Source: an uncultured Verrucomicrobiales bacterium
GTDB taxonomy: Bacteria; Verrucomicrobiota; Verrucomicrobiia; Verrucomicrobiales; DEV007
Reading direction: 5' to 3'
Assembly (NCBI GenBank): GCA_913058215.1
Contig: CAJXQE010000007.1
Coordinates: 1-48,535 of the forward strand
Length of the DNA: 48,535 nt
Part shown: piece by piece, positions 1 to 48,535 of the stretch
How positions within the stretch are numbered: position 1 is the first letter of the stretch
How the letters are laid out: each line of letters opens with the position of its first letter
Program-made: the position numbers and the translations under genes
The notes under the pieces: model-generated
What the model was told of the DNA's origin: nothing
Databases searched by the model: none
The model's input: the letters and a program-made list of their open reading frames with translations, nothing else

Positions 1-35
1 GGTCTCGTGGGCTCGGAGATGTGTATAAGAGACAG
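1..35. other. Residual Nextera transposase adapter (left contig end)
   Basis: Positions 2-35 match the Nextera read-2 transposon adapter and finish with the 19-base mosaic end AGATGTGTATAAGAGACAG at 17-35. Base 1 fits the last base of the reverse-complemented index seen at the other end. This is synthetic sequence from library preparation; genomic sequence begins at about position 36. Confidence 0.97.
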
Positions 36-376
36 GAGTTGTCACGCTTGGCACGTATATCATCTTTCACGACAGAAAAGGCTTCACCAGTGGCTTCGGC
101 TTAACGGCGCTTTCAGCCATCATTCTTTCAGTTCTCAGCATGTTCGTCAGCTTTGTCGTGGCTGGACTCTTTCGACTTAATCTCAGGGACAGGATCACGC
201 TGCTCCTCATCTCTCCTGTGAAAAATTTTGGCGTCGCCATTGCAATCGCTGTGGGAATTCTACATCAGGCTGAGTTTGCTGTCTTCGCGACGACTATGTT
301 CATGGCCCAGCTTCCAATCTTTCTCGGGGCGGGCCTTTTGCTGCGCCGTTTTGCGCTCGAGAAACCGTCTTCATAA
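36..376 (+). CDS. C-terminal fragment of a multi-spanning membrane protein, possibly a bile acid:sodium symporter (BASS) family transporter
   Basis: An open frame runs in from the adapter junction and stops with TAA at 374-376, leaving about 113 residues. It contains three hydrophobic stretches, with a charged loop (GLFRLNLRDRITLL) followed by SPVKNFGVAIAIAVGI. A polar residue pair before an alanine/isoleucine-rich helix at this place resembles the last conserved region of BASS-family carriers, which move organic anions with sodium. The N-terminal part is lost because the contig ends here, so neither start nor full length is known. The family call rests on one motif region; another secondary transporter is possible. 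The coding frame is well supported by its hydrophobic pattern and by the clean stop before the next gene. Confidence 0.5.
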
Positions 377-466
377 ACTGGATCCCATCCTCCCGTGGCC
401 CGTTTTTGGGTTGCCTTAAGAAAAAATGCACTTGCGTTCGTGGGGGGCTGTAGCCAGATTCCCACC

Positions 467-1045
467 ATGCGATATTTTCATTCCTACTCGATTCTCTTTG
501 TTGTGTTATTCTTTCTGGGCACAGTTTGTGCGGAAGGTCAGGATAGCTCGCCCTTAAAATCTCTGTTCAGCAAAAAGGCGGACACTGAGGGCAGAAGTGC
601 TGATCGGGCAAAGCGTGATTCATCTACGAAAGAACGGAAGAAGAGCAGTGGTCTGGCACTTTTTTCGAGTTCAAGCAAAGGCAGTCTGCTCGGCGGTCCT
701 AAGCGGGTTGAGATTAACTTAACCGATCAGAAATTGCGGGCCTACCAAGGTAGCCGTCTCGTTTTTAAAACCAATATCAGCTCAGGGAAGAACAGACGCA
801 CCCCGACTGGTAACTTCAGAGCTGGCCCTTACAAATCCGAAACTCATTTTTCGAGCCTTTATCACAATGCTCCAATGCCCTGGAGTGTTCAGGTCAGCGG
901 CAATGTGTTTGTCCATGGATCCAGTTCCGTTCCGAATTACCCGGCTTCCCACGGCTGTGTTCGCGTTCCGATTACTGGAAATAATCCTGCGAAGCGTTTC
1001 TTCAAATGGGTCGACGTAGGGACGCCTATTTCGATCGCTTACTAA
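467..1045 (+). CDS. L,D-transpeptidase (YkuD domain), secreted
   Basis: This 192-residue protein would cross-link peptidoglycan stem peptides or attach proteins to the wall outside the cytoplasmic membrane. The ATG at 467 is preferred over an upstream frame opening at 395 because it starts a clear signal peptide (MRYFHSYSILFVVLFFLGTVCA). A serine/lysine-rich linker of about 55 residues follows, then a YkuD domain from about residue 83. The active-site signature is complete: HGSSSVPNYPASHGCVRVP gives His150, His162 and catalytic Cys164. The domain begins with RVEINLTDQKLRAYQGSRLV, the usual first strands of the family. It stands alone, with about 90 bases before it and 110 after it. I see no linked wall-synthesis gene. 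Specificity (3-3 cross-link versus lipoprotein attachment) cannot be told. Confidence 0.9.
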   Translation: MRYFHSYSILFVVLFFLGTVCAEGQDSSPLKSLFSKKADTEGRSADRAKRDSSTKERKKSSGLALFSSSSKGSLLGGPKRVEINLTDQKLRAYQGSRLVFKTNISSGKNRRTPTGNFRAGPYKSETHFSSLYHNAPMPWSVQVSGNVFVHGSSSVPNYPASHGCVRVPITGNNPAKRFFKWVDVGTPISIAY

Positions 1046-1061
1046 GGGGGCGTTGCTGCTC

Positions 1062-1109
1062 ACAGCGCTCTCAAGGAATCTGAGAAAGAGGGAGCGACTG
1101 GGGCGCTGT
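1062..1109 (+). terminator. Possible terminator or stem-loop after the L,D-transpeptidase gene
   Basis: A perfect 7-base inverted repeat (ACAGCGC at 1062-1068, GCGCTGT at 1103-1109) encloses further partial complementarity, starting 16 bases after the stop codon. It is followed by only a weak T-rich run, so an intrinsic terminator is possible but unproven. Confidence 0.3.
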
Positions 1110-1155
1110 CTTGTAAGGCTTTGCTTCTCTATACCATTCCAGTAGGATGCCGGGC

Positions 1156-1968
1156 ATGAAGCGCCTGTTCTCTTTCCTTTTGATTTGGATATTGTTCGTT
1201 ACTCTTTCGATTGCTGAAGAGAAGTTGGAGCAAAAATCCGGTGAGACCCTTGAACTTGTTTTCCCTGAAATCGTTCCAACGCTTTTTACTCAGGCCACCG
1301 GAGAGGAACGCGTTCCGAATCTGCTCTACCGATTGCCCGACAATTTTTCTGCGGATAAGAAATACCCGGTCTTTGTTTTCCTGACGGGGGGAACGGGCAG
1401 CGGAATGGAGAAAGGCGGATTGGGTCGCGCGGTGCAAATTACCGGGGGGAAGGACTACATTACCGCAACCCTCCCTTTGTTTCGTCGGGGGAATGAGGTG
1501 GAGAAGGATGAACTGTTCGGCGGAGTCCTTATTGGCGTTGATGACTTCCCGGTGATCTCGAAAGCCTATGGAGCGATGCTGACGAAATTTTTTAAAGAGG
1601 TTCCCAACGCGCAGACGACTGGAAATTTCATGGGAGGGTTTTCGAACGGGGCACACACGACAGCATTTTTGGTTTCGGGTCAGGATGAGACAGTCTTGAA
1701 GCATTTTCAGCATTTTATCCTCGCAGACGGAGGGATCTGGATGAGCAGTTTGCATCGCTACCGAATGAAGGAATGCTCCTTTCTCGGGCTCTACGGCGAC
1801 ACCGACAAATACTGGACGCGGCCGGTGATCATCCAGCAGTTTAAGACCATGAAGATGACAGCTGACGCGCTCGATGTGAGTTTTGAGTTGATTGAGATGA
1901 AAGGTTTCGGCCACAAGTTTCCCGCAGAATTTGACGACGATGTTCTCGCCTGGATGAAGAGACAGTGA
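1156..1968 (+). CDS. Secreted alpha/beta-hydrolase (esterase-like)
   Basis: A 270-residue secreted hydrolase. The ATG at 1156 begins a typical signal peptide (MKRLFSFLLIWILFVTLSIAEE); an ATG three codons earlier (1147) is the alternative. The nucleophile elbow is GFSNG, with Ser163 counted from 1156. A strand-Asp (GLYGDTDKYW) and a late His (KGFGHKFP) complete a plausible Ser-Asp-His triad in the correct order. The region before it (LLYRLPDNFSADKKYPVFVFLTGG) is the usual entry of polyhydroxybutyrate-depolymerase and carbohydrate-esterase type hydrolases, where the substrate ester is on a polymer. The true substrate is unknown. A 306-residue open frame on the opposite strand covers this gene but lacks any recognisable domain and is taken as a shadow. 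No operon partner is evident. Confidence 0.75.
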   Translation: MKRLFSFLLIWILFVTLSIAEEKLEQKSGETLELVFPEIVPTLFTQATGEERVPNLLYRLPDNFSADKKYPVFVFLTGGTGSGMEKGGLGRAVQITGGKDYITATLPLFRRGNEVEKDELFGGVLIGVDDFPVISKAYGAMLTKFFKEVPNAQTTGNFMGGFSNGAHTTAFLVSGQDETVLKHFQHFILADGGIWMSSLHRYRMKECSFLGLYGDTDKYWTRPVIIQQFKTMKMTADALDVSFELIEMKGFGHKFPAEFDDDVLAWMKRQ

Positions 1969-2105
1969 TTGAAATGTGCTGCCCGGTGCGTTCCTTTCGA
2001 TTGAACTGGTTAAGGTCTTCGATCCAGGAGTGTTGACCGATTGCTCCATTTCATCGGGAATAAGTTTCGACCTGCCATTGTTCTACGGGCATAATTTATC
2101 GGACT

Positions 2106-2915
2106 ATGAGTTCCCGTCAATTTCGTATCGCCTTGATTCAGATGGCAGTGCGTCCAGATGATCTGGAGGGGAATCTCAACAGAGCCCGCGGGAAGCTTGC
2201 TGATGCGGCATCACAGGGCGCTTCTCTGGCGCTGCTGCCCGAGTGCTTCGATCTCGGTTGGTGCTCCTCGGCGGCACGAAGCGAAGCGGGGTTGATTCCG
2301 GAAGGGCGCTCCTGCCAAATTCTTATGCAATCCGCGCGAGAGCATAGGATTTATGTGTGCGGTGGTATCACGGAAAGGTCGGGCGACCGAATCTGTAACG
2401 CGGCAGTATTGATCAGCCCGAATGGCGAGCTTCTTCTTCACCACCGAAAGATTCACGAATTGGATATTGCCGAAACAATCTATTCCAGAGGTGATCGGCT
2501 CGGGGTGATTGAAACGGAAATGGGGATTCTCGGCCTCATGATTTGTGCCGATGGATTTGCGGATGGACTGGTTCTTTCCAAGTCGCTGGGCCAAATGGGT
2601 GCCCAATTGATTCTTTCCCCCTGCGCCTGGGCGGTGCCGAATGATCACAACAATGAAAGTGATCCTTATGGTCAACTCTGGCGCGACTCCTACGGTCCGG
2701 TGTGCACAGAGTTTGGATGCTCGATCATTGGGGTGAGCAATGTTGGCAGGATCGGCGGTGGAGAATGGAAGGATCGGCCATGCATCGGAAGTTCACTGGC
2801 AGTGGGACTCGATGGAGAAGATATTTTGCAGGCACCCTATGGAGATGACGCAGAGTGTATTTTGTATGTCGAGTGGGACGGGGCTTCACTCCGACCAATT
2901 GATCCTCCAGCCTGA
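2106..2915 (+). CDS. Carbon-nitrogen hydrolase (nitrilase superfamily amidase)
   Basis: A 269-residue cytoplasmic enzyme expected to hydrolyse an amide, carbamoyl or nitrile C-N bond. The family's catalytic triad is fully visible: Glu46 in LLPECFD, Lys115 in HHRKIHELD and Cys147 in GLMICADG. The opening FRIALIQMAVRPDDLEGNL is the standard first strand. There is no signal peptide. Length is normal for single-domain members. Family branches include omega-amidases, N-carbamoylputrescine amidases and aliphatic amidases; the sequence near the Cys (ICADGFADG, then an acidic AWAVPNDHNNESDPYG segment) does not let me pick one. It lies 137 bases after the esterase gene and converges on the sulfatase gene with an 18-base gap. 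No pathway neighbour is seen. Confidence 0.85.
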   Translation: MSSRQFRIALIQMAVRPDDLEGNLNRARGKLADAASQGASLALLPECFDLGWCSSAARSEAGLIPEGRSCQILMQSAREHRIYVCGGITERSGDRICNAAVLISPNGELLLHHRKIHELDIAETIYSRGDRLGVIETEMGILGLMICADGFADGLVLSKSLGQMGAQLILSPCAWAVPNDHNNESDPYGQLWRDSYGPVCTEFGCSIIGVSNVGRIGGGEWKDRPCIGSSLAVGLDGEDILQAPYGDDAECILYVEWDGASLRPIDPPA

Positions 2916-2933
2916 GGACCACATTGAACGGAA

Positions 2934-4382
2934 TCACTTCTTCTGCTTTTTCTTTTTCTCTCCAGGTAACTTATTTGCGGACAAATTCTGAAAGGCTTTC
3001 AATTGGGTAGATAGCTTAGCGATTAATTCAGCGTGCTCCGCTTTGTCAGCGAGGTTGGTGACTTCGTTGCTGTCGTTCTCATGATCGTAAAGCTCACGGC
3101 CGGCTTTTCCTTCCAGCCATTCCGTGTATCGCCAACGTTCTGTGCGAAGGGAGTATCCCCAGGAATTGCGATTGTGCCACACCTGGGTCACAGCCGGTTT
3201 GGTCCATTTCGGATTTGCTGGATTCTCGAGCAATGGACGAAGGGATGCGCCTTCCAGATTCTCCGGAGCTTCAAGCCCGCAAAGGTCAGCCAGGGTTGGG
3301 TAGAGATCCAGAAGCTCAACTGGCTTTTTCGAGACGCCGCCCTTTGTCAGTCCGGGAGCCGCCACGATCATGGGCATTCTCGCAGAACGCTCAAATGCTT
3401 TGCGCTTGTACCAAAGTCCTTTTTCGCCGAGGAAATATCCGTGATCGGACCAGAAGACGATGATTGTCTTTTCCATTAAATCGTTTTCCTCCAGCGCATC
3501 CAGCAGGCGACCTACCTGAGCATCGATAAAGGAATTGCAGGCGTAGTAGGCCTGTTTACAGCGGCGCGCTTCTTCGACTGTGATGTCGGGAAAGTAGTAG
3601 GGCCAGTTCTTTGAGTCTCGGCCAATCGCCATGGGAGGGACATCTTCCAGGTCTGCTTTCGCTTCATCGAGATCCGGCATGGAGATGGACTCCAGCGGAT
3701 ACATATCAAAGTAACGCTTGGGGGCGACGTAAGGGCAGTGTGGATTGAAGAATCCGGCCGCGAGAAAGAAAGGTTTGTCTTTGTGCTTATTGATCTGCTC
3801 AATCACATCGCTGGCGACCATGCCGTCGGTGTGCTCTTCATCTTTGCTGACCGGATCCCATACTGCCATGGAAATCCCGAGCCCTTTGTTCGGGCCGAAA
3901 TTCAGAATTTCGTTTTCCCGGGTTTTATCGATTCCCGCCGGATTGTTTCGTTCCGTCCAGGTCGCTGGATCGTCGTTTGCATCAGTGCCGATCATGCTTG
4001 GATTCCCATAGTGATAGATCTTGCCGGAACGATAGGAAAAGTAGCCATTGTTTTTGAAGAGCTGTCCGAGGGTGACTACATCGGGGTTTTTCTTCCTAAG
4101 TTCATGCGCCAGCGTGTGCATGTCGAGTGTGTCGGGCCGCAGTCCAGTCATGAGGCTCGCCCGGCTCGGTCCGCAGAGTGGTTGCTGGCAGTTGGCGCTG
4201 TCGAAGCGGACGCCCATTTTTGCGAGTCGTTCGAGATTGGGCGTCTTCACCTGCGACTGACCGTAGACGCTCAGGTCGCAATTCATGTCATCGGCAGCGA
4301 TGAACAGCACGTTCATTTTGTCCGCTGCATTGGCCGCCGTTGTGTAAATCGCGATCGACGCGAGAAGGAGTAATCGAATCAT
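2934..4382 (-). CDS. Sulfatase, iduronate-2-sulfatase-like, secreted
   Basis: A 482-residue type I sulfatase that would remove sulfate esters from a carbohydrate in the periplasm or outside. The signal peptide is MIRLLLLASIAIYTTAANAA. The metal-binding ADDMN at 30-34 is followed by the formylglycine signature CGPSRASLMTG with Cys70; this Cys must be converted to formylglycine by a maturase, none of which is seen in the window. SGKIYHYG, NPHCPYVAP and FWSDHGYFLGEKGLW supply the later conserved metal and sulfate ligands. CQQPLCGPSR plus TPNLERLAKMGVRF and YSLRTERWRYTEW resemble iduronate-2-sulfatases. The C terminus ends in a short run of lysines (GEKKKKQKK), as in the two sulfatases downstream. 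It is the only minus-strand gene in this group and lies divergent from the cyanophycinase-like gene, 70 bases away. Confidence 0.93.
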   Translation of the reverse strand: MIRLLLLASIAIYTTAANAADKMNVLFIAADDMNCDLSVYGQSQVKTPNLERLAKMGVRFDSANCQQPLCGPSRASLMTGLRPDTLDMHTLAHELRKKNPDVVTLGQLFKNNGYFSYRSGKIYHYGNPSMIGTDANDDPATWTERNNPAGIDKTRENEILNFGPNKGLGISMAVWDPVSKDEEHTDGMVASDVIEQINKHKDKPFFLAAGFFNPHCPYVAPKRYFDMYPLESISMPDLDEAKADLEDVPPMAIGRDSKNWPYYFPDITVEEARRCKQAYYACNSFIDAQVGRLLDALEENDLMEKTIIVFWSDHGYFLGEKGLWYKRKAFERSARMPMIVAAPGLTKGGVSKKPVELLDLYPTLADLCGLEAPENLEGASLRPLLENPANPKWTKPAVTQVWHNRNSWGYSLRTERWRYTEWLEGKAGRELYDHENDSNEVTNLADKAEHAELIAKLSTQLKAFQNLSANKLPGEKKKKQKK

Positions 4383-4452
4383 CTGAAATCCTAATTCTGC
4401 GATATGAAAATGAATTTCACAAGCAATTCAAACGGATGTGATAGTGTCTTTT

Positions 4453-5310
4453 ATGACTTTCATTCACTTGACCCGTTCTTGCCTGATTCTCGCGTGTATT
4501 TTTTGGTGGGGCGATTCTTCAAAAGGGACTGAAGTCGGTCCGGAGAAGGGGAGTCTCTTCATTGTTGGTGGAGGAAAATTTTCCGATGAACTGGTGGAAC
4601 GATTCTTTGAACTCGCCGGAGGAAAGGATGCTTCTATCGTTGTTGTACCCACGGCCGGCGGTGCACCTAAGTATGGCGAGAGCAGTGGCGATTTTTTTCG
4701 CAAGAAGGGGGCTACGAATGTTTCGGTGCTACACACTCATGACCGTAAACTGGCAAACACTGAGGCATTCTGCGAGCCTTTGAAATCGGCGAAGGCTGTT
4801 TGGTTTGGTGGTGGGCGACAATGGAGGTTGGTGGATGCCTACAAGGGAACATTGGTGGAGAAGATGTTCCATGATGTTCTTGCCCGGGGCGGCGTAATTG
4901 GTGGATCTTCGGCGGGGGCGACGATCCAGGGAAGTTACCTGGCCAGAGGAGACACCAGGAATAACCAGATCATGATGGGCGATCATGAGGAAGGTTTAGG
5001 TTTTCTAAAAAACACCGCGATTGATCAGCACGTAATTGCCAGGAATCGACATTTCGATTTACTGAATGTGATTCGTAAACAGCCTGAGCTCCTGGGGCTT
5101 GGCGTTGATGAAAATACCGCCATTGAAGTGAAAGGGGATCAATTCGTTGTTCGGGGGGCGAGCTATGCGCTGGTTTACGATGGCCAATTCTGGTCGAGAG
5201 AAGGTGTGGACCTTAAACAATTTCCCGAAAAAGAAAGTTTGTTCTATTTCCTTAAGGAAGGAGATCGCTATGACTTGAAGGAGCGCAAAGTTATCTCGCG
5301 CTCGAAGTGA
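4453..5310 (+). CDS. Secreted cyanophycinase-like serine peptidase (family S51)
   Basis: A 285-residue protein from ATG 4453; a GTG at 4438 would add five residues. A hydrophobic N terminus (HLTRSCLILACIFWWG) suggests export. The class I glutamine-amidotransferase-like fold of family S51 is shown by GSLFIVGGGKFSDE near the start, VVVPTAGG, the loop AVWFGGGRQWRL, and the nucleophile motif GGVIGGSSAGA (Ser153 from this start). DQHVIARNRHFDLL and LGLGVDENTAIEV are typical later motifs of cyanophycinases and aspartyl dipeptidases. Cyanophycinase cuts beta-Asp-Arg bonds of the storage polymer cyanophycin; secreted versions are thought to feed on it from outside. No cyanophycin synthetase is seen, so the natural substrate may be another beta-aspartyl peptide. 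It reads in the same direction as the sulfatase gene 42 bases downstream. Confidence 0.82.
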   Translation: MTFIHLTRSCLILACIFWWGDSSKGTEVGPEKGSLFIVGGGKFSDELVERFFELAGGKDASIVVVPTAGGAPKYGESSGDFFRKKGATNVSVLHTHDRKLANTEAFCEPLKSAKAVWFGGGRQWRLVDAYKGTLVEKMFHDVLARGGVIGGSSAGATIQGSYLARGDTRNNQIMMGDHEEGLGFLKNTAIDQHVIARNRHFDLLNVIRKQPELLGLGVDENTAIEVKGDQFVVRGASYALVYDGQFWSREGVDLKQFPEKESLFYFLKEGDRYDLKERKVISRSK

Positions 5311-5352
5311 TCGAACCACGCTTCGCTTCTGATTTTTATTTTGGCCTTCGCT

Positions 5353-6768
5353 ATGAAAAGAGACTCCATCATCATCCTGGTGCTCCTGCTGTTTTCCCCC
5401 CTGTTAACTTTCGCTGTAGAAGCGAAGCCAAACTTCGTTCTCTTTCTGGCAGATGACCTTGGGTGGACCGGGCTGAGTTCTTTTGGCAGCGATCTCTACG
5501 AGACACCCAATCTTGATCGGCTGGCAGAACAAGGGGTGAAGTTTACCAATGCTTATGCCGCCTGCACGGTCTGCTCTCCAAGTCGGGCCGCGATCATTAC
5601 CGGGAAGTATCCGGCACGCCTTCACCTGACCGATTTCATTGCGGGGCAGAACCGACCTTTTGCCAAACTCAAGATTCCTGATTGGCAGAAAGGCTTGCAA
5701 CATGATGAGATTACTCTTGCTGAAGCATTGAAGGAAGCTGGATACAAATCCGCTCATGTTGGGAAATGGCATCTTCATCCCAGCGGTGGAAAATCGGAAG
5801 ATTTCGACCCGGTGGATCACGGGTTTGACCATCAAGTCTTCAAGCCGGTCTCGAAGAATAATTTCCTGACAAAAACATCCGGAGAATTTTCGAAAGGCGA
5901 TTTCATCACGGATTACCTTGCTGCAGAAGCGGTGAAAGTTGTTGATCAGTGGAAGGATGATCCGTTTTTCCTCTACTTCGCATTTCATGTTCCACACACA
6001 CCGGTGTCAGGGAAAGCAGAGCTGGTAGACGAATACGCCGGGAAGATTCAGACAAATGCGAAGCATCAGAATCCCCACTATGCAGCGATGGTTCACAGTA
6101 TGGACGAGGCTGTTGGATCAGTGCTGGGTGCTCTTGAGCGCAATGGTTTGGCTGAGAATACGGTTGTCGTTTTCACGAGCGACAATGGAGGTCTTACTCA
6201 GCGTTTTGGGAAGCTCGATGGATTTACGGACAACTCTCCATTGCGTCGCGGAAAAGGCTCGGCCTATGAAGGCGGGGTGCGTGTCCCTCAGATTATCAAA
6301 TGGCCGGGAGTGACACCCGCCGGAACCGATTGTAGTGAGCCGGTTATCGGGATGGATTTCTATTCTACGTTTTTGGAGATGGCAGGGGTTACCGACGAAC
6401 AAAAGCAGGTCGATGGCGTCAGTCTTGTCCCGGTTTTGAGAAACCCCGGGGCGGAGTTAAAGCGCGAGGCAATTTTTTGGCATTACCCGCATTACCATGC
6501 CGGCGGAGATGGACCATACAGCGCTGTCCGTGCTCGCGACTGGCGTTTGATTCACTCCTTCGAAGAAGACTCCGTGTCACTCTACAATCTTAAATCGGAT
6601 CCCGGAGAAAAGAGTGACCTTGCAGCTGAGAATCCAGGGAAGGCGGAGAGCATGTTCTCGATCTTGAATGAATGGAGGTCAAAGGTCGGGGCGCAACTAC
6701 CAGAAGCGAATGCGGCACACGATCTGAAGCGCGAAAGCGAAGTGCAGCGAAAAAAGAAGAAAAAATAG
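5353..6768 (+). CDS. Sulfatase (arylsulfatase A-like), secreted
   Basis: A 471-residue type I sulfatase. The ATG at 5353 is chosen over a TTG four codons earlier because it begins the signal peptide MKRDSIIILVLLLFSPLLTFAVEA. The conserved order is intact: LADDLGWTGLSSFG (metal Asp pair), CTVCSPSRAAIITG with the formylglycine Cys74, GKWHLHP, HVPHTPVSGK, FTSDNGG and the RRGKGSAYEGGVRVP lysine region. The substrate is probably a sulfated sugar, but the subfamily cannot be read by eye. The protein ends RKKKKK, encoded by an A-rich run just before the stop at 6768. A second sulfatase gene follows on the same strand after 143 bases. These sulfatases lack a nearby SusC/SusD pair or glycoside hydrolase, so this is not a Bacteroidota-style utilisation locus. 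Confidence 0.94.
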   Translation: MKRDSIIILVLLLFSPLLTFAVEAKPNFVLFLADDLGWTGLSSFGSDLYETPNLDRLAEQGVKFTNAYAACTVCSPSRAAIITGKYPARLHLTDFIAGQNRPFAKLKIPDWQKGLQHDEITLAEALKEAGYKSAHVGKWHLHPSGGKSEDFDPVDHGFDHQVFKPVSKNNFLTKTSGEFSKGDFITDYLAAEAVKVVDQWKDDPFFLYFAFHVPHTPVSGKAELVDEYAGKIQTNAKHQNPHYAAMVHSMDEAVGSVLGALERNGLAENTVVVFTSDNGGLTQRFGKLDGFTDNSPLRRGKGSAYEGGVRVPQIIKWPGVTPAGTDCSEPVIGMDFYSTFLEMAGVTDEQKQVDGVSLVPVLRNPGAELKREAIFWHYPHYHAGGDGPYSAVRARDWRLIHSFEEDSVSLYNLKSDPGEKSDLAAENPGKAESMFSILNEWRSKVGAQLPEANAAHDLKRESEVQRKKKKK

Positions 6769-6911
6769 GGATACTTGTCTTTTCCGGGCTGTTTCCGATT
6801 CTGTAATCCTAAGCGAAACGCGCAATGAGAGGGTCCGATTTTTGAAACCCCTGCGCAGAATGTGGTAAATGCTTCCCAAAGGGGGATGAAAATTGGCATC
6901 CTGTTTCCGAG

Positions 6912-8402
6912 ATGAAAACTTTGATAAATTTGTTCCTTGCCCTCGCGTCGGCAGTTGTTCTTTCGCCAGGGCTTGCGGCCGGGGAAGGGGAGAGAAGAAA
7001 TCCGAATGTGATCTTCATCCTTACCGACGACCTCGGGTATTCGGACATCGGCTGCTATGGGGCTACCAAAGTAAAGACGCCGAATATTGATCGGCTGGCG
7101 TCAGAGGGAATGCGCTTCACTTCGTTTTATACTGCTGCTTCAATTTGCTCGCCGTCGCGAGCCGCCTTTCTGACCGGGGCATACCCGCAGCGGTGCGGGC
7201 TTTATATGGGGATCAATCCGAACCGCAAGGCGCATTGGTTTCTTGGATTGAATCCGGAGGAAATTACCCTGGCTGAGCAATTCAAATCAAAAGGATACGA
7301 CACCTGCATGGTTGGGAAATGGCATCTCGGATCGGAGCCGGAGTTCAGCCCGCTCAAGCAAGGCTTCGACTCCTATCACGGGATGCCGTGCAACTTCCAA
7401 CATTCTCCGGAATTTTACGATGGGGAGACAATAACATTCAGTAAGACACCTTTGGATCAATTGACGACCTTATACACCGATCGAGTGGGGAAGTTTATTC
7501 GTCAGCAGGGAGACAAGCCCTTTTTCCTCTACTACGCGCACAACTATCCGCACACACCCTACAAGGCGGGCAAGGCGTTTGCGGGCTCATCAAAAGACGG
7601 TGTCCGCGGCGATATCATGCAGGAAATGGACTGGGGGATTGGAGAGATGATGAAAGCGCTGGAAGAAACCGGTGTCGCAGACAATACCTTAATCATTTTC
7701 ACATCGGACAATGGACCTACGAAGAACCAATACGCTCTGCCTTATAGAGGGACAAAGTATGTCACCTTTGAAGGAGGTCATCGGGTTCCCTTTATTCTTC
7801 ATTGGCCGTCAAAAGTGGAGTTGGGAAAAGTGAACGATGAACAGATTCAGGCTATGGACCTGTTTCCAACTCTCTCCGAAGTGATTGGAGCTTCGATGCC
7901 GGAGGATCGTGTTTATGATGGCGTTAGTCTAGTGCCTCTCCTGCACGGGAAACCGCTGGCCCGGTCCATCGATGAGCCATTCTACTACTACAACTGCGAG
8001 AATTTGCAGGCGGTGCGGAAAGGGGAATGGAAGCTCCATCTTCCTCGAAAGAAAGAACAGCTTCCGTTCTGGGATAGGAACAAGTCCTTTCTCAATGTTA
8101 GTGAACCTGCGCTCTACCAAATGAGCGCTGATCCCGGCGAGAGCGTGGATGTTTCTGCTGCGAATCCCGGGATTGTTCAGGAGCTAGAGTCTATAGCAAA
8201 GAAGGCGCGAATGGAACTGGGCGAATATTTAGAGCCTGGCACGGGACAACGGGCAACGGGAACGGTCATCGCAGATGCCCCCGTTATCTCTACGGAAAAA
8301 GATTGGGGTATGGTCGACCCGGATATGGAAGCCAAAATTTCCCGGGAAAGGAAAAAGCGTTATCCGAATCTAAAGACCAAAGGAAAAAGAAAAGGCAAAT
8401 AA
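6912..8402 (+). CDS. Sulfatase (arylsulfatase A-like), secreted
   Basis: A 496-residue type I sulfatase with signal peptide MKTLINLFLALASAVVLSPG. Catalytic motifs: LTDDLGYSDIGCYG, ASICSPSRAAFLTGAYPQR with formylglycine Cys79, VGKWHLGSEPEFSP, NYPHTPYKAG, FTSDNGPTKNQYALPYRGTK and TFEGGHRVPFILHWP. The spacing and the text after the Cys (YPQRCGLYMG) resemble the N-acetylgalactosamine-6-sulfatase/arylsulfatase A branch, so a sulfated hexosamine or galactose polymer is a reasonable guess, no more. It ends with the basic tail NLKTKGKRKGK. The 143 bases before it hold no gene. It converges with the acetyl-CoA synthetase gene; an inverted repeat lies between them. Confidence 0.94.
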   Translation: MKTLINLFLALASAVVLSPGLAAGEGERRNPNVIFILTDDLGYSDIGCYGATKVKTPNIDRLASEGMRFTSFYTAASICSPSRAAFLTGAYPQRCGLYMGINPNRKAHWFLGLNPEEITLAEQFKSKGYDTCMVGKWHLGSEPEFSPLKQGFDSYHGMPCNFQHSPEFYDGETITFSKTPLDQLTTLYTDRVGKFIRQQGDKPFFLYYAHNYPHTPYKAGKAFAGSSKDGVRGDIMQEMDWGIGEMMKALEETGVADNTLIIFTSDNGPTKNQYALPYRGTKYVTFEGGHRVPFILHWPSKVELGKVNDEQIQAMDLFPTLSEVIGASMPEDRVYDGVSLVPLLHGKPLARSIDEPFYYYNCENLQAVRKGEWKLHLPRKKEQLPFWDRNKSFLNVSEPALYQMSADPGESVDVSAANPGIVQELESIAKKARMELGEYLEPGTGQRATGTVIADAPVISTEKDWGMVDPDMEAKISRERKKRYPNLKTKGKRKGK

Positions 8403-8412
8403 TCCAGCTTCC

Positions 8413-8444
8413 CTGCAGGTATTTCTCTGGAGAAATGCCTGCAG
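8413..8444. terminator. Stem-loop between convergent genes (candidate bidirectional terminator)
   Basis: CTGCAGGTATTTCTC (8413-8427) pairs with GAGAAATGCCTGCAG (8430-8444) with a single G-T pair, giving a long hairpin between the stop codons of the sulfatase and acetyl-CoA synthetase genes. There is no T tract on either side, so if it terminates transcription it is not a classical intrinsic terminator. It may instead protect mRNA 3' ends. Confidence 0.5.
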
Positions 8445-8461
8445 TTCTCAGCCGGAAGTTC

Positions 8462-10414
8462 TCAGTCTGTTCCTTTCCCCTGCAAGCTAGCAACCACGCT
8501 GAAGTCCTCGAGCGTTGAGGTGTCGCCGGTAACGTCTCCTCCTGCTACGATCTCTTTCAAAAGCCGGCGCATAATTTTTCCGCTTCGCGTTTTTGGAAGC
8601 GCATTCGTGAAACGAACTTCGTCCGGCTTAGCAATTGCACCAATCTCCGTGCCGACATGGTTACGGAGTTCTTTGGCCAAATCGTCGGTGGCCTCGATTC
8701 CCTCTTTCAGAGTAACAAAAGCAACGACAGCCTGACCTTTAATCTCGTGTGGTTTTCCGACAACCGCGGATTCAGCAACAGCATTGTGGGAAACCAATGC
8801 GCTTTCCACCTCGGCAGTTCCAAGACGGTGGCCGGACACATTCAGGACATCATCAAGACGCCCCACGATCCAAAAGTAACCGTCTTCATCCGTGCGCGCT
8901 CCATCTCCGGCGAGATAGATGCCTTCGTATTCATTCCAATAAGTGTCTTTGTAACGCTCAGAATCATTGTAAATCGTGCGCAACATGCTCGGCCAGGGCT
9001 GACGAATGACTAGCTTCCCGCCTTCGTTGGGGCCGCATTCCTGTCCGGTCTCATCGAGAATAGCAGCGTCGATCCCCAGGAAGGGACGGGTGGCTGTTCC
9101 AGGTTTCGTAGGGGTTGCTCCGGGAAGTGGTGAAATCATGATGCCACCGGTTTCAGTTTGCCACCAGGTGTCGACGATAGGGCAGCGACCTCCGCCGATT
9201 TTCTCGTGATACCACATCCATGCTTCGGGATTGATCGGCTCACCGACCGTCCCGAGGACACGCAGGGAACTCAAATCGTGTTTATCAACGTGAGCATCGC
9301 CGGCTTTGATAAAGGCGCGGATCGCGGTGGGGGCAGTGTAGAAAATGCTGACCTTGTAGGCGTCCACAATTTCCCAGAATCGATCCCAGTCGGGAAAGTT
9401 GGGAGCGCCCTCATACATGACCTGAGTCGCGCCGTTGGCCATTGGGCCGTAGACAATGTAACTGTGGCCGGTGATCCAACCCACGTCGGCAGTGCACCAG
9501 TAGACGTCTTCTTCTTTGTGATCAAAAACATGTTTGAAGGTTGAAGCTGTCAGAGTGAGGTAACCGCCGGTGGTGTGGAGGATTCCTTTAGGTTTTCCAG
9601 TCGAGCCGGAAGTGTAGAGAATGAAGAGTGGGTGTTCGGCATCAAATCCCTCTGCAGGGCAGTCTGATGAAACATTCGCCGTCTCTTCGTGCCACCATTT
9701 ATCGCGGCCGTCGACCATCGTCACTTCGTTCTGACAGCGGTTCAGGACAAAAACGTTTTCAACCCCGGAGTATTCCTTGAGCGCGGCGTCAACATTCTCC
9801 TTCAGAGGAACAACACTTCCGCGACGCCACCCTCCGTCTGCCGTGATAATCGAAGTCGCCTCAGAATCTTCGAGACGGTCCTTGATGGATGTCGCGGAGA
9901 ATCCTCCAAAGACCACTGAGTGCACTGCGCCGATCCGGGCGCAGGCGAGCATTGCCACGGCAGCTTCAGGAACCATTGGCATGTAAATGAGAACCCGGTC
10001 GCCGGATTTGATACCATTTGCTTTGAGTGCGTTGGCAAATCTACAGGTATCTTCCAGAAGCTCGGAGAAAGTGATATCACGGGTGTCTCCGGGTTCGCCG
10101 ATCCAGTGAATTGCGACGCGGTCTCCATTTCCTGCCGCGACATGTTTGTCGAGACAGTTTTCCGCAGCGTTGATTTTTCCTCCATCGAACCATCTTGCGA
10201 AAGGAGCATCTGACCAATCGAGGACAGTATCCCACTTTTTTTGCCAAGTTAGCGCTTCAGCCTGACTGGACCACCATGCTTCCGGATTCTCGATCGATTT
10301 ACGGTGGAGTTCATCATACTCCTCCATCGATTTGATATGAGCTGCGGCGGAAAATTCCGGGGAAGGTGGGAAGAGGCGATCCTCTTTCTGAAGCGATTCG
10401 ATATTGTTACTCAT
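8462..10414 (-). CDS. acsA: Acetyl-CoA synthetase (AMP-forming)
   Basis: A 650-residue cytoplasmic enzyme that activates acetate with ATP and CoA to acetyl-CoA through acetyl-AMP. Length and sequence are typical of the family throughout. The opening holds [20 protein letters not shown]. The AMP-binding P-loop is [15 protein letters not shown], followed by [10 protein letters not shown], which positions the adenylate, and the hinge region [20 protein letters not shown]. The C-terminal [11 protein letters not shown] carries Lys613, the residue usually acetylated to switch the enzyme off. No acetate kinase or glyoxylate-cycle gene is adjacent. It sits 93 bases downstream of the M50-like peptidase gene on the same strand, separated by an intrinsic-terminator-like hairpin, so it probably has its own promoter in that gap. 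Confidence 0.97.
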
Positions 10415-10457
10415 TCTTAGATGGCTTTATGGAGAGAAACGACCCTAGCAAGGCGCG

Positions 10458-10491
10458 GAAAAAATGAAAATCGAATTTTCGACGTTTTCAT
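10458..10491 (-). terminator. Intrinsic terminator after the M50-like peptidase gene
   Basis: Read on the minus strand, ATGAAAA and TCGAA pair with TTCGA and TTTTCAT (a 12-base stem with a 2-base bulge; arms 10464-10470 and 10485-10491, inner arms between), followed at once by a run of T. It begins about 17 bases after the stop codon at 10508. The stem is AT-rich, which weakens the call. Confidence 0.5.
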
Positions 10492-10507
10492 GGGAAAGAA
10501 TAATGAG

Positions 10508-11155
10508 CTAGTCCCGATAGGCTTGTTGGGCAAAGTATTCATCGGGAAGCTTCCAGCAAAGAATCATGCCAAGGCCGTCCGACCATGACTCTCCGCGTTC
10601 GGTTTCGTGGGTAATCGGCAATAGAGTGATGAAGACTCCGAAAAGTGCTGCCACGCAAAAAGTTTGCGCAGCAATTATTCCGACATCCGAAGTGCGGGTG
10701 GTCATTTCGGAGTAGCCGAAAAACGCAGTAAGCCCGAGAACACAGATGACTTCGATGCCGGGACCGGCAGCATATATCAGAAAATCCTTAAGCCTTGGCT
10801 GGATCAAGTCGGTGGCGCGGGGACAGGCAAATCCCGAAATGGGAAAAGTGCGAATTTCGACCGGCATCCCCCAGATATCACAGCGGGCGCGAATTTTACC
10901 GATTCCGATAGATATCAGCTCCACTCGCCAGCCCAGGAATCGGGCCATCAGGGCGTGTCCGAATTCGTGGATGATTAGCAGGGGAATCCAGGAGAGGAAG
11001 AAGAAGGGGATACTGAGTTTGGCGACCGAAAAATCTGAGACTATTTCTGCGGCAATCAGGACAACAAAGAAGAATCCGATAATGAAAACAAATCCCCATT
11101 CATTCTTCGTTTCGGGAGAACGGTTGGGTGGTTTTCCGTCGAGGAAGGAGCTCAT
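10508..11155 (-). CDS. M50-like membrane zinc metallopeptidase
   Basis: A 215-residue integral membrane protein with about five hydrophobic segments. The zinc-binding motif HEFGHA (His63, Glu64, His67) lies inside a membrane segment (SWIPLLIIHEFGHALMARFLG), as in site-2-protease-type M50 peptidases. The third ligand of that family lies in a late membrane segment, often ending in DG; here LLPITHETERGESWSDGLGMIL fits in place. Such enzymes cut transmembrane helices or small membrane substrates. The protein is near minimal size and has no PDZ or CBS domain. A substrate cannot be inferred from the neighbours (glycerol kinase upstream, acetyl-CoA synthetase downstream). The ATG at 11155 begins a hydrophilic stretch of about 20 residues before the first membrane segment. 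Confidence 0.7.
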   Translation of the reverse strand: MSSFLDGKPPNRSPETKNEWGFVFIIGFFFVVLIAAEIVSDFSVAKLSIPFFFLSWIPLLIIHEFGHALMARFLGWRVELISIGIGKIRARCDIWGMPVEIRTFPISGFACPRATDLIQPRLKDFLIYAAGPGIEVICVLGLTAFFGYSEMTTRTSDVGIIAAQTFCVAALFGVFITLLPITHETERGESWSDGLGMILCWKLPDEYFAQQAYRD

Positions 11156-11238
11156 GAGCGCAGGGAGTCGAAAATGATCGAACGGGGCTATGTTATTTAC
11201 TTAAACCGTTAAACAGAAAAGTGTTACTGGATGTTTTT

Positions 11239-12729
11239 CTACGCCCATGACTTGGAGCGTTCCACGGCTTTACGCCATCTTTTGACCTGCGCTTTGATGG
11301 TTTCGGGATCTCCTGCTGGTTCGTAGCGTTTTGCTTCAGCCCAGTTGGCGGCGATTTCCTTTTTGTCTTTCCAAACGCCCGTTGCAAGTCCTGCGAGATA
11401 AGCGGCGCCGAGTGCAGTCGTTTCAGCAATGGTGGAGCGGACAACGGGAACGCCTAAAAGGTCGGCTTGAGTTTGCATGAGAAGATCGTTTTCGGATGCG
11501 CCCCCATCAACTCGCAGTTCAGCGAGGTCAATTCCGGAATCATCGCTCATGGCGTCGAGTAGGTCATGAGATTGAAGGGCGATAGCATCCAGCGCAGCCC
11601 GCGCTAGGTGGGCTTTTCCTGTTCCGCGGGTCAGCCCGATTATGGTGCCTCTCGCATAGCCGTCCCAGTGAGGGGCCCCGAGCCCGGCAAAGGCTGGGAC
11701 AAAATAGACTCCATCGGAATCAGGGACGCTGGCTGCCAGTTCCTCGATTTCGGATGCCTCCTTGATGATGCCCAACTGATCGCGCAACCATTGGACCACT
11801 GCGCCGCCTATGAAAACACTTCCTTCGAGCGCGTATTCGGTCACGCCATCGACTTGCCAGGCGATCGTGGTGAGAAGTTTGTTTTTGGAAGGAACGGGCA
11901 TTTCACCTGTATTCATCAGCATGAAGCACCCGGTTCCGTAGGTGTTTTTTGCCATCCCCGGAGAGTGGCAGGCTTGACCGAAAAGGGCGGCGTGTTGGTC
12001 GCCGGCAATTCCGGAAATGGGGATTTCAGTACCATCGAAAAGTTCAGGGAGGGTATTCGCGTAAACTTCGCTGCTGCTTCGGACTTCCGGGAGGATTTCG
12101 CGAGGTACCTCCAAGAGCGCCAGCATTTCCTTGTCCCAATCGAGTTGGTGAATATTATACAGCATCGTTCGGGATGCGTTGGTGACGTCAGTGATATGCT
12201 CACCACCGCCGGTGAGGTTCCAGACCAGCCAGGAATCAATCGTGCCGAAGGCGAGTTCTCCCTTCTCTGCCCGTTCGCGCGCGCCCTCTGTATTATCCAG
12301 GAGCCACTTGATCTTCGATCCTGAAAAATAGGCGTCGATTACCAGCCCTGTCGTTTTCTGGATTTTTTTGGCGTGCCCGGCGTCGGCTAACTCAGTGCAA
12401 TAATCCGCGGTCCGGCGGTCCTGCCACACAATTGCGTTGGCGATGGGTTTGCCGGTTTCGCGATCCCAGATAACAACGGTCTCCCGTTGGTTGGTGATTC
12501 CGATTCCTGCGATGTCTTCGGGTTTAACTCCTGACTCGGAAATTGCTTGTCGCGCGACCTTGAGTTGGGTTTCCCAGATTTCTTCAGCATCGTGCTCCAC
12601 CCATCCTGACTTGGGAAAGATCTGCTCGAATTCCTCCTGGGCTTTGGCGACAATGGCACCGCTGTCATCAAAGACGATCGCTCGTGAACTGGTTGTTCCT
12701 TGATCCAGAGAAAGAATGTAGCGGGACAT
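11239..12729 (-). CDS. glpK: Glycerol kinase
   Basis: A 496-residue FGGY-family kinase that phosphorylates glycerol to sn-glycerol 3-phosphate in the cytoplasm. The start [21 protein letters not shown] carries the ATP-binding phosphate-1 motif. [31 protein letters not shown] and [14 protein letters not shown] form the glycerol site. [13 protein letters not shown] holds the catalytic Asp region, and [26 protein letters not shown] is the adenosine motif. Length matches E. coli GlpK. Usual partners (glycerol facilitator, glycerol-3-phosphate dehydrogenase) are absent here. Its start is 92 bases from the end of the secretome operon on the same strand, so it is probably transcribed separately. The gaps on both sides hold no gene. 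Confidence 0.97.
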
Positions 12730-12821
12730 GCCGCGAATTTATCACGGGGATGAGGCGATGCCCAAGCGAAGATGTGTTAAAAATTGAAGGTAAGGGACAA
12801 GGGCTGTCGAAGTCCTAGAAA

Positions 12822-14714
12822 TTAAGGCGCGGCTTCCTGCTCCAGCACAACTTTGCCGAAGCGACTGATACTTGCAGACGTGGTTTGAGAATCGCTCACA
12901 GCCACTCTTTCGAAATCACTATCGATAGAAGTTACGGTTTCAGACTCAGGTGATTCGGCAAATCCTCCCGGAAGAGTCGCGCTGAACTGAGCTGTTGCGG
13001 TCAGACTGGCGTCCGATTTCCGGCGGAGCCATTCCACTTGAAGTTTATCCCCGATCAATCGAATCAAAGGCAGGCCTGACGTTCCCGTTCCCGGTGTGAG
13101 ATAGCCGGGATCGGACTGCGTTGGATCCATATTGTAGGCGTACTCTTCGATGAGCGTGACTTTGTCTCCGTCATCATCGGCACCCGGCAGGAGTTCGTTC
13201 CCACTGAGACCGTATCCCATTCCCCAGGATTCCAGGGTGGTGGCGGGTAAAGTTACCCCGGTAAGAGTAATGTCGAATGGGTTCTCGTCAGCATCGTTAC
13301 TGGTAATCTGGAGGGTCGCAGTGCGGGCGCCAACTCCGCTTGCCTGGAATTCCACAGTGAAGGTGGTGCTTTCACCGGGGTTCAAACTGGAAACCTGAGG
13401 AGCAATGGGTAAGTAATCTGAATCGTTTGTTCCTGAAACCGAAGTGTTCAGTCCTGTGAGTTGCGCTCCGCCCTGATTGCGAATCGTAAATGTGAGTTCG
13501 TTATCGCTTCCTGCCAATACTTCTCCAAAATCGACGGTGGAATTCCCGTCAACCAAATTCGTGTTAACCGGTTGCTCAACGGTGATTTCGGGAAAGCCGG
13601 TTTGAATTTCCCACAAGAGGGCAGCTGCACCGACTGCGCCGGCTTTACCGTCCAGAGCAATGTAATAAGTTTGTCCGGAGCTGATTGGAAAACTGACCTG
13701 GCTCCATGAATCCATGCCGAGGTCGTCATTGGAAGCCAGCAGAGTGAGAGCATCCACGCTGACTCCCGTGTAGGCAGCCAGAACGGTATCGAAGCCGGAG
13801 TGTTCTGAATTCACCAGTAAGTTTCCTGTCTGGCCGGCCGTGTATTCAAACCATACAGATGCGGTACTCCCGTTTCCCGCATGCATTGGTTCGCCTGTTT
13901 CTCCGCTGGCCCCGGTGGTATCGGCTGCAATGGATCCTTCGTCAGTGATCGATAGTGCATTTGAAAAATCATCGTTGCCTGTTTGCAAATACCTCACCGT
14001 GACTTTCAGCGGAGTGTAGGAGGAGAAATGCCCGGCAAACAGGGGTTGGATCGGTGTGGCGCCACTTTGCCGGATCACTAACAAAGCGCCGTGAGCAATG
14101 ATATCGTCTCCGGCATCAGTCCCCGTATCACTTGTATTAACCCAACGCACGAGATCGCTTCGATACTGATAGGTGGCAGCGCTGGCAAAATCGGCTTCGC
14201 TGGCTGTGGCAGGAAAGAGAACTTCACTTCCGGTGGTGTTTAAGGCGGAGGGAGTCAGGCCGTTACCTTCCGGGAAAAGTTGATCGAGCGACCACTTGGC
14301 AACAATTTGCATTCCATCTCCCTGGGATATTCCAGCGAAACTGCCTCCATTTAGATCGACGCTTACTGAATTCCCGTCGTTCGCCGAGATATCGAATCTG
14401 GTTCCGGCAGCTGTTCCCGAAGTGATCTCAACATAAAAGTGTTTCGGCTGATCTCCAGCTGAATAGACGAATTGCCCTACCCGCCAGAAAGCACCGATGG
14501 TCGATATTTCTGAGCCGGAAGCGATATCGACATCGCCGGAAAAGGCGATAGATGGCGAAAGGTCGACATTGGTGAAGCGAGCCGGGCCATCCCACGCTTT
14601 CGTATCTTCTGCAGGAGTTCCAGTCAGCCGTTGGAATCCGACGACACTGTCATCGGCACGAAGAGCTGGATGAAAAAGAGATATGGCTAAAATCGCCAGA
14701 GTGATTTTTTTCAT
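12822..14714 (-). CDS. Secreted protein: TIGR02597-like, pre-peptidase-like and choice-of-anchor D domains
   Basis: A 630-residue exported protein (signal MKKITLAILAISLFHPALRA). About residues 20-230 form a domain shared with the 354-residue protein at the head of this operon: both have an opening VGF strand, SGTxAGxxFxISAN, and a WxLDxLFP motif. The architecture matches my recollection of TIGR02597, a family known mainly from Verrucomicrobiota. Residues about 250-370 (NDDFSNALSITDEGS ... YYIALDGKAG) resemble a bacterial pre-peptidase C-terminal beta-sandwich. About 375-480 (VDFGEVLAGSDNELTFTIRN ... NPFDITLTGV) is a choice-of-anchor D type immunoglobulin-like domain. LLPGADDDGDKVTLIEEYAYNMDP is an acidic calcium-loop-like segment. 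Its start overlaps the stop of the di-heme fusion gene by four bases (ATGA), so the two are translationally coupled. Function is unknown; a surface scaffold is plausible. Confidence 0.8.
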   Translation of the reverse strand: MKKITLAILAISLFHPALRADDSVVGFQRLTGTPAEDTKAWDGPARFTNVDLSPSIAFSGDVDIASGSEISTIGAFWRVGQFVYSAGDQPKHFYVEITSGTAAGTRFDISANDGNSVSVDLNGGSFAGISQGDGMQIVAKWSLDQLFPEGNGLTPSALNTTGSEVLFPATASEADFASAATYQYRSDLVRWVNTSDTGTDAGDDIIAHGALLVIRQSGATPIQPLFAGHFSSYTPLKVTVRYLQTGNDDFSNALSITDEGSIAADTTGASGETGEPMHAGNGSTASVWFEYTAGQTGNLLVNSEHSGFDTVLAAYTGVSVDALTLLASNDDLGMDSWSQVSFPISSGQTYYIALDGKAGAVGAAALLWEIQTGFPEITVEQPVNTNLVDGNSTVDFGEVLAGSDNELTFTIRNQGGAQLTGLNTSVSGTNDSDYLPIAPQVSSLNPGESTTFTVEFQASGVGARTATLQITSNDADENPFDITLTGVTLPATTLESWGMGYGLSGNELLPGADDDGDKVTLIEEYAYNMDPTQSDPGYLTPGTGTSGLPLIRLIGDKLQVEWLRRKSDASLTATAQFSATLPGGFAESPESETVTSIDSDFERVAVSDSQTTSASISRFGKVVLEQEAAP

Positions 14715-16432
14715 GGGGTGGTTTGGGTAAATTGTTCGTCTGTGAGGGTTTGGAGGAAGGCGACAAGCGCACTTTTGTCATCCTTTGAAAGTGAGATTCC
14801 CCCGAGAGGATGTTTTGCCAGATTAGGGTCCAGGGTCGGGCTACGTTCGATTTCGGTGCAGTAGTGCTCAACGACTTCTTCAAGTGTCGCGAACCTTCCA
14901 TCGTGCATGTAGGGAGCCGTCAACGCGACGTTGCGGAGGGAAGGGGTTACAAATTTTCCGCGATCCGTCTCCTTCCCTGTAACAGCTTCCAGCCCCTTAT
15001 CTATGTCGACCTTCAGGCCGTTGTTATGAAATCGATGATTGGAGAAGAAGGGACCGCTGTGGCAGTGAAAGCAATCGGCTCCGTGAAATCCGCGGCGAGG
15101 GTCAAACTCCGTCATAAACAGTTCGAGGCCCTTCAATTCCTGTTCAGTTAGACTTCCTTCCCCTTTTGCATCCCGGTCAAACTTGGAATCGTAGGAGGTC
15201 AATGTCAGGAGGAATTGCTCGATGGCGATTCCGATCCTTTCGGCGCTCAGACTCGAATCGCCGTATGCAGTTCTAAACAGCTCGAGGTATTCGGATTCAG
15301 AAGAGAGTTTCTTCACAACGTTTTCCAAAGATTCGTCCATTTCAAGGTGATCCTGAATGGGCATGAGAGCCTGCTCTCGAAGCGAAGCTGCGCGACCATC
15401 CCAGAAAAACGACTCTTTCCAGGCGAGGTTGACGAGAGACATTGAATTTCGCGTTCCTTCTTTTTTATCCACGCCGGATGAAAAGCGGATTGGATCGGAA
15501 AAGGCATGCTCTGCCTGATGACAGGAGGCACACGAAACATTTCCCGTCCGCGATAGTCGGGCGTCATGAAACAGGCGGCGCCCGAGCTCCACGCGTTCAT
15601 TGGTCAGTGGAAAGTCGAGAGGGAGCGCAGGAATCGGGAAGCCTTTTTTCAGTTTAAAAGAGTAAGGGGTTCCGACGGTGTTTCGAGTGATCGAGGTTGC
15701 CGGCTTCGTTTCGTGCTCTGATTGCTGGATGCTGCGTAAAGAAAAGACACCAGCGAGGCGCTCCTTCAATATCTTCGCGACTGGATCGCCCTCGCGGGAG
15801 TGAGTTGAAGTTTGCTCCCGGGTTTTAAAGGGCTCATCCGCATTGAAAATGCGATCAAGATGGAAATCGAGGGAGATCGTGGTCGAATCTGCCATTTCAA
15901 ACTCCAAAGGAATTTCACAAGTGACCCGGTTCCGGGGATTGCCAAGGTGATAGGAGAAACCGAGGTCACCTTGGGCATGGCCTTCCATTGCTATATAGAT
16001 GTATCCGCCTTGCGGTGACCAATGAAGATTGTTCACCAGAGGGTTGAGCGGATGCATTGCAGGATACTGGTTCGGGTCGGCAAGGTCCGTGGCCTCGTCG
16101 AGACCAATGTAGATTTGCAATCCGCCATAGGAATCTTCAGGAACGCCATCAAGGACGAGCCTGGATACTGCATTTCCTCCGTCGACATAAGCGAACCAAT
16201 TTTTGCGGGCGATTCGTGTTTGCCTGGTCTTCGAGAGTAAGGTCGGCTCGCTCAAAAGGTAAGCGAGGCGGGAAATGTCGATGTGCTCACCCGCAGCCGT
16301 TTCGATCGCTTCGGTTGGAATAGTGATTTCTTTCCCTTCCCACAAATGCCGAATCTCAAGCGTGACTGTTCCTGCCACCGTCAAAGACGGAAGCAGAATC
16401 AGGCAAGAGAAAATGACAGTTAGGGATCGCAC
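14711..16432 (-). CDS. Fusion of an MbnP-like copper-protein domain with an MbnH/MauG-like di-heme enzyme
   Basis: A 573-residue exported protein starting at GTG 16432 (signal MRSLTVIFSCLILLPSLTVAG). Residues about 20-225 match the MbnP-like domain: HIDISRLAYLLSEP, an AMHPLNPLVNNLHWSPQGGY segment, then EGHAQGDLGFSYHLG. Residues about 270-565 form a di-heme cytochrome c peroxidase/MauG domain with CASCH (Cys301, Cys304, His305) and CFHCH (Cys454, Cys457, His458), plus MPIQDHLEMDE and PSLRNVALTAPYMHDGRFATLEEVVEHY. In methanotrophs MbnH is a separate enzyme that oxidises a Trp of MbnP to kynurenine, creating a copper site; here both are in one chain. Trp residues remain in the N-terminal part, including LHWSP. 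Substrate in cis is an inference. The gene lies 21 bases after the YHYH-sulfatase gene and overlaps the next gene by four bases. Confidence 0.88.
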   Translation of the reverse strand: MRSLTVIFSCLILLPSLTVAGTVTLEIRHLWEGKEITIPTEAIETAAGEHIDISRLAYLLSEPTLLSKTRQTRIARKNWFAYVDGGNAVSRLVLDGVPEDSYGGLQIYIGLDEATDLADPNQYPAMHPLNPLVNNLHWSPQGGYIYIAMEGHAQGDLGFSYHLGNPRNRVTCEIPLEFEMADSTTISLDFHLDRIFNADEPFKTREQTSTHSREGDPVAKILKERLAGVFSLRSIQQSEHETKPATSITRNTVGTPYSFKLKKGFPIPALPLDFPLTNERVELGRRLFHDARLSRTGNVSCASCHQAEHAFSDPIRFSSGVDKKEGTRNSMSLVNLAWKESFFWDGRAASLREQALMPIQDHLEMDESLENVVKKLSSESEYLELFRTAYGDSSLSAERIGIAIEQFLLTLTSYDSKFDRDAKGEGSLTEQELKGLELFMTEFDPRRGFHGADCFHCHSGPFFSNHRFHNNGLKVDIDKGLEAVTGKETDRGKFVTPSLRNVALTAPYMHDGRFATLEEVVEHYCTEIERSPTLDPNLAKHPLGGISLSKDDKSALVAFLQTLTDEQFTQTTP

Positions 16433-16453
16433 AGGAAATAGTGGTAAAAGGAT

Positions 16454-19400
16454 TTAAGGGGCCACAATGATTTGGATGGAGTCAAAGACCCGGGTGTCGC
16501 CCGTATTCGGGTTGTCTGGAAACGCGACCGTTGCCGATGTGTAGGGCGCTGCTTGTGGAACGTTGCATTTCACCCAGAATTGGTCCGCGGTTTCACTGTT
16601 GTTTACACGTGATATATAGCTGGCTGCGACGCCATCAACAGTGATCGAGTCCGGTGCAAGATTCATATTCATTGGCACACCAGCCGCGCCTGTCTGATTC
16701 GGCAACTGAATGTAGATGGTGTCTTCCGCTGCGCCCGGTGGGTCGCTGTATCCTCCGCCGAGTGCAGCATCCAGGTCGATTGCCGCATTGTAGGCCGTCA
16801 GCGCCTGGCCAGTGAGACTCGCAATATTCAGCGGCGTTTGTTCATTGGCGTCAATGCTCAGGTTGTAGAATGCGTAGGTGGGAACGTCCTGTGTATCATC
16901 CGGGTCGCCGAAGATGATCAGTTTGTAGTCAGGGAAATCTCCCAGGCGAATTGACCTTCCGGCAACGTTCCCTCCGAAGGTTTCTGCAATCGCATTTCGC
17001 TGAGCGCTATCCGCACCTGACAAGATCGGATTGATGCTAACGCCATCCACGATTGTCTCAGGAACCGGAACATTCGCCATCTCAAGAATCGTTGGGTAAA
17101 GGTCAGCAACATTGACCAGCTTGTCAGTCGTGCTGCCGTCAGCGACGCTCACCGAAGGACCCTGAACGACCATGGGCACATGGATGCCGCCTTCATAAAG
17201 GTCGCCCTTGGAATGCCCGCCGCCTCCGGTTGGACCGAAGGGAGCCTGGACGACCTGGGCGGGAGTTCCGTTGTCGCCAACAAGAATGATGTTCGTTTTG
17301 CTCAAATCGACTGACTGAAGAAGGCGTCCGATTTCGGTATCGAGAGCTTCGAGAGCTTTTTGATAAAGTTCCTTATCGCTCGATCCCGTTCCGCCTTGAA
17401 GAAGGCCCGAAGGAGGCTCGTGAAAAGGAGTGTGAGGCGCATTGAAACCCATCCACACAAACCAGGGCTGACTGGCTAGATTCTTTGCATCGATGAAGGT
17501 CTTCGCTTCGTTCACCTGATCCGTCGTCGAATAGGTCGTCGAGTTGGCAGCTGTTCCATTTGTGTTTTTGTTCCAATTTTCGTAGCCATCAGTCTGATCA
17601 GGAACACCACCTCCTGTGATCCCAACAAAGTGAGGCCAGCCGCCAAGGGTATCGTATCCAGTATTTCCAGCGCCCAGATGCCACTTACCAAACGAGGCCA
17701 ATTGATAAGGTGAACTCGCTGCAGAAAATGCTTTTGGGATGGTGGTTTCGGTGGTGGGCAGGGTATCGCCGGCATTGCCCACTCCGGTTCGAAATGCCTG
17801 ACGTCCTGTCATGATTGCAGATCGAGTAGGGGAACAAACAGGTTGGGCATATGCATTGGTGAAGCGCAATCCATTTGCCGCCATTGCCTGAAGATTCGCC
17901 ATGGTCGCAAAGGTCGTTCCCGGATTAAGGGTCGCGTTGTTGTCAATCGGGCTGGAATCAATTCCCCAGTCATCAACGATTAGAAGAAGAATGTTAGGAT
18001 TTGCCACGTGGGTATAGGTCCCGGTCCGGGTGATGCCACCCGGCCATGTCGCAGAGATGGTGTAGTCGCCATCAGAGAGGGATGAAGAGTCGACCTCGAG
18101 AGTCAGAACATACTGAGAAGTTCGCGAAACGAGAACGGCAGGGCTTCCATCAAATGTGAGTGCCGTTGGGTAACTGTTCAGGTTGGTCGGAGGTGTGCCG
18201 CTTCCACTTATCAAAGTAATTGTGATCGTGGACTTCGGAGCCTGGACGATGCTATCGTCGTAGTCGAAGCCTGCATCATCGAAGGCGACGAGGGATTCCA
18301 GTCTAGGTTGGTAGTAACCAGTATCGGTTGTCGCAGCGATTGCTCCGTCCGTTAAGCTGGCTATTTCAGAATTGGCTTCCACTTTGATCGGCAACTCGGT
18401 CCAGGTGTTGGCACTTGGGGAAAAATCGACACGATAGGAGCCACCTTCTGCGGCGCTCCATGTAAGCGTGACATCTCCACTCGCATCGTCGGCGGAAACG
18501 GAGGTGACTCGAGCAGGGCGTTCTGGACCTCCTTCAAAGTAGGTTTCGGCAGAAGCAGGCACGTCGTTGACTGCTGCTCCTGTCGGATACCCATAATAAA
18601 CCCTGGCGATATTGTAGGGAAACGCCGGTGTTCCGTCTGCTTCCATGGAGACGAAATAGGCAAAGGTTCCGTTGGGGAATTCCGGGGTGACGCAGATCCG
18701 ACCATTGTAGATATCAAGGTCAAAGTCGACGCCAACAGTTTGACCGAGATCACCTTTGTAATCGTAGTCTTCCAGGTAATGGCCTAAGGGATACTGTGCA
18801 CTGACGTTCGGCCCGGTTTGGTTGCCGGCGATGGTGGTGGATCGCCCTTCCAGAGTGTTTGCCCATTGTGGAAGGCTGTTACGCGCGGCACCATCCGGCA
18901 GAGGGCGTTTCTGGTATCCGGAAATCATCTGTTGGACCGTGGTGTTGGCATCGTTCGGATCAGAAAATCCGTAGGGTCCGTAGACAGGGTAGCCGTCTTT
19001 GACCCAACCAAGAATGGGTGAGTGCTTCCCGTTGAAATTTTCAGTGTAAACGTTCGTGGCGGTATTGTGGTCAACGCTGTCACCGAGAAGATGGCGGAGG
19101 CCGGGAGGGTTGGCGTGGTAGTGATGATTCGGACCGGCCTGGTGCGCGTTCGCATTGTCAAAAGTCACCGACTCGTTGACGTAGGCGTCGCGATTCCAAA
19201 CTCCGTCTCCGACGAATCCTGAATTTGGACGAGCATCGGCGGCGTTGGCATTTGAATAGGAAAAGGCGTCACGACTGTCGAACATCGCGATCCCGTCGAC
19301 AAAGTATCCGATCGCACCCAGTCCGGTTGGTGTCTTAACTGCCGGGGCGACAGGATTTCGGGGGAACTGGAAAATAACTGCGCGATTGGCGGGGTAGTTC

Positions 19401-19759
19401 GGAAACAGGTTCGTCTTCGCTTCATTGCCATACCATGGGCCCATCACATGGAAACCTAATCCGCTGGTGCGGATGAAGACGTCGGTAGCGGTGAAGCTGA
19501 CTTCATGAACTCCCGCATAGGTGGGTAAAGCCTGAACGCCCTGGCCGCGGTTCCAGACCGTGACGGAATTTTGGCTGTTCTGGTCTGCCAGAGTTTCGTA
19601 GATCCGGGCATATCGACCCGAGAACTCCGTAGACCATGAGGTGAGCAGTGGTTCGGCAAAAGCCGGAATCATCAGAAGTAGGATGGCGAGGATTCCAAGG
19701 AAAGAATGGCAATGCTGCAACCTGGAGAGGTCTTTGGAAAGAGGGGTTTTCGCAGTCAT
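16454..19759 (-). CDS. Fusion of a YHYH domain with a type I sulfatase, secreted
   Basis: An 1101-residue exported protein with a signal segment (FLGILAILLLMIPAFA). The N-terminal 390 residues contain GPNHHYHANPPGLRHLL (near residue 211) and WVKDGYPVYGPYGFSDPND, features of the YHYH domain, whose function is not established. Residues about 420-615 are beta-rich immunoglobulin-like linkers. From about 618 a full sulfatase follows: LLIVDDWG, QPVCSPTRSAIMTGRQAFR with formylglycine Cys642, FGKWHLGAG, FNAPHTPFHEPP, ILVGDNGTP, GGGHSKGDLYEGGIHVPM and VADLYPTILEMANV. All key sulfatase residues are present, so it should be active if matured. The last 100 residues are another beta-rich tail, without the lysine run of the other three sulfatases. 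It is the third gene of a five-gene minus-strand operon, 49 bases after the FnIII gene and 21 bases before the di-heme fusion. Confidence 0.9.
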   Translation of the reverse strand: MTAKTPLSKDLSRLQHCHSFLGILAILLLMIPAFAEPLLTSWSTEFSGRYARIYETLADQNSQNSVTVWNRGQGVQALPTYAGVHEVSFTATDVFIRTSGLGFHVMGPWYGNEAKTNLFPNYPANRAVIFQFPRNPVAPAVKTPTGLGAIGYFVDGIAMFDSRDAFSYSNANAADARPNSGFVGDGVWNRDAYVNESVTFDNANAHQAGPNHHYHANPPGLRHLLGDSVDHNTATNVYTENFNGKHSPILGWVKDGYPVYGPYGFSDPNDANTTVQQMISGYQKRPLPDGAARNSLPQWANTLEGRSTTIAGNQTGPNVSAQYPLGHYLEDYDYKGDLGQTVGVDFDLDIYNGRICVTPEFPNGTFAYFVSMEADGTPAFPYNIARVYYGYPTGAAVNDVPASAETYFEGGPERPARVTSVSADDASGDVTLTWSAAEGGSYRVDFSPSANTWTELPIKVEANSEIASLTDGAIAATTDTGYYQPRLESLVAFDDAGFDYDDSIVQAPKSTITITLISGSGTPPTNLNSYPTALTFDGSPAVLVSRTSQYVLTLEVDSSSLSDGDYTISATWPGGITRTGTYTHVANPNILLLIVDDWGIDSSPIDNNATLNPGTTFATMANLQAMAANGLRFTNAYAQPVCSPTRSAIMTGRQAFRTGVGNAGDTLPTTETTIPKAFSAASSPYQLASFGKWHLGAGNTGYDTLGGWPHFVGITGGGVPDQTDGYENWNKNTNGTAANSTTYSTTDQVNEAKTFIDAKNLASQPWFVWMGFNAPHTPFHEPPSGLLQGGTGSSDKELYQKALEALDTEIGRLLQSVDLSKTNIILVGDNGTPAQVVQAPFGPTGGGGHSKGDLYEGGIHVPMVVQGPSVSVADGSTTDKLVNVADLYPTILEMANVPVPETIVDGVSINPILSGADSAQRNAIAETFGGNVAGRSIRLGDFPDYKLIIFGDPDDTQDVPTYAFYNLSIDANEQTPLNIASLTGQALTAYNAAIDLDAALGGGYSDPPGAAEDTIYIQLPNQTGAAGVPMNMNLAPDSITVDGVAASYISRVNNSETADQFWVKCNVPQAAPYTSATVAFPDNPNTGDTRVFDSIQIIVAP

Positions 19760-19808
19760 ATTGTTTGGGGAATGAAATTAGACGGATTCTACGGATTGGC
19801 TGACGGAA

Positions 19809-21638
19809 TCAGGGTTTGCGCTTTAATTGCACTTTTACAGCATCTAATTTCCCGCTATCAGTTCCCGCATAGGCTTTAAGCTTCAGGTTGTAGCTCTTCT
19901 TTTTGTCCTTCAGTTTGCCTGCCGGTTTTAACTCAATTTCAATTGACTCATGGGCCCCGAATGCTTGCTCACCGGTGTAGTAGCGTCCGGTTTTTACTGC
20001 TGCCGTGATATTCGCTGAACCCGGAGAACGGCGCCTGTATTTCACTTTGAAAAAGCTGTTTCCCTTGGAACCTGAGAGCCGGATACGATCAGCGGTGAGT
20101 GCATCGTTCTGGACTTGAGAGTAGTTCTTTACTTTCGAAAGACCGGTCGTTTTCTCCACGATCTTTTGCCCACTACCCGACGAGTTGTAGCGGTTGTTTC
20201 CTTTTTTCTGGGAAGGTTTGCTTCCGATGGTTAGGTCCGGAATGATCACGGCCCGGTTTCCGAGAGCACCAGTGGCAGCATTGACACCAGTGACTTCTCC
20301 ATTGCTTGCTTCCACCCAATAGTAATAATCGGTGCGGGCACCTGCCGTGAGATCATCAAAGGTCAGGTCGGCTCCTTCACCAATCAGGACGGCTTCGCCG
20401 AAGACATTGGTCGACGAACGATAGATTCTGTAGGTGCTTGCATCAGTGACTTCGTCCCAGGACAGACTCACTAGGCCGGCAAACTCACCCATCGAGACCA
20501 CGAGGTTCGTCACAGCGGCAAGAGACCTCCAGCCGGAATCGCTTGCTCCCGGAGAGCTTGCATCGCCGTTGTTCTTCGCAACGATCCAATAGAAATAGAC
20601 CACGCCTGCACTGGCGCTTGTATCGGAGTAGGAAGTGGAAGCCGTATTCAGCAGAAGAGAAGCGGACCCGAAGTCATCGGAAGTGTTGCGATAGATGTCG
20701 TAGTTGATGGCATTGCTGATCGCATTCCAGGAGAGGTCGATGTTTGTCAGAGAAGTTCCGTTTGTAGCAGTCAATCCATCCGGGGAACCGAGGTTTCGGG
20801 ATCCGGCGGCAGAAGCACTCTCAGCTCCATCACCAAGCGAATCGTAGGCCAGGACCCAGTAAAAATAATCAGTCGCGAAAATGGCTGAAGAGTCATCATA
20901 TGAATTCGCAGTTGGCTGGGCAATCTCTGTCGCGGTGGCAAAATCATTGACGGTGTTTCGAAAGACTTTGTAGCCGTCGGCACCGGCAAGCGTGTCCCAG
21001 GATAGCGACACTTTGTCAGGAAGGGTTCCGTTGGTTGCGGTGAAATTCGTTGGGGCAGTCAGCAGGCGACCGACCATTCCGCTTGCGTAGGTTCCACTGT
21101 TTCCCGGGGCCGCGGGGTTGAAGTCTCCTCCTAATGTCGTACTCAGTTGCGCGATCGAATAGGATCCGGAATCTGCAGGTGTGGTAAACCCAATTGTGCC
21201 GCCACTGTTTCCAATGCCATCCGTGCGAAAACAGTGCCAGGTATCTCCCTTTGCAAGAGATCCGCCCGGCGCAAGATGATCTGGAAGCCAGTAAAAAGTC
21301 AGTGGGGTGTTCTCGCTGATTCCCAGCTCAGCATAGTCGATTTCTGAAATAGTCTCAGCGAATCCGACCGCACCGTTCCAGTAGGCTCCGTTGTCGGCCT
21401 GGATGACCGCGAGAATCTTGTCATCGCTTTCTCCAAGCAGGCTTCCACCTGAGAGAACTGTGCCTTCGGCATCCGTAAGATCGGCAAACCCATTGTCACT
21501 GACATCGGCAACGAGAATGCCAACAGTGTCATTGGAGACGGGGAGATCGCCGAAAAAGAACTGAATGGTGACATCCGCCGCGGCTGTACCGAGCCAAAGG
21601 AAGCTGATTGAAAGAAGGGTGAGAAGGCGTGCTTTCAT
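19809..21638 (-). CDS. Secreted fibronectin type III-like protein with lysine-rich C-terminal module
   Basis: A 609-residue exported protein (signal MKARLLTLLSISFLWLGTAAA). Residues 22-195 are a beta-rich domain I do not recognise. Three FnIII-like repeats follow at about 195-460, each with an LSWD or LSWN strand, a YK/YD/YR-(I/V)-(F/Y)R core and a YFYW or YYYW strand; consecutive repeats are similar enough to suggest internal duplication. Residues 466-609 are a basic module beginning PDLTIGSK and continuing GNNRYNSSGSGQK, QVQND, FKVKYRRR, ANITAAVK and a final DAVKVQLKRKP. The same module ends two other proteins in this window, at 31442-33067 and 41005-42186. It lies 21 bases after the TIGR02597-like gene. 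No enzymatic motif is seen; a surface adhesin or scaffold is likely. Confidence 0.82.
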   Translation of the reverse strand: MKARLLTLLSISFLWLGTAAADVTIQFFFGDLPVSNDTVGILVADVSDNGFADLTDAEGTVLSGGSLLGESDDKILAVIQADNGAYWNGAVGFAETISEIDYAELGISENTPLTFYWLPDHLAPGGSLAKGDTWHCFRTDGIGNSGGTIGFTTPADSGSYSIAQLSTTLGGDFNPAAPGNSGTYASGMVGRLLTAPTNFTATNGTLPDKVSLSWDTLAGADGYKVFRNTVNDFATATEIAQPTANSYDDSSAIFATDYFYWVLAYDSLGDGAESASAAGSRNLGSPDGLTATNGTSLTNIDLSWNAISNAINYDIYRNTSDDFGSASLLLNTASTSYSDTSASAGVVYFYWIVAKNNGDASSPGASDSGWRSLAAVTNLVVSMGEFAGLVSLSWDEVTDASTYRIYRSSTNVFGEAVLIGEGADLTFDDLTAGARTDYYYWVEASNGEVTGVNAATGALGNRAVIIPDLTIGSKPSQKKGNNRYNSSGSGQKIVEKTTGLSKVKNYSQVQNDALTADRIRLSGSKGNSFFKVKYRRRSPGSANITAAVKTGRYYTGEQAFGAHESIEIELKPAGKLKDKKKSYNLKLKAYAGTDSGKLDAVKVQLKRKP

Positions 21639-21659
21639 AGGAGGAGTTCAGGGAGGGAA

Positions 21660-22724
21660 CTAGTAGGCAGGGGTGTTGATCCAAACATGGTCGGCGGCAT
21701 CTACAGTGCTGGCCTTTCGCAGGAGCAAGCCAACGGCAGGTGAAATTTCGGTATCATCGGAAACGGGATAAGCGTTTCCATCGTCGAGAACCCACTGATT
21801 TCCGGTACGAAAATACACGGCCGAAGGGGTTCGGTTGATGGCGGCAGCAGCATTGTCAAAAAGGTGAAGCTCATCCTTTCGGCTAGCTTCATCAGTGCTC
21901 GCACTTTCAACGAAACCGTTAGCTGCGGTAAGGTTCAGATCCTCAAGCTTTACCGCAACCGGACGAACCAAGGCGAGAGAGGAATCGTTTTCGCCATCAC
22001 TCAGAGTTTTTAATCGCGTTACAAAGGTACGGGAATCGACTCTCTGATGCGTCACGAATTGTGTCGCTGCTTCGGTCGCAGGGTGGCGAATGATGAAGGA
22101 TGAGCCGGGAGGAACCACTTTCGAGCCCGCATCTGGAAAACCTTTTACGCTCTGGCGCCAGATCGTATTTTCTAAAAAGTAGATCTGACTTGGAGCCAGA
22201 TCGATTCCGTCTTTTGTCTGGTTGAAAAACTGGATCTCGGTTTTCCTGGCAGTGGGAAATACTGAAGAAGAAGCGTGAACCGTGTTTTGGCTTGCGGCAG
22301 GAAAGAGCAGGTCCAATGTCCAGTGAGGGAGGATTTCGAATTCATCACTCGTCGCCACACCTGAAAAATCGTCCCCATCGAGGGCAATTGTGACAGTCGC
22401 TGCTAAATTTGCCGTTATCGAAAAGACGTATCCGGCGCGAGTTCCTGAAGTGAATCGAAGGTAGGACGGAGCGGTCACAAATTGATCCACCGCCCAGCCG
22501 GGATTGTCTCCGTTGGAAAGTATCGCGCTGTCTGAGCTGGGTGTTGGTGTGGCATTCAATTCTCCTTCAAAGGATGAATTCTGCCGAAACGGAACCGAGA
22601 CGAGGGTGTCCGAACCTGAAGGACAGTCGACTCGAACAAAGCCAACGATTCGTTCCTGCGCAGTCAGGTCAGAGATCAAACTGACGAGAAGGAGCGAAAA
22701 GGTAAGGAGGTGAGGGGATTTCAT
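21660..22724 (-). CDS. Secreted TIGR02597-like family protein
   Basis: A 354-residue exported protein (signal MKSPHLLTFSLLLVSLISDLTAQ). It is beta-rich with short repeated motifs: VGFVRVDCPSGSDTLVSVPF at the start, TSGTRAGYVFSITAN, HWTLDLLFPA, and two later units with an FFN or LFDN strand, a Y-F-x(5)-W segment and a GLLLRK or SFIIRH strand. The pattern agrees with what I recall of TIGR02597, a family of unknown function in Verrucomicrobiota. Its first 130 residues align with the N-terminal domain of the protein at 12822-14714, so the operon begins and ends with related proteins. It is the first gene of the secretome operon; the 104 bases upstream hold candidate regulatory repeats. It ends WINTPAY, with no sorting signal that I recognise. 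Confidence 0.8.
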   Translation of the reverse strand: MKSPHLLTFSLLLVSLISDLTAQERIVGFVRVDCPSGSDTLVSVPFRQNSSFEGELNATPTPSSDSAILSNGDNPGWAVDQFVTAPSYLRFTSGTRAGYVFSITANLAATVTIALDGDDFSGVATSDEFEILPHWTLDLLFPAASQNTVHASSSVFPTARKTEIQFFNQTKDGIDLAPSQIYFLENTIWRQSVKGFPDAGSKVVPPGSSFIIRHPATEAATQFVTHQRVDSRTFVTRLKTLSDGENDSSLALVRPVAVKLEDLNLTAANGFVESASTDEASRKDELHLFDNAAAAINRTPSAVYFRTGNQWVLDDGNAYPVSDDTEISPAVGLLLRKASTVDAADHVWINTPAY

Positions 22725-22788
22725 ATCGGAAACGGGATATCTTTACGTGTTAAGTTAAACACCAAAAGTTTCCACTATGTGCAGGTTT

Positions 22789-22820
22789 GGGACGAATTCT
22801 GCAAATCAAGGGATGAATCC
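22789..22820 (-). promoter_or_regulatory. Two direct repeats upstream of the secretome operon (candidate LytTR operator)
   Basis: On the plus strand GGGACGAATTC (22789-22799) and GGGATGAATCC (22810-22820) agree at 9 of 11 positions and start 21 bases apart, two helical turns. They lie 65-96 bases upstream of the ATG at 22724, after the response-regulator stop codon. LytTR regulators bind direct repeats with this spacing, but these bases do not match a known consensus. The second copy is also an inverted repeat (GGGAT-GA-ATCCC). Confidence 0.3.
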
Positions 22821-22828
22821 CCCAAATA

Positions 22829-23608
22829 TCAGGAAGAATTCAGTAAATCCTGCAGTTCCGGGAGATTTCTGGACAGAGCGAGGCGTCCTTTTGAAAGCAG
22901 ATTCACCCAGACTTCGCCCCGGACGGGGGTCTCGATGGAGGCGACTTTTTCTATTGGGATGATGGCGGAGCGGCTGATGCGAATAAACTTTTTCGGGTCC
23001 AGTTTCCCTTCAAGCTTCCCCAGTGTTTGACGCCACAAATGAAGTCGCTCCCCGGTATGAACCTCGATGTAATTCCCATCGGCCTGAAAATATTCGACCT
23101 CCTCTACCGGAACATAGAAAATTTCTCCTCGATCCCGGATTTCTACTCGTCTGAGATATTCTGTTACTTCTTCAGATCGTCGTTCCCGTTCGTCAGCCAG
23201 CCAGTTTATGACCTTCGCTTTCGACTCGATTTCGTCTCGTTTCCCGAGGAGTGCCTTCGCTTTCTCGATGGCGATCTTCAGGCGCTGACGGCTGAAGGGT
23301 TTCAGGAGGTAGTCGATTGCGTTGACTTCGAAAGCACGAATCGCGTGCTGATCGTATGCGGTTTGAAAGATTAGAAGAGGAAGGTCGACCGATTCTGCAG
23401 CCAACTCGGAGATCACTTCAAAACCGTCGAGATCCGGAAGATTGATATCCAAAAGAACCAGGTCCGGCTTCTCCTTCGTTATGGAGTCGACTGCTCCGGT
23501 TCCGGTTTCAGTTTCGCCAATCACCTCGACTTCCTCCAGAGATGAAAGCATGATACGGATTCGCTCGCGGGCGAGAGGTTCATCATCGACAATCAGGATA
23601 CGAATCAT
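22829..23608 (-). CDS. LytTR-family response regulator
   Basis: A 259-residue two-component response regulator. Residues 1-120 are a receiver domain: VDDEPLARERIR at the acidic pocket, VLLDINLPDLDGF with phospho-acceptor Asp54, FQTAYDQHAIRAFEVNAIDYLLKPF with the conserved Thr and Lys. A linker of about 40 charged residues follows. The LytTR DNA-binding domain spans about 150-255 (VEEVEYFQADGNYIEVHTG, LEGKLDPKKFIRISRSAIIP). LytTR proteins bind direct-repeat sites and often control surface and exopolysaccharide genes. The start codon overlaps the histidine kinase stop by four bases (23605-23608), so the pair is translationally coupled. The gene just downstream begins the secretome operon, which makes that operon a natural target; this is inference. 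Confidence 0.95.
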   Translation of the reverse strand: MIRILIVDDEPLARERIRIMLSSLEEVEVIGETETGTGAVDSITKEKPDLVLLDINLPDLDGFEVISELAAESVDLPLLIFQTAYDQHAIRAFEVNAIDYLLKPFSRQRLKIAIEKAKALLGKRDEIESKAKVINWLADERERRSEEVTEYLRRVEIRDRGEIFYVPVEEVEYFQADGNYIEVHTGERLHLWRQTLGKLEGKLDPKKFIRISRSAIIPIEKVASIETPVRGEVWVNLLSKGRLALSRNLPELQDLLNSS

Positions 23609-24831
23609 TTTTTTGGAGGATTCTGGTTAGGCTTGCTGGAGTAGGGGAACCGAATTGAAATGCGGGTGCCGCCTCCCGGAGGTGTGGAAATGTTTACGGT
23701 GCCTTTCTCTTCATAGAGCGAATCCAGTCGGGATCGAATATTGGAAAGTCCGATCCCACCGGAAGAGCCGGAACTCTTAGGGCTGTTTTCCCAACCAATC
23801 CCATCGTCCTCTACGACCAACTCGATATTACCCTTGTCGTCGCGTTGCGAAGAAATCAAGAGGGTGGATGGCTCGGCTTTCGGCTCAATTCCATGTCGAA
23901 CGGCATTCTCCGCGAGCGGTTGAAGGATTAAGGTTGGAACCAGGCCGTCAAGAGTGTCCTCATCGATTTCCTCCCTGATTTGCAGGCGATCCGGGAATCG
24001 AATTTTCTGGATCGCGAGATAGTCGCGGAGGAGTCCCATTTCTTCCCTCAACAGAATCTCCTGGGTTTCGCTACGCGCTAGAACCTGCCGCAATAAATCG
24101 CTGAGTTGGCCTATCATTTCATCGGCTTTACCGGGATTCGTATAAACCAGTGTCGAAATTGAATTGAGCGTATTGAACAGGAAGTGGGGTTCAAGCCGAC
24201 TCTGAATCGATTGCAATTGGGCCTTTGCCAAATCCCTTTGCAGTTGGAGAGACTTTCGCTCCTTTTTCTGAGCATCCCGATAGTGAAGATTCGAACTGGT
24301 TAAAAATACGAGGACCCAATAGAGGGGAAACCAGAACTGGGCCTTTCGGACTACGATGTCTACCCGGAATTCGTTTTCACTGTTAACCCTGTTTTGTTGC
24401 TGCTGCTGGCGGCGCGGGGGAAGGGGGCGCTCCCGTAATCGCCCTTCGCCCGCTTCAAGGCCCTGGGGCACCAGGGCTTGAACTGCCGGGGCAACTGCGA
24501 AAATGATCATGACTTCTGCAGTCAGGATGAGCACAAGGGAGAAGCAAAGGTGCATCAAAATGTTTCGCAATCGACGACGACTTTCAAAAATGGGAAATTG
24601 CTTTGCCAACCACCAGACCACAGGCCCCAAAAGGATCCACGGGCTCCAACCAACGAGAACACGGGTAATTGAGCGGGGCCAGGATAATTCAATACCAAGG
24701 CGATACTGGGCTGCGAAAGCCGCCAGAATCAAAATCCAGATGCCCAGATAGACGGCAAGAAACCTGACGCGTTGGAGGAACGGTCGGGGGGATTCTGAAT
24801 CTGCTGGAGCTGCCATTTCGAGACTTTGCAT
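23605..24831 (-). CDS. LytS/YehU-type sensor histidine kinase
   Basis: A 408-residue membrane sensor kinase, partner of the LytTR regulator. Four hydrophobic segments lie at about residues 24-44, 60-76, 92-118 and 165-180, with an arginine/glutamine-rich stretch between the third and fourth (RRQQQQQNR at about 140-148, from a short CAG-type repeat). A coiled linker rich in Lys/Gln leads to the His_kinase domain SRLEPHFLFNTLNSIS with phospho-acceptor His216. The ATP-binding part has LQPLAENAVRHGIEP (N box), VEDDGIGW (G1) and GGIGLSNIRSRL (G2). The stimulus cannot be inferred because the membrane part has no known sensor domain. An ATG six codons later is an alternative start. The gene begins one base after the dioxygenase-like gene stops. 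Confidence 0.94.
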   Translation of the reverse strand: MQSLEMAAPADSESPRPFLQRVRFLAVYLGIWILILAAFAAQYRLGIELSWPRSITRVLVGWSPWILLGPVVWWLAKQFPIFESRRRLRNILMHLCFSLVLILTAEVMIIFAVAPAVQALVPQGLEAGEGRLRERPLPPRRQQQQQNRVNSENEFRVDIVVRKAQFWFPLYWVLVFLTSSNLHYRDAQKKERKSLQLQRDLAKAQLQSIQSRLEPHFLFNTLNSISTLVYTNPGKADEMIGQLSDLLRQVLARSETQEILLREEMGLLRDYLAIQKIRFPDRLQIREEIDEDTLDGLVPTLILQPLAENAVRHGIEPKAEPSTLLISSQRDDKGNIELVVEDDGIGWENSPKSSGSSGGIGLSNIRSRLDSLYEEKGTVNISTPPGGGTRISIRFPYSSKPNQNPPKK

Positions 24832-24832
24832 T

Positions 24833-25498
24833 CTAGTGCTTTACCTTATCGGGCCATTCCAATAGAGGATCAAGCATGTGAAGTGGGGCATACTCGATAT
24901 GGATGACGCGACGATGTCCCCAGGTTTCAGATCGTCCTGACGAGTGAACTAAGAGAGGGCGCATTCCAATGACGTCTCCCGAATCGCATTCAAGGGTGAC
25001 TTCCTTATTTGTATCCAGGTCTGCGATTTCATCGGCATTCAGTTTTCCGCGGTGATGGCTGCCGGGTATCACTTTGAGTGCTCCGTTTCCAGAATGAGTG
25101 TGGTCGAGGTGGATCCGCAACGCGACCATCTTCTGAAGAATCAACTCAGGCGCCTGAACGTGAATTACTCCATCTTTCTCAGACCAGGGGCCGTATCCCT
25201 CACAGTCTCTTCTTTCTTTGACAGCAATTGTCAGGTCCTGATGACGAGCAACGGGCCAGTTGGCTTCCAGCGTCTTGTCGAAGAGGATGGATCGGACTGG
25301 TTCCAACCTGGGCGAGGGGAGGCAGACTTTCAAAGACCCGCATGCAATGATCTCCCGAAGCTCTCTACATTTCTTCAGAATATCCCGAAGATTCGCGCTT
25401 TGTTCCTCCTCTTGGATCTGATCAATCGCTTTGCGCAATCGCTCTGTTTCAATGGCGGGAAGAACTGCTCGAAAGACCTTGAAACCCTCTCTGTCCAT
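24833..25498 (-). CDS. Phytanoyl-CoA dioxygenase (PhyH)-like protein
   Basis: A 221-residue cytoplasmic protein of the Fe(II)/2-oxoglutarate oxygenase fold. The facial triad is visible: His86 and Asp88 in ARHQDLT, and a distal His in LVHSSGRSETWGHRRVIHIEY, followed by the Arg that binds 2-oxoglutarate. GNGALKVIPGSHHRGKL is the typical PhyH core, and GDVIGMRPLLVHSS its following strand. Members hydroxylate small molecules, lipids or amino-acid derivatives; the substrate here is unknown. The gene lies between a radical SAM gene (14 bases upstream) and the histidine kinase gene (one base downstream), so it is co-transcribed with both. It is somewhat shorter than human PhyH but usual for bacterial members. 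Confidence 0.85.
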   Translation of the reverse strand: MDREGFKVFRAVLPAIETERLRKAIDQIQEEEQSANLRDILKKCRELREIIACGSLKVCLPSPRLEPVRSILFDKTLEANWPVARHQDLTIAVKERRDCEGYGPWSEKDGVIHVQAPELILQKMVALRIHLDHTHSGNGALKVIPGSHHRGKLNADEIADLDTNKEVTLECDSGDVIGMRPLLVHSSGRSETWGHRRVIHIEYAPLHMLDPLLEWPDKVKH

Positions 25499-25512
25499 AG
25501 GGAGATGAGGGC

Positions 25513-26742
25513 CTACTTTCCACCTTTATCCATCTCGTCATAAACGCCGAAGTCATTGAACCAGATTCGCTTGGCCCATTTGTAGACGGGATGTTTTTCA
25601 GGGATCTCTTCGCCTGTGGGCATCCACTGACTGTTGCGCGGAGTCATTGCTTCCAGTTCAGCGATGGCCGTTTTTCGAAGAGTCGTGTCAGTTGCACTGT
25701 GCTTGATGGCGAGGTCTTTTACCAAGTCCGGCCGCTCGAGGACAATGCAGCCGCGAGTGTGTTTAGCCGCAGTCTCGCGGAAGTCCTTCATGAATTCTGA
25801 TTTTGTCAGGGATTCATACACCGAGCCGTCGCGAACATTTTCAGTCGCGAATTGAATGATGGGGCAGGGCTCGATCGCACCGGTTGGGGAAATGTGGTGT
25901 GATATTCCATTGGCCATCGGACAAAGAGCTTTTCCGTCGCCGTCATAGTAAGCGTCGATGATCCCGAGCGGTAGTTTTGTCCGCATATTGACCACAAACT
26001 CCCGGACGCGACGGGCCTGTTCTGGAGAGAGGGCGAGGTCTGCGTTCGGTTCAGGGCCTACCGGACGATAGGTGTGATACCATGCATAGTGGACGCCGCG
26101 TTTGATCAAGGTTCGCAGCCATTTCTCGGTGAGGAGATCGTCAATGTTGGTCTGACAGAGACTGGTGGCGACTCCAGTGAGGAGCTTGTTATCGATGCAG
26201 TTGTTGAGGCCGCGAAGAGTGCGGTTGAGAACGTCTTTTCCGCCGCGGCGTTCATTCGCTACTATCTCGGTTCCTTCGATGGAAATCAGAGGAGTAGCGT
26301 TTCCAAGCTGACGAAGTTGCTTCGCCTTTTTTTCAGTGATCATCTGACCGTTGGTGAAAACCTGGAAAAAGCAGTCCGGATGTTCGGCCAGGAAATCCAT
26401 CAACTCAGAATGCATGAACGGTTCGCCTCCGAGAATTCCGAAAAAAGAATTTCCGTGTTCCTTGGCATCGTTGACGATCTTGTTAAGATCATTGAGGTCC
26501 AGTTTTACCTGTGGCTTATCCACATCCACCCAGCATCCCTGACAACGCAGGTTGCAGCTGTTGAGAATGGAAATGTAAAGAAAGGGAGGGAAGTAGATGC
26601 CCTCCTTCATTCGCTTTTTGAAAAGATTAACTGAGCGAACGCCCTTCACTCCAAAGTTCCACATGAACTTCGCCAGGTGTCGTTTGTCAGCCGTTTTGAG
26701 AACGCGACCGGCGTATTGGAGGGAAGGTAAAATCATCGGCAA
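25513..26742 (-). CDS. Radical SAM protein with partial SPASM-like C-terminal region
   Basis: A 409-residue enzyme expected to cleave S-adenosylmethionine to start a radical reaction. The cluster motif is CNLRCQGC (Cys63, Cys67, Cys70), preceded by FPPFLYISILNS. LGGEPFMHSEL supplies the SAM-contacting GGE motif. Late cysteines lie in ALCPMANGISHHISPTGAIEPCPI and HTRGCIVLE, a spacing that suggests at least one auxiliary cluster, like an incomplete SPASM domain. The 55 residues before the cluster motif are basic and helical. It is not a good match to sulfatase maturases (see rejected items). The gene lies 15 bases after the aldolase gene and 14 before the PhyH-like gene. The substrate could be a small molecule, lipid or peptide; no precursor peptide gene is visible nearby. 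Confidence 0.88.
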   Translation of the reverse strand: MPMILPSLQYAGRVLKTADKRHLAKFMWNFGVKGVRSVNLFKKRMKEGIYFPPFLYISILNSCNLRCQGCWVDVDKPQVKLDLNDLNKIVNDAKEHGNSFFGILGGEPFMHSELMDFLAEHPDCFFQVFTNGQMITEKKAKQLRQLGNATPLISIEGTEIVANERRGGKDVLNRTLRGLNNCIDNKLLTGVATSLCQTNIDDLLTEKWLRTLIKRGVHYAWYHTYRPVGPEPNADLALSPEQARRVREFVVNMRTKLPLGIIDAYYDGDGKALCPMANGISHHISPTGAIEPCPIIQFATENVRDGSVYESLTKSEFMKDFRETAAKHTRGCIVLERPDLVKDLAIKHSATDTTLRKTAIAELEAMTPRNSQWMPTGEEIPEKHPVYKWAKRIWFNDFGVYDEMDKGGK

Positions 26743-26757
26743 AATTCGTGTATCTGG

Positions 26758-27546
26758 TTACGAAACAATCTTAAGAGCTGAACTCACGCTCGCTTCGTCG
26801 TGAACGATAGCACTCAAGGCCTTGGCAATCTTTACGGGTTTCGGGTGCTGGATGACATTGCGTCCCACAGCAATTCCGACGGAACCTCCATCGATGGCCT
26901 TTTTCACCATAGCAAGGAGCGCTTCATCATCGCCCATGGCGGCACCGCCCAGTACGATCACAGGAACAAAGCAGGCATCAGTGATCCGCTTGAAATCATC
27001 CGCACTCGCGCCGGTTGGAAAAGCTGTCTTCACGACGTCCGACCCCATTTCCGCAGCCGCGCGGACGGCAAAGTCGATATTCTCCACAGTGTAGTCATCA
27101 GGACGCCCAAGTCCCATAGGAAGGGCTTCCAAAATAACAGGAATGTCGGTTTCGAGACTTTCCCCGATCAATTCAGCCGCTTCGCGGAAAATCCCCGCTT
27201 CATTTGGATGATTCGGATAAAGCATGTTCATCATTGCATGAGCGCCGACAGTTAAAGCTTCATCGGCTCCGTAAAGGCGATAGCTGCCTTCGTCCATGTT
27301 TGAACCGTATGCCGGCTTGTAGCAGTCGGTCCGAAGGCAAATACCTTTGTCCTCAAGCTCATCCGCAGCAGCCATGGCAACTCCGAGATTAACAACATAG
27401 CCGTCAACGGCCTCGTTCATCGTCCCGATAAACTCGGAAGGGTTTTCAAGACCATCAATCGAAACTGCGTTGCGATGGTCAATGGGAAGAATGACGGTTC
27501 TTCCGTCGGACTGAAAAAATTGGTCGAGATTATCCTGGCGATCCAT
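26758..27546 (-). CDS. Class I aldolase (DeoC / FbaB-LsrF type)
   Basis: A 262-residue TIM-barrel protein of the Schiff-base aldolase group. VILPIDHRNAVSIDG near residue 20 and GSDVVKTAFPTG with Lys173, the likely Schiff-base lysine, match the FbaB/LsrF/DhnA branch; VPVIVLGGAAMGDDEALL and GGSVGIAVGRNVIQHPKP supply the phosphate-binding strands. It probably cleaves or forms a carbon-carbon bond in a sugar phosphate such as fructose 1,6-bisphosphate or a related ketose. It is the first gene of a five-gene minus-strand run (aldolase, radical SAM, PhyH-like, kinase, regulator), so its upstream region, about 27547-27698, should hold the promoter. No phosphofructokinase or sugar transporter is adjacent. 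Confidence 0.82.
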   Translation of the reverse strand: MDRQDNLDQFFQSDGRTVILPIDHRNAVSIDGLENPSEFIGTMNEAVDGYVVNLGVAMAAADELEDKGICLRTDCYKPAYGSNMDEGSYRLYGADEALTVGAHAMMNMLYPNHPNEAGIFREAAELIGESLETDIPVILEALPMGLGRPDDYTVENIDFAVRAAAEMGSDVVKTAFPTGASADDFKRITDACFVPVIVLGGAAMGDDEALLAMVKKAIDGGSVGIAVGRNVIQHPKPVKIAKALSAIVHDEASVSSALKIVS

Positions 27547-27698
27547 AAGTGAAGAAATGGACGCGAGATTGTGGCGGGAATCAAGCCTTGGGAATGGAAA
27601 AAATTGTGCCTGAATTGGGTCCCCGGGGAGGCCGATGGGTCCGGAAACAGCGGGTGTTCGGCAAACAGTGAACGCGGGGAATGGCTTGCCGGAGTGCG

Positions 27699-28091
27699 CT
27701 ACTGAACTCCGGGAAAGCTGTCGACATACTTGATTTTAAAATCCGGAAAGCTCGTTACGATCTGAATCTTAAAGTCGGGGAAGCTTTCCACAATCTGCCA
27801 TTCCCCGGGATCATCTGGAAAGGATGTGACCTTCTTGACGTGGATGTCGGCGAAGCTGTCCACCACTTGCACCTTGAAGTCAGGGAAGCTGGTAACGATT
27901 TGAATTTTTCCGCGAATTTTCTTCAGGTCGTTTTTGTTCATTTTATTCGAGCTACCTCGTGTCGCCACCTCCTCTGATGAAGCCCCGGGCGGGTTTGTTG
28001 ATTTTGAAATTACCTGGCTGGAGTCTGAATCGCATCCTGAGTTTACAAGTGAGAGCAGGATTAGGAGAAGACAGCCGAAATGAATTTTCAT
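27699..28091 (-). CDS. Small lipoprotein built of six SFPDF-type repeats
   Basis: A 130-residue protein with a lipoprotein-type signal ending SLVNSGC (Cys20; Asn at -3 is unusual). A polar Ser-rich linker covers 21-60. Residues 63-130 are six consecutive repeats of 11 residues (one of 13), such as IQIVTSFPDFK, VQVVDSFADIH and WQIVESFPDFK, ending SFPGVQ. Strictly alternating hydrophobics followed by a tight SFPD turn predict short beta strands stacked in a coil. The pattern resembles my recollection of the family named 7(1) septoil knot domain, predicted to be a deeply knotted fold; this was not checked by a search. It is divergent from the alpha/beta hydrolase gene (96 bases). Function is unknown; it would sit on a membrane facing the periplasm or outside. 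Confidence 0.78.
   Translation of the reverse strand: MKIHFGCLLLILLSLVNSGCDSDSSQVISKSTNPPGASSEEVATRGSSNKMNKNDLKKIRGKIQIVTSFPDFKVQVVDSFADIHVKKVTSFPDDPGEWQIVESFPDFKIQIVTSFPDFKIKYVDSFPGVQ
27702..27905 (-). repeat. Six tandem 11-residue repeats inside the small lipoprotein gene
   Basis: Each unit encodes hydrophobic-x-hydrophobic-hydrophobic-(T/D/E)-S-F-(P/A)-(D/G). Four of six carry SFPD. One unit has a two-residue insert (DDPGE). At the DNA level the recurring string is the complement of AGC-TTTCC-type codons, visible as repeated GGAAAGC/GGGAAGC text on the plus strand. Confidence 0.85.
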
Positions 28092-28187
28092 TGGCGGAAA
28101 ATATCAGTATTCTGTCAAAAATGCCATGAAATTGCTTGGCATTGCCTGCATTCTGCGGATAATCGCTGAACCTTAAAGTTACCAATT

Positions 28188-28991
28188 ATGCCACAAGTAG
28201 AGACCAACGGAATTCAGATGTATTATGAGGAGCGAGGCTCCGGAGAACCGGTGATTATGATCATGGGAATCACTGCTAACGGAGAAGTCTGGGATGCTCA
28301 TGCCGCTGACTGGTCTGAGCAGTTTCGGTGTATCATGCCGGACAATCGCGGGGTGGGTCTTTCCGATAAGCCAGAGGGGGATTACGACTCAGGAATGATG
28401 GCCGACGATTATGCCGGTCTGATGGATGCGCTCGGAATTGAAAAAGCCCGCATTGTCGGCGTTTCAATGGGCTCCATTATTGCTCAGCAGCTTTGCCTGC
28501 GTCATCCTGACAAGGTGCAAAGTGCGGTGCTGATGTGCCCGTGGTCCGAATGTGATCGCTACGCCAAATCGACTTTCCAGCATATGGTTGATTGCAAGGC
28601 GCACCTCGATAACCGGCAGTTTCTCGAGTGGATTCAACTGCTGATCTTCACGAAACCATTCTGGGACAATGATGAAGCCTATACAGGAATGATGGAAGGC
28701 CGGGACGGTTTCGACATCAATCCAAACCCTCAGCCGCTTCATGGTTTAAAAGGCCAGGCTGCTGCGTGTATAAATCACGATGTGACATCAGAACTGGGAA
28801 ACATCACCGCTCCCTGTCTCGTCATCGGCGGGAAGGATGACATTTTCACTCCGCCATGGATGGGTGAGCAAGTTGCTGCTGGAATTCCCAACTGCGACAA
28901 GCACCTCTACGATGGAGCCGGTCATGCGTTCCACTGGGAAGTGATGGACGACTTTAATCCCCGTGTCCGCGAGTGGCTTGCCGCTCACTAA
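28188..28991 (+). CDS. Alpha/beta hydrolase
   Basis: A 267-residue cytoplasmic hydrolase with the canonical fold. The oxyanion-hole strand is VIMIMGITANGEVWD, then PDNRGVGLSDKP. The nucleophile elbow is GVSMGS with Ser93, followed by a cap region, then the acid in VIGGKDDIFTPP and the His in DGAGHAFHWE. It resembles 3-oxoadipate enol-lactonases and other small esterases, but the cap region (EWIQLLIFTKPFWDN) does not identify a substrate. It has no signal peptide. The isomerase gene follows after 92 bases on the same strand; the two may form an operon for a small-molecule pathway. The ATG at 28188 has no Shine-Dalgarno sequence before it. Confidence 0.88.
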   Translation: MPQVETNGIQMYYEERGSGEPVIMIMGITANGEVWDAHAADWSEQFRCIMPDNRGVGLSDKPEGDYDSGMMADDYAGLMDALGIEKARIVGVSMGSIIAQQLCLRHPDKVQSAVLMCPWSECDRYAKSTFQHMVDCKAHLDNRQFLEWIQLLIFTKPFWDNDEAYTGMMEGRDGFDINPNPQPLHGLKGQAAACINHDVTSELGNITAPCLVIGGKDDIFTPPWMGEQVAAGIPNCDKHLYDGAGHAFHWEVMDDFNPRVREWLAAH

Positions 28992-29083
28992 TGTTTTTCC
29001 AAATCAGGAACACTTTTTACCCTTTACCTTGGGGAGATTTATCCTTTCTTCTTTTTTACTTCAATTTTTCACTTCTTAATAAA

Positions 29084-29947
29084 ATGTCCAAAATCAAATT
29101 CGGTTCTGAGGTCTACACCTGGTTCATGCAGGAGACCGGCAAAGGCTACGATAACAAACTCGATCATATGATCAAAGTGGCTGGTCAAGCCGGCTTCGCA
29201 GGGATTGAGCCCATGGTTCTTGAGGTTTCCGAAAGCGCCCTTGGCTGTGGCAAATACTGGCTGGGCGACTTTTGTGATGCTTCCCGTCTCAAAGACGCCC
29301 TGGAGGAACACAATGTTGAGCTCGCCGGTCTCGCACTGATTTGTGCCTGGGATGCTGAAGAGGAAACTCCGGAAGAGCGTGCTGCTGCTGATTTTACGAT
29401 CGATCTCTTGAAACAGTTTCCAGGATCGATGCTGGGAACCGTGACACTTCCAAGCGGACGTTCCGGCAACATCCAAGAACGCCGTCTCAATGTCGCCAAA
29501 AACATTAACCGCGTTTCCAAACGAGCCGCCGATGAGGGATTGAAATGTTCCTACCACCCGAACAGCCCACCGGCTTCTCTGGTTCGAACTCAGGATGACT
29601 ACGACGTCGTTCTTAACAGTCTCGATCCCGAAGTGACCGGATGGACTCCGGATGTCGGCCACATCATTCGTGGAGGAATGGATGTAATTGAAACGCTGAA
29701 CAAATGGCAGCATTTGGTGAACCACATTCACTACAAAGATTTCAGCGGAAACGGCCCTGAGCCCTGGGCGCAAATGGGAACCGGTAAACTCGATTTCCAC
29801 AAGATCACCGAGTGGCTCGTGCAACGCGACTACGAGGGCTGGATCATTTGTGAAGACGAATGTGAGCGTGCCATTGAAGAGCCGGACGAAGTTACGATTC
29901 AGAATGGCGAATGGTGCAAAGAGCACCTCGAGCCTCTGGTCGGCTAA
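29084..29947 (+). CDS. Sugar phosphate isomerase/epimerase (xylose isomerase-like TIM barrel)
   Basis: A 287-residue protein of the AP endonuclease 2 / xylose-isomerase-like barrel family, which includes inosose dehydratases and ketose epimerases. The ATG at 29084 is chosen because the frame upstream to 28973 overlaps the hydrolase gene and encodes no family sequence. FGSEVYTWFMQETGKGYDNKLDHMIKV is the first strand; GIEPMVLEVS, SYHPNS, TPDVGHIIRGG, NHIHYKDFSG and WIICEDEC carry the metal-site Glu, His, Asp, His and Glu residues in order. A divalent metal is expected at the active site. The exact sugar is unknown. A strong hairpin at 29976-30002 ends the transcription unit. Confidence 0.88.
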   Translation: MSKIKFGSEVYTWFMQETGKGYDNKLDHMIKVAGQAGFAGIEPMVLEVSESALGCGKYWLGDFCDASRLKDALEEHNVELAGLALICAWDAEEETPEERAAADFTIDLLKQFPGSMLGTVTLPSGRSGNIQERRLNVAKNINRVSKRAADEGLKCSYHPNSPPASLVRTQDDYDVVLNSLDPEVTGWTPDVGHIIRGGMDVIETLNKWQHLVNHIHYKDFSGNGPEPWAQMGTGKLDFHKITEWLVQRDYEGWIICEDECERAIEEPDEVTIQNGEWCKEHLEPLVG

Positions 29948-29975
29948 GTCGATTCAGGACAAAATAACAATTCAA

Positions 29976-30002
29976 CAGGGTTAGGTCGGCGATCTAACCC
30001 TG
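29976..30002 (+). terminator. Stem-loop terminator after the isomerase gene
   Basis: A perfect 9-base inverted repeat, CAGGGTTAG (29976-29984) and CTAACCCTG (29994-30002), with a 9-base loop lies 29 bases after the isomerase stop. It is followed by CTTGATATTTTACTTT, a broken T-rich run, so intrinsic termination is likely but not certain. Confidence 0.6.
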
Positions 30003-30036
30003 CTTGATATTTTACTTTCAGCAATCAGATCACCCA

Positions 30037-31422
30037 GTGGCATTCGCGAACGCAAAGCAGTATTTCGGTGGTCTTGTCAGTGACCTGAGAGCTGCCCCGT
30101 CGGGTTCCCGTTTCTCTTGGGGGCAATTAGTGGGGCTGCCTTTAGCAGTTCTCGCTTTGCTTACTTCTTTCGCCTGGCTCACCGGTTTCGATTTGCAGGC
30201 GGAGCTTGCGATTTTCAATGCAGGGGAGGGGTCCTGGAAGTTCGGGGAGCATTCGCTCTGGTGGTTCCTCTATCGGTTCGGAACATTTCCTGCGATGATC
30301 GTCGCATTCGTTTCGATTGCCGGTTTCCTCGGTAGTTGGAAATTTCAGAAACTAAGGGAGTGGCGAAAGCTGTTTTTGTTCAATATTCTTCTGGGCGTGA
30401 TCGCTCCGGGAATCATCACGAATCTGGCCCTGAAGGAATACTGGGGGCGTCCCCGACCGCGGGATGTGGTGGAATTCGGAGGGCACAATCAGTTTGAGCA
30501 AGTGTTGACGATGGACCGGACCAGTGATGGAAAATCTTTTCCCTGTGGACACGCCACCATGGGTTTCTATTTCATGGGTGGGTTTTTTCTCCTTCGGCGT
30601 CACCGCCGAAAACTGGCGTGGGGCATTCTGGCATTTGGGACGATCTTCGGTTTGCTGATGGGGATCGCACGGATGGTGCAGGGTTCTCATTTCTTCACCG
30701 ATGTCATCTGGGCTGGAGCGGTTTGTTATTTTACGGGCGCCGCATTGTATTTTGCTTTGAAGATAGATCGGGGAGCCTTGACGGAACCGTCGCCGGGAAA
30801 ACTTCCCAAAGGTGTCAAGATTGGCGCGACGCTTCTGTCGCTTGCCATTTTGGTAGGTGTCATTTTCGCGTCTCCCTATCAGGACCGAAGAAATTGGTTC
30901 CTGGTGGAGGACTATTCGAAAAAAGGGCCACTTCAGTTCCGGCTTATTCTCGCACTTGGAAATATTGAAGTCGTGCCGGCCGAGGAATTGTTAATCACAG
31001 GCGAGGCCTACGGGCACGGCGTTCCAACCTCGAAAATCGGTGAGCAGTTTCTTGAAATCGAGCGGAAGAACGGAGCATTCGTGGTTTACAAGGAAGAGCT
31101 GAGAGGCCGGTTTTCAGAGATCAATGAGGATTTGAGAGTTGAGCTGCCCTGGCACCGTATCAGGATGGTTGAGATTGATGTTGGAGAAGCAAAACTGGAT
31201 ATCGATCTGGCAGGAGTGGAAGGGAAAAGGAACCTGAGGATACGTGGTGGCACCGGATCCGTTATAATCAAAGCCGGAGACGCAAATCTGGAGGTCTCTG
31301 GAAGCGAAGGAAAAAACATCAGCGACGATCGTTCAGAGCCGGAGATCCCCTCAAAGAAGCCTCAGGTAATTTCTATCGAGATCGGTGAGGCTTTCGAAGG
31401 ATCGGTTCAGGTGGTTGACTGA
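30037..31422 (+). CDS. PAP2-family membrane phosphatase with C-terminal extension
   Basis: A membrane protein of about 460 residues. No ATG fits; the GTG at 30037 is preferred over a TTG at 30004 that touches the terminator hairpin. Five or six hydrophobic segments hold the three PAP2 signatures: KEYWGRPRPRD, FPCGHATMGF (Cys replaces the usual Ser of PSGH) and ARMVQGSHFFTDVIWAG. Such enzymes remove phosphate from lipids such as undecaprenyl diphosphate, phosphatidylglycerol phosphate or lipid A on the periplasmic side. After the last membrane helix, about 170 residues form a beta-rich soluble domain (LGNIEVVPAEELLITGEAYGHG ... RNLRIRGGTGSVIIKAG), with a ladder-like strand pattern resembling DUF2807-type adhesin domains. 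This extension is not part of the usual PAP2 fold. It converges with the NHL-repeat gene, 19 bases away. Confidence 0.85.
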   Translation: MAFANAKQYFGGLVSDLRAAPSGSRFSWGQLVGLPLAVLALLTSFAWLTGFDLQAELAIFNAGEGSWKFGEHSLWWFLYRFGTFPAMIVAFVSIAGFLGSWKFQKLREWRKLFLFNILLGVIAPGIITNLALKEYWGRPRPRDVVEFGGHNQFEQVLTMDRTSDGKSFPCGHATMGFYFMGGFFLLRRHRRKLAWGILAFGTIFGLLMGIARMVQGSHFFTDVIWAGAVCYFTGAALYFALKIDRGALTEPSPGKLPKGVKIGATLLSLAILVGVIFASPYQDRRNWFLVEDYSKKGPLQFRLILALGNIEVVPAEELLITGEAYGHGVPTSKIGEQFLEIERKNGAFVVYKEELRGRFSEINEDLRVELPWHRIRMVEIDVGEAKLDIDLAGVEGKRNLRIRGGTGSVIIKAGDANLEVSGSEGKNISDDRSEPEIPSKKPQVISIEIGEAFEGSVQVVD

Positions 31423-31441
31423 TTTGGCTCGCAAAAGAAGC

Positions 31442-33067
31442 CTACTTTAGTTTTTTCACCTTTGCTTTGACTGTATCCGATTCACCATCTTCATCAGATG
31501 TGGTTTTAAAGGTCAATGTGCGCGACGCTTTTTTGCCCAGACTCCTTTTGGTAGAAGTAATTGTAGTTTTGAGTCGGACAGACCCTGAAGCAGCAACTCC
31601 TCCAAGAGCCAGTTGTCCGCGTGTGATTGCCGCTGTCACATTCCCACCGGGAGTTTGGATGTATTTTACCTTGAGCTTACTGTTCCCCCTGGTGGATCTG
31701 ACGAGGTAGCCGTCCATCACGTTTCCATCGTTTTGCACTGAGAAGAATGCTTTCCCGGGACGCTTCCCTTTCATCTTGATTGTGGCAGTTTGACCGCTCC
31801 CATTGCCGTTATAGAGGTTGTTACCCCGCTGGTTTCCGGCTTTGCTGCCTACGAGATTATCTGGTTGGTATCGGTCCTTTTCGAAGACGAGGATGCGGCT
31901 GTTTTGGGTATCGAGGACAACGAGTAAGCCTTCCGCATAGACGGATGCGTTGGGAGTGTACATTCCGGATTGAGTGGTCACGAAGGGATTGGAGGTGAAA
32001 TCCGGCTGGCCGATGACTCCGTCAGCAGGAGCGCCATCGCCTTTGTTTTCCAAATCATCGAATCTCAGGATGCGGTTGTTTGCGCTGTCGGAAAGCCAGA
32101 GTGTGCCTTCCTCGTCGACGAATCCTCCTGCGGGATTCGAGACTGCCGAGGTGCTCGTTCCGTTGGCAGAAGTGAGAAACCCGGCCTGTCCAAGGACGCG
32201 ATCAGCTGCTGCACCAGTTGATTTGGCGGATGGGTTCTGATAACCTATCACGCGATGATTGAAGCGTTCTGTGACCCAGAGCGTTCCTTCATTGTCGAAC
32301 CAGCATTTTTCCGGTGAATCCAATGCAGTGGCCGAAGTGCCGGTGGTGCCAGTCTCGAAATCGACTTGGCCGAACACGGCATCCGCCGCAGCGCCGTTTG
32401 CTTTTAATGCCGCATTGTTGAATCGGAGAATCCTGTCGTTCCCTGATTCGGAGACAAAGAGATTGCCGGCGCCGTCTACCGCGACACCATTCGGGAATTT
32501 CATTCCGGTTTGGGTGGTTTCAGGATTCAAGGTTGTATAGTCAGGAGCACCGAGGACGCCGTCAGCATTAGCCCCCGAGGACTTGGTGGAGGCATTATCA
32601 AAGCGAAGCACCCGATGATTTGTATAATCGGCAACCCACATGGTGCCGGCCGAATCGATCGTCAGGCTGGTAGGACGCAAAATACGACTACGAGTGAGGT
32701 TACCTGCGGTGTCTGTGTAGTTGGACTGGGCGATTACAGCTTCCGGTGGGTCGCCATCTTTTAAAGCTGTAGCAGAGGCGAATCGGAGAATTCGACTGTT
32801 CCAGGTGTCGAGGACAAAAATCTTACCGGTAGTGGGATCGATGGCGATATCTTCCGGAAAATAAAGGGCGTCAGCGGCGGTCAGAGATGCCCCCAATCCT
32901 CGGTTGATAGATCCGCTGTTATAGTCCGGCTGGCCCAGGACAGTAATCGCTGCTGGACCGTTCTCCCATTTTTCGCCGCTGTAAGCTGACGAAGGGAGTA
33001 AAATTGAAACGATTCCCGTTAAAAGAAATTTGGGAAACTGGAGGAGGAGGAGTGAGGAAGCCTTCAT
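31442..33067 (-). CDS. Secreted NHL-repeat protein with lysine-rich C-terminal module
   Basis: A 541-residue exported protein (signal near LLLLQFPKFLLTGIVSILLPSSAYS). About six NHL repeats occupy residues 40-395; each carries a P-x-(G/S)-(I/V)-x-(V/I)-D strand, a (L/I)-(W/F)-V-(A/S)-(D/E) strand and N-x-R-(I/V)-(L/I)-R-F, for example LYFPEDIAIDPTTGKIFVLD and NSRILRF. The units are separated by DGVLGQPDF-type strings of 55-60 residues period, predicting a beta-propeller. From residue 400 (PDNLVGSKAGNQRGNNLYNG) to the end (DTVKAKVKKLK) it carries the same module as the proteins at 19809-21638 and 41005-42186. No catalytic residues are visible. It is divergent from the polyphosphate kinase gene (141 bases). 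Confidence 0.85.
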   Translation of the reverse strand: MKASSLLLLQFPKFLLTGIVSILLPSSAYSGEKWENGPAAITVLGQPDYNSGSINRGLGASLTAADALYFPEDIAIDPTTGKIFVLDTWNSRILRFASATALKDGDPPEAVIAQSNYTDTAGNLTRSRILRPTSLTIDSAGTMWVADYTNHRVLRFDNASTKSSGANADGVLGAPDYTTLNPETTQTGMKFPNGVAVDGAGNLFVSESGNDRILRFNNAALKANGAAADAVFGQVDFETGTTGTSATALDSPEKCWFDNEGTLWVTERFNHRVIGYQNPSAKSTGAAADRVLGQAGFLTSANGTSTSAVSNPAGGFVDEEGTLWLSDSANNRILRFDDLENKGDGAPADGVIGQPDFTSNPFVTTQSGMYTPNASVYAEGLLVVLDTQNSRILVFEKDRYQPDNLVGSKAGNQRGNNLYNGNGSGQTATIKMKGKRPGKAFFSVQNDGNVMDGYLVRSTRGNSKLKVKYIQTPGGNVTAAITRGQLALGGVAASGSVRLKTTITSTKRSLGKKASRTLTFKTTSDEDGESDTVKAKVKKLK

Positions 33068-33208
33068 TACCCACTTATAGTTGGTTCCGGGTAGACGATT
33101 TCAAGAAAACTGATTTTTTTCAACCGGAGCTTAAAATCGCAAAATCGACGCCATTTTTAGCAAACTAAGGTTGGCAATTTTTCGGCCAGTCCGTAGGGTT
33201 TTCTTTCT

Positions 33209-35251
33209 ATGGATAGCGATTTTCGAAGCAAGGAAACCAGTTGGCTTTCGTTCAATGCAAGAGTGCTTCAGGAGGCCGCAGATCCGGAAGTCCCACTCTT
33301 CGAAAGAATCAAGTTTCTCGGCATTTACAGCTCAAATTTGGACGAATTTTTCAGGGTGCGTGTGGCAACTTTGAAACGATTAGCCTCGCTGGGTGATCGA
33401 TGGAAGGAACTGGATATCCCGGACCCGAAAGAGACTTTGCGAAAAGTGAGCCGTCTCGTGGCTTTGCAGGCAGAGCAGTTCAACGATGCCTATCGACTGG
33501 TGAAGGCCGATCTCGAGACCAACGGAATCCGACTGATTAACGACGAAGAGGTGCCGACTTCGTTGCGGTCTTATTTACGCGACTATTTTCTAACAGAGGT
33601 GAGTCCCCATATTTTCCCAATTATTCTAAAGACGGCGACAAAGCTTCCGAAGTTGAAGGATCTTCCGATGTATTTGGCAGTGAAAATGTTGAAAGCAGAC
33701 GGGACCGGGCGTCCTATGCATGCTTTGATTGAGATTCCCGGAAATCTCCCGCGTTTCATCCCTCTCCCGAAGAAGGGGAAGACTCAATTGGTGATGTATC
33801 TCGACGATATCATCCGATTTGGTCTGGATGACATTTTTGCAAATTTCCCCTACGACGAGTTTGAATCGTATGCCATCAAGTTCACACGGGATTCCGAGTT
33901 GGAGTTCGATGATGACTTTACGGAGAGTTACTACGAAAAACTCGCTGACAGCCTGAAGGCCCGCGAAGAGGGATTGCCGGTCCGGGCAAATTTTGACATT
34001 AATTTCCCGAAACCTTTTCTGAACCTGATTCTCCGTAAATTGAATCTGGCCCGATCAGACTCTCTCTATCCGGGCGCGCGCTATCATAACCGTCGTGATC
34101 TATTGAGTTTCCCAAGCTTTGGAAAGGAGGGCCTCACGTACGAAAAATCGGAACCGATTCCCTTGAAAGGACTGAAGAAGCAGAAGAACGAAATGTTCAG
34201 AGCATTGCGGAAGCGGGATGTGATGTTGCATATTCCGTATCATTCCTTCAATCAGCTCATCCACTTCCTCCAGGAGGCGGCTCTCGATCCGCTGGTGCGA
34301 TCCATCCAGATGACTCAGTATCGGATCGCGAAGAATTCCTGCGTGGCGCGGGCTCTTCAGTGCGCTGCGCGAAATGGGAAAGAGGTGACTGTGCTGGTCG
34401 AGCCTCAGGCGCGATTTGATGAAGAGGCAAACATCCGATGGGCAAGCAAGTACCGGGATGCGGGAGTGCGCGTCATTCTTGGTGTTCAAGGGCTGAAAGT
34501 GCACAGCAAGCTGATCCTCGTGACCCGGAAAGAATCGGGAAAGGATCGCTACTACACCGCTGCAGGAACAGGTAATTTCAACGAAGACACCGCAGGGATC
34601 TTTGCCGATCACCTTTTGTTTACTTACAATCAGGAGTTCGGGTCTGATGCCGCTGAGATCTTTTCCTTCTTCGAGAAATCCTATCAGCCTCCGGTCCTCA
34701 AACACCTGAAAGTAGCCCCGTTTCACTTACGAGAATTTCTGAGGGAAAAGGTAGAGCAGGAGATTGAAAATCATAAGGCAGGGAAGTCGTCAGGCATTTC
34801 GGTGAAGGTGAATAACCTGTCCGATACCAAGACGATTCAACTGATCGACAGGGCCGCTAACGCCGGAGTCAAAGTCAGGCTGATCGTCAGGAGTATGTTT
34901 TCTCTTGTGGTCAATGACGACGATCCGATTGAGGCGATCAGTATCGTGGACAAGTATCTGGAGCATTCCCGGATGATGTTCTTTGACAATGCGGGCGATC
35001 CTGAAGTCTTTCTTTCGTCTGCTGATTTTCTCCCTCGAAATTTTGATACGCGGGTGGAGACGGTGATTCCGATCTATGACAAGAAGATCCGGAGGCAGCT
35101 TGTGGATTATTTCGAAATCCAGTGGCGGGATAATATCAAAGCTCGAATGCTGGATCACGATTTGACCAATCATTACCGGAAGCGCGGGAAGAATGACGAA
35201 CCCTGCCGGGCGCAGGATGATATTGAAGCCTACCTTCGCGGACTGGTTTGA
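33209..35251 (+). CDS. ppk: Polyphosphate kinase 1
   Basis: A 680-residue enzyme that makes inorganic polyphosphate from ATP. The N-terminal domain opens with ETSWLSFNARVLQEAADPEVPLFERIKFLGIYSSNLDEFFRVRV, the family signature (shown here in part by SWLSFNARVLQEA). The catalytic region has RALQCAARNGKEVTVLVEP, and the phosphohistidine motif GLKVHSKLILVTR with His432. The second HxK-like region and the C-terminal phospholipase D-like fold follow (RSMFSLVVND, FLPRNFDTRVE). Length fits PPK1. It is encoded alone, with no exopolyphosphatase gene adjacent. The start ATG at 33209 has no visible ribosome-binding site. It converges with the trypsin-PDZ gene with 15 bases between them. Confidence 0.96.
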   Translation: MDSDFRSKETSWLSFNARVLQEAADPEVPLFERIKFLGIYSSNLDEFFRVRVATLKRLASLGDRWKELDIPDPKETLRKVSRLVALQAEQFNDAYRLVKADLETNGIRLINDEEVPTSLRSYLRDYFLTEVSPHIFPIILKTATKLPKLKDLPMYLAVKMLKADGTGRPMHALIEIPGNLPRFIPLPKKGKTQLVMYLDDIIRFGLDDIFANFPYDEFESYAIKFTRDSELEFDDDFTESYYEKLADSLKAREEGLPVRANFDINFPKPFLNLILRKLNLARSDSLYPGARYHNRRDLLSFPSFGKEGLTYEKSEPIPLKGLKKQKNEMFRALRKRDVMLHIPYHSFNQLIHFLQEAALDPLVRSIQMTQYRIAKNSCVARALQCAARNGKEVTVLVEPQARFDEEANIRWASKYRDAGVRVILGVQGLKVHSKLILVTRKESGKDRYYTAAGTGNFNEDTAGIFADHLLFTYNQEFGSDAAEIFSFFEKSYQPPVLKHLKVAPFHLREFLREKVEQEIENHKAGKSSGISVKVNNLSDTKTIQLIDRAANAGVKVRLIVRSMFSLVVNDDDPIEAISIVDKYLEHSRMMFFDNAGDPEVFLSSADFLPRNFDTRVETVIPIYDKKIRRQLVDYFEIQWRDNIKARMLDHDLTNHYRKRGKNDEPCRAQDDIEAYLRGLV

Positions 35252-35266
35252 TTGATCGTCGGTCTG

Positions 35267-36277
35267 TTAAGGCTGCGTCCAGCGGCTCTCCAGTGTGTTC
35301 GTCTTTAAAGCGACCTTACGTTTGCTGTTATCAGTGCCGGGAGACGTGATTTCCAGCTCGAAGCTGGTCCCCGCGATTTCGGATCGGATCATGTGGAGAA
35401 AGTCATTGCGCCGGGTGATTTTTTCTCCCTCGCAAGAGAGGATGATGTCGAGCCGTTTGACTCCCGCAGTGTCGAGCGGTCCGCCTTCTTTAATCCAGGT
35501 GACGACCAGTCCTTCGGTGTCTTGAGGCACCTGTTTCAACAATTCACTATCAGCGGTCCATATTTCCCAAACCCATCCTCCGATTCCGGGCGTTGCTGCT
35601 GATTTTTTCCGCCGAAGGAGCCGTTTTATGGAAATGGGAGGAGATGCAATACTGAGCCCGGAAGATGGGGCTCCTTTGTCTCCAAGCAGCCTGCCATGCT
35701 GGATTCCGACAATTTCCCCGTTCGCGTTCGCCCAGATCCCTCCGGAAGTCAGAACCGGACTGATCCCGGCAACGAAGAAATGTTCTACGTAGCCGTCTGA
35801 TGGACTGAAGTCGGTATAGCTGGGACGTGCGTCGGCGACGTTTCCGGAAATGACCAAAGTCCGTCGGCGTAGAGCGGGACCAAAATTAAAGATTGGAGCT
35901 GTCTCCGTCGGAACGTCGGAAGCAAGAGGCAAAGAGGGATAGCCTTTTGCGCTTTCGACTTCCAAAAGTGCGAGGTCGTGTCCAAAATCGTAGGCAAGCA
36001 AAGTTGCAGAATGTTTCCGATCGTCTGAGGTCAGGATATGAGAAGGAGCGTCTCTTGCTTCGAAAAGGTGGGCAGCGGTGATGACTAGATTGCGTCCTTC
36101 ATCATTCTCAATAAAGGCGCCGCCACCGCGCAATCGATTGTTTACCAAGACCTCGACGCAAGCTTCCCGGACCTCCAGAAGTGTCTTGCGGGGCATTTGG
36201 TTTAGCTGTGCGAATGCCGGAGATATGAAAGCAAAACACAGAGCGAAGAGGAGAGTAGGGAATGAAGCCTGGCGCAT
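35267..36277 (-). CDS. Secreted trypsin-like serine protease with PDZ domain
   Basis: A 336-residue exported protein. The ATG at 36277 starts the signal peptide MRQASFPTLLFALCFAFISPAFA; a TTG at 36316 would overlap the preceding gene. Residues about 40-230 are a trypsin-like domain with a complete triad by position: His70 (VITAAHLF), Asp101 (FGHDLALLEV) and Ser178 (VLTSGGIWANANGEIVGI). The Ser sits in L-T-S-G-G rather than the usual G-N-S-G-G, so activity is likely but less certain. Residues about 235-330 are a PDZ domain (GGPLDTAGVKRLDIILSCEGEKI). The organisation resembles DegP/HtrA, which degrade or sense misfolded periplasmic proteins. It starts 28 bases after the ferritin-like/ATP-grasp gene ends and is probably co-transcribed with it. 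Confidence 0.85.
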   Translation of the reverse strand: MRQASFPTLLFALCFAFISPAFAQLNQMPRKTLLEVREACVEVLVNNRLRGGGAFIENDEGRNLVITAAHLFEARDAPSHILTSDDRKHSATLLAYDFGHDLALLEVESAKGYPSLPLASDVPTETAPIFNFGPALRRRTLVISGNVADARPSYTDFSPSDGYVEHFFVAGISPVLTSGGIWANANGEIVGIQHGRLLGDKGAPSSGLSIASPPISIKRLLRRKKSAATPGIGGWVWEIWTADSELLKQVPQDTEGLVVTWIKEGGPLDTAGVKRLDIILSCEGEKITRRNDFLHMIRSEIAGTSFELEITSPGTDNSKRKVALKTNTLESRWTQP

Positions 36278-36305
36278 TGGTTTCTGAAAATTAAGGGCGG
36301 GGACT

Positions 36306-38378
36306 TTATTTCGCAACTGTGATCTTAGCGGCGAACCGTGAAGTGGTCGTTACCGGCGTGACGATCATGGTGCCGTTTTCGATTTGGCCCTTGCCGTTGA
36401 GTTGGAAATCATCATCCGATGGTTTCACCGTTTCGGCTTTTATGATTTCGAAATGGAGATTCCGTCCCGGTGCGATTTGCTTACGGATTTCCAAAGTGAT
36501 TCGCCCCATGGTGTAGCGCGGATTAATTTCACAAAAAGTGCGATGCTTTAATTTCCCAGTCGAATCGCGATACAAATAGGCGTCGACTCCGAGAGGGCCG
36601 TAATATGTCATCTCACCTGCCCAAGCTTCAAGAGCCGCAAAGAACGCTCCCTGAGCATGATAAGTAGGGAGTGCCTGTTCCATCAGAAACCGGCACAATT
36701 CCGGATCAAGACCGCGACAGAATTTCACCCGGCTCTCGCTCCCTCGATAGCGACCGGCGTGATCCACTATTTGGTGTATCGGGCCGAGAAGTCGAAGTTC
36801 TCCGACTTTCATTTGATACTGCATCGAAAAATCGAGAACACGATCGTGAAAGGGTTCGATGACGATGGCTCCTTGAGATTCAAGAATGGATTCAACCGCC
36901 TTCCGGACGGGGCCGGGCGGGGTATTTTCGAGGTGCACTTGTTGGTGTCCTTTCCCGGCGGTTGAGAGCGGGCGTTTCAACAATGCGATGCGATGACCTG
37001 CTTCGCGAAGTTGTCGAAGGGCATCATCAAACTCCTGTAGATTTTGAGCGACCAGGCTTTCTCCGCACCAGTCAGACAGTAAAGCGATTTGGGAAGCCTT
37101 GGAGAATGTGGCGCGAGTGGATTCAGTCCATTGAAATGACTCAAGGTGGGAATTGATGTTTTCACGAAAGTTATTGAATAGGGCTGGCAATTCCGGGGAC
37201 CGTGCCCAGGGTCGGATCTCGTTAACTTTTCTCTCGCGAAGCAGTGAGTCTTTTCCGAGTAGCCCTTGTTCATCGATTAACTCGGTCTCAGGACGAACAA
37301 ATCCTGCGCTGGCAATTTTTTTCAAAAAATCGGCTGGCGGGTTCTTTCGAAGGAGCACAACATCATCGAGCCGCGCAGCGAATGCGATTAGCCATTCGAG
37401 ATCGACAAGAAGAGAAGCTGTGAATTTATTAGGATGAAACCAGGGCGTTCGGACGCCAATCCGTTCTTCCGCGTCGGCATTGAAATAGTAGACATTGGGA
37501 GTTCGCCCCCGGGACCTTTCATAGAGTGAAAGTTGTTCGATAAACTCATCGTCAAAACCGGCAGCGATTCGTCCTTCGCGATTGAAAGGGGTTTTGTTTC
37601 CTTTCGCGCGAACAGGGGACAGCGGGAAAACCAGTTTGTCCCGGTAATCACCCCAGTCGCTACCATTTTCGGATTTCCATTTTCGAAACCACTTCAATCC
37701 GTATCCAACGTGCGCGATTTCGTCTTTATAGATTTTTTCAAGAATAGCTGCACTGGAAGCGTCTCCTGCCTCTTTGAGAACTCCGGCGTAGTATTTGGAG
37801 TAGTCGAGATTCGCTTGTTCAAAAGTCAGGCTGAGCCGCGAAACGTAGTCGAGAGGGGAATCCATTCCGGAAACGGTGTCCCAGAAAAACCGGCTGACCC
37901 GGTAGTCTCCGAAACTGACGCCGCATTCTTTCATTCTATTTAGATACCACTGCGTGTGGATTTGCTCTTCCCTGAGAGTGTTGAGAAGCCCTTTTCGAAA
38001 AGCGGTGGGAGCGTCGGGAAATTTCAAGAGAGCCAATGCCATTAACTCAGCAGCCAGCAATTCGTGGTTCGCAAAGAAATGGAGCAGGATGCCGCGATTT
38101 TCTTCGTCAACCAGTTGAGGCTCCGTTGGGAAATGGGGTTGATCATGATTTTTTCCCTGTGGCAAAAGGAGGTTGCCCGGTCTGCCGGGAGTCGGACTGC
38201 CAATTAGTGGCTCTTCCCGTGATGGATTGTCAAAGCTGACATGGCGGAACCCTGAGAGGCTTAATTTCTCTTCCAGGGTGTTGGAAAATAATACCTTGAG
38301 GGCATAGTCTTCAGGCGAAATCACGGCATTGCCTGAGTTTTCGTCAGCGAAGCTATTTCTTGACCGTTGGATTGGCAT
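36306..38378 (-). CDS. Fusion of a ferritin-like DUF455 domain with an ATP-grasp domain
   Basis: A 690-residue cytoplasmic protein. Residues about 90-240 are a ferritin-like bundle of the DUF455/MiaE type: HELLAAELMALALL, LREEQIH (Glu138, His141), TFEQANLDYSKYY (Glu187) and YKDEIAHVGYG (Glu220, His223), the pattern of a carboxylate-bridged di-iron site. Residues about 420-670 look like an ATP-grasp enzyme: LLKRPLSTAGKGHQQ, a Lys and Gly-rich ATP loop; GAIVIEPFHDR; GPLGVDAYLYRDS; and CEINPRYTMGRITLE, the acidic metal-binding end. ATP-grasp enzymes join a carboxylate to an amine or thiol. DUF455 proteins are normally about 270 residues without this partner. The reaction is unknown. The middle segment 250-410 is not recognised. 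The gene is followed by the protease gene after 28 bases and divergent from the LptF/G-like gene. Confidence 0.8.
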   Translation of the reverse strand: MPIQRSRNSFADENSGNAVISPEDYALKVLFSNTLEEKLSLSGFRHVSFDNPSREEPLIGSPTPGRPGNLLLPQGKNHDQPHFPTEPQLVDEENRGILLHFFANHELLAAELMALALLKFPDAPTAFRKGLLNTLREEQIHTQWYLNRMKECGVSFGDYRVSRFFWDTVSGMDSPLDYVSRLSLTFEQANLDYSKYYAGVLKEAGDASSAAILEKIYKDEIAHVGYGLKWFRKWKSENGSDWGDYRDKLVFPLSPVRAKGNKTPFNREGRIAAGFDDEFIEQLSLYERSRGRTPNVYYFNADAEERIGVRTPWFHPNKFTASLLVDLEWLIAFAARLDDVVLLRKNPPADFLKKIASAGFVRPETELIDEQGLLGKDSLLRERKVNEIRPWARSPELPALFNNFRENINSHLESFQWTESTRATFSKASQIALLSDWCGESLVAQNLQEFDDALRQLREAGHRIALLKRPLSTAGKGHQQVHLENTPPGPVRKAVESILESQGAIVIEPFHDRVLDFSMQYQMKVGELRLLGPIHQIVDHAGRYRGSESRVKFCRGLDPELCRFLMEQALPTYHAQGAFFAALEAWAGEMTYYGPLGVDAYLYRDSTGKLKHRTFCEINPRYTMGRITLEIRKQIAPGRNLHFEIIKAETVKPSDDDFQLNGKGQIENGTMIVTPVTTTSRFAAKITVAK

Positions 38379-38468
38379 CGTCGAACTTCAGTAAAATTCA
38401 AAGTTAAGGAAAGAGGAATGTTAATTAATCTGTCAGCATTCCGGTTTCGTTCCTGACTATGATTCAAG

Positions 38469-40190
38469 ATGAAGCTTCTGACAATATTTCGCCGGACTGG
38501 CCTTTGGGTTCGCGAGAAACTCTCTTTCGACAAGAGCGAGAGCGATCACATGGGCTTGCTCATCAAGGTGGCCATGACGCTTCTCTTCGTCGGGTTTGGT
38601 TTACTCACTTATCGGGCCTATTCCGAGTATCAGGAATTGATTTCGACTTTTAATGGGAATAGTCAAGACGGTGCCGTTGCCGGGATGCCCTCAATTGTTC
38701 CGGTGATCGGAAGCGCGGTCGGTTGCTTTCTGGCGCTGGTGGCCGTTCTGGTCAGTCTCTGGATTCGTGAGAAAGACACAGGGGCGTCTCGTCGTCAAAA
38801 ATTGATTGTCCTTGTGCTCTGGATTGCAGCAATTGCCAGTCTGGTTTCATGGATGCCGGGGGATGTCATTGATACCCGGGAGGCTATTTCGGGGAAAGCT
38901 CTCGCTGGCGAAACACCTTCGATTCCAGCCTACATCGGAAAGCTTTTCCTGGTGGGTTTTCTGATCATTTCAATTCCCATTTTGGCGATGTTCTTTTTCC
39001 GCCTGAGTCTGATGGATCAATATGTGGTGAAGAACTTCCTTTCGCCGTTTCTCTTCTGCATGTTCGCCTTTGTAGCGATCTGGGTGATCTTCGATTTCAC
39101 TGACAACGGGCCCGCCTTCACTGGGTTGCCGGTTGAGAGGGTTCTTTCCTTTTACGTGGTGCAGGTTCCTTTTGTTGTGCTGTTCGTCATGCCCATTGTG
39201 CTTCTCCTTTCGTCGCTCTTTGCCTTGAGCAATATGTCGAAATCCAATGAGCTGATCAGTATGATTGGCGCGGGTCGAAGTGTGCTCCGTATTCTTACTC
39301 CACTTCTTTTTCTGGGACTGTATTGTTCAGGGGTCTGCCTGGCTTTCAAATACGAATGGGCTCCCAATTCAGTTGGCTACAAGGAGGCAATGATGGTCAC
39401 TGCCATGCAGGAGCGGGATGCCAAGCGGACCGGAGTAAAGAAGCGGCGCGATATCTGGTCAAAACGCGGATGGATGTATATCAATGAAATCGACCGCCGA
39501 ACCTGGTTTGTCGGGAAAATCCCTTTGGAACTGTCGGACGCCATGGGTGATGTCGTCATTTGGCAACTTGATGAAAATGATCAGCCTGTGACCATGTGGA
39601 AGGCCAAACGGGGGCGATGGCAGTGGGACGCAAAGCCTTCCCAGTGGATTCTTTCAAATGTGAAAATCTATCAGTATCGTCCGGATCACGTTCCTCTGAT
39701 TTCCTCTGTAAAACGGCTCGAGATCAAGGATTGGTCAGAAACGCCGTGGAAAGTATTGAGTTCATCGCAGAACCCGGAGTATCTCGGAATCCCAGGACTC
39801 AGCATGTACATTCAAGCGAACAAGAAGCTCGATCGAATTTCACTGGCACCGTTCTGGACGAACTGGTGGTATGTTTTCGCAGAGCCGATGGGATGTTTTG
39901 TCATGGTTCTGGTGGCGGCTCCACTGGGGATCGTCTACTCCAGGAGAGGCGTGATGGCTGGAGTCACCGGAGCGATCGTGATTTTCGCACTCATGTATAT
40001 CATGAGGGGAACACTTCTGGCGATGGGGCAGGGCTCCCGAATTCCTCCCTTCATCGCGGCCTGGGGAACCAACATCGCTGTAGCAATTGTGGGAATCATC
40101 CTGCTGTGGTTTCGGGCGCGCAATCGCGAAGTCCCGACGCTGAAGAGCCTTTTCCAGAAAATGTTGCCTTTGAAGTTGCGATCGAGTTGA
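38469..40190 (+). CDS. LptF/LptG-family permease with an extra N-terminal membrane domain
   Basis: A 573-residue inner-membrane protein of the YjgP/YjgQ family, whose members form the permease of the ABC exporter that extracts lipopolysaccharide. The family core starts at about residue 178 (MDQYVVKNFLSPFLFCMFAFVAIWVIFDF) and includes NMSKSNELISMIGAGRSVLRI, the elbow contacting the ATPase, and the C-terminal helices (PLGIVYSRRGVMAGVTGAIVIFALMY). About 180 additional residues precede it, with four hydrophobic segments and a charged loop (WIREKDTGASRRQK). Normal members are about 360 residues. The periplasmic beta-jellyroll region lies between the third and fourth core helices (about 310-450). 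No lptB, lptC or second permease gene is adjacent. The next gene begins 35 bases downstream. Confidence 0.85.
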   Translation: MKLLTIFRRTGLWVREKLSFDKSESDHMGLLIKVAMTLLFVGFGLLTYRAYSEYQELISTFNGNSQDGAVAGMPSIVPVIGSAVGCFLALVAVLVSLWIREKDTGASRRQKLIVLVLWIAAIASLVSWMPGDVIDTREAISGKALAGETPSIPAYIGKLFLVGFLIISIPILAMFFFRLSLMDQYVVKNFLSPFLFCMFAFVAIWVIFDFTDNGPAFTGLPVERVLSFYVVQVPFVVLFVMPIVLLLSSLFALSNMSKSNELISMIGAGRSVLRILTPLLFLGLYCSGVCLAFKYEWAPNSVGYKEAMMVTAMQERDAKRTGVKKRRDIWSKRGWMYINEIDRRTWFVGKIPLELSDAMGDVVIWQLDENDQPVTMWKAKRGRWQWDAKPSQWILSNVKIYQYRPDHVPLISSVKRLEIKDWSETPWKVLSSSQNPEYLGIPGLSMYIQANKKLDRISLAPFWTNWWYVFAEPMGCFVMVLVAAPLGIVYSRRGVMAGVTGAIVIFALMYIMRGTLLAMGQGSRIPPFIAAWGTNIAVAIVGIILLWFRARNREVPTLKSLFQKMLPLKLRSS

Positions 40191-40225
40191 AGTGACCCAC
40201 AATCCTTCCATTCCTTAAGAATATC

Positions 40226-40912
40226 ATGGCTATCATTCTCGATTGGAAAATTCGGACAACGACTGCTCAGTGTGAGCATACCGGCGAAGCTTTCGCCGAC
40301 GAAGAGGATTTCTACACCTGTATTTTCGACGACCCGGAATCCGACGGCTTCATTCGTAAGGACTATTCTGTTGCGTCCTGGAAAGAGATCAGAGCGAGCA
40401 TTGATCCGGCACCATTTTCGTTTTGGAGATCGACTTACAAGGCCCCGGTTGTCCACAAGGAGAAGGATGCTATTCAGGATACTTCAGCTGAAGGCATGTT
40501 GAAGCGAATGATGGAGGAGAATTCTCCGCATACGGAAAATGCCCGTTACATCCTCGCCCTCATGCTTGAGAGAAAGAAGACTTTCATTCAAGTCGATGCC
40601 AAGGAAGCCGAGACCACGACTCTCCTGTTCTATGAGCATAAGGACACTGGAGATGTCTACATTATTGCGGATCCCGGTCTGCATCTAGGGGAGATTGAAG
40701 AGGTTCAGCGGGAAGTGGTCGAGCTTTTGGCGAGTGAAGAGAACGGGCAAGGGGCAGCCTCAACGCAAGAACCAACGCAAGAGCAAGAAGACTCAGGGCC
40801 AGAGTCAGAAGAAGTTAGCGATGATGAGGAAGTTCAGGGCGAAGAAGTTCGCAGTGTCCTCGATCCTCCGGAAGCTGAAGATGTGGAAATTGAAGACGCT
40901 GTTCAGGAGTGA
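40226..40912 (+). CDS. Hypothetical protein with acidic C-terminal tail
   Basis: A 228-residue protein without signal peptide or membrane segment. I do not recognise the family. The first 65 residues hold a compact motif, RTTTAQCEHTGEAFADEEDFYT, resembling a metal-binding or treble-clef-like turn but with too few cysteines to be sure, then an aromatic-rich stretch (SVASWKEIRASIDPAPFSFW). Residues about 90-165 are predicted mixed helix and strand (RYILALMLERKKTFIQVD, LLFYEHKDTGDVYIIADP). The last 60 residues are nearly all Glu, Gln, Asp and Ser (EEVSDDEEVQGEEV), a disordered acidic tail. It lies 35 bases after the LptF/G-like gene on the same strand and is probably co-transcribed with it. Function is unknown. 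Confidence 0.75.
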   Translation: MAIILDWKIRTTTAQCEHTGEAFADEEDFYTCIFDDPESDGFIRKDYSVASWKEIRASIDPAPFSFWRSTYKAPVVHKEKDAIQDTSAEGMLKRMMEENSPHTENARYILALMLERKKTFIQVDAKEAETTTLLFYEHKDTGDVYIIADPGLHLGEIEEVQREVVELLASEENGQGAASTQEPTQEQEDSGPESEEVSDDEEVQGEEVRSVLDPPEAEDVEIEDAVQE

Positions 40913-40963
40913 ACAGGTAAGCTTCTTTGGGCTCTTCCAAGGTTGAATACATCCGTCCCTCTA

Positions 40964-40977
40964 ACTTGTTTACAAGT
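40964..40977 (+). promoter_or_regulatory. Inverted repeat upstream of the Calx-beta-like gene
   Basis: ACTTGT-TT-ACAAGT is a perfect 6-base inverted repeat with a 2-base spacer, 27 bases before the ATG at 41005. Its symmetry and place suit a repressor or activator operator. No matching site was noticed elsewhere. Confidence 0.3.
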
Positions 40978-41004
40978 CTCGGTCAGCGGCTAGGATTTCA
41001 TTCG

Positions 41005-42186
41005 ATGAATCGAAGACTATTTCTTTATACGGCGGCGCTTTTGTTTTTCACCCTGGGTTTAGCTTCGGCTGTTCCCTCGATCGAGGTGAGTCCTGCAACC
41101 CTGTTGACCACAGAAGGACAGGCAGATGCTTTTTACGAGATTTCCCTTACTGAGGAGCCAAGTGGCAATGTTGAGATCACCCCAATGACCAGTGACCAAT
41201 CAGAGGCTCAAGTCTCTGGCCCGGTGACATTTACCCCTGCTAACTGGATGATTCCTCAAAAAGTAACTGTTACGCCAAAGACTGACGCCTTAGCCGACGG
41301 GGATATCCCTTTTACGATTACAGGCTCAGTGAATGCGCCGGGAACGAACTACGAATCCGTTGTGGTGCCATCAGTGAGCGGTAATAACAGGAACGTAGAT
41401 GGTGTCGCAGATATTTTCATTGATAAACATCAGAATCACGAGACAACGGAACTGGGTGGAACTTCCACATTTCTGATTTTCACTTCAACGGTGCCCACAG
41501 ATCCGATTACGATCGACGCGGTCATTTCGCACCCGAGTGAGGTAAGTCTGAGTGAATCAACAATCACCTTAAATAGTGGAAACGGGTTTTCAACGACCGT
41601 CACCATCACGGGGCTCGACGATTCGGTGGTCGACGGAGATATGCCATTCTCGATTTCCTTTAACCCCTCGAATTCATCTGATGGCTCCTACGACGGGGAA
41701 TCAGTTCCGAGCGTTGTCGGAGTGAATGAGGCATTGCCAGTGTATCAACCGGACATCCGCATCAGCAGAACGAAGAGAAGTGGTGACGGAAAAGGAAACG
41801 ATATTTATTCCGCAGCACCAACAGGAGCTCAGACACTGGTGCTTAAAAAGAAACGAAAGCGTCCCGCCTTTTTTTCATTCTCAGTGCAAAATGACGGAGA
41901 CGATGCAGATATGGTGTCTCTTCGTTCGGCCGATTTCTTTAGAAAGCAGAGAGATTTCAGTATCGTTCTTCGCGGTGCCGGTGGTGCCCGCATATCCAGG
42001 CCGGGGCTCGCCTCAGGAATTGTTCAAAACCTGGATGCAGGAGGGACTCAAGTGTATCTCGCCAGGCTGAAGGTGAAGCGACGGGTAAAAAAGAAGCGAA
42101 TCTTGTTCAGTGCCAGCTTGTTCAGCGGATCCTCCAATGATATGGAGAAAAAGGACTCAGCCAGGATAAAGGTGAAATTTAAGTGA
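41005..42186 (+). CDS. Secreted Calx-beta-like protein with lysine-rich C-terminal module
   Basis: A 393-residue exported protein. The ATG at 41005 starts the signal peptide MNRRLFLYTAALLFFTLGLASA; the open frame extends upstream to a TTG at 40927 without signal character. Residues about 25-245 hold two similar beta-sandwich units resembling Calx-beta domains (SPATLLTTEGQADAFYEISL ... VTVTPKTDALADGDIPFTITG and a second with DDSVVDGDMPFSISF). Residues 249-393 are the basic C-terminal module shared with two other proteins in the window: PDIRISRTKRSGDGKGNDIYS, FSVQNDGDDADMVSLRS and a final DSARIKVKFK. This copy is the most diverged. It converges with a small membrane-protein gene. No enzymatic motif is seen; a surface structural role is likely. 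Confidence 0.8.
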   Translation: MNRRLFLYTAALLFFTLGLASAVPSIEVSPATLLTTEGQADAFYEISLTEEPSGNVEITPMTSDQSEAQVSGPVTFTPANWMIPQKVTVTPKTDALADGDIPFTITGSVNAPGTNYESVVVPSVSGNNRNVDGVADIFIDKHQNHETTELGGTSTFLIFTSTVPTDPITIDAVISHPSEVSLSESTITLNSGNGFSTTVTITGLDDSVVDGDMPFSISFNPSNSSDGSYDGESVPSVVGVNEALPVYQPDIRISRTKRSGDGKGNDIYSAAPTGAQTLVLKKKRKRPAFFSFSVQNDGDDADMVSLRSADFFRKQRDFSIVLRGAGGARISRPGLASGIVQNLDAGGTQVYLARLKVKRRVKKKRILFSASLFSGSSNDMEKKDSARIKVKFK

Positions 42187-42219
42187 ACTCGGTGAAGCTG
42201 AGAACCACCGCACTTAGGA

Positions 42220-42504
42220 TCAGAATCTAAAGGCAATCCTGAAGAGCTGGCAAAGTCCGATTGCTACGCCGCCGAAAAGAATCATCCCCAGACCTGCCCA
42301 ACCGAAAAGGATTCGGTTGGAGGTTCCTATAAAGAGTTTTCGAAATCCTTCTGACTTGATCCAGTTCCACATTGACGGCTTGTATTCACCGATCGCGAAA
42401 CAGATCAGGTGAAGAACGCCAAGAATGATCATGATCCATGACAGCCAGGTGATGGTGGTGAAGCCCCATTCAGGATCGATGAGGAATGGTCTTCTCGAAC
42501 TCAT
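42220..42504 (-). CDS. Small two-helix membrane protein, hypothetical
   Basis: A 94-residue protein with two hydrophobic segments (ITWLSWIMIILGVLHLICFAIG and ILFGWAGLGMILFGGVAIGLC) joined by a polar loop (EYKPSMWNWIKSEGFRKLF). Its start overlaps the stop of the DUF1460 gene by four bases (42501-42504), so the two are translationally coupled and may act together at the envelope. I do not recognise the family. The coupling and membrane pattern support it as a real gene. Confidence 0.7.
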   Translation of the reverse strand: MSSRRPFLIDPEWGFTTITWLSWIMIILGVLHLICFAIGEYKPSMWNWIKSEGFRKLFIGTSNRILFGWAGLGMILFGGVAIGLCQLFRIAFRF

Positions 42505-43493
42505 CCAATCAGTTTTTTCAGATTGGTTTGGTACTGCTCTTCGTCGGTTATCGTCTGACTCGCTTCGAGAGGACGCCCGACGATAATTCCCGCGTGTTTG
42601 CTATACTGGGCAAGGTAGCCGGAGATAGATTTATCAATGACCACCTTGCGGTAGTCACGCGAAGCATGCATAAAGCGAGTCACCTTGTCTTCTGTCCGAA
42701 TCGCAAGGCCGACATGCGAACAGAAACCACCGTGATACTTCGTGGCTATCCCGATCACATCGCCGTTCCGAAGTTCGGGTTCGATGGCTGCAACCTTGTC
42801 TTTGGGAATATGATAAACAGGCATCGCCTCGACTCGCTGCTCCCATTTTCGCATCGGGGCAAGCAGTGAGGGAGTATTCTTCAGATAGCGATAGCCTTTC
42901 CAGAGAGTTGTCATCTCGGTGACTTTCCGGTTGGTGATCCTCGCTGCTCCGGAAAGATCAGGAGTAATGTGGCGACAGGTGCCCCGGGCGTCGTTTTCGA
43001 AGAACCATTCGGCAAGATAGTGAATTCTCTCAAGGTACTGACCACTGCATTGACCACCGCGATATCTTGTAACCTGAATTTGTCGAAGAAGATCCTCTGG
43101 AGAGTATTGAGTTTTTTCAAAGGCCAGCATCCGGGCAAGTCCCAGGCTGGTTTCGAAAAATGTCCAGCAATCGAGGCCGTTGAAATTCACTGAAGGAGAC
43201 TCGATTTTGTCATCAATTTCCAAGGTAAAATTCTCATAAGGAACTCCGTGCATTTCGCGCGCACAGCGAATGACCCGTTCGCCAATCGCCAATTTTCGCC
43301 AGTTCTCTTTTTGAGCCTTTTCGACAATAGATTGAAAGCGGCTCTCTCCTTTGAAGATAGTGGCCTTGGGGAGAGGTCGACGTTGAGCAGCAGCGGACTC
43401 TTTCTTGTCAGGACTAAGCTGTGCCTGGAGAGGCAAGACAGGGAGGCCGGCGAACCCCATTGCCAAACAGGAACGACGCGTGAGATTCTTCAT
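42501..43493 (-). CDS. DUF1460 N-acetylmuramoyl-L-alanine amidase-like protein, exported
   Basis: A 330-residue protein with a twin-arginine-like signal (LTRRSCLAMGFAGLPVLPLQAQ). The rest matches DUF1460, an NlpC/P60-like papain-fold family that includes peptidoglycan amidases. Likely active residues are Cys109 in FNGLDCWTFFE and His260 in GFCSHVGLAIR; RNGDVIGIATKYHGG precedes the His strand, as usual. GGQCSGQYLERIHYLAEWF is the family's other conserved segment. It probably trims muropeptides or processes a related amide in the periplasm. It is preceded by 70 bases with a clear inverted repeat and followed, with overlap, by a small membrane-protein gene. No muropeptide transporter is adjacent. 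Confidence 0.85.
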   Translation of the reverse strand: MKNLTRRSCLAMGFAGLPVLPLQAQLSPDKKESAAAQRRPLPKATIFKGESRFQSIVEKAQKENWRKLAIGERVIRCAREMHGVPYENFTLEIDDKIESPSVNFNGLDCWTFFETSLGLARMLAFEKTQYSPEDLLRQIQVTRYRGGQCSGQYLERIHYLAEWFFENDARGTCRHITPDLSGAARITNRKVTEMTTLWKGYRYLKNTPSLLAPMRKWEQRVEAMPVYHIPKDKVAAIEPELRNGDVIGIATKYHGGFCSHVGLAIRTEDKVTRFMHASRDYRKVVIDKSISGYLAQYSKHAGIIVGRPLEASQTITDEEQYQTNLKKLIG

Positions 43494-43505
43494 GAGCTTA
43501 CAATA

Positions 43506-43529
43506 TCTGGAAAAACACCAATTTCCAGA
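43506..43529 (-). promoter_or_regulatory. Inverted repeat in the leader of the DUF1460 gene
   Basis: TCTGGAAA (43506-43513) and TTTCCAGA (43522-43529) form a perfect 8-base inverted repeat with an 8-base loop, 13 bases upstream of the start codon at 43493 on the minus strand. It could be an operator, a leader hairpin or a weak terminator for the preceding DUF2314 gene. Confidence 0.35.
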
Positions 43530-43563
43530 ACTGATTTAGATATCTTAAGTATCTCAATGGGGC

Positions 43564-44058
43564 TCACTCCGGCAAGGCAGCCATCTGACTCTTCATAAGC
43601 TGAGCTTCATCCGGGTCCATCAGCGGAAAGAGCACGCGTGAAGTGTAGTTTCCATGCATCAGATCGTTGCGAACAAACATCCAGTCAGAGATTTCATCGA
43701 TGGCAACGCTGTAGCGGTCACCCAGCTTAACATTTTTGACGATTCCCGGCTTGTTGTTTATCTCACCCACAAATCGTCCATTGGTGAGGGTAATCTTTAT
43801 CAGCCAGAAGTGTTCCACACCGTTGGCTTTGTCACGGATGGGGGCTTTCACTGCATAATTCGTGGCATCGCCAGCCTGAAGTGCAGCAATAAAATGATGG
43901 GCACCCTTCCTCGCATCGGCCATCGCCTTTTCCATTTCCGCCTCATCGTACCCCTCTTTAATCAGGGTATCAGGCTCCCGGTGATACTCGCAGCCGGACA
44001 TGATGACGGCGAGAAACAGGACGGCTGTGGCCGGGCAAAATAGCTGTCGGACAAACAT
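43564..44058 (-). CDS. DUF2314-domain lipoprotein
   Basis: A 164-residue protein with a lipoprotein signal ending AVIMSGC (Cys23), so it is anchored to a membrane facing the periplasm. Residues about 45-150 match DUF2314: EMEKAMADARKGAHHFIAAL, then VEHFWLIKITLTNGRFVGEI, KPGIVKNVKLGDRYSV and ISDWMFVRNDLMHG, the typical W-M segment. The function of DUF2314 is unknown; it occurs in many bacteria, often as a short standalone protein. It is on the same strand as the DUF1501 gene upstream (103 bases) and the DUF1460 gene downstream (70 bases). Confidence 0.83.
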   Translation of the reverse strand: MFVRQLFCPATAVLFLAVIMSGCEYHREPDTLIKEGYDEAEMEKAMADARKGAHHFIAALQAGDATNYAVKAPIRDKANGVEHFWLIKITLTNGRFVGEINNKPGIVKNVKLGDRYSVAIDEISDWMFVRNDLMHGNYTSRVLFPLMDPDEAQLMKSQMAALPE

Positions 44059-44161
44059 GCAGTAGTCTACAACGGAAACCGTGGGAAAGTCACTTGGTTA
44101 ACTGACCTGTATGGAGATTTTTGGAATCCGTATGCAGAAAGTTCCAATCGCCGAAGGAAAA

Positions 44162-45541
44162 TCAACTCATGATATCATTCAACACGTTTCCGTGAACATC
44201 CGTCAGGCGGAAGTCACGCCCCGCATAACGATAGGTGAGTTTTTTATGATTCAATCCCATCAGATGCAGGATGGTTGCGTGCCAGTCGTGAATATGAACT
44301 TTGTTTTCAACCGCCTGGTAGCCGTATTCATCTGTAGAGCCGTAGCGTTGCCCTCCCTTAATTCCTCCTCCGGCCATCCAGAGGCTGAACCCTTTGTTAT
44401 TATGGTCACGACCATTGGAGGATTGCCCATGCGGAGTCCGGCCAAACTCGCCGGCCCAGATGACCAAAGTATCCTTGAGCAGATCACGATTTTTGAGATC
44501 GGTCAAAAGCGCGGAGATTGGCTGATCAATTTCCCCGCAATTGTTTTCCATCGAAGCCTTGAGGTTGCGATGGTGATCCCAGTTCCCATGAGTCACTTCA
44601 ATAAAGCGAACCCCGGCCTCGGCCATGCGGCGGGCAACGAGACACTGACGGCCGAATTTCTCGGTCGTTCGATTGTTGAGCCCATACAGTTCTTTGATAT
44701 TCTCGGGTTCATCATTCAAGTCGAGAACTTCAGGCACTTCGTCCTGCATTCGGTAGGCGAGCTCGAAGGATTCGATTAGTCCTTCAACCTCGGGATTGTG
44801 TTGATCGCGTTTTAACTTTTCGATGTTGAGTGACTTGATGTAGTCGAGCTGAATGCGCTGGAGTTCAGGGCTAAGCTTGCTGTTACGGATGTTCTTTACT
44901 GGCGCCTGATCAGCTGCGGCTGCAAATCGGTTTCTCGCCTGTTTGCCGATAGGTGTTCCCTGATAGATCGCGGGAAGAAATGCGCTACCGTAATTCTGTG
45001 CCCCGTTGGGTGGTGCCAGGGTGATAAATCCGGGAAGACTCTCGTTCTCGGTTCCCAGCCCGTATAGAGTCCACGCTCCCAGGCTTGGTCGGACAAACTG
45101 GAAATTCCCGGTGTGAAGTTGCGTCTGCGCCTGGGGATGGTTGGGGAGATCCGTGTGCATGCTGTTGATGACACAGAGATCATCGGCGTGCTTGCCCACT
45201 TCAGGAAACAGCTCAGAGATGGGTATTCCGCTCTGGCCCTGTTGCTTAAATTCCCAGGGTGAGCCCAGCAATTTTGCAAAGCCGCGCGCGTCGGCACCGC
45301 TGTTTTTGCTAAGGGCTGGTTTGTAGTCAAAGGTATCGACATGAGAGGGGCCACCTTGCATGCACAGAAAAATTACCCGTTTCGCCTTCCCTTCAAAATG
45401 AGGCGCTTTAGGTGCCAGAGGATTGTTCTCCTTCTGGGCCGCCATCGTCGTTAGAGCGGAAAAAGCCATATAGCCGAATCCGCTTGAAGCGGTTTGTAGG
45501 GCGAGTCGTCGTGAGGGAAGAAATGCGTTGGAATCATTCAT
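44162..45541 (-). CDS. DUF1501 family protein, exported (Tat-like signal)
   Basis: A 459-residue protein of the alkaline-phosphatase/sulfatase-like DUF1501 family, common in Planctomycetota and Verrucomicrobiota. A twin-arginine-type signal is seen at SRRLALQTASSGFGYMAFSALTTMAA. KRVIFLCMQGGPSHVDTFDYKP gives the first metal-site strand; later VIWAGEFGRTPHGQ, GRDHNNKGFSLWMAGGGIKGG and VHIHDWHATILHLMGL are the family's conserved blocks. Its biochemical role is not established. The gene starts 21 bases after the PSCyt1-DUF1549-DUF1553 gene ends; this pair recurs in these phyla, so a shared function on an external substrate is likely. Confidence 0.93.
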   Translation of the reverse strand: MNDSNAFLPSRRLALQTASSGFGYMAFSALTTMAAQKENNPLAPKAPHFEGKAKRVIFLCMQGGPSHVDTFDYKPALSKNSGADARGFAKLLGSPWEFKQQGQSGIPISELFPEVGKHADDLCVINSMHTDLPNHPQAQTQLHTGNFQFVRPSLGAWTLYGLGTENESLPGFITLAPPNGAQNYGSAFLPAIYQGTPIGKQARNRFAAAADQAPVKNIRNSKLSPELQRIQLDYIKSLNIEKLKRDQHNPEVEGLIESFELAYRMQDEVPEVLDLNDEPENIKELYGLNNRTTEKFGRQCLVARRMAEAGVRFIEVTHGNWDHHRNLKASMENNCGEIDQPISALLTDLKNRDLLKDTLVIWAGEFGRTPHGQSSNGRDHNNKGFSLWMAGGGIKGGQRYGSTDEYGYQAVENKVHIHDWHATILHLMGLNHKKLTYRYAGRDFRLTDVHGNVLNDIMS

Positions 45542-45562
45542 AGCGTTTGATGAAGTTCGGTC

Positions 45563-48073
45563 TCAGTTCAAATAGCGAAACTCCGCGCTGGAGATCAGGG
45601 ATTGGCAAAATGTGGTTAACGAAAGGTAACGGGCGGTCTCTTTGTTCATGCCACTGCCTTCTGCCGCTTCGATGAAGCGTTCAATGTAAGCAGTGGTCTT
45701 TCGGCTTTCCTCTTCCGTCGGAGGACGGGAGTAAGCGAGATGAAACGCGACCCAACCGAGTTTTGGACCCCGCAGTTTCCAGTCTTCGATCAAAACGCGA
45801 GCCATTTCTTCGGAGCTCTTTTGAGCAAACTCCGAGTTCATCAGATAGAGAGCCTGGGAGGGAACTGTGGTGACTTCGCGCTCTCCGGCGATGAGGTTTG
45901 GATCAGCAAAGTCAAAGATGTTGAGCACTTCAGGAAGCAAGTCTCTCGCCACCGGGAGATAGACCGAGCGATGGTTGGATTCTACATTGATCTGATTCTC
46001 GGAGATATTGCGACCCACAAATCCATCTCCGATTTCCGATATGGTCGAGCCTACCGGGCGATCCCGATCCAGCCGGCCGCTCACCAGCAATATCGAGTCG
46101 CGAATTGATTCCGCGTCGAGTCGTCTTTTGTTGGCCCGCCAGACAAGCCGGTTTTCCGGATCCTTATCAAAAGTCTCCTCTTGGAATTCAGAACTCATAC
46201 GATAGGTGCGGCTGTTGGCGATTTCGCGGACAAGATCTTTGATCGACCAGTCCATCTCCAGAAACCGGACAGCGAGATGATCGAGCAACTCCGGGTGAGT
46301 CGGACCTTCGCCGGTGGATCCAAAGTTGTCGACACTGCGGACAATTCCCTGACCAAGCATCCAAAGCCAGGCCCGGTTGGCAAAAACTCGTGAGGTGAGG
46401 GGGTTCTCAGCCGAAGTGATCCATTGGGCCAACTGCAAGCGACCACTTTCGTGTTTAGAAATCGGAGCTTCATCGTGAGTCTGAATAACTTGGAGAAATC
46501 CGCGGGGCGCTCTTTCAACAGTGGCCTTGTCTTCCTCTCCCCGAATCAAGATTTGGGAATCGAAAGGTTCCTCACGATCCCGCATTCCCATCGCCTGAGT
46601 GCGGCGCTCTCCAGAATCAGTGTATGCAGCAATCTGGCCTTCGAGCGCTCCAATACGGTTGGTGAGACCCACCAGTTGAAGACGCTTTTGGTTGGCTGTT
46701 TCGTTGTCACCACTTCGCCGGGCCTCTTGCGATGCCTGCTGTGTTTCCCGAATGGTCTCCCGCAATACTTCCGCCTGAAATTCGAGATCAATCATCTCCG
46801 CGAGAGATTTGTCGGAGCCTCCCGGGTCAATCGAGCCGGGGAGGGATACCAACTCGGTGGATCGGCGGTTCTGAATGTTCCGTGTAGTTCCAAACAGCGT
46901 GTCACTGCTCAGAAAGATCCCTGCCATTGAATAATAGTCGGACATTGGGATCGGATCGAACTTGTGATCATGACAGCGCGCGCAGGCTGCTGTTGTCCCG
47001 AGAAAAGCGCGGGTAGTCGTGTCAATCTGTTCGTCGACGAGATCGAAGCGGAATTGCCGGGCGTTCGTTTCGTTGAGCCCTTTTGTGCCAATGGCGAGAA
47101 ATCCGGTCGCAACGATCTTTTCCGGATCATCCGCATCGATGAGGTCGCCGGCCAGTTGCTCCGTGATAAAGTCATCAAAGGGTTTGTCTGCATTGAAGGC
47201 ATCAATGACGTAGTCCCGATAGCGCCAGGCATGGGGAAGGGTAGCGTTGAATTCTTTTCCGGTGGATTCTGCGTAACGCGCTACATCCAGCCAGTGGCGC
47301 CCCCATCGTTCGCCAAACTGAGGAGATTCCAGAAATCGATCGACTGCTTCTGATACCGCTCTGTCCGCATCTTCCTTGTAGGCGATTTCAAATGCCCGCG
47401 CAGGTTTGATCAAAGGCGGGAGACCTGTCAGGTCAAAAGAGAGTCTCCGAAAAAGGGTTAAGGGATCCGTGTCGGCCGAAGGCTCCAATTCTTCCTCAGC
47501 CAGCTTCGAGTACACGAAATGATCAATACCGTTACGGGCCCATTTTTTGGAAGCTTCTGTAGCTGGAACTGTTGGCTTTGATGGAGCCTGATAGGCCCAG
47601 TGTTCGCGGCCTTTCTCGATATCTATCGTGTTGGTGTAGGACTGAGCGGGCCGATTGTCTTTTTCTGAGGCTCGCGGATCCGGAGCACCCATTTTCACCC
47701 ACTTCTTCAGGTCGGTAATAATATCATCATCCAGTTTGTATTTTGGCGGCATTTCCAGGCTGCTGTCTTCGTAACTGATCGCAGCGATTAAGAGGCTCTC
47801 ATTGAGGTCGCCCGGAACCACCGCTGGCCCGGAGTCGCCGCCTTTTCGAATTCCGGAGCGAGTGTCGAGGAGCAATCCGCCTTTGATTTTATCACCTTCC
47901 TCGGCGTGGCACTTGTAGCAGTGCTTCACCAGAGCCGGCCGGATCTTCTTCTCGAAGAATTCGATCTGAGGTGCCGTGGGGTCGCCATTCGTCATCGCCA
48001 TTTCCTGTGCGTTTGTCAGGGTGGGATGGAGGGCGAAGATAAGAAGTGATAGAATGGTCAATCGAATCATCAT
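45563..48073 (-). CDS. PSCyt1-DUF1549-DUF1553 protein (exported, c-type cytochrome domain)
   Basis: An 836-residue exported protein (signal MMIRLTILSLLIFALHPTLTNAQ). Residues about 35-110 are a planctomycete-type cytochrome c domain with one haem motif, CYKCH (Cys52, Cys55, His56), and LEMPPKYKLDDD holding the likely axial Met. DUF1549 spans about 180-390 (LFRRLSFDLTGLPPL, RYAESTGKEFNATLPHAWRYRDYVIDAFN, CARCHDHKFDPIPMSDYY). DUF1553 spans about 540-810 (LAQWITSAENPLTSRVFANRAWLWMLGQGIV, LLVSGRLDRDRPVGS, QALYLMNSEF). A second CxxCH (CARCH) lies in DUF1549, as is usual. A helical Gln/Glu-rich insert lies between. It is first in the minus-strand unit with DUF1501. The function is unknown; redox chemistry on a polysaccharide is often supposed. 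Confidence 0.94.
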   Translation of the reverse strand: MMIRLTILSLLIFALHPTLTNAQEMAMTNGDPTAPQIEFFEKKIRPALVKHCYKCHAEEGDKIKGGLLLDTRSGIRKGGDSGPAVVPGDLNESLLIAAISYEDSSLEMPPKYKLDDDIITDLKKWVKMGAPDPRASEKDNRPAQSYTNTIDIEKGREHWAYQAPSKPTVPATEASKKWARNGIDHFVYSKLAEEELEPSADTDPLTLFRRLSFDLTGLPPLIKPARAFEIAYKEDADRAVSEAVDRFLESPQFGERWGRHWLDVARYAESTGKEFNATLPHAWRYRDYVIDAFNADKPFDDFITEQLAGDLIDADDPEKIVATGFLAIGTKGLNETNARQFRFDLVDEQIDTTTRAFLGTTAACARCHDHKFDPIPMSDYYSMAGIFLSSDTLFGTTRNIQNRRSTELVSLPGSIDPGGSDKSLAEMIDLEFQAEVLRETIRETQQASQEARRSGDNETANQKRLQLVGLTNRIGALEGQIAAYTDSGERRTQAMGMRDREEPFDSQILIRGEEDKATVERAPRGFLQVIQTHDEAPISKHESGRLQLAQWITSAENPLTSRVFANRAWLWMLGQGIVRSVDNFGSTGEGPTHPELLDHLAVRFLEMDWSIKDLVREIANSRTYRMSSEFQEETFDKDPENRLVWRANKRRLDAESIRDSILLVSGRLDRDRPVGSTISEIGDGFVGRNISENQINVESNHRSVYLPVARDLLPEVLNIFDFADPNLIAGEREVTTVPSQALYLMNSEFAQKSSEEMARVLIEDWKLRGPKLGWVAFHLAYSRPPTEEESRKTTAYIERFIEAAEGSGMNKETARYLSLTTFCQSLISSAEFRYLN

Positions 48074-48177
48074 TGTGGCGGAACAGTCGGACGTTCATTA
48101 AATAGAACCGGGCGATGTCCGTGAAGTTTCGAAAAAACTATCTACAATCATTAATGACCGACCCAAACTAAGGAACA

Positions 48178-48487
48178 ATGAGCGACTTGAAAGCAAACTG
48201 CCCCAAGTGTGGCGCTGAGTTTATGCAATCGACGGCTGACTCAAATGGAGGCTTCTGCCTGAAATGCAAACCCTCGAGAAAGGATCATGAGGCCATTGCC
48301 GAGGGAATCACTCTCGGATTCCGAATCCTCTTCGGTTTTATTTTTGCGATAGTATTTGCCGGTATTGGCTATTCCCTTGGAGCAGTTCTGTGGAAGGGGC
48401 TGGCGATCCTCTTTTCCATGCTCAGCTTTCCGATTGGATTCATCTACGGGTTCTTTGTTCGTGAGATCAATTCTTTCCTCCGGATGC
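48178..48487 (+). CDS. Zinc-ribbon membrane protein, truncated by the contig end
   Basis: An open frame from ATG 48178 runs without a stop into the adapter at 48488, giving about 103 residues of genuine sequence. The N terminus has two Cys pairs, NCPKCGAEFM and GFCLKCKPSR, forming a zinc-ribbon. Two hydrophobic segments follow (ILFGFIFAIVFAGIGYSLGAVL and LAILFSMLSFPIGFIYGFF). AAGGAACA before the ATG is one of the few Shine-Dalgarno-like sequences in the window. It is divergent from the PSCyt1 gene (104 bases). The 3' end and full length are unknown. Any reading past 48487 would translate adapter. Proteins with this layout are widespread and uncharacterised. Confidence 0.7.
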
Positions 48488-48535
48488 CTGTCTCTTATAC
48501 ACATCTCCGAGCCCACGAGACCGAGGCTGATCTCG
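48488..48535. other. Residual Nextera adapter with i7 index (right contig end)
   Basis: 48488-48521 is the reverse complement of the left-end adapter, starting with the mosaic-end complement CTGTCTCTTATACACATCT. CGAGGCTG at 48522-48529 fits a Nextera i7 index (I recall N710), and ATCTCG at 48530-48535 begins the P7 flow-cell sequence. This is read-through into synthetic sequence, not genome. Confidence 0.97.

Follow-up and report, generated by a model that had tools for sequence, protein, structure and literature searches.

A candidate secreted copper module pairing an MbnP-MbnH fusion with a YHYH-sulfatase in an uncultured Verrucomicrobiales bacterium

The MbnP and MbnH families (TIGR04052 and TIGR04039) are called 'mysterious partners' in an excerpt of an earlier report (PMC3621798), and no client of the pair outside methanotroph copper biology is named in the literature searched. 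An excerpt of PMC3912023 describes CorA and MopE as surface proteins that bind copper(I), are repressed by copper and share a transcript with a di-heme protein. For the YHYH family, found in jumbo phage tails, Iyer and colleagues predict zinc hydrolase activity from a histidine triad and an aspartate; in the literature searched, including the excerpt of their paper (PMC7824862), YHYH chemistry appears as this prediction only. YHYH is also named among diatom families (PMC11992049, excerpt). No description of a pairing between MbnP-MbnH and YHYH was found in the same literature. Here we describe a locus encoding both, in a 48,535-nucleotide stretch of DNA (the window) from an uncultured Verrucomicrobiales bacterium. 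Its features, in the order in which they are read, are as follows.

23605..24831, (-) strand: LytS-type sensor histidine kinase (PF06580 and HATPase_c), upstream of the operon
22829..23608, (-) strand: LytTR-type response regulator (PF00072 and PF04397)
22789..22817, (-) strand: direct repeat TTCATCCC-N13-TTCGTCCC, putative LytTR operator, conserved in L057 and L085
21660..22724, (-) strand: gene 1, secreted TIGR02597 family protein (213.5 bits, cut-off 50)
19809..21638, (-) strand: gene 2, secreted protein with a fibronectin type III part and a basic C-terminus, likely scaffold
16454..19759, (-) strand: gene 3, secreted YHYH-sulfatase fusion, candidate client enzyme
14711..16432, (-) strand: gene 4, fusion of MbnP and a di-heme MbnH/MauG-like domain, GTG start
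12822..14714, (-) strand: gene 5, secreted protein with a TIGR02597-like part and a choice-of-anchor D Ig-like domain

The initial annotation had proposed a minus-strand operon of five exported proteins at 12822-22724, and the open reading frames match it in coordinates and in gaps (21, 49, 21 and -4 bp, gene 5 overlapping gene 4 by 4 bp). Its domain names, TIGR02597, fn3, YHYH with Sulfatase, MbnP with CCP_MauG and TIGR02597-like, were likewise matched by profile scores. Judged by plain hydropathy rather than by SignalP, all five N-termini resemble signal peptides (maximum over 12 residues 2.2-3.2, with no transmembrane-like stretch further on), which agrees with the proposed export. The five genes are likely read as a single transcript, and a scan for promoter and terminator consensus sites was uninformative, the sites being rarer than in shuffled sequence (3 versus 6.5 and 8 versus 11.4). 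The five genes stand as proposed, but the locus extends beyond them: a dedicated two-component system and the probable operator lie upstream. The arrangement is not due to chance, because the five-gene order is kept in the same-genus locus L057 (G024:C23), together with both regulatory genes and the repeat, and because L058 (G020:C5) keeps the YHYH-sulfatase, MbnP-MbnH and TIGR02597-like genes with the +21 and -4 gaps.

Homologues of the kinase occupy the corresponding position in L057 (58% identity) and L085 (34%); for the regulator, the values are 66% and 48%, respectively. The repeat, TTCRTCCC-N13-TTCRTCCC, stands before gene 1, is kept in both loci and has two exact matches genome-wide. 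A spacing of 21 bp between repeats is typical of LytTR operators. The locus thus combines a LytTR-type regulator with a conserved direct repeat before the putative target genes, and the repeat is likely the operator of this regulator, as predicted from sequence.

Gene 4 comprises an MbnP domain (residues 21-198; Pfam PF20243, 79.6 bits, cut-off 27) and a di-heme MbnH/MauG-like domain (271-570; CCP_MauG PF03150, 187.6 bits) with two c-type heme motifs, CASCH at 301 and CFHCH at 454. The equivalog models are missed by both halves, TIGR04052 scoring 18.5 bits against a cut-off of 140 and TIGR04039 244.4 against 362.85. W138, H162 and H211 are present in 57/57 homologues and H137 in 56; the first heme motif is kept in all 57 and the second in 56 at its first cysteine. 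Tyr524, found in 56/57, aligns with a tyrosine of 6e1c, annotated Di-heme enzyme; replacement of the peroxidase methionine heme ligand by tyrosine is a feature of MauG and MbnH, and such MauG-like residues fit protein modification. The target of the di-heme domain is more likely the MbnP fused to it than a polysaccharide, contrary to the initial proposal of polysaccharide oxidation. Trp138 may be converted to kynurenine and MbnP may bind copper, with which the invariance of W138 is compatible. The WxW motif is replaced in the window by W138-S-P140; position 140 is Trp in 49 of the 57 homologues and Pro in 8, so that the window's clade carries HWxP versus HWxW in the 49, which counts against a copper module. 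The MopE/CorA ligand set (Kyn-x-His plus a distant His) is likewise absent from the window sequence HW-S-P. The MbnP profile had no match among PDB sequences at E 1.

Gene 3 joins a YHYH domain (about 130-374; 122 bits, cut-off 25) to a sulfatase domain (588-897; 130 bits). The letters that name PF14240 read HHYH in the window, and YHYH, HHYH, FHYH, YHVH, YHIH or SHHH in homologues. H206, H213, H215 and H246 are conserved in 33/33 homologues and Cys356 in 32. In a wider alignment of 71 YHYH sequences, which includes 60 of the 62 non-redundant viral pieces among the matches listed, H246 and D255 are kept in all 71 and Cys356 in 70; the phage relatives lack the HHYH motif and have only some of the histidines in common. 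At least 592 YHYH relatives were confirmed in one scan of viral contigs. The YHYH profile had no match among PDB sequences at E 1, and no sequence relation to galactose oxidase was found. AlphaFold models of YHYH were poor (pLDDT 34.8 with 11 sequences and 55.7 with 71), so the metal site could not be assessed, and a Foldseek search of PDB with the latter model, too poor to count, gave nothing at E 0.001. The sulfatase half has the type I core: the metal-binding Asp pair (DD 596-597), the cysteine of CxPxR (CSPTR 642), GKWHLG 691, and the DNG and KG motifs. Its closest solved chain is the kappa-carrageenan sulfatase S1_16 (PDB 9fo1, E 1.2e-27). Formylglycine maturation of the sulfatase is possible, since the genome has 35 FGE-family matches.

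Gene 1 covers positions 8-362 of 363 of the TIGR02597 model, while gene 5 matches profile positions 32-254 only (107 bits, above the cut-off of 50) and adds a choice-of-anchor D domain (61 bits); the fn3 part of gene 2 scores 40 bits. Among the loci searched, gene 2 has a homologue only in L057, and gene 5 has counterparts in L057, in L058 and within an 1850-aa protein of L083. The bracketing of the set by TIGR02597 genes, stressed in the initial annotation, holds for the window and L057 and is not a general trait, these being the only two of 66 loci; L058 has the downstream copy only, and L083, with the 1850-aa variant, a different gene order. TIGR02597 was rejected as a marker of the system, as it occurs in 64/114 relatives yet at 4/66 MbnP-MbnH loci (same strand, within 6.5 kb). 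We read the TIGR02597 and FN3 genes as lineage-specific accessories.

The widely conserved core is two genes, the MbnP-MbnH fusion and YHYH(-sulfatase). The neighbourhood check suggested by the initial annotation bore out this pair as recurring, and found the full five-gene set in one same-genus relative only. By tblastn, YHYH lies near MbnP-MbnH on the same strand at 27/66 loci, galactose oxidase takes its place at 14, both occur together at none, CusA-like genes stand beside MbnP-MbnH at 2, and 23 have none of these partners, several of them stopping at a contig edge. The 66 leave out L006, L007 and L018 (duplicates of G020:C5, G062:C97 and G024:C23) and include L075, L095, L096 and L098, which are missing from the ORF-based count of 62. 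Outside the 27 fall L014, L060 and L083 (YHYH cut off or more than 6.5 kb away) and L091 (opposite strand); on the tree the first three were labelled YHYH by hand and L091 by its opposite-strand match. Ten further MbnP places have YHYH (8), galactose oxidase (1) or neither (1). By genome, MbnP is present in 30/32 with this YHYH class, which was hand-picked at scores near 75-137 bits, with one 28-bit piece from G096 added (30/33 if the broken pieces in G058, 103 bits, are counted), and in 17/18 with galactose oxidase. By place, 27/45 YHYH have no MbnP nearby and 8/22 galactose oxidases lie away from MbnP, which, like the 23 loci with none of the partners, counts against a copper module. The galactose oxidase of L100 matches a solved one at E 7e-97 and has the Cys, Tyr, Tyr-His and His positions.

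In L060, YHYH is fused to a CueO-like multicopper oxidase, and the operon also holds a CusB-like protein, a sulfatase, a CusA/CzcA-family pump and MbnP-MbnH; the pump need not be copper-specific, since TIGR00914 covers both CusA and CzcA. With galactose oxidase, multicopper oxidase and CusB-CusA-like genes as neighbours in relatives, the copper involvement foreseen in the initial annotation gains support. Against a copper module, neither a copper transporter nor any known copper enzyme is encoded in the window itself. The genome has no galactose oxidase at E 1e-20, and no methanobactin genes were seen beside MbnP-MbnH. In L079, a 1646-aa protein that seemed to join MbnP, MbnH, YHYH and sulfatase in four domains was discarded as a fusion, since it crosses unknown bases in its MbnH part (300 N in the locus); L079 was counted as a YHYH-nearby locus in the 66-locus, by-genome and tree tallies. 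Separately, genes of one cluster (the one scanned being DUF1501) lie near MbnP-MbnH in 8 loci, on the opposite strand in the rows checked, possibly by chance.

We propose, at roughly even odds (about 0.5), that the locus encodes a secreted copper module and the two-component system that controls it, and that within the module an MbnP-MbnH copper site serves the YHYH-sulfatase. The kinase and regulator would sense a signal and switch on the five genes via the TTCRTCCC repeat. The di-heme domain of gene 4 would then oxidise Trp138, an invariant residue of the MbnP in the same chain, probably to kynurenine, and the oxidised residue and conserved histidines would form a Cu(I) site. MbnP, perhaps at the cell surface, would pass copper to, or act beside, the YHYH-sulfatase encoded just upstream. 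The YHYH domain of the latter is predicted either to bind copper or to be an enzyme that depends on it. Scaffolding or anchoring would fall to the TIGR02597, FN3 and Ig-like proteins, as parts gained in the window's lineage.

An unlikely alternative is copper homeostasis rather than catalysis: MbnP-MbnH and YHYH would bind or sequester copper outside the cell, for uptake as with MopE/CorA or for resistance, and the sulfatase would be a passenger. This has the precedent of CorA and MopE and the CusB-CusA-like pump genes with MbnP-MbnH in L060 and L021, but galactose oxidase at 14 loci and the recurrence of YHYH fused to a sulfatase suggest enzyme clients, not storage. It is rather improbable that the five proteins make up a single complex acting on a sulfated polysaccharide by oxidation and desulfation, with the di-heme domain as oxidant. 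The complete sulfatase motifs, the kappa-carrageenan sulfatase as closest solved chain, the sulfatase-rich genome (325 first-look candidates, 13 scored) and the fact that galactose oxidases act on sugars favour it, and the initial idea of polysaccharide oxidation and desulfation is supported to that extent; nevertheless, the sulfatase is optional, being missing from 15/24 close YHYH neighbours of MbnP-MbnH (ORF-based count), the MauG-like residues fit protein modification, and none of the five genes is for sugar uptake or a glycan lyase. It is about as improbable that YHYH is a zinc hydrolase, as predicted for phage tails, and that the copper function of MbnP-MbnH in this operon has nothing to do with it. 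The prediction of Iyer and colleagues (PMC7824862, excerpt) and the invariance of H246 and D255, 60 viral-contig sequences among the matches listed included, point that way, but YHYH is strongly and repeatedly linked with copper-type genes, and the prediction leaves Cys356 (70/71, viral sequences being among the matches listed) unexplained. That MbnP-MbnH follows sulfatases by supplying copper for their formylglycine formation is hardly credible: FGE is a copper enzyme, 16/66 loci have a same-strand sulfatase beside or fused and the genome has its FGE-family matches, but MbnP occurs in only 6/33 sulfatase-rich same-genus genomes and no sulfatase match lies near 13 of the 14 galactose-oxidase loci.

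If the copper module is real, a dedicated two-component system controls secreted copper chemistry in some Verrucomicrobiota. The pairing in relatives hints at a copper-related role for the YHYH family. More speculatively, and with low probability, YHYH may be an unrecognised extracytoplasmic copper enzyme family, fed or matured by a self-processing MbnP-MbnH and perhaps having a Cys-Tyr radical site. Its site would then consist of His, Tyr and the invariant Cys, with a radical perhaps like that of galactose oxidase. A single copper-delivery cartridge would serve either enzyme as client, one being exchangeable for the other, and the chemistry would extend to the YHYH proteins of phage tails and diatoms. 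Because YHYH and galactose oxidase replace each other as partners, both YHYH chemistry and the MbnP-MbnH client become testable.

Compared with known systems, the two-component genes resemble LytS/LytTR systems in their PF06580 kinase, PF04397 regulator and direct repeat of 21-bp spacing. The sulfatase shares the Cys-type core motifs of S1-type enzymes (9fo1), but is joined to YHYH and too distant from them for substrate assignment. Galactose oxidase (PDB 1gof, 9g8h) fills the partner place beside MbnP-MbnH in relatives, with its copper-radical residues in L100, but not in the window. MopE-SACCP and CorA-CorB of methanotrophs similarly combine a secreted or surface copper(I) protein, an oxidised Trp and a co-transcribed di-heme protein, whereas CorA has Kyn-x-His where MbnP here has HW-x-P or HW-x-W (PMC3912023, excerpt). 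Gene 4 unites the copper-binding-protein family and MauG-like di-heme protein of the gene-linked MbnP/MbnH pair, but in one chain scoring below both equivalog cut-offs, and with YHYH, galactose oxidase or pump genes as partners of the fusion. The YHYH domain shares PF14240, H246, D255 and Cys356 with phage-derived sequences, whereas the version described here is bacterial, often fused to a sulfatase and gene-linked to MbnP-MbnH.

Five minus-strand open reading frames (ORFs) are arranged head to tail from position 22724 down to 12822, with intergenic gaps of 21, 49, 21 and -4 bp. Along the run they encode a TIGR02597 protein, an fn3 protein, a YHYH domain joined to a sulfatase, MbnP fused to a CCP_MauG/MbnH-like di-heme domain (MbnPH), and a TIGR02597-like protein with a choice-of-anchor D domain. 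The ORF map and domain matches show that the coordinates, gaps and family names in the initial annotation were correct. Its claim that all five products are exported agrees with a simple hydropathy test, which predicts a signal-peptide-like N-terminus in each and no later membrane-like stretch. By their sequence matches the proteins belong to the Pfam families MbnP, CCP_MauG, YHYH and Sulfatase, and MbnPH falls outside the TIGR04039 and TIGR04052 equivalogs. The assembly holding the window comprises 7.67 Mb in 595 contigs, and searching named genomes with the fusion protein brought up Verrucomicrobiota MAGs. We give about even odds (roughly 0.5) to the reading that the cluster is a LytTR-controlled secreted copper module with MbnPH and YHYH(-sulfatase) as its core; the TIGR02597, FN3 and Ig-like proteins are best read as lineage-specific parts of it.

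Of 114 relatives, 46 encode MbnP (PF20243), at 53 places in all, and a phylum-wide draw of 240 genomes has it in 14. Same-strand neighbors up to 6.5 kb away were compared at 66 MbnPH loci, namely all 53 places (52 outside the window) and 13 of 16 named-genome loci, three duplicates being dropped; the genomes are mostly fragmented assemblies, and contig ends depress these counts. The partners were YHYH (27), sulfatase (16), galactose oxidase (14), CusA-like with CusB-like (2) and TIGR02597 (4). Of the proposed set, MbnPH with YHYH recurs widely, and TIGR02597 does not serve as a marker. Elsewhere, eight consecutive TIGR02597 matches, one with an internal stop, lie on one strand over about 10.5 kb (G106:C1:1194536-1205001). 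YHYH, galactose oxidase or CusA-like was present in 43/66 loci and none of the three in 23/66, and YHYH and galactose oxidase never occurred together (0/66). Restricted to the 53 places, the counts become 20 for YHYH, 14 for galactose oxidase and 1 for CusA-like.

Because the 13 added loci were picked up by their resemblance to the protein of the window itself, more weight goes to another set: ten MbnP places (11 rows, two from G208 being one gene split by a frame change) in the nine genomes of the 240-genome draw outside the first 114. Eight had YHYH within about 3 kb, one had galactose oxidase and one (G238) neither; gene pieces were examined for all but G219, where the MbnP match is short (34.5 bits). 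MbnP was found in 30 of 32 genomes bearing this YHYH class (hypergeometric 1e-13) and in 17 of 18 galactose-oxidase genomes (3e-7), kinship being ignored in both. As counter-evidence, MbnP is missing from the surrounding 3 kb at 27 of the 45 places with this class of YHYH (contig ends ignored), and 8 of 22 galactose-oxidase places lie away from it. In a quick tree built from 57 MbnPH proteins, partner types clustered (10 changes versus a shuffled mean of 24) and one change suffices for YHYH versus galactose oxidase, near-copies adding to the clustering. In one locus (L211:6324-10493, G310:C76) MbnPH lies between two YHYH genes that belong to different classes, and in three genomes candidate ORFs of 240-245 residues without a Pfam match lie between YHYH and MbnPH (L214:6846-7583, L216:8255-8986, L217:6912-7634).

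The sulfatase of gene 3 retains all core motifs, and among solved chains a kappa-carrageenan sulfatase matches it best (E 1.2e-27). The same genome holds 35 FGE-family matches and 325 first-look candidates for the sulfatase-bearing query (13 scored), a number that makes sulfatase adjacency alone weak evidence; the recurrent YHYH-sulfatase fusion, seen in both domain orders (L091, L113), is stronger. A second YHYH-sulfatase of this genome (G000:C62:3435-6773, L109) is 63% identical with YHVH replacing HHYH, and the 15 kb retrieved around it has no MbnP match.

A sensor pair lies directly upstream of the five genes:

22829-23608, minus strand: LytTR response regulator, directly upstream of the five genes
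23605-24831, minus strand: LytS-type kinase, directly upstream, same strand as the five genes

A same-genus relative (L057, G024) has kinase, regulator and all five genes in identical order (kinase 58%, regulator 66% identity); the counterparts in locus L085 are 34% and 48% identical. The 104 bp separating regulator from gene 1 contain the direct repeat TTCATCCC-N13-TTCGTCCC, which recurs at the equivalent position in L057 and lies upstream of YHYH in L085. Among random 104-bp window stretches, 1.3% hold a 9-mer repeated at 21 bp with no more than one mismatch. In the window's genome the pattern occurs twice exactly (6 times with one mismatch allowed; reversed control 0), and 12 of the 114 genomes hold 17 exact copies (reversed control 1). 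MbnPH or YHYH loci hold six of these 17: one each in the window and L057, one immediately upstream of a YHYH gene in G059 (L203), and three in L085, of which one stands at the MbnPH ORF start, one precedes a CotH-kinase-regulator unit and one precedes YHYH. Among the other 11, four resemble tandem repeats (G060 and G113, two each), one (L209) lies roughly 3 kb from a weak regulator match, and those of L205, L207 and L208 show no link. Hence a few genomes give good support for the proposed LytTR-type control of MbnPH and YHYH genes, and the TTCRTCCC repeat is not exclusive to them. Its presence between a different LytTR pair and the next gene (L204:2082-6930), and before or adjoining other genes (L206:1045-3666; L210:5387-5741, near a weak kinase match of 55 bits), suggests a broader regulator family. 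In L085 a CotH kinase-family gene with its own repeat copy lies between MbnPH and the LytTR kinase (L085:6897-8396).

A copper role for the cluster is what we infer from the families and their neighbors, and two loci provide the most direct copper links for MbnPH and YHYH. In the L060 operon (7005-19998, G093:C14), one strand encodes, in this order, a YHYH protein, a CusB-like adaptor bearing a heavy-metal-binding domain, a sulfatase, a CusA/CzcA-family pump (TIGR00914, 1049 bits versus a cut-off of 701) and MbnPH. The YHYH protein runs on, with zero unknown bases, into a CueO-like multicopper oxidase with the motifs HWH, HPH, HIH and HCH-x3-H, which scores under the CueO equivalog cut-off (316 versus 525). 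In L021 the order is CusB-like, CusA/CzcA-family, MbnPH.

Across 57 MbnPH fusions W138, H162 and H211 are invariant and H137 is kept in 56; the first heme motif is found in 57, the second in 56 (at its first Cys) and Tyr524 in 56. HWxW occurs in 49 fusions, and the window protein reads HW-S-P. The MbnP profile matched no PDB chain. According to Manesis and colleagues (PNAS 2021), MbnH itself reportedly makes kynurenine. In the CorA copper site, as described in an excerpt of PMC3912023, two histidines and a water are joined by kynurenine 62.

The galactose-oxidase partner is a giant ORF that opens with a Kelch/galactose-oxidase unit and overlaps MbnPH by 4 bp in 9/12 cases (ORF-based count). 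The L100 protein matches PDB galactose oxidases (9g8h, E 7e-97; 1gof, 5e-66) and in the alignment the residues of the copper-radical site (Cys, Tyr, Tyr-His and His) are kept. Strict motifs were found in 13 (PR-x-YHS), 10 (Cys), 7 (last His) and 5 (GR-x-YN) of 14 partners, counts that miss substitutions and include proteins ending at contig edges; 12/14 carry two CXXCH sites further along the chain. These exported-type ORFs (L100:1810-10665 and relatives, up to 2951 residues in L100) combine galactose oxidase, lectin, PKD, beta-propeller-like and di-heme cytochrome parts, and in most cases they overlap MbnPH by 4 bp.

For YHYH itself, a rival explanation is a zinc hydrolase, a prediction that PMC7824862 bases on a His triad plus Asp. 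Cellular homologues keep H206, H213, H215 and H246 in 33/33 and Cys356, the sole Cys of the window domain, in 32/33. Once 60 sequences from viral contigs join the alignment, H246, D255, Y260, Y263, D331 and Y368 remain in 71/71 and Cys356 in 70/71; the viral rows lack H206, H213 and H215, one His being offset by one column. That YHYH is an unrecognised extracytoplasmic copper-enzyme family, fed or matured by self-processing MbnPH, is an unlikely reading, lowered because the viral rows lack three of the four histidines. YHYH-type proteins are abundant on viral contigs (L117-L196, at least 592 confirmed) and have the invariant Cys in common.

In literature open without subscription, we found no work pairing YHYH with sulfatase and, by title, only unrelated work on YHYH with copper; searches on MbnP/MbnH and on galactose oxidase, MauG and Verrucomicrobia, with PMC3621798 and PMC3912023 among the results, brought up no account of this pairing. 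The name 'YHYH protein' appears in diatom work (PMC11992049, seen in excerpt). The proposed secreted copper module may be likened to the MopE/CorA or MbnP/MbnH systems, here coupled to a client enzyme.
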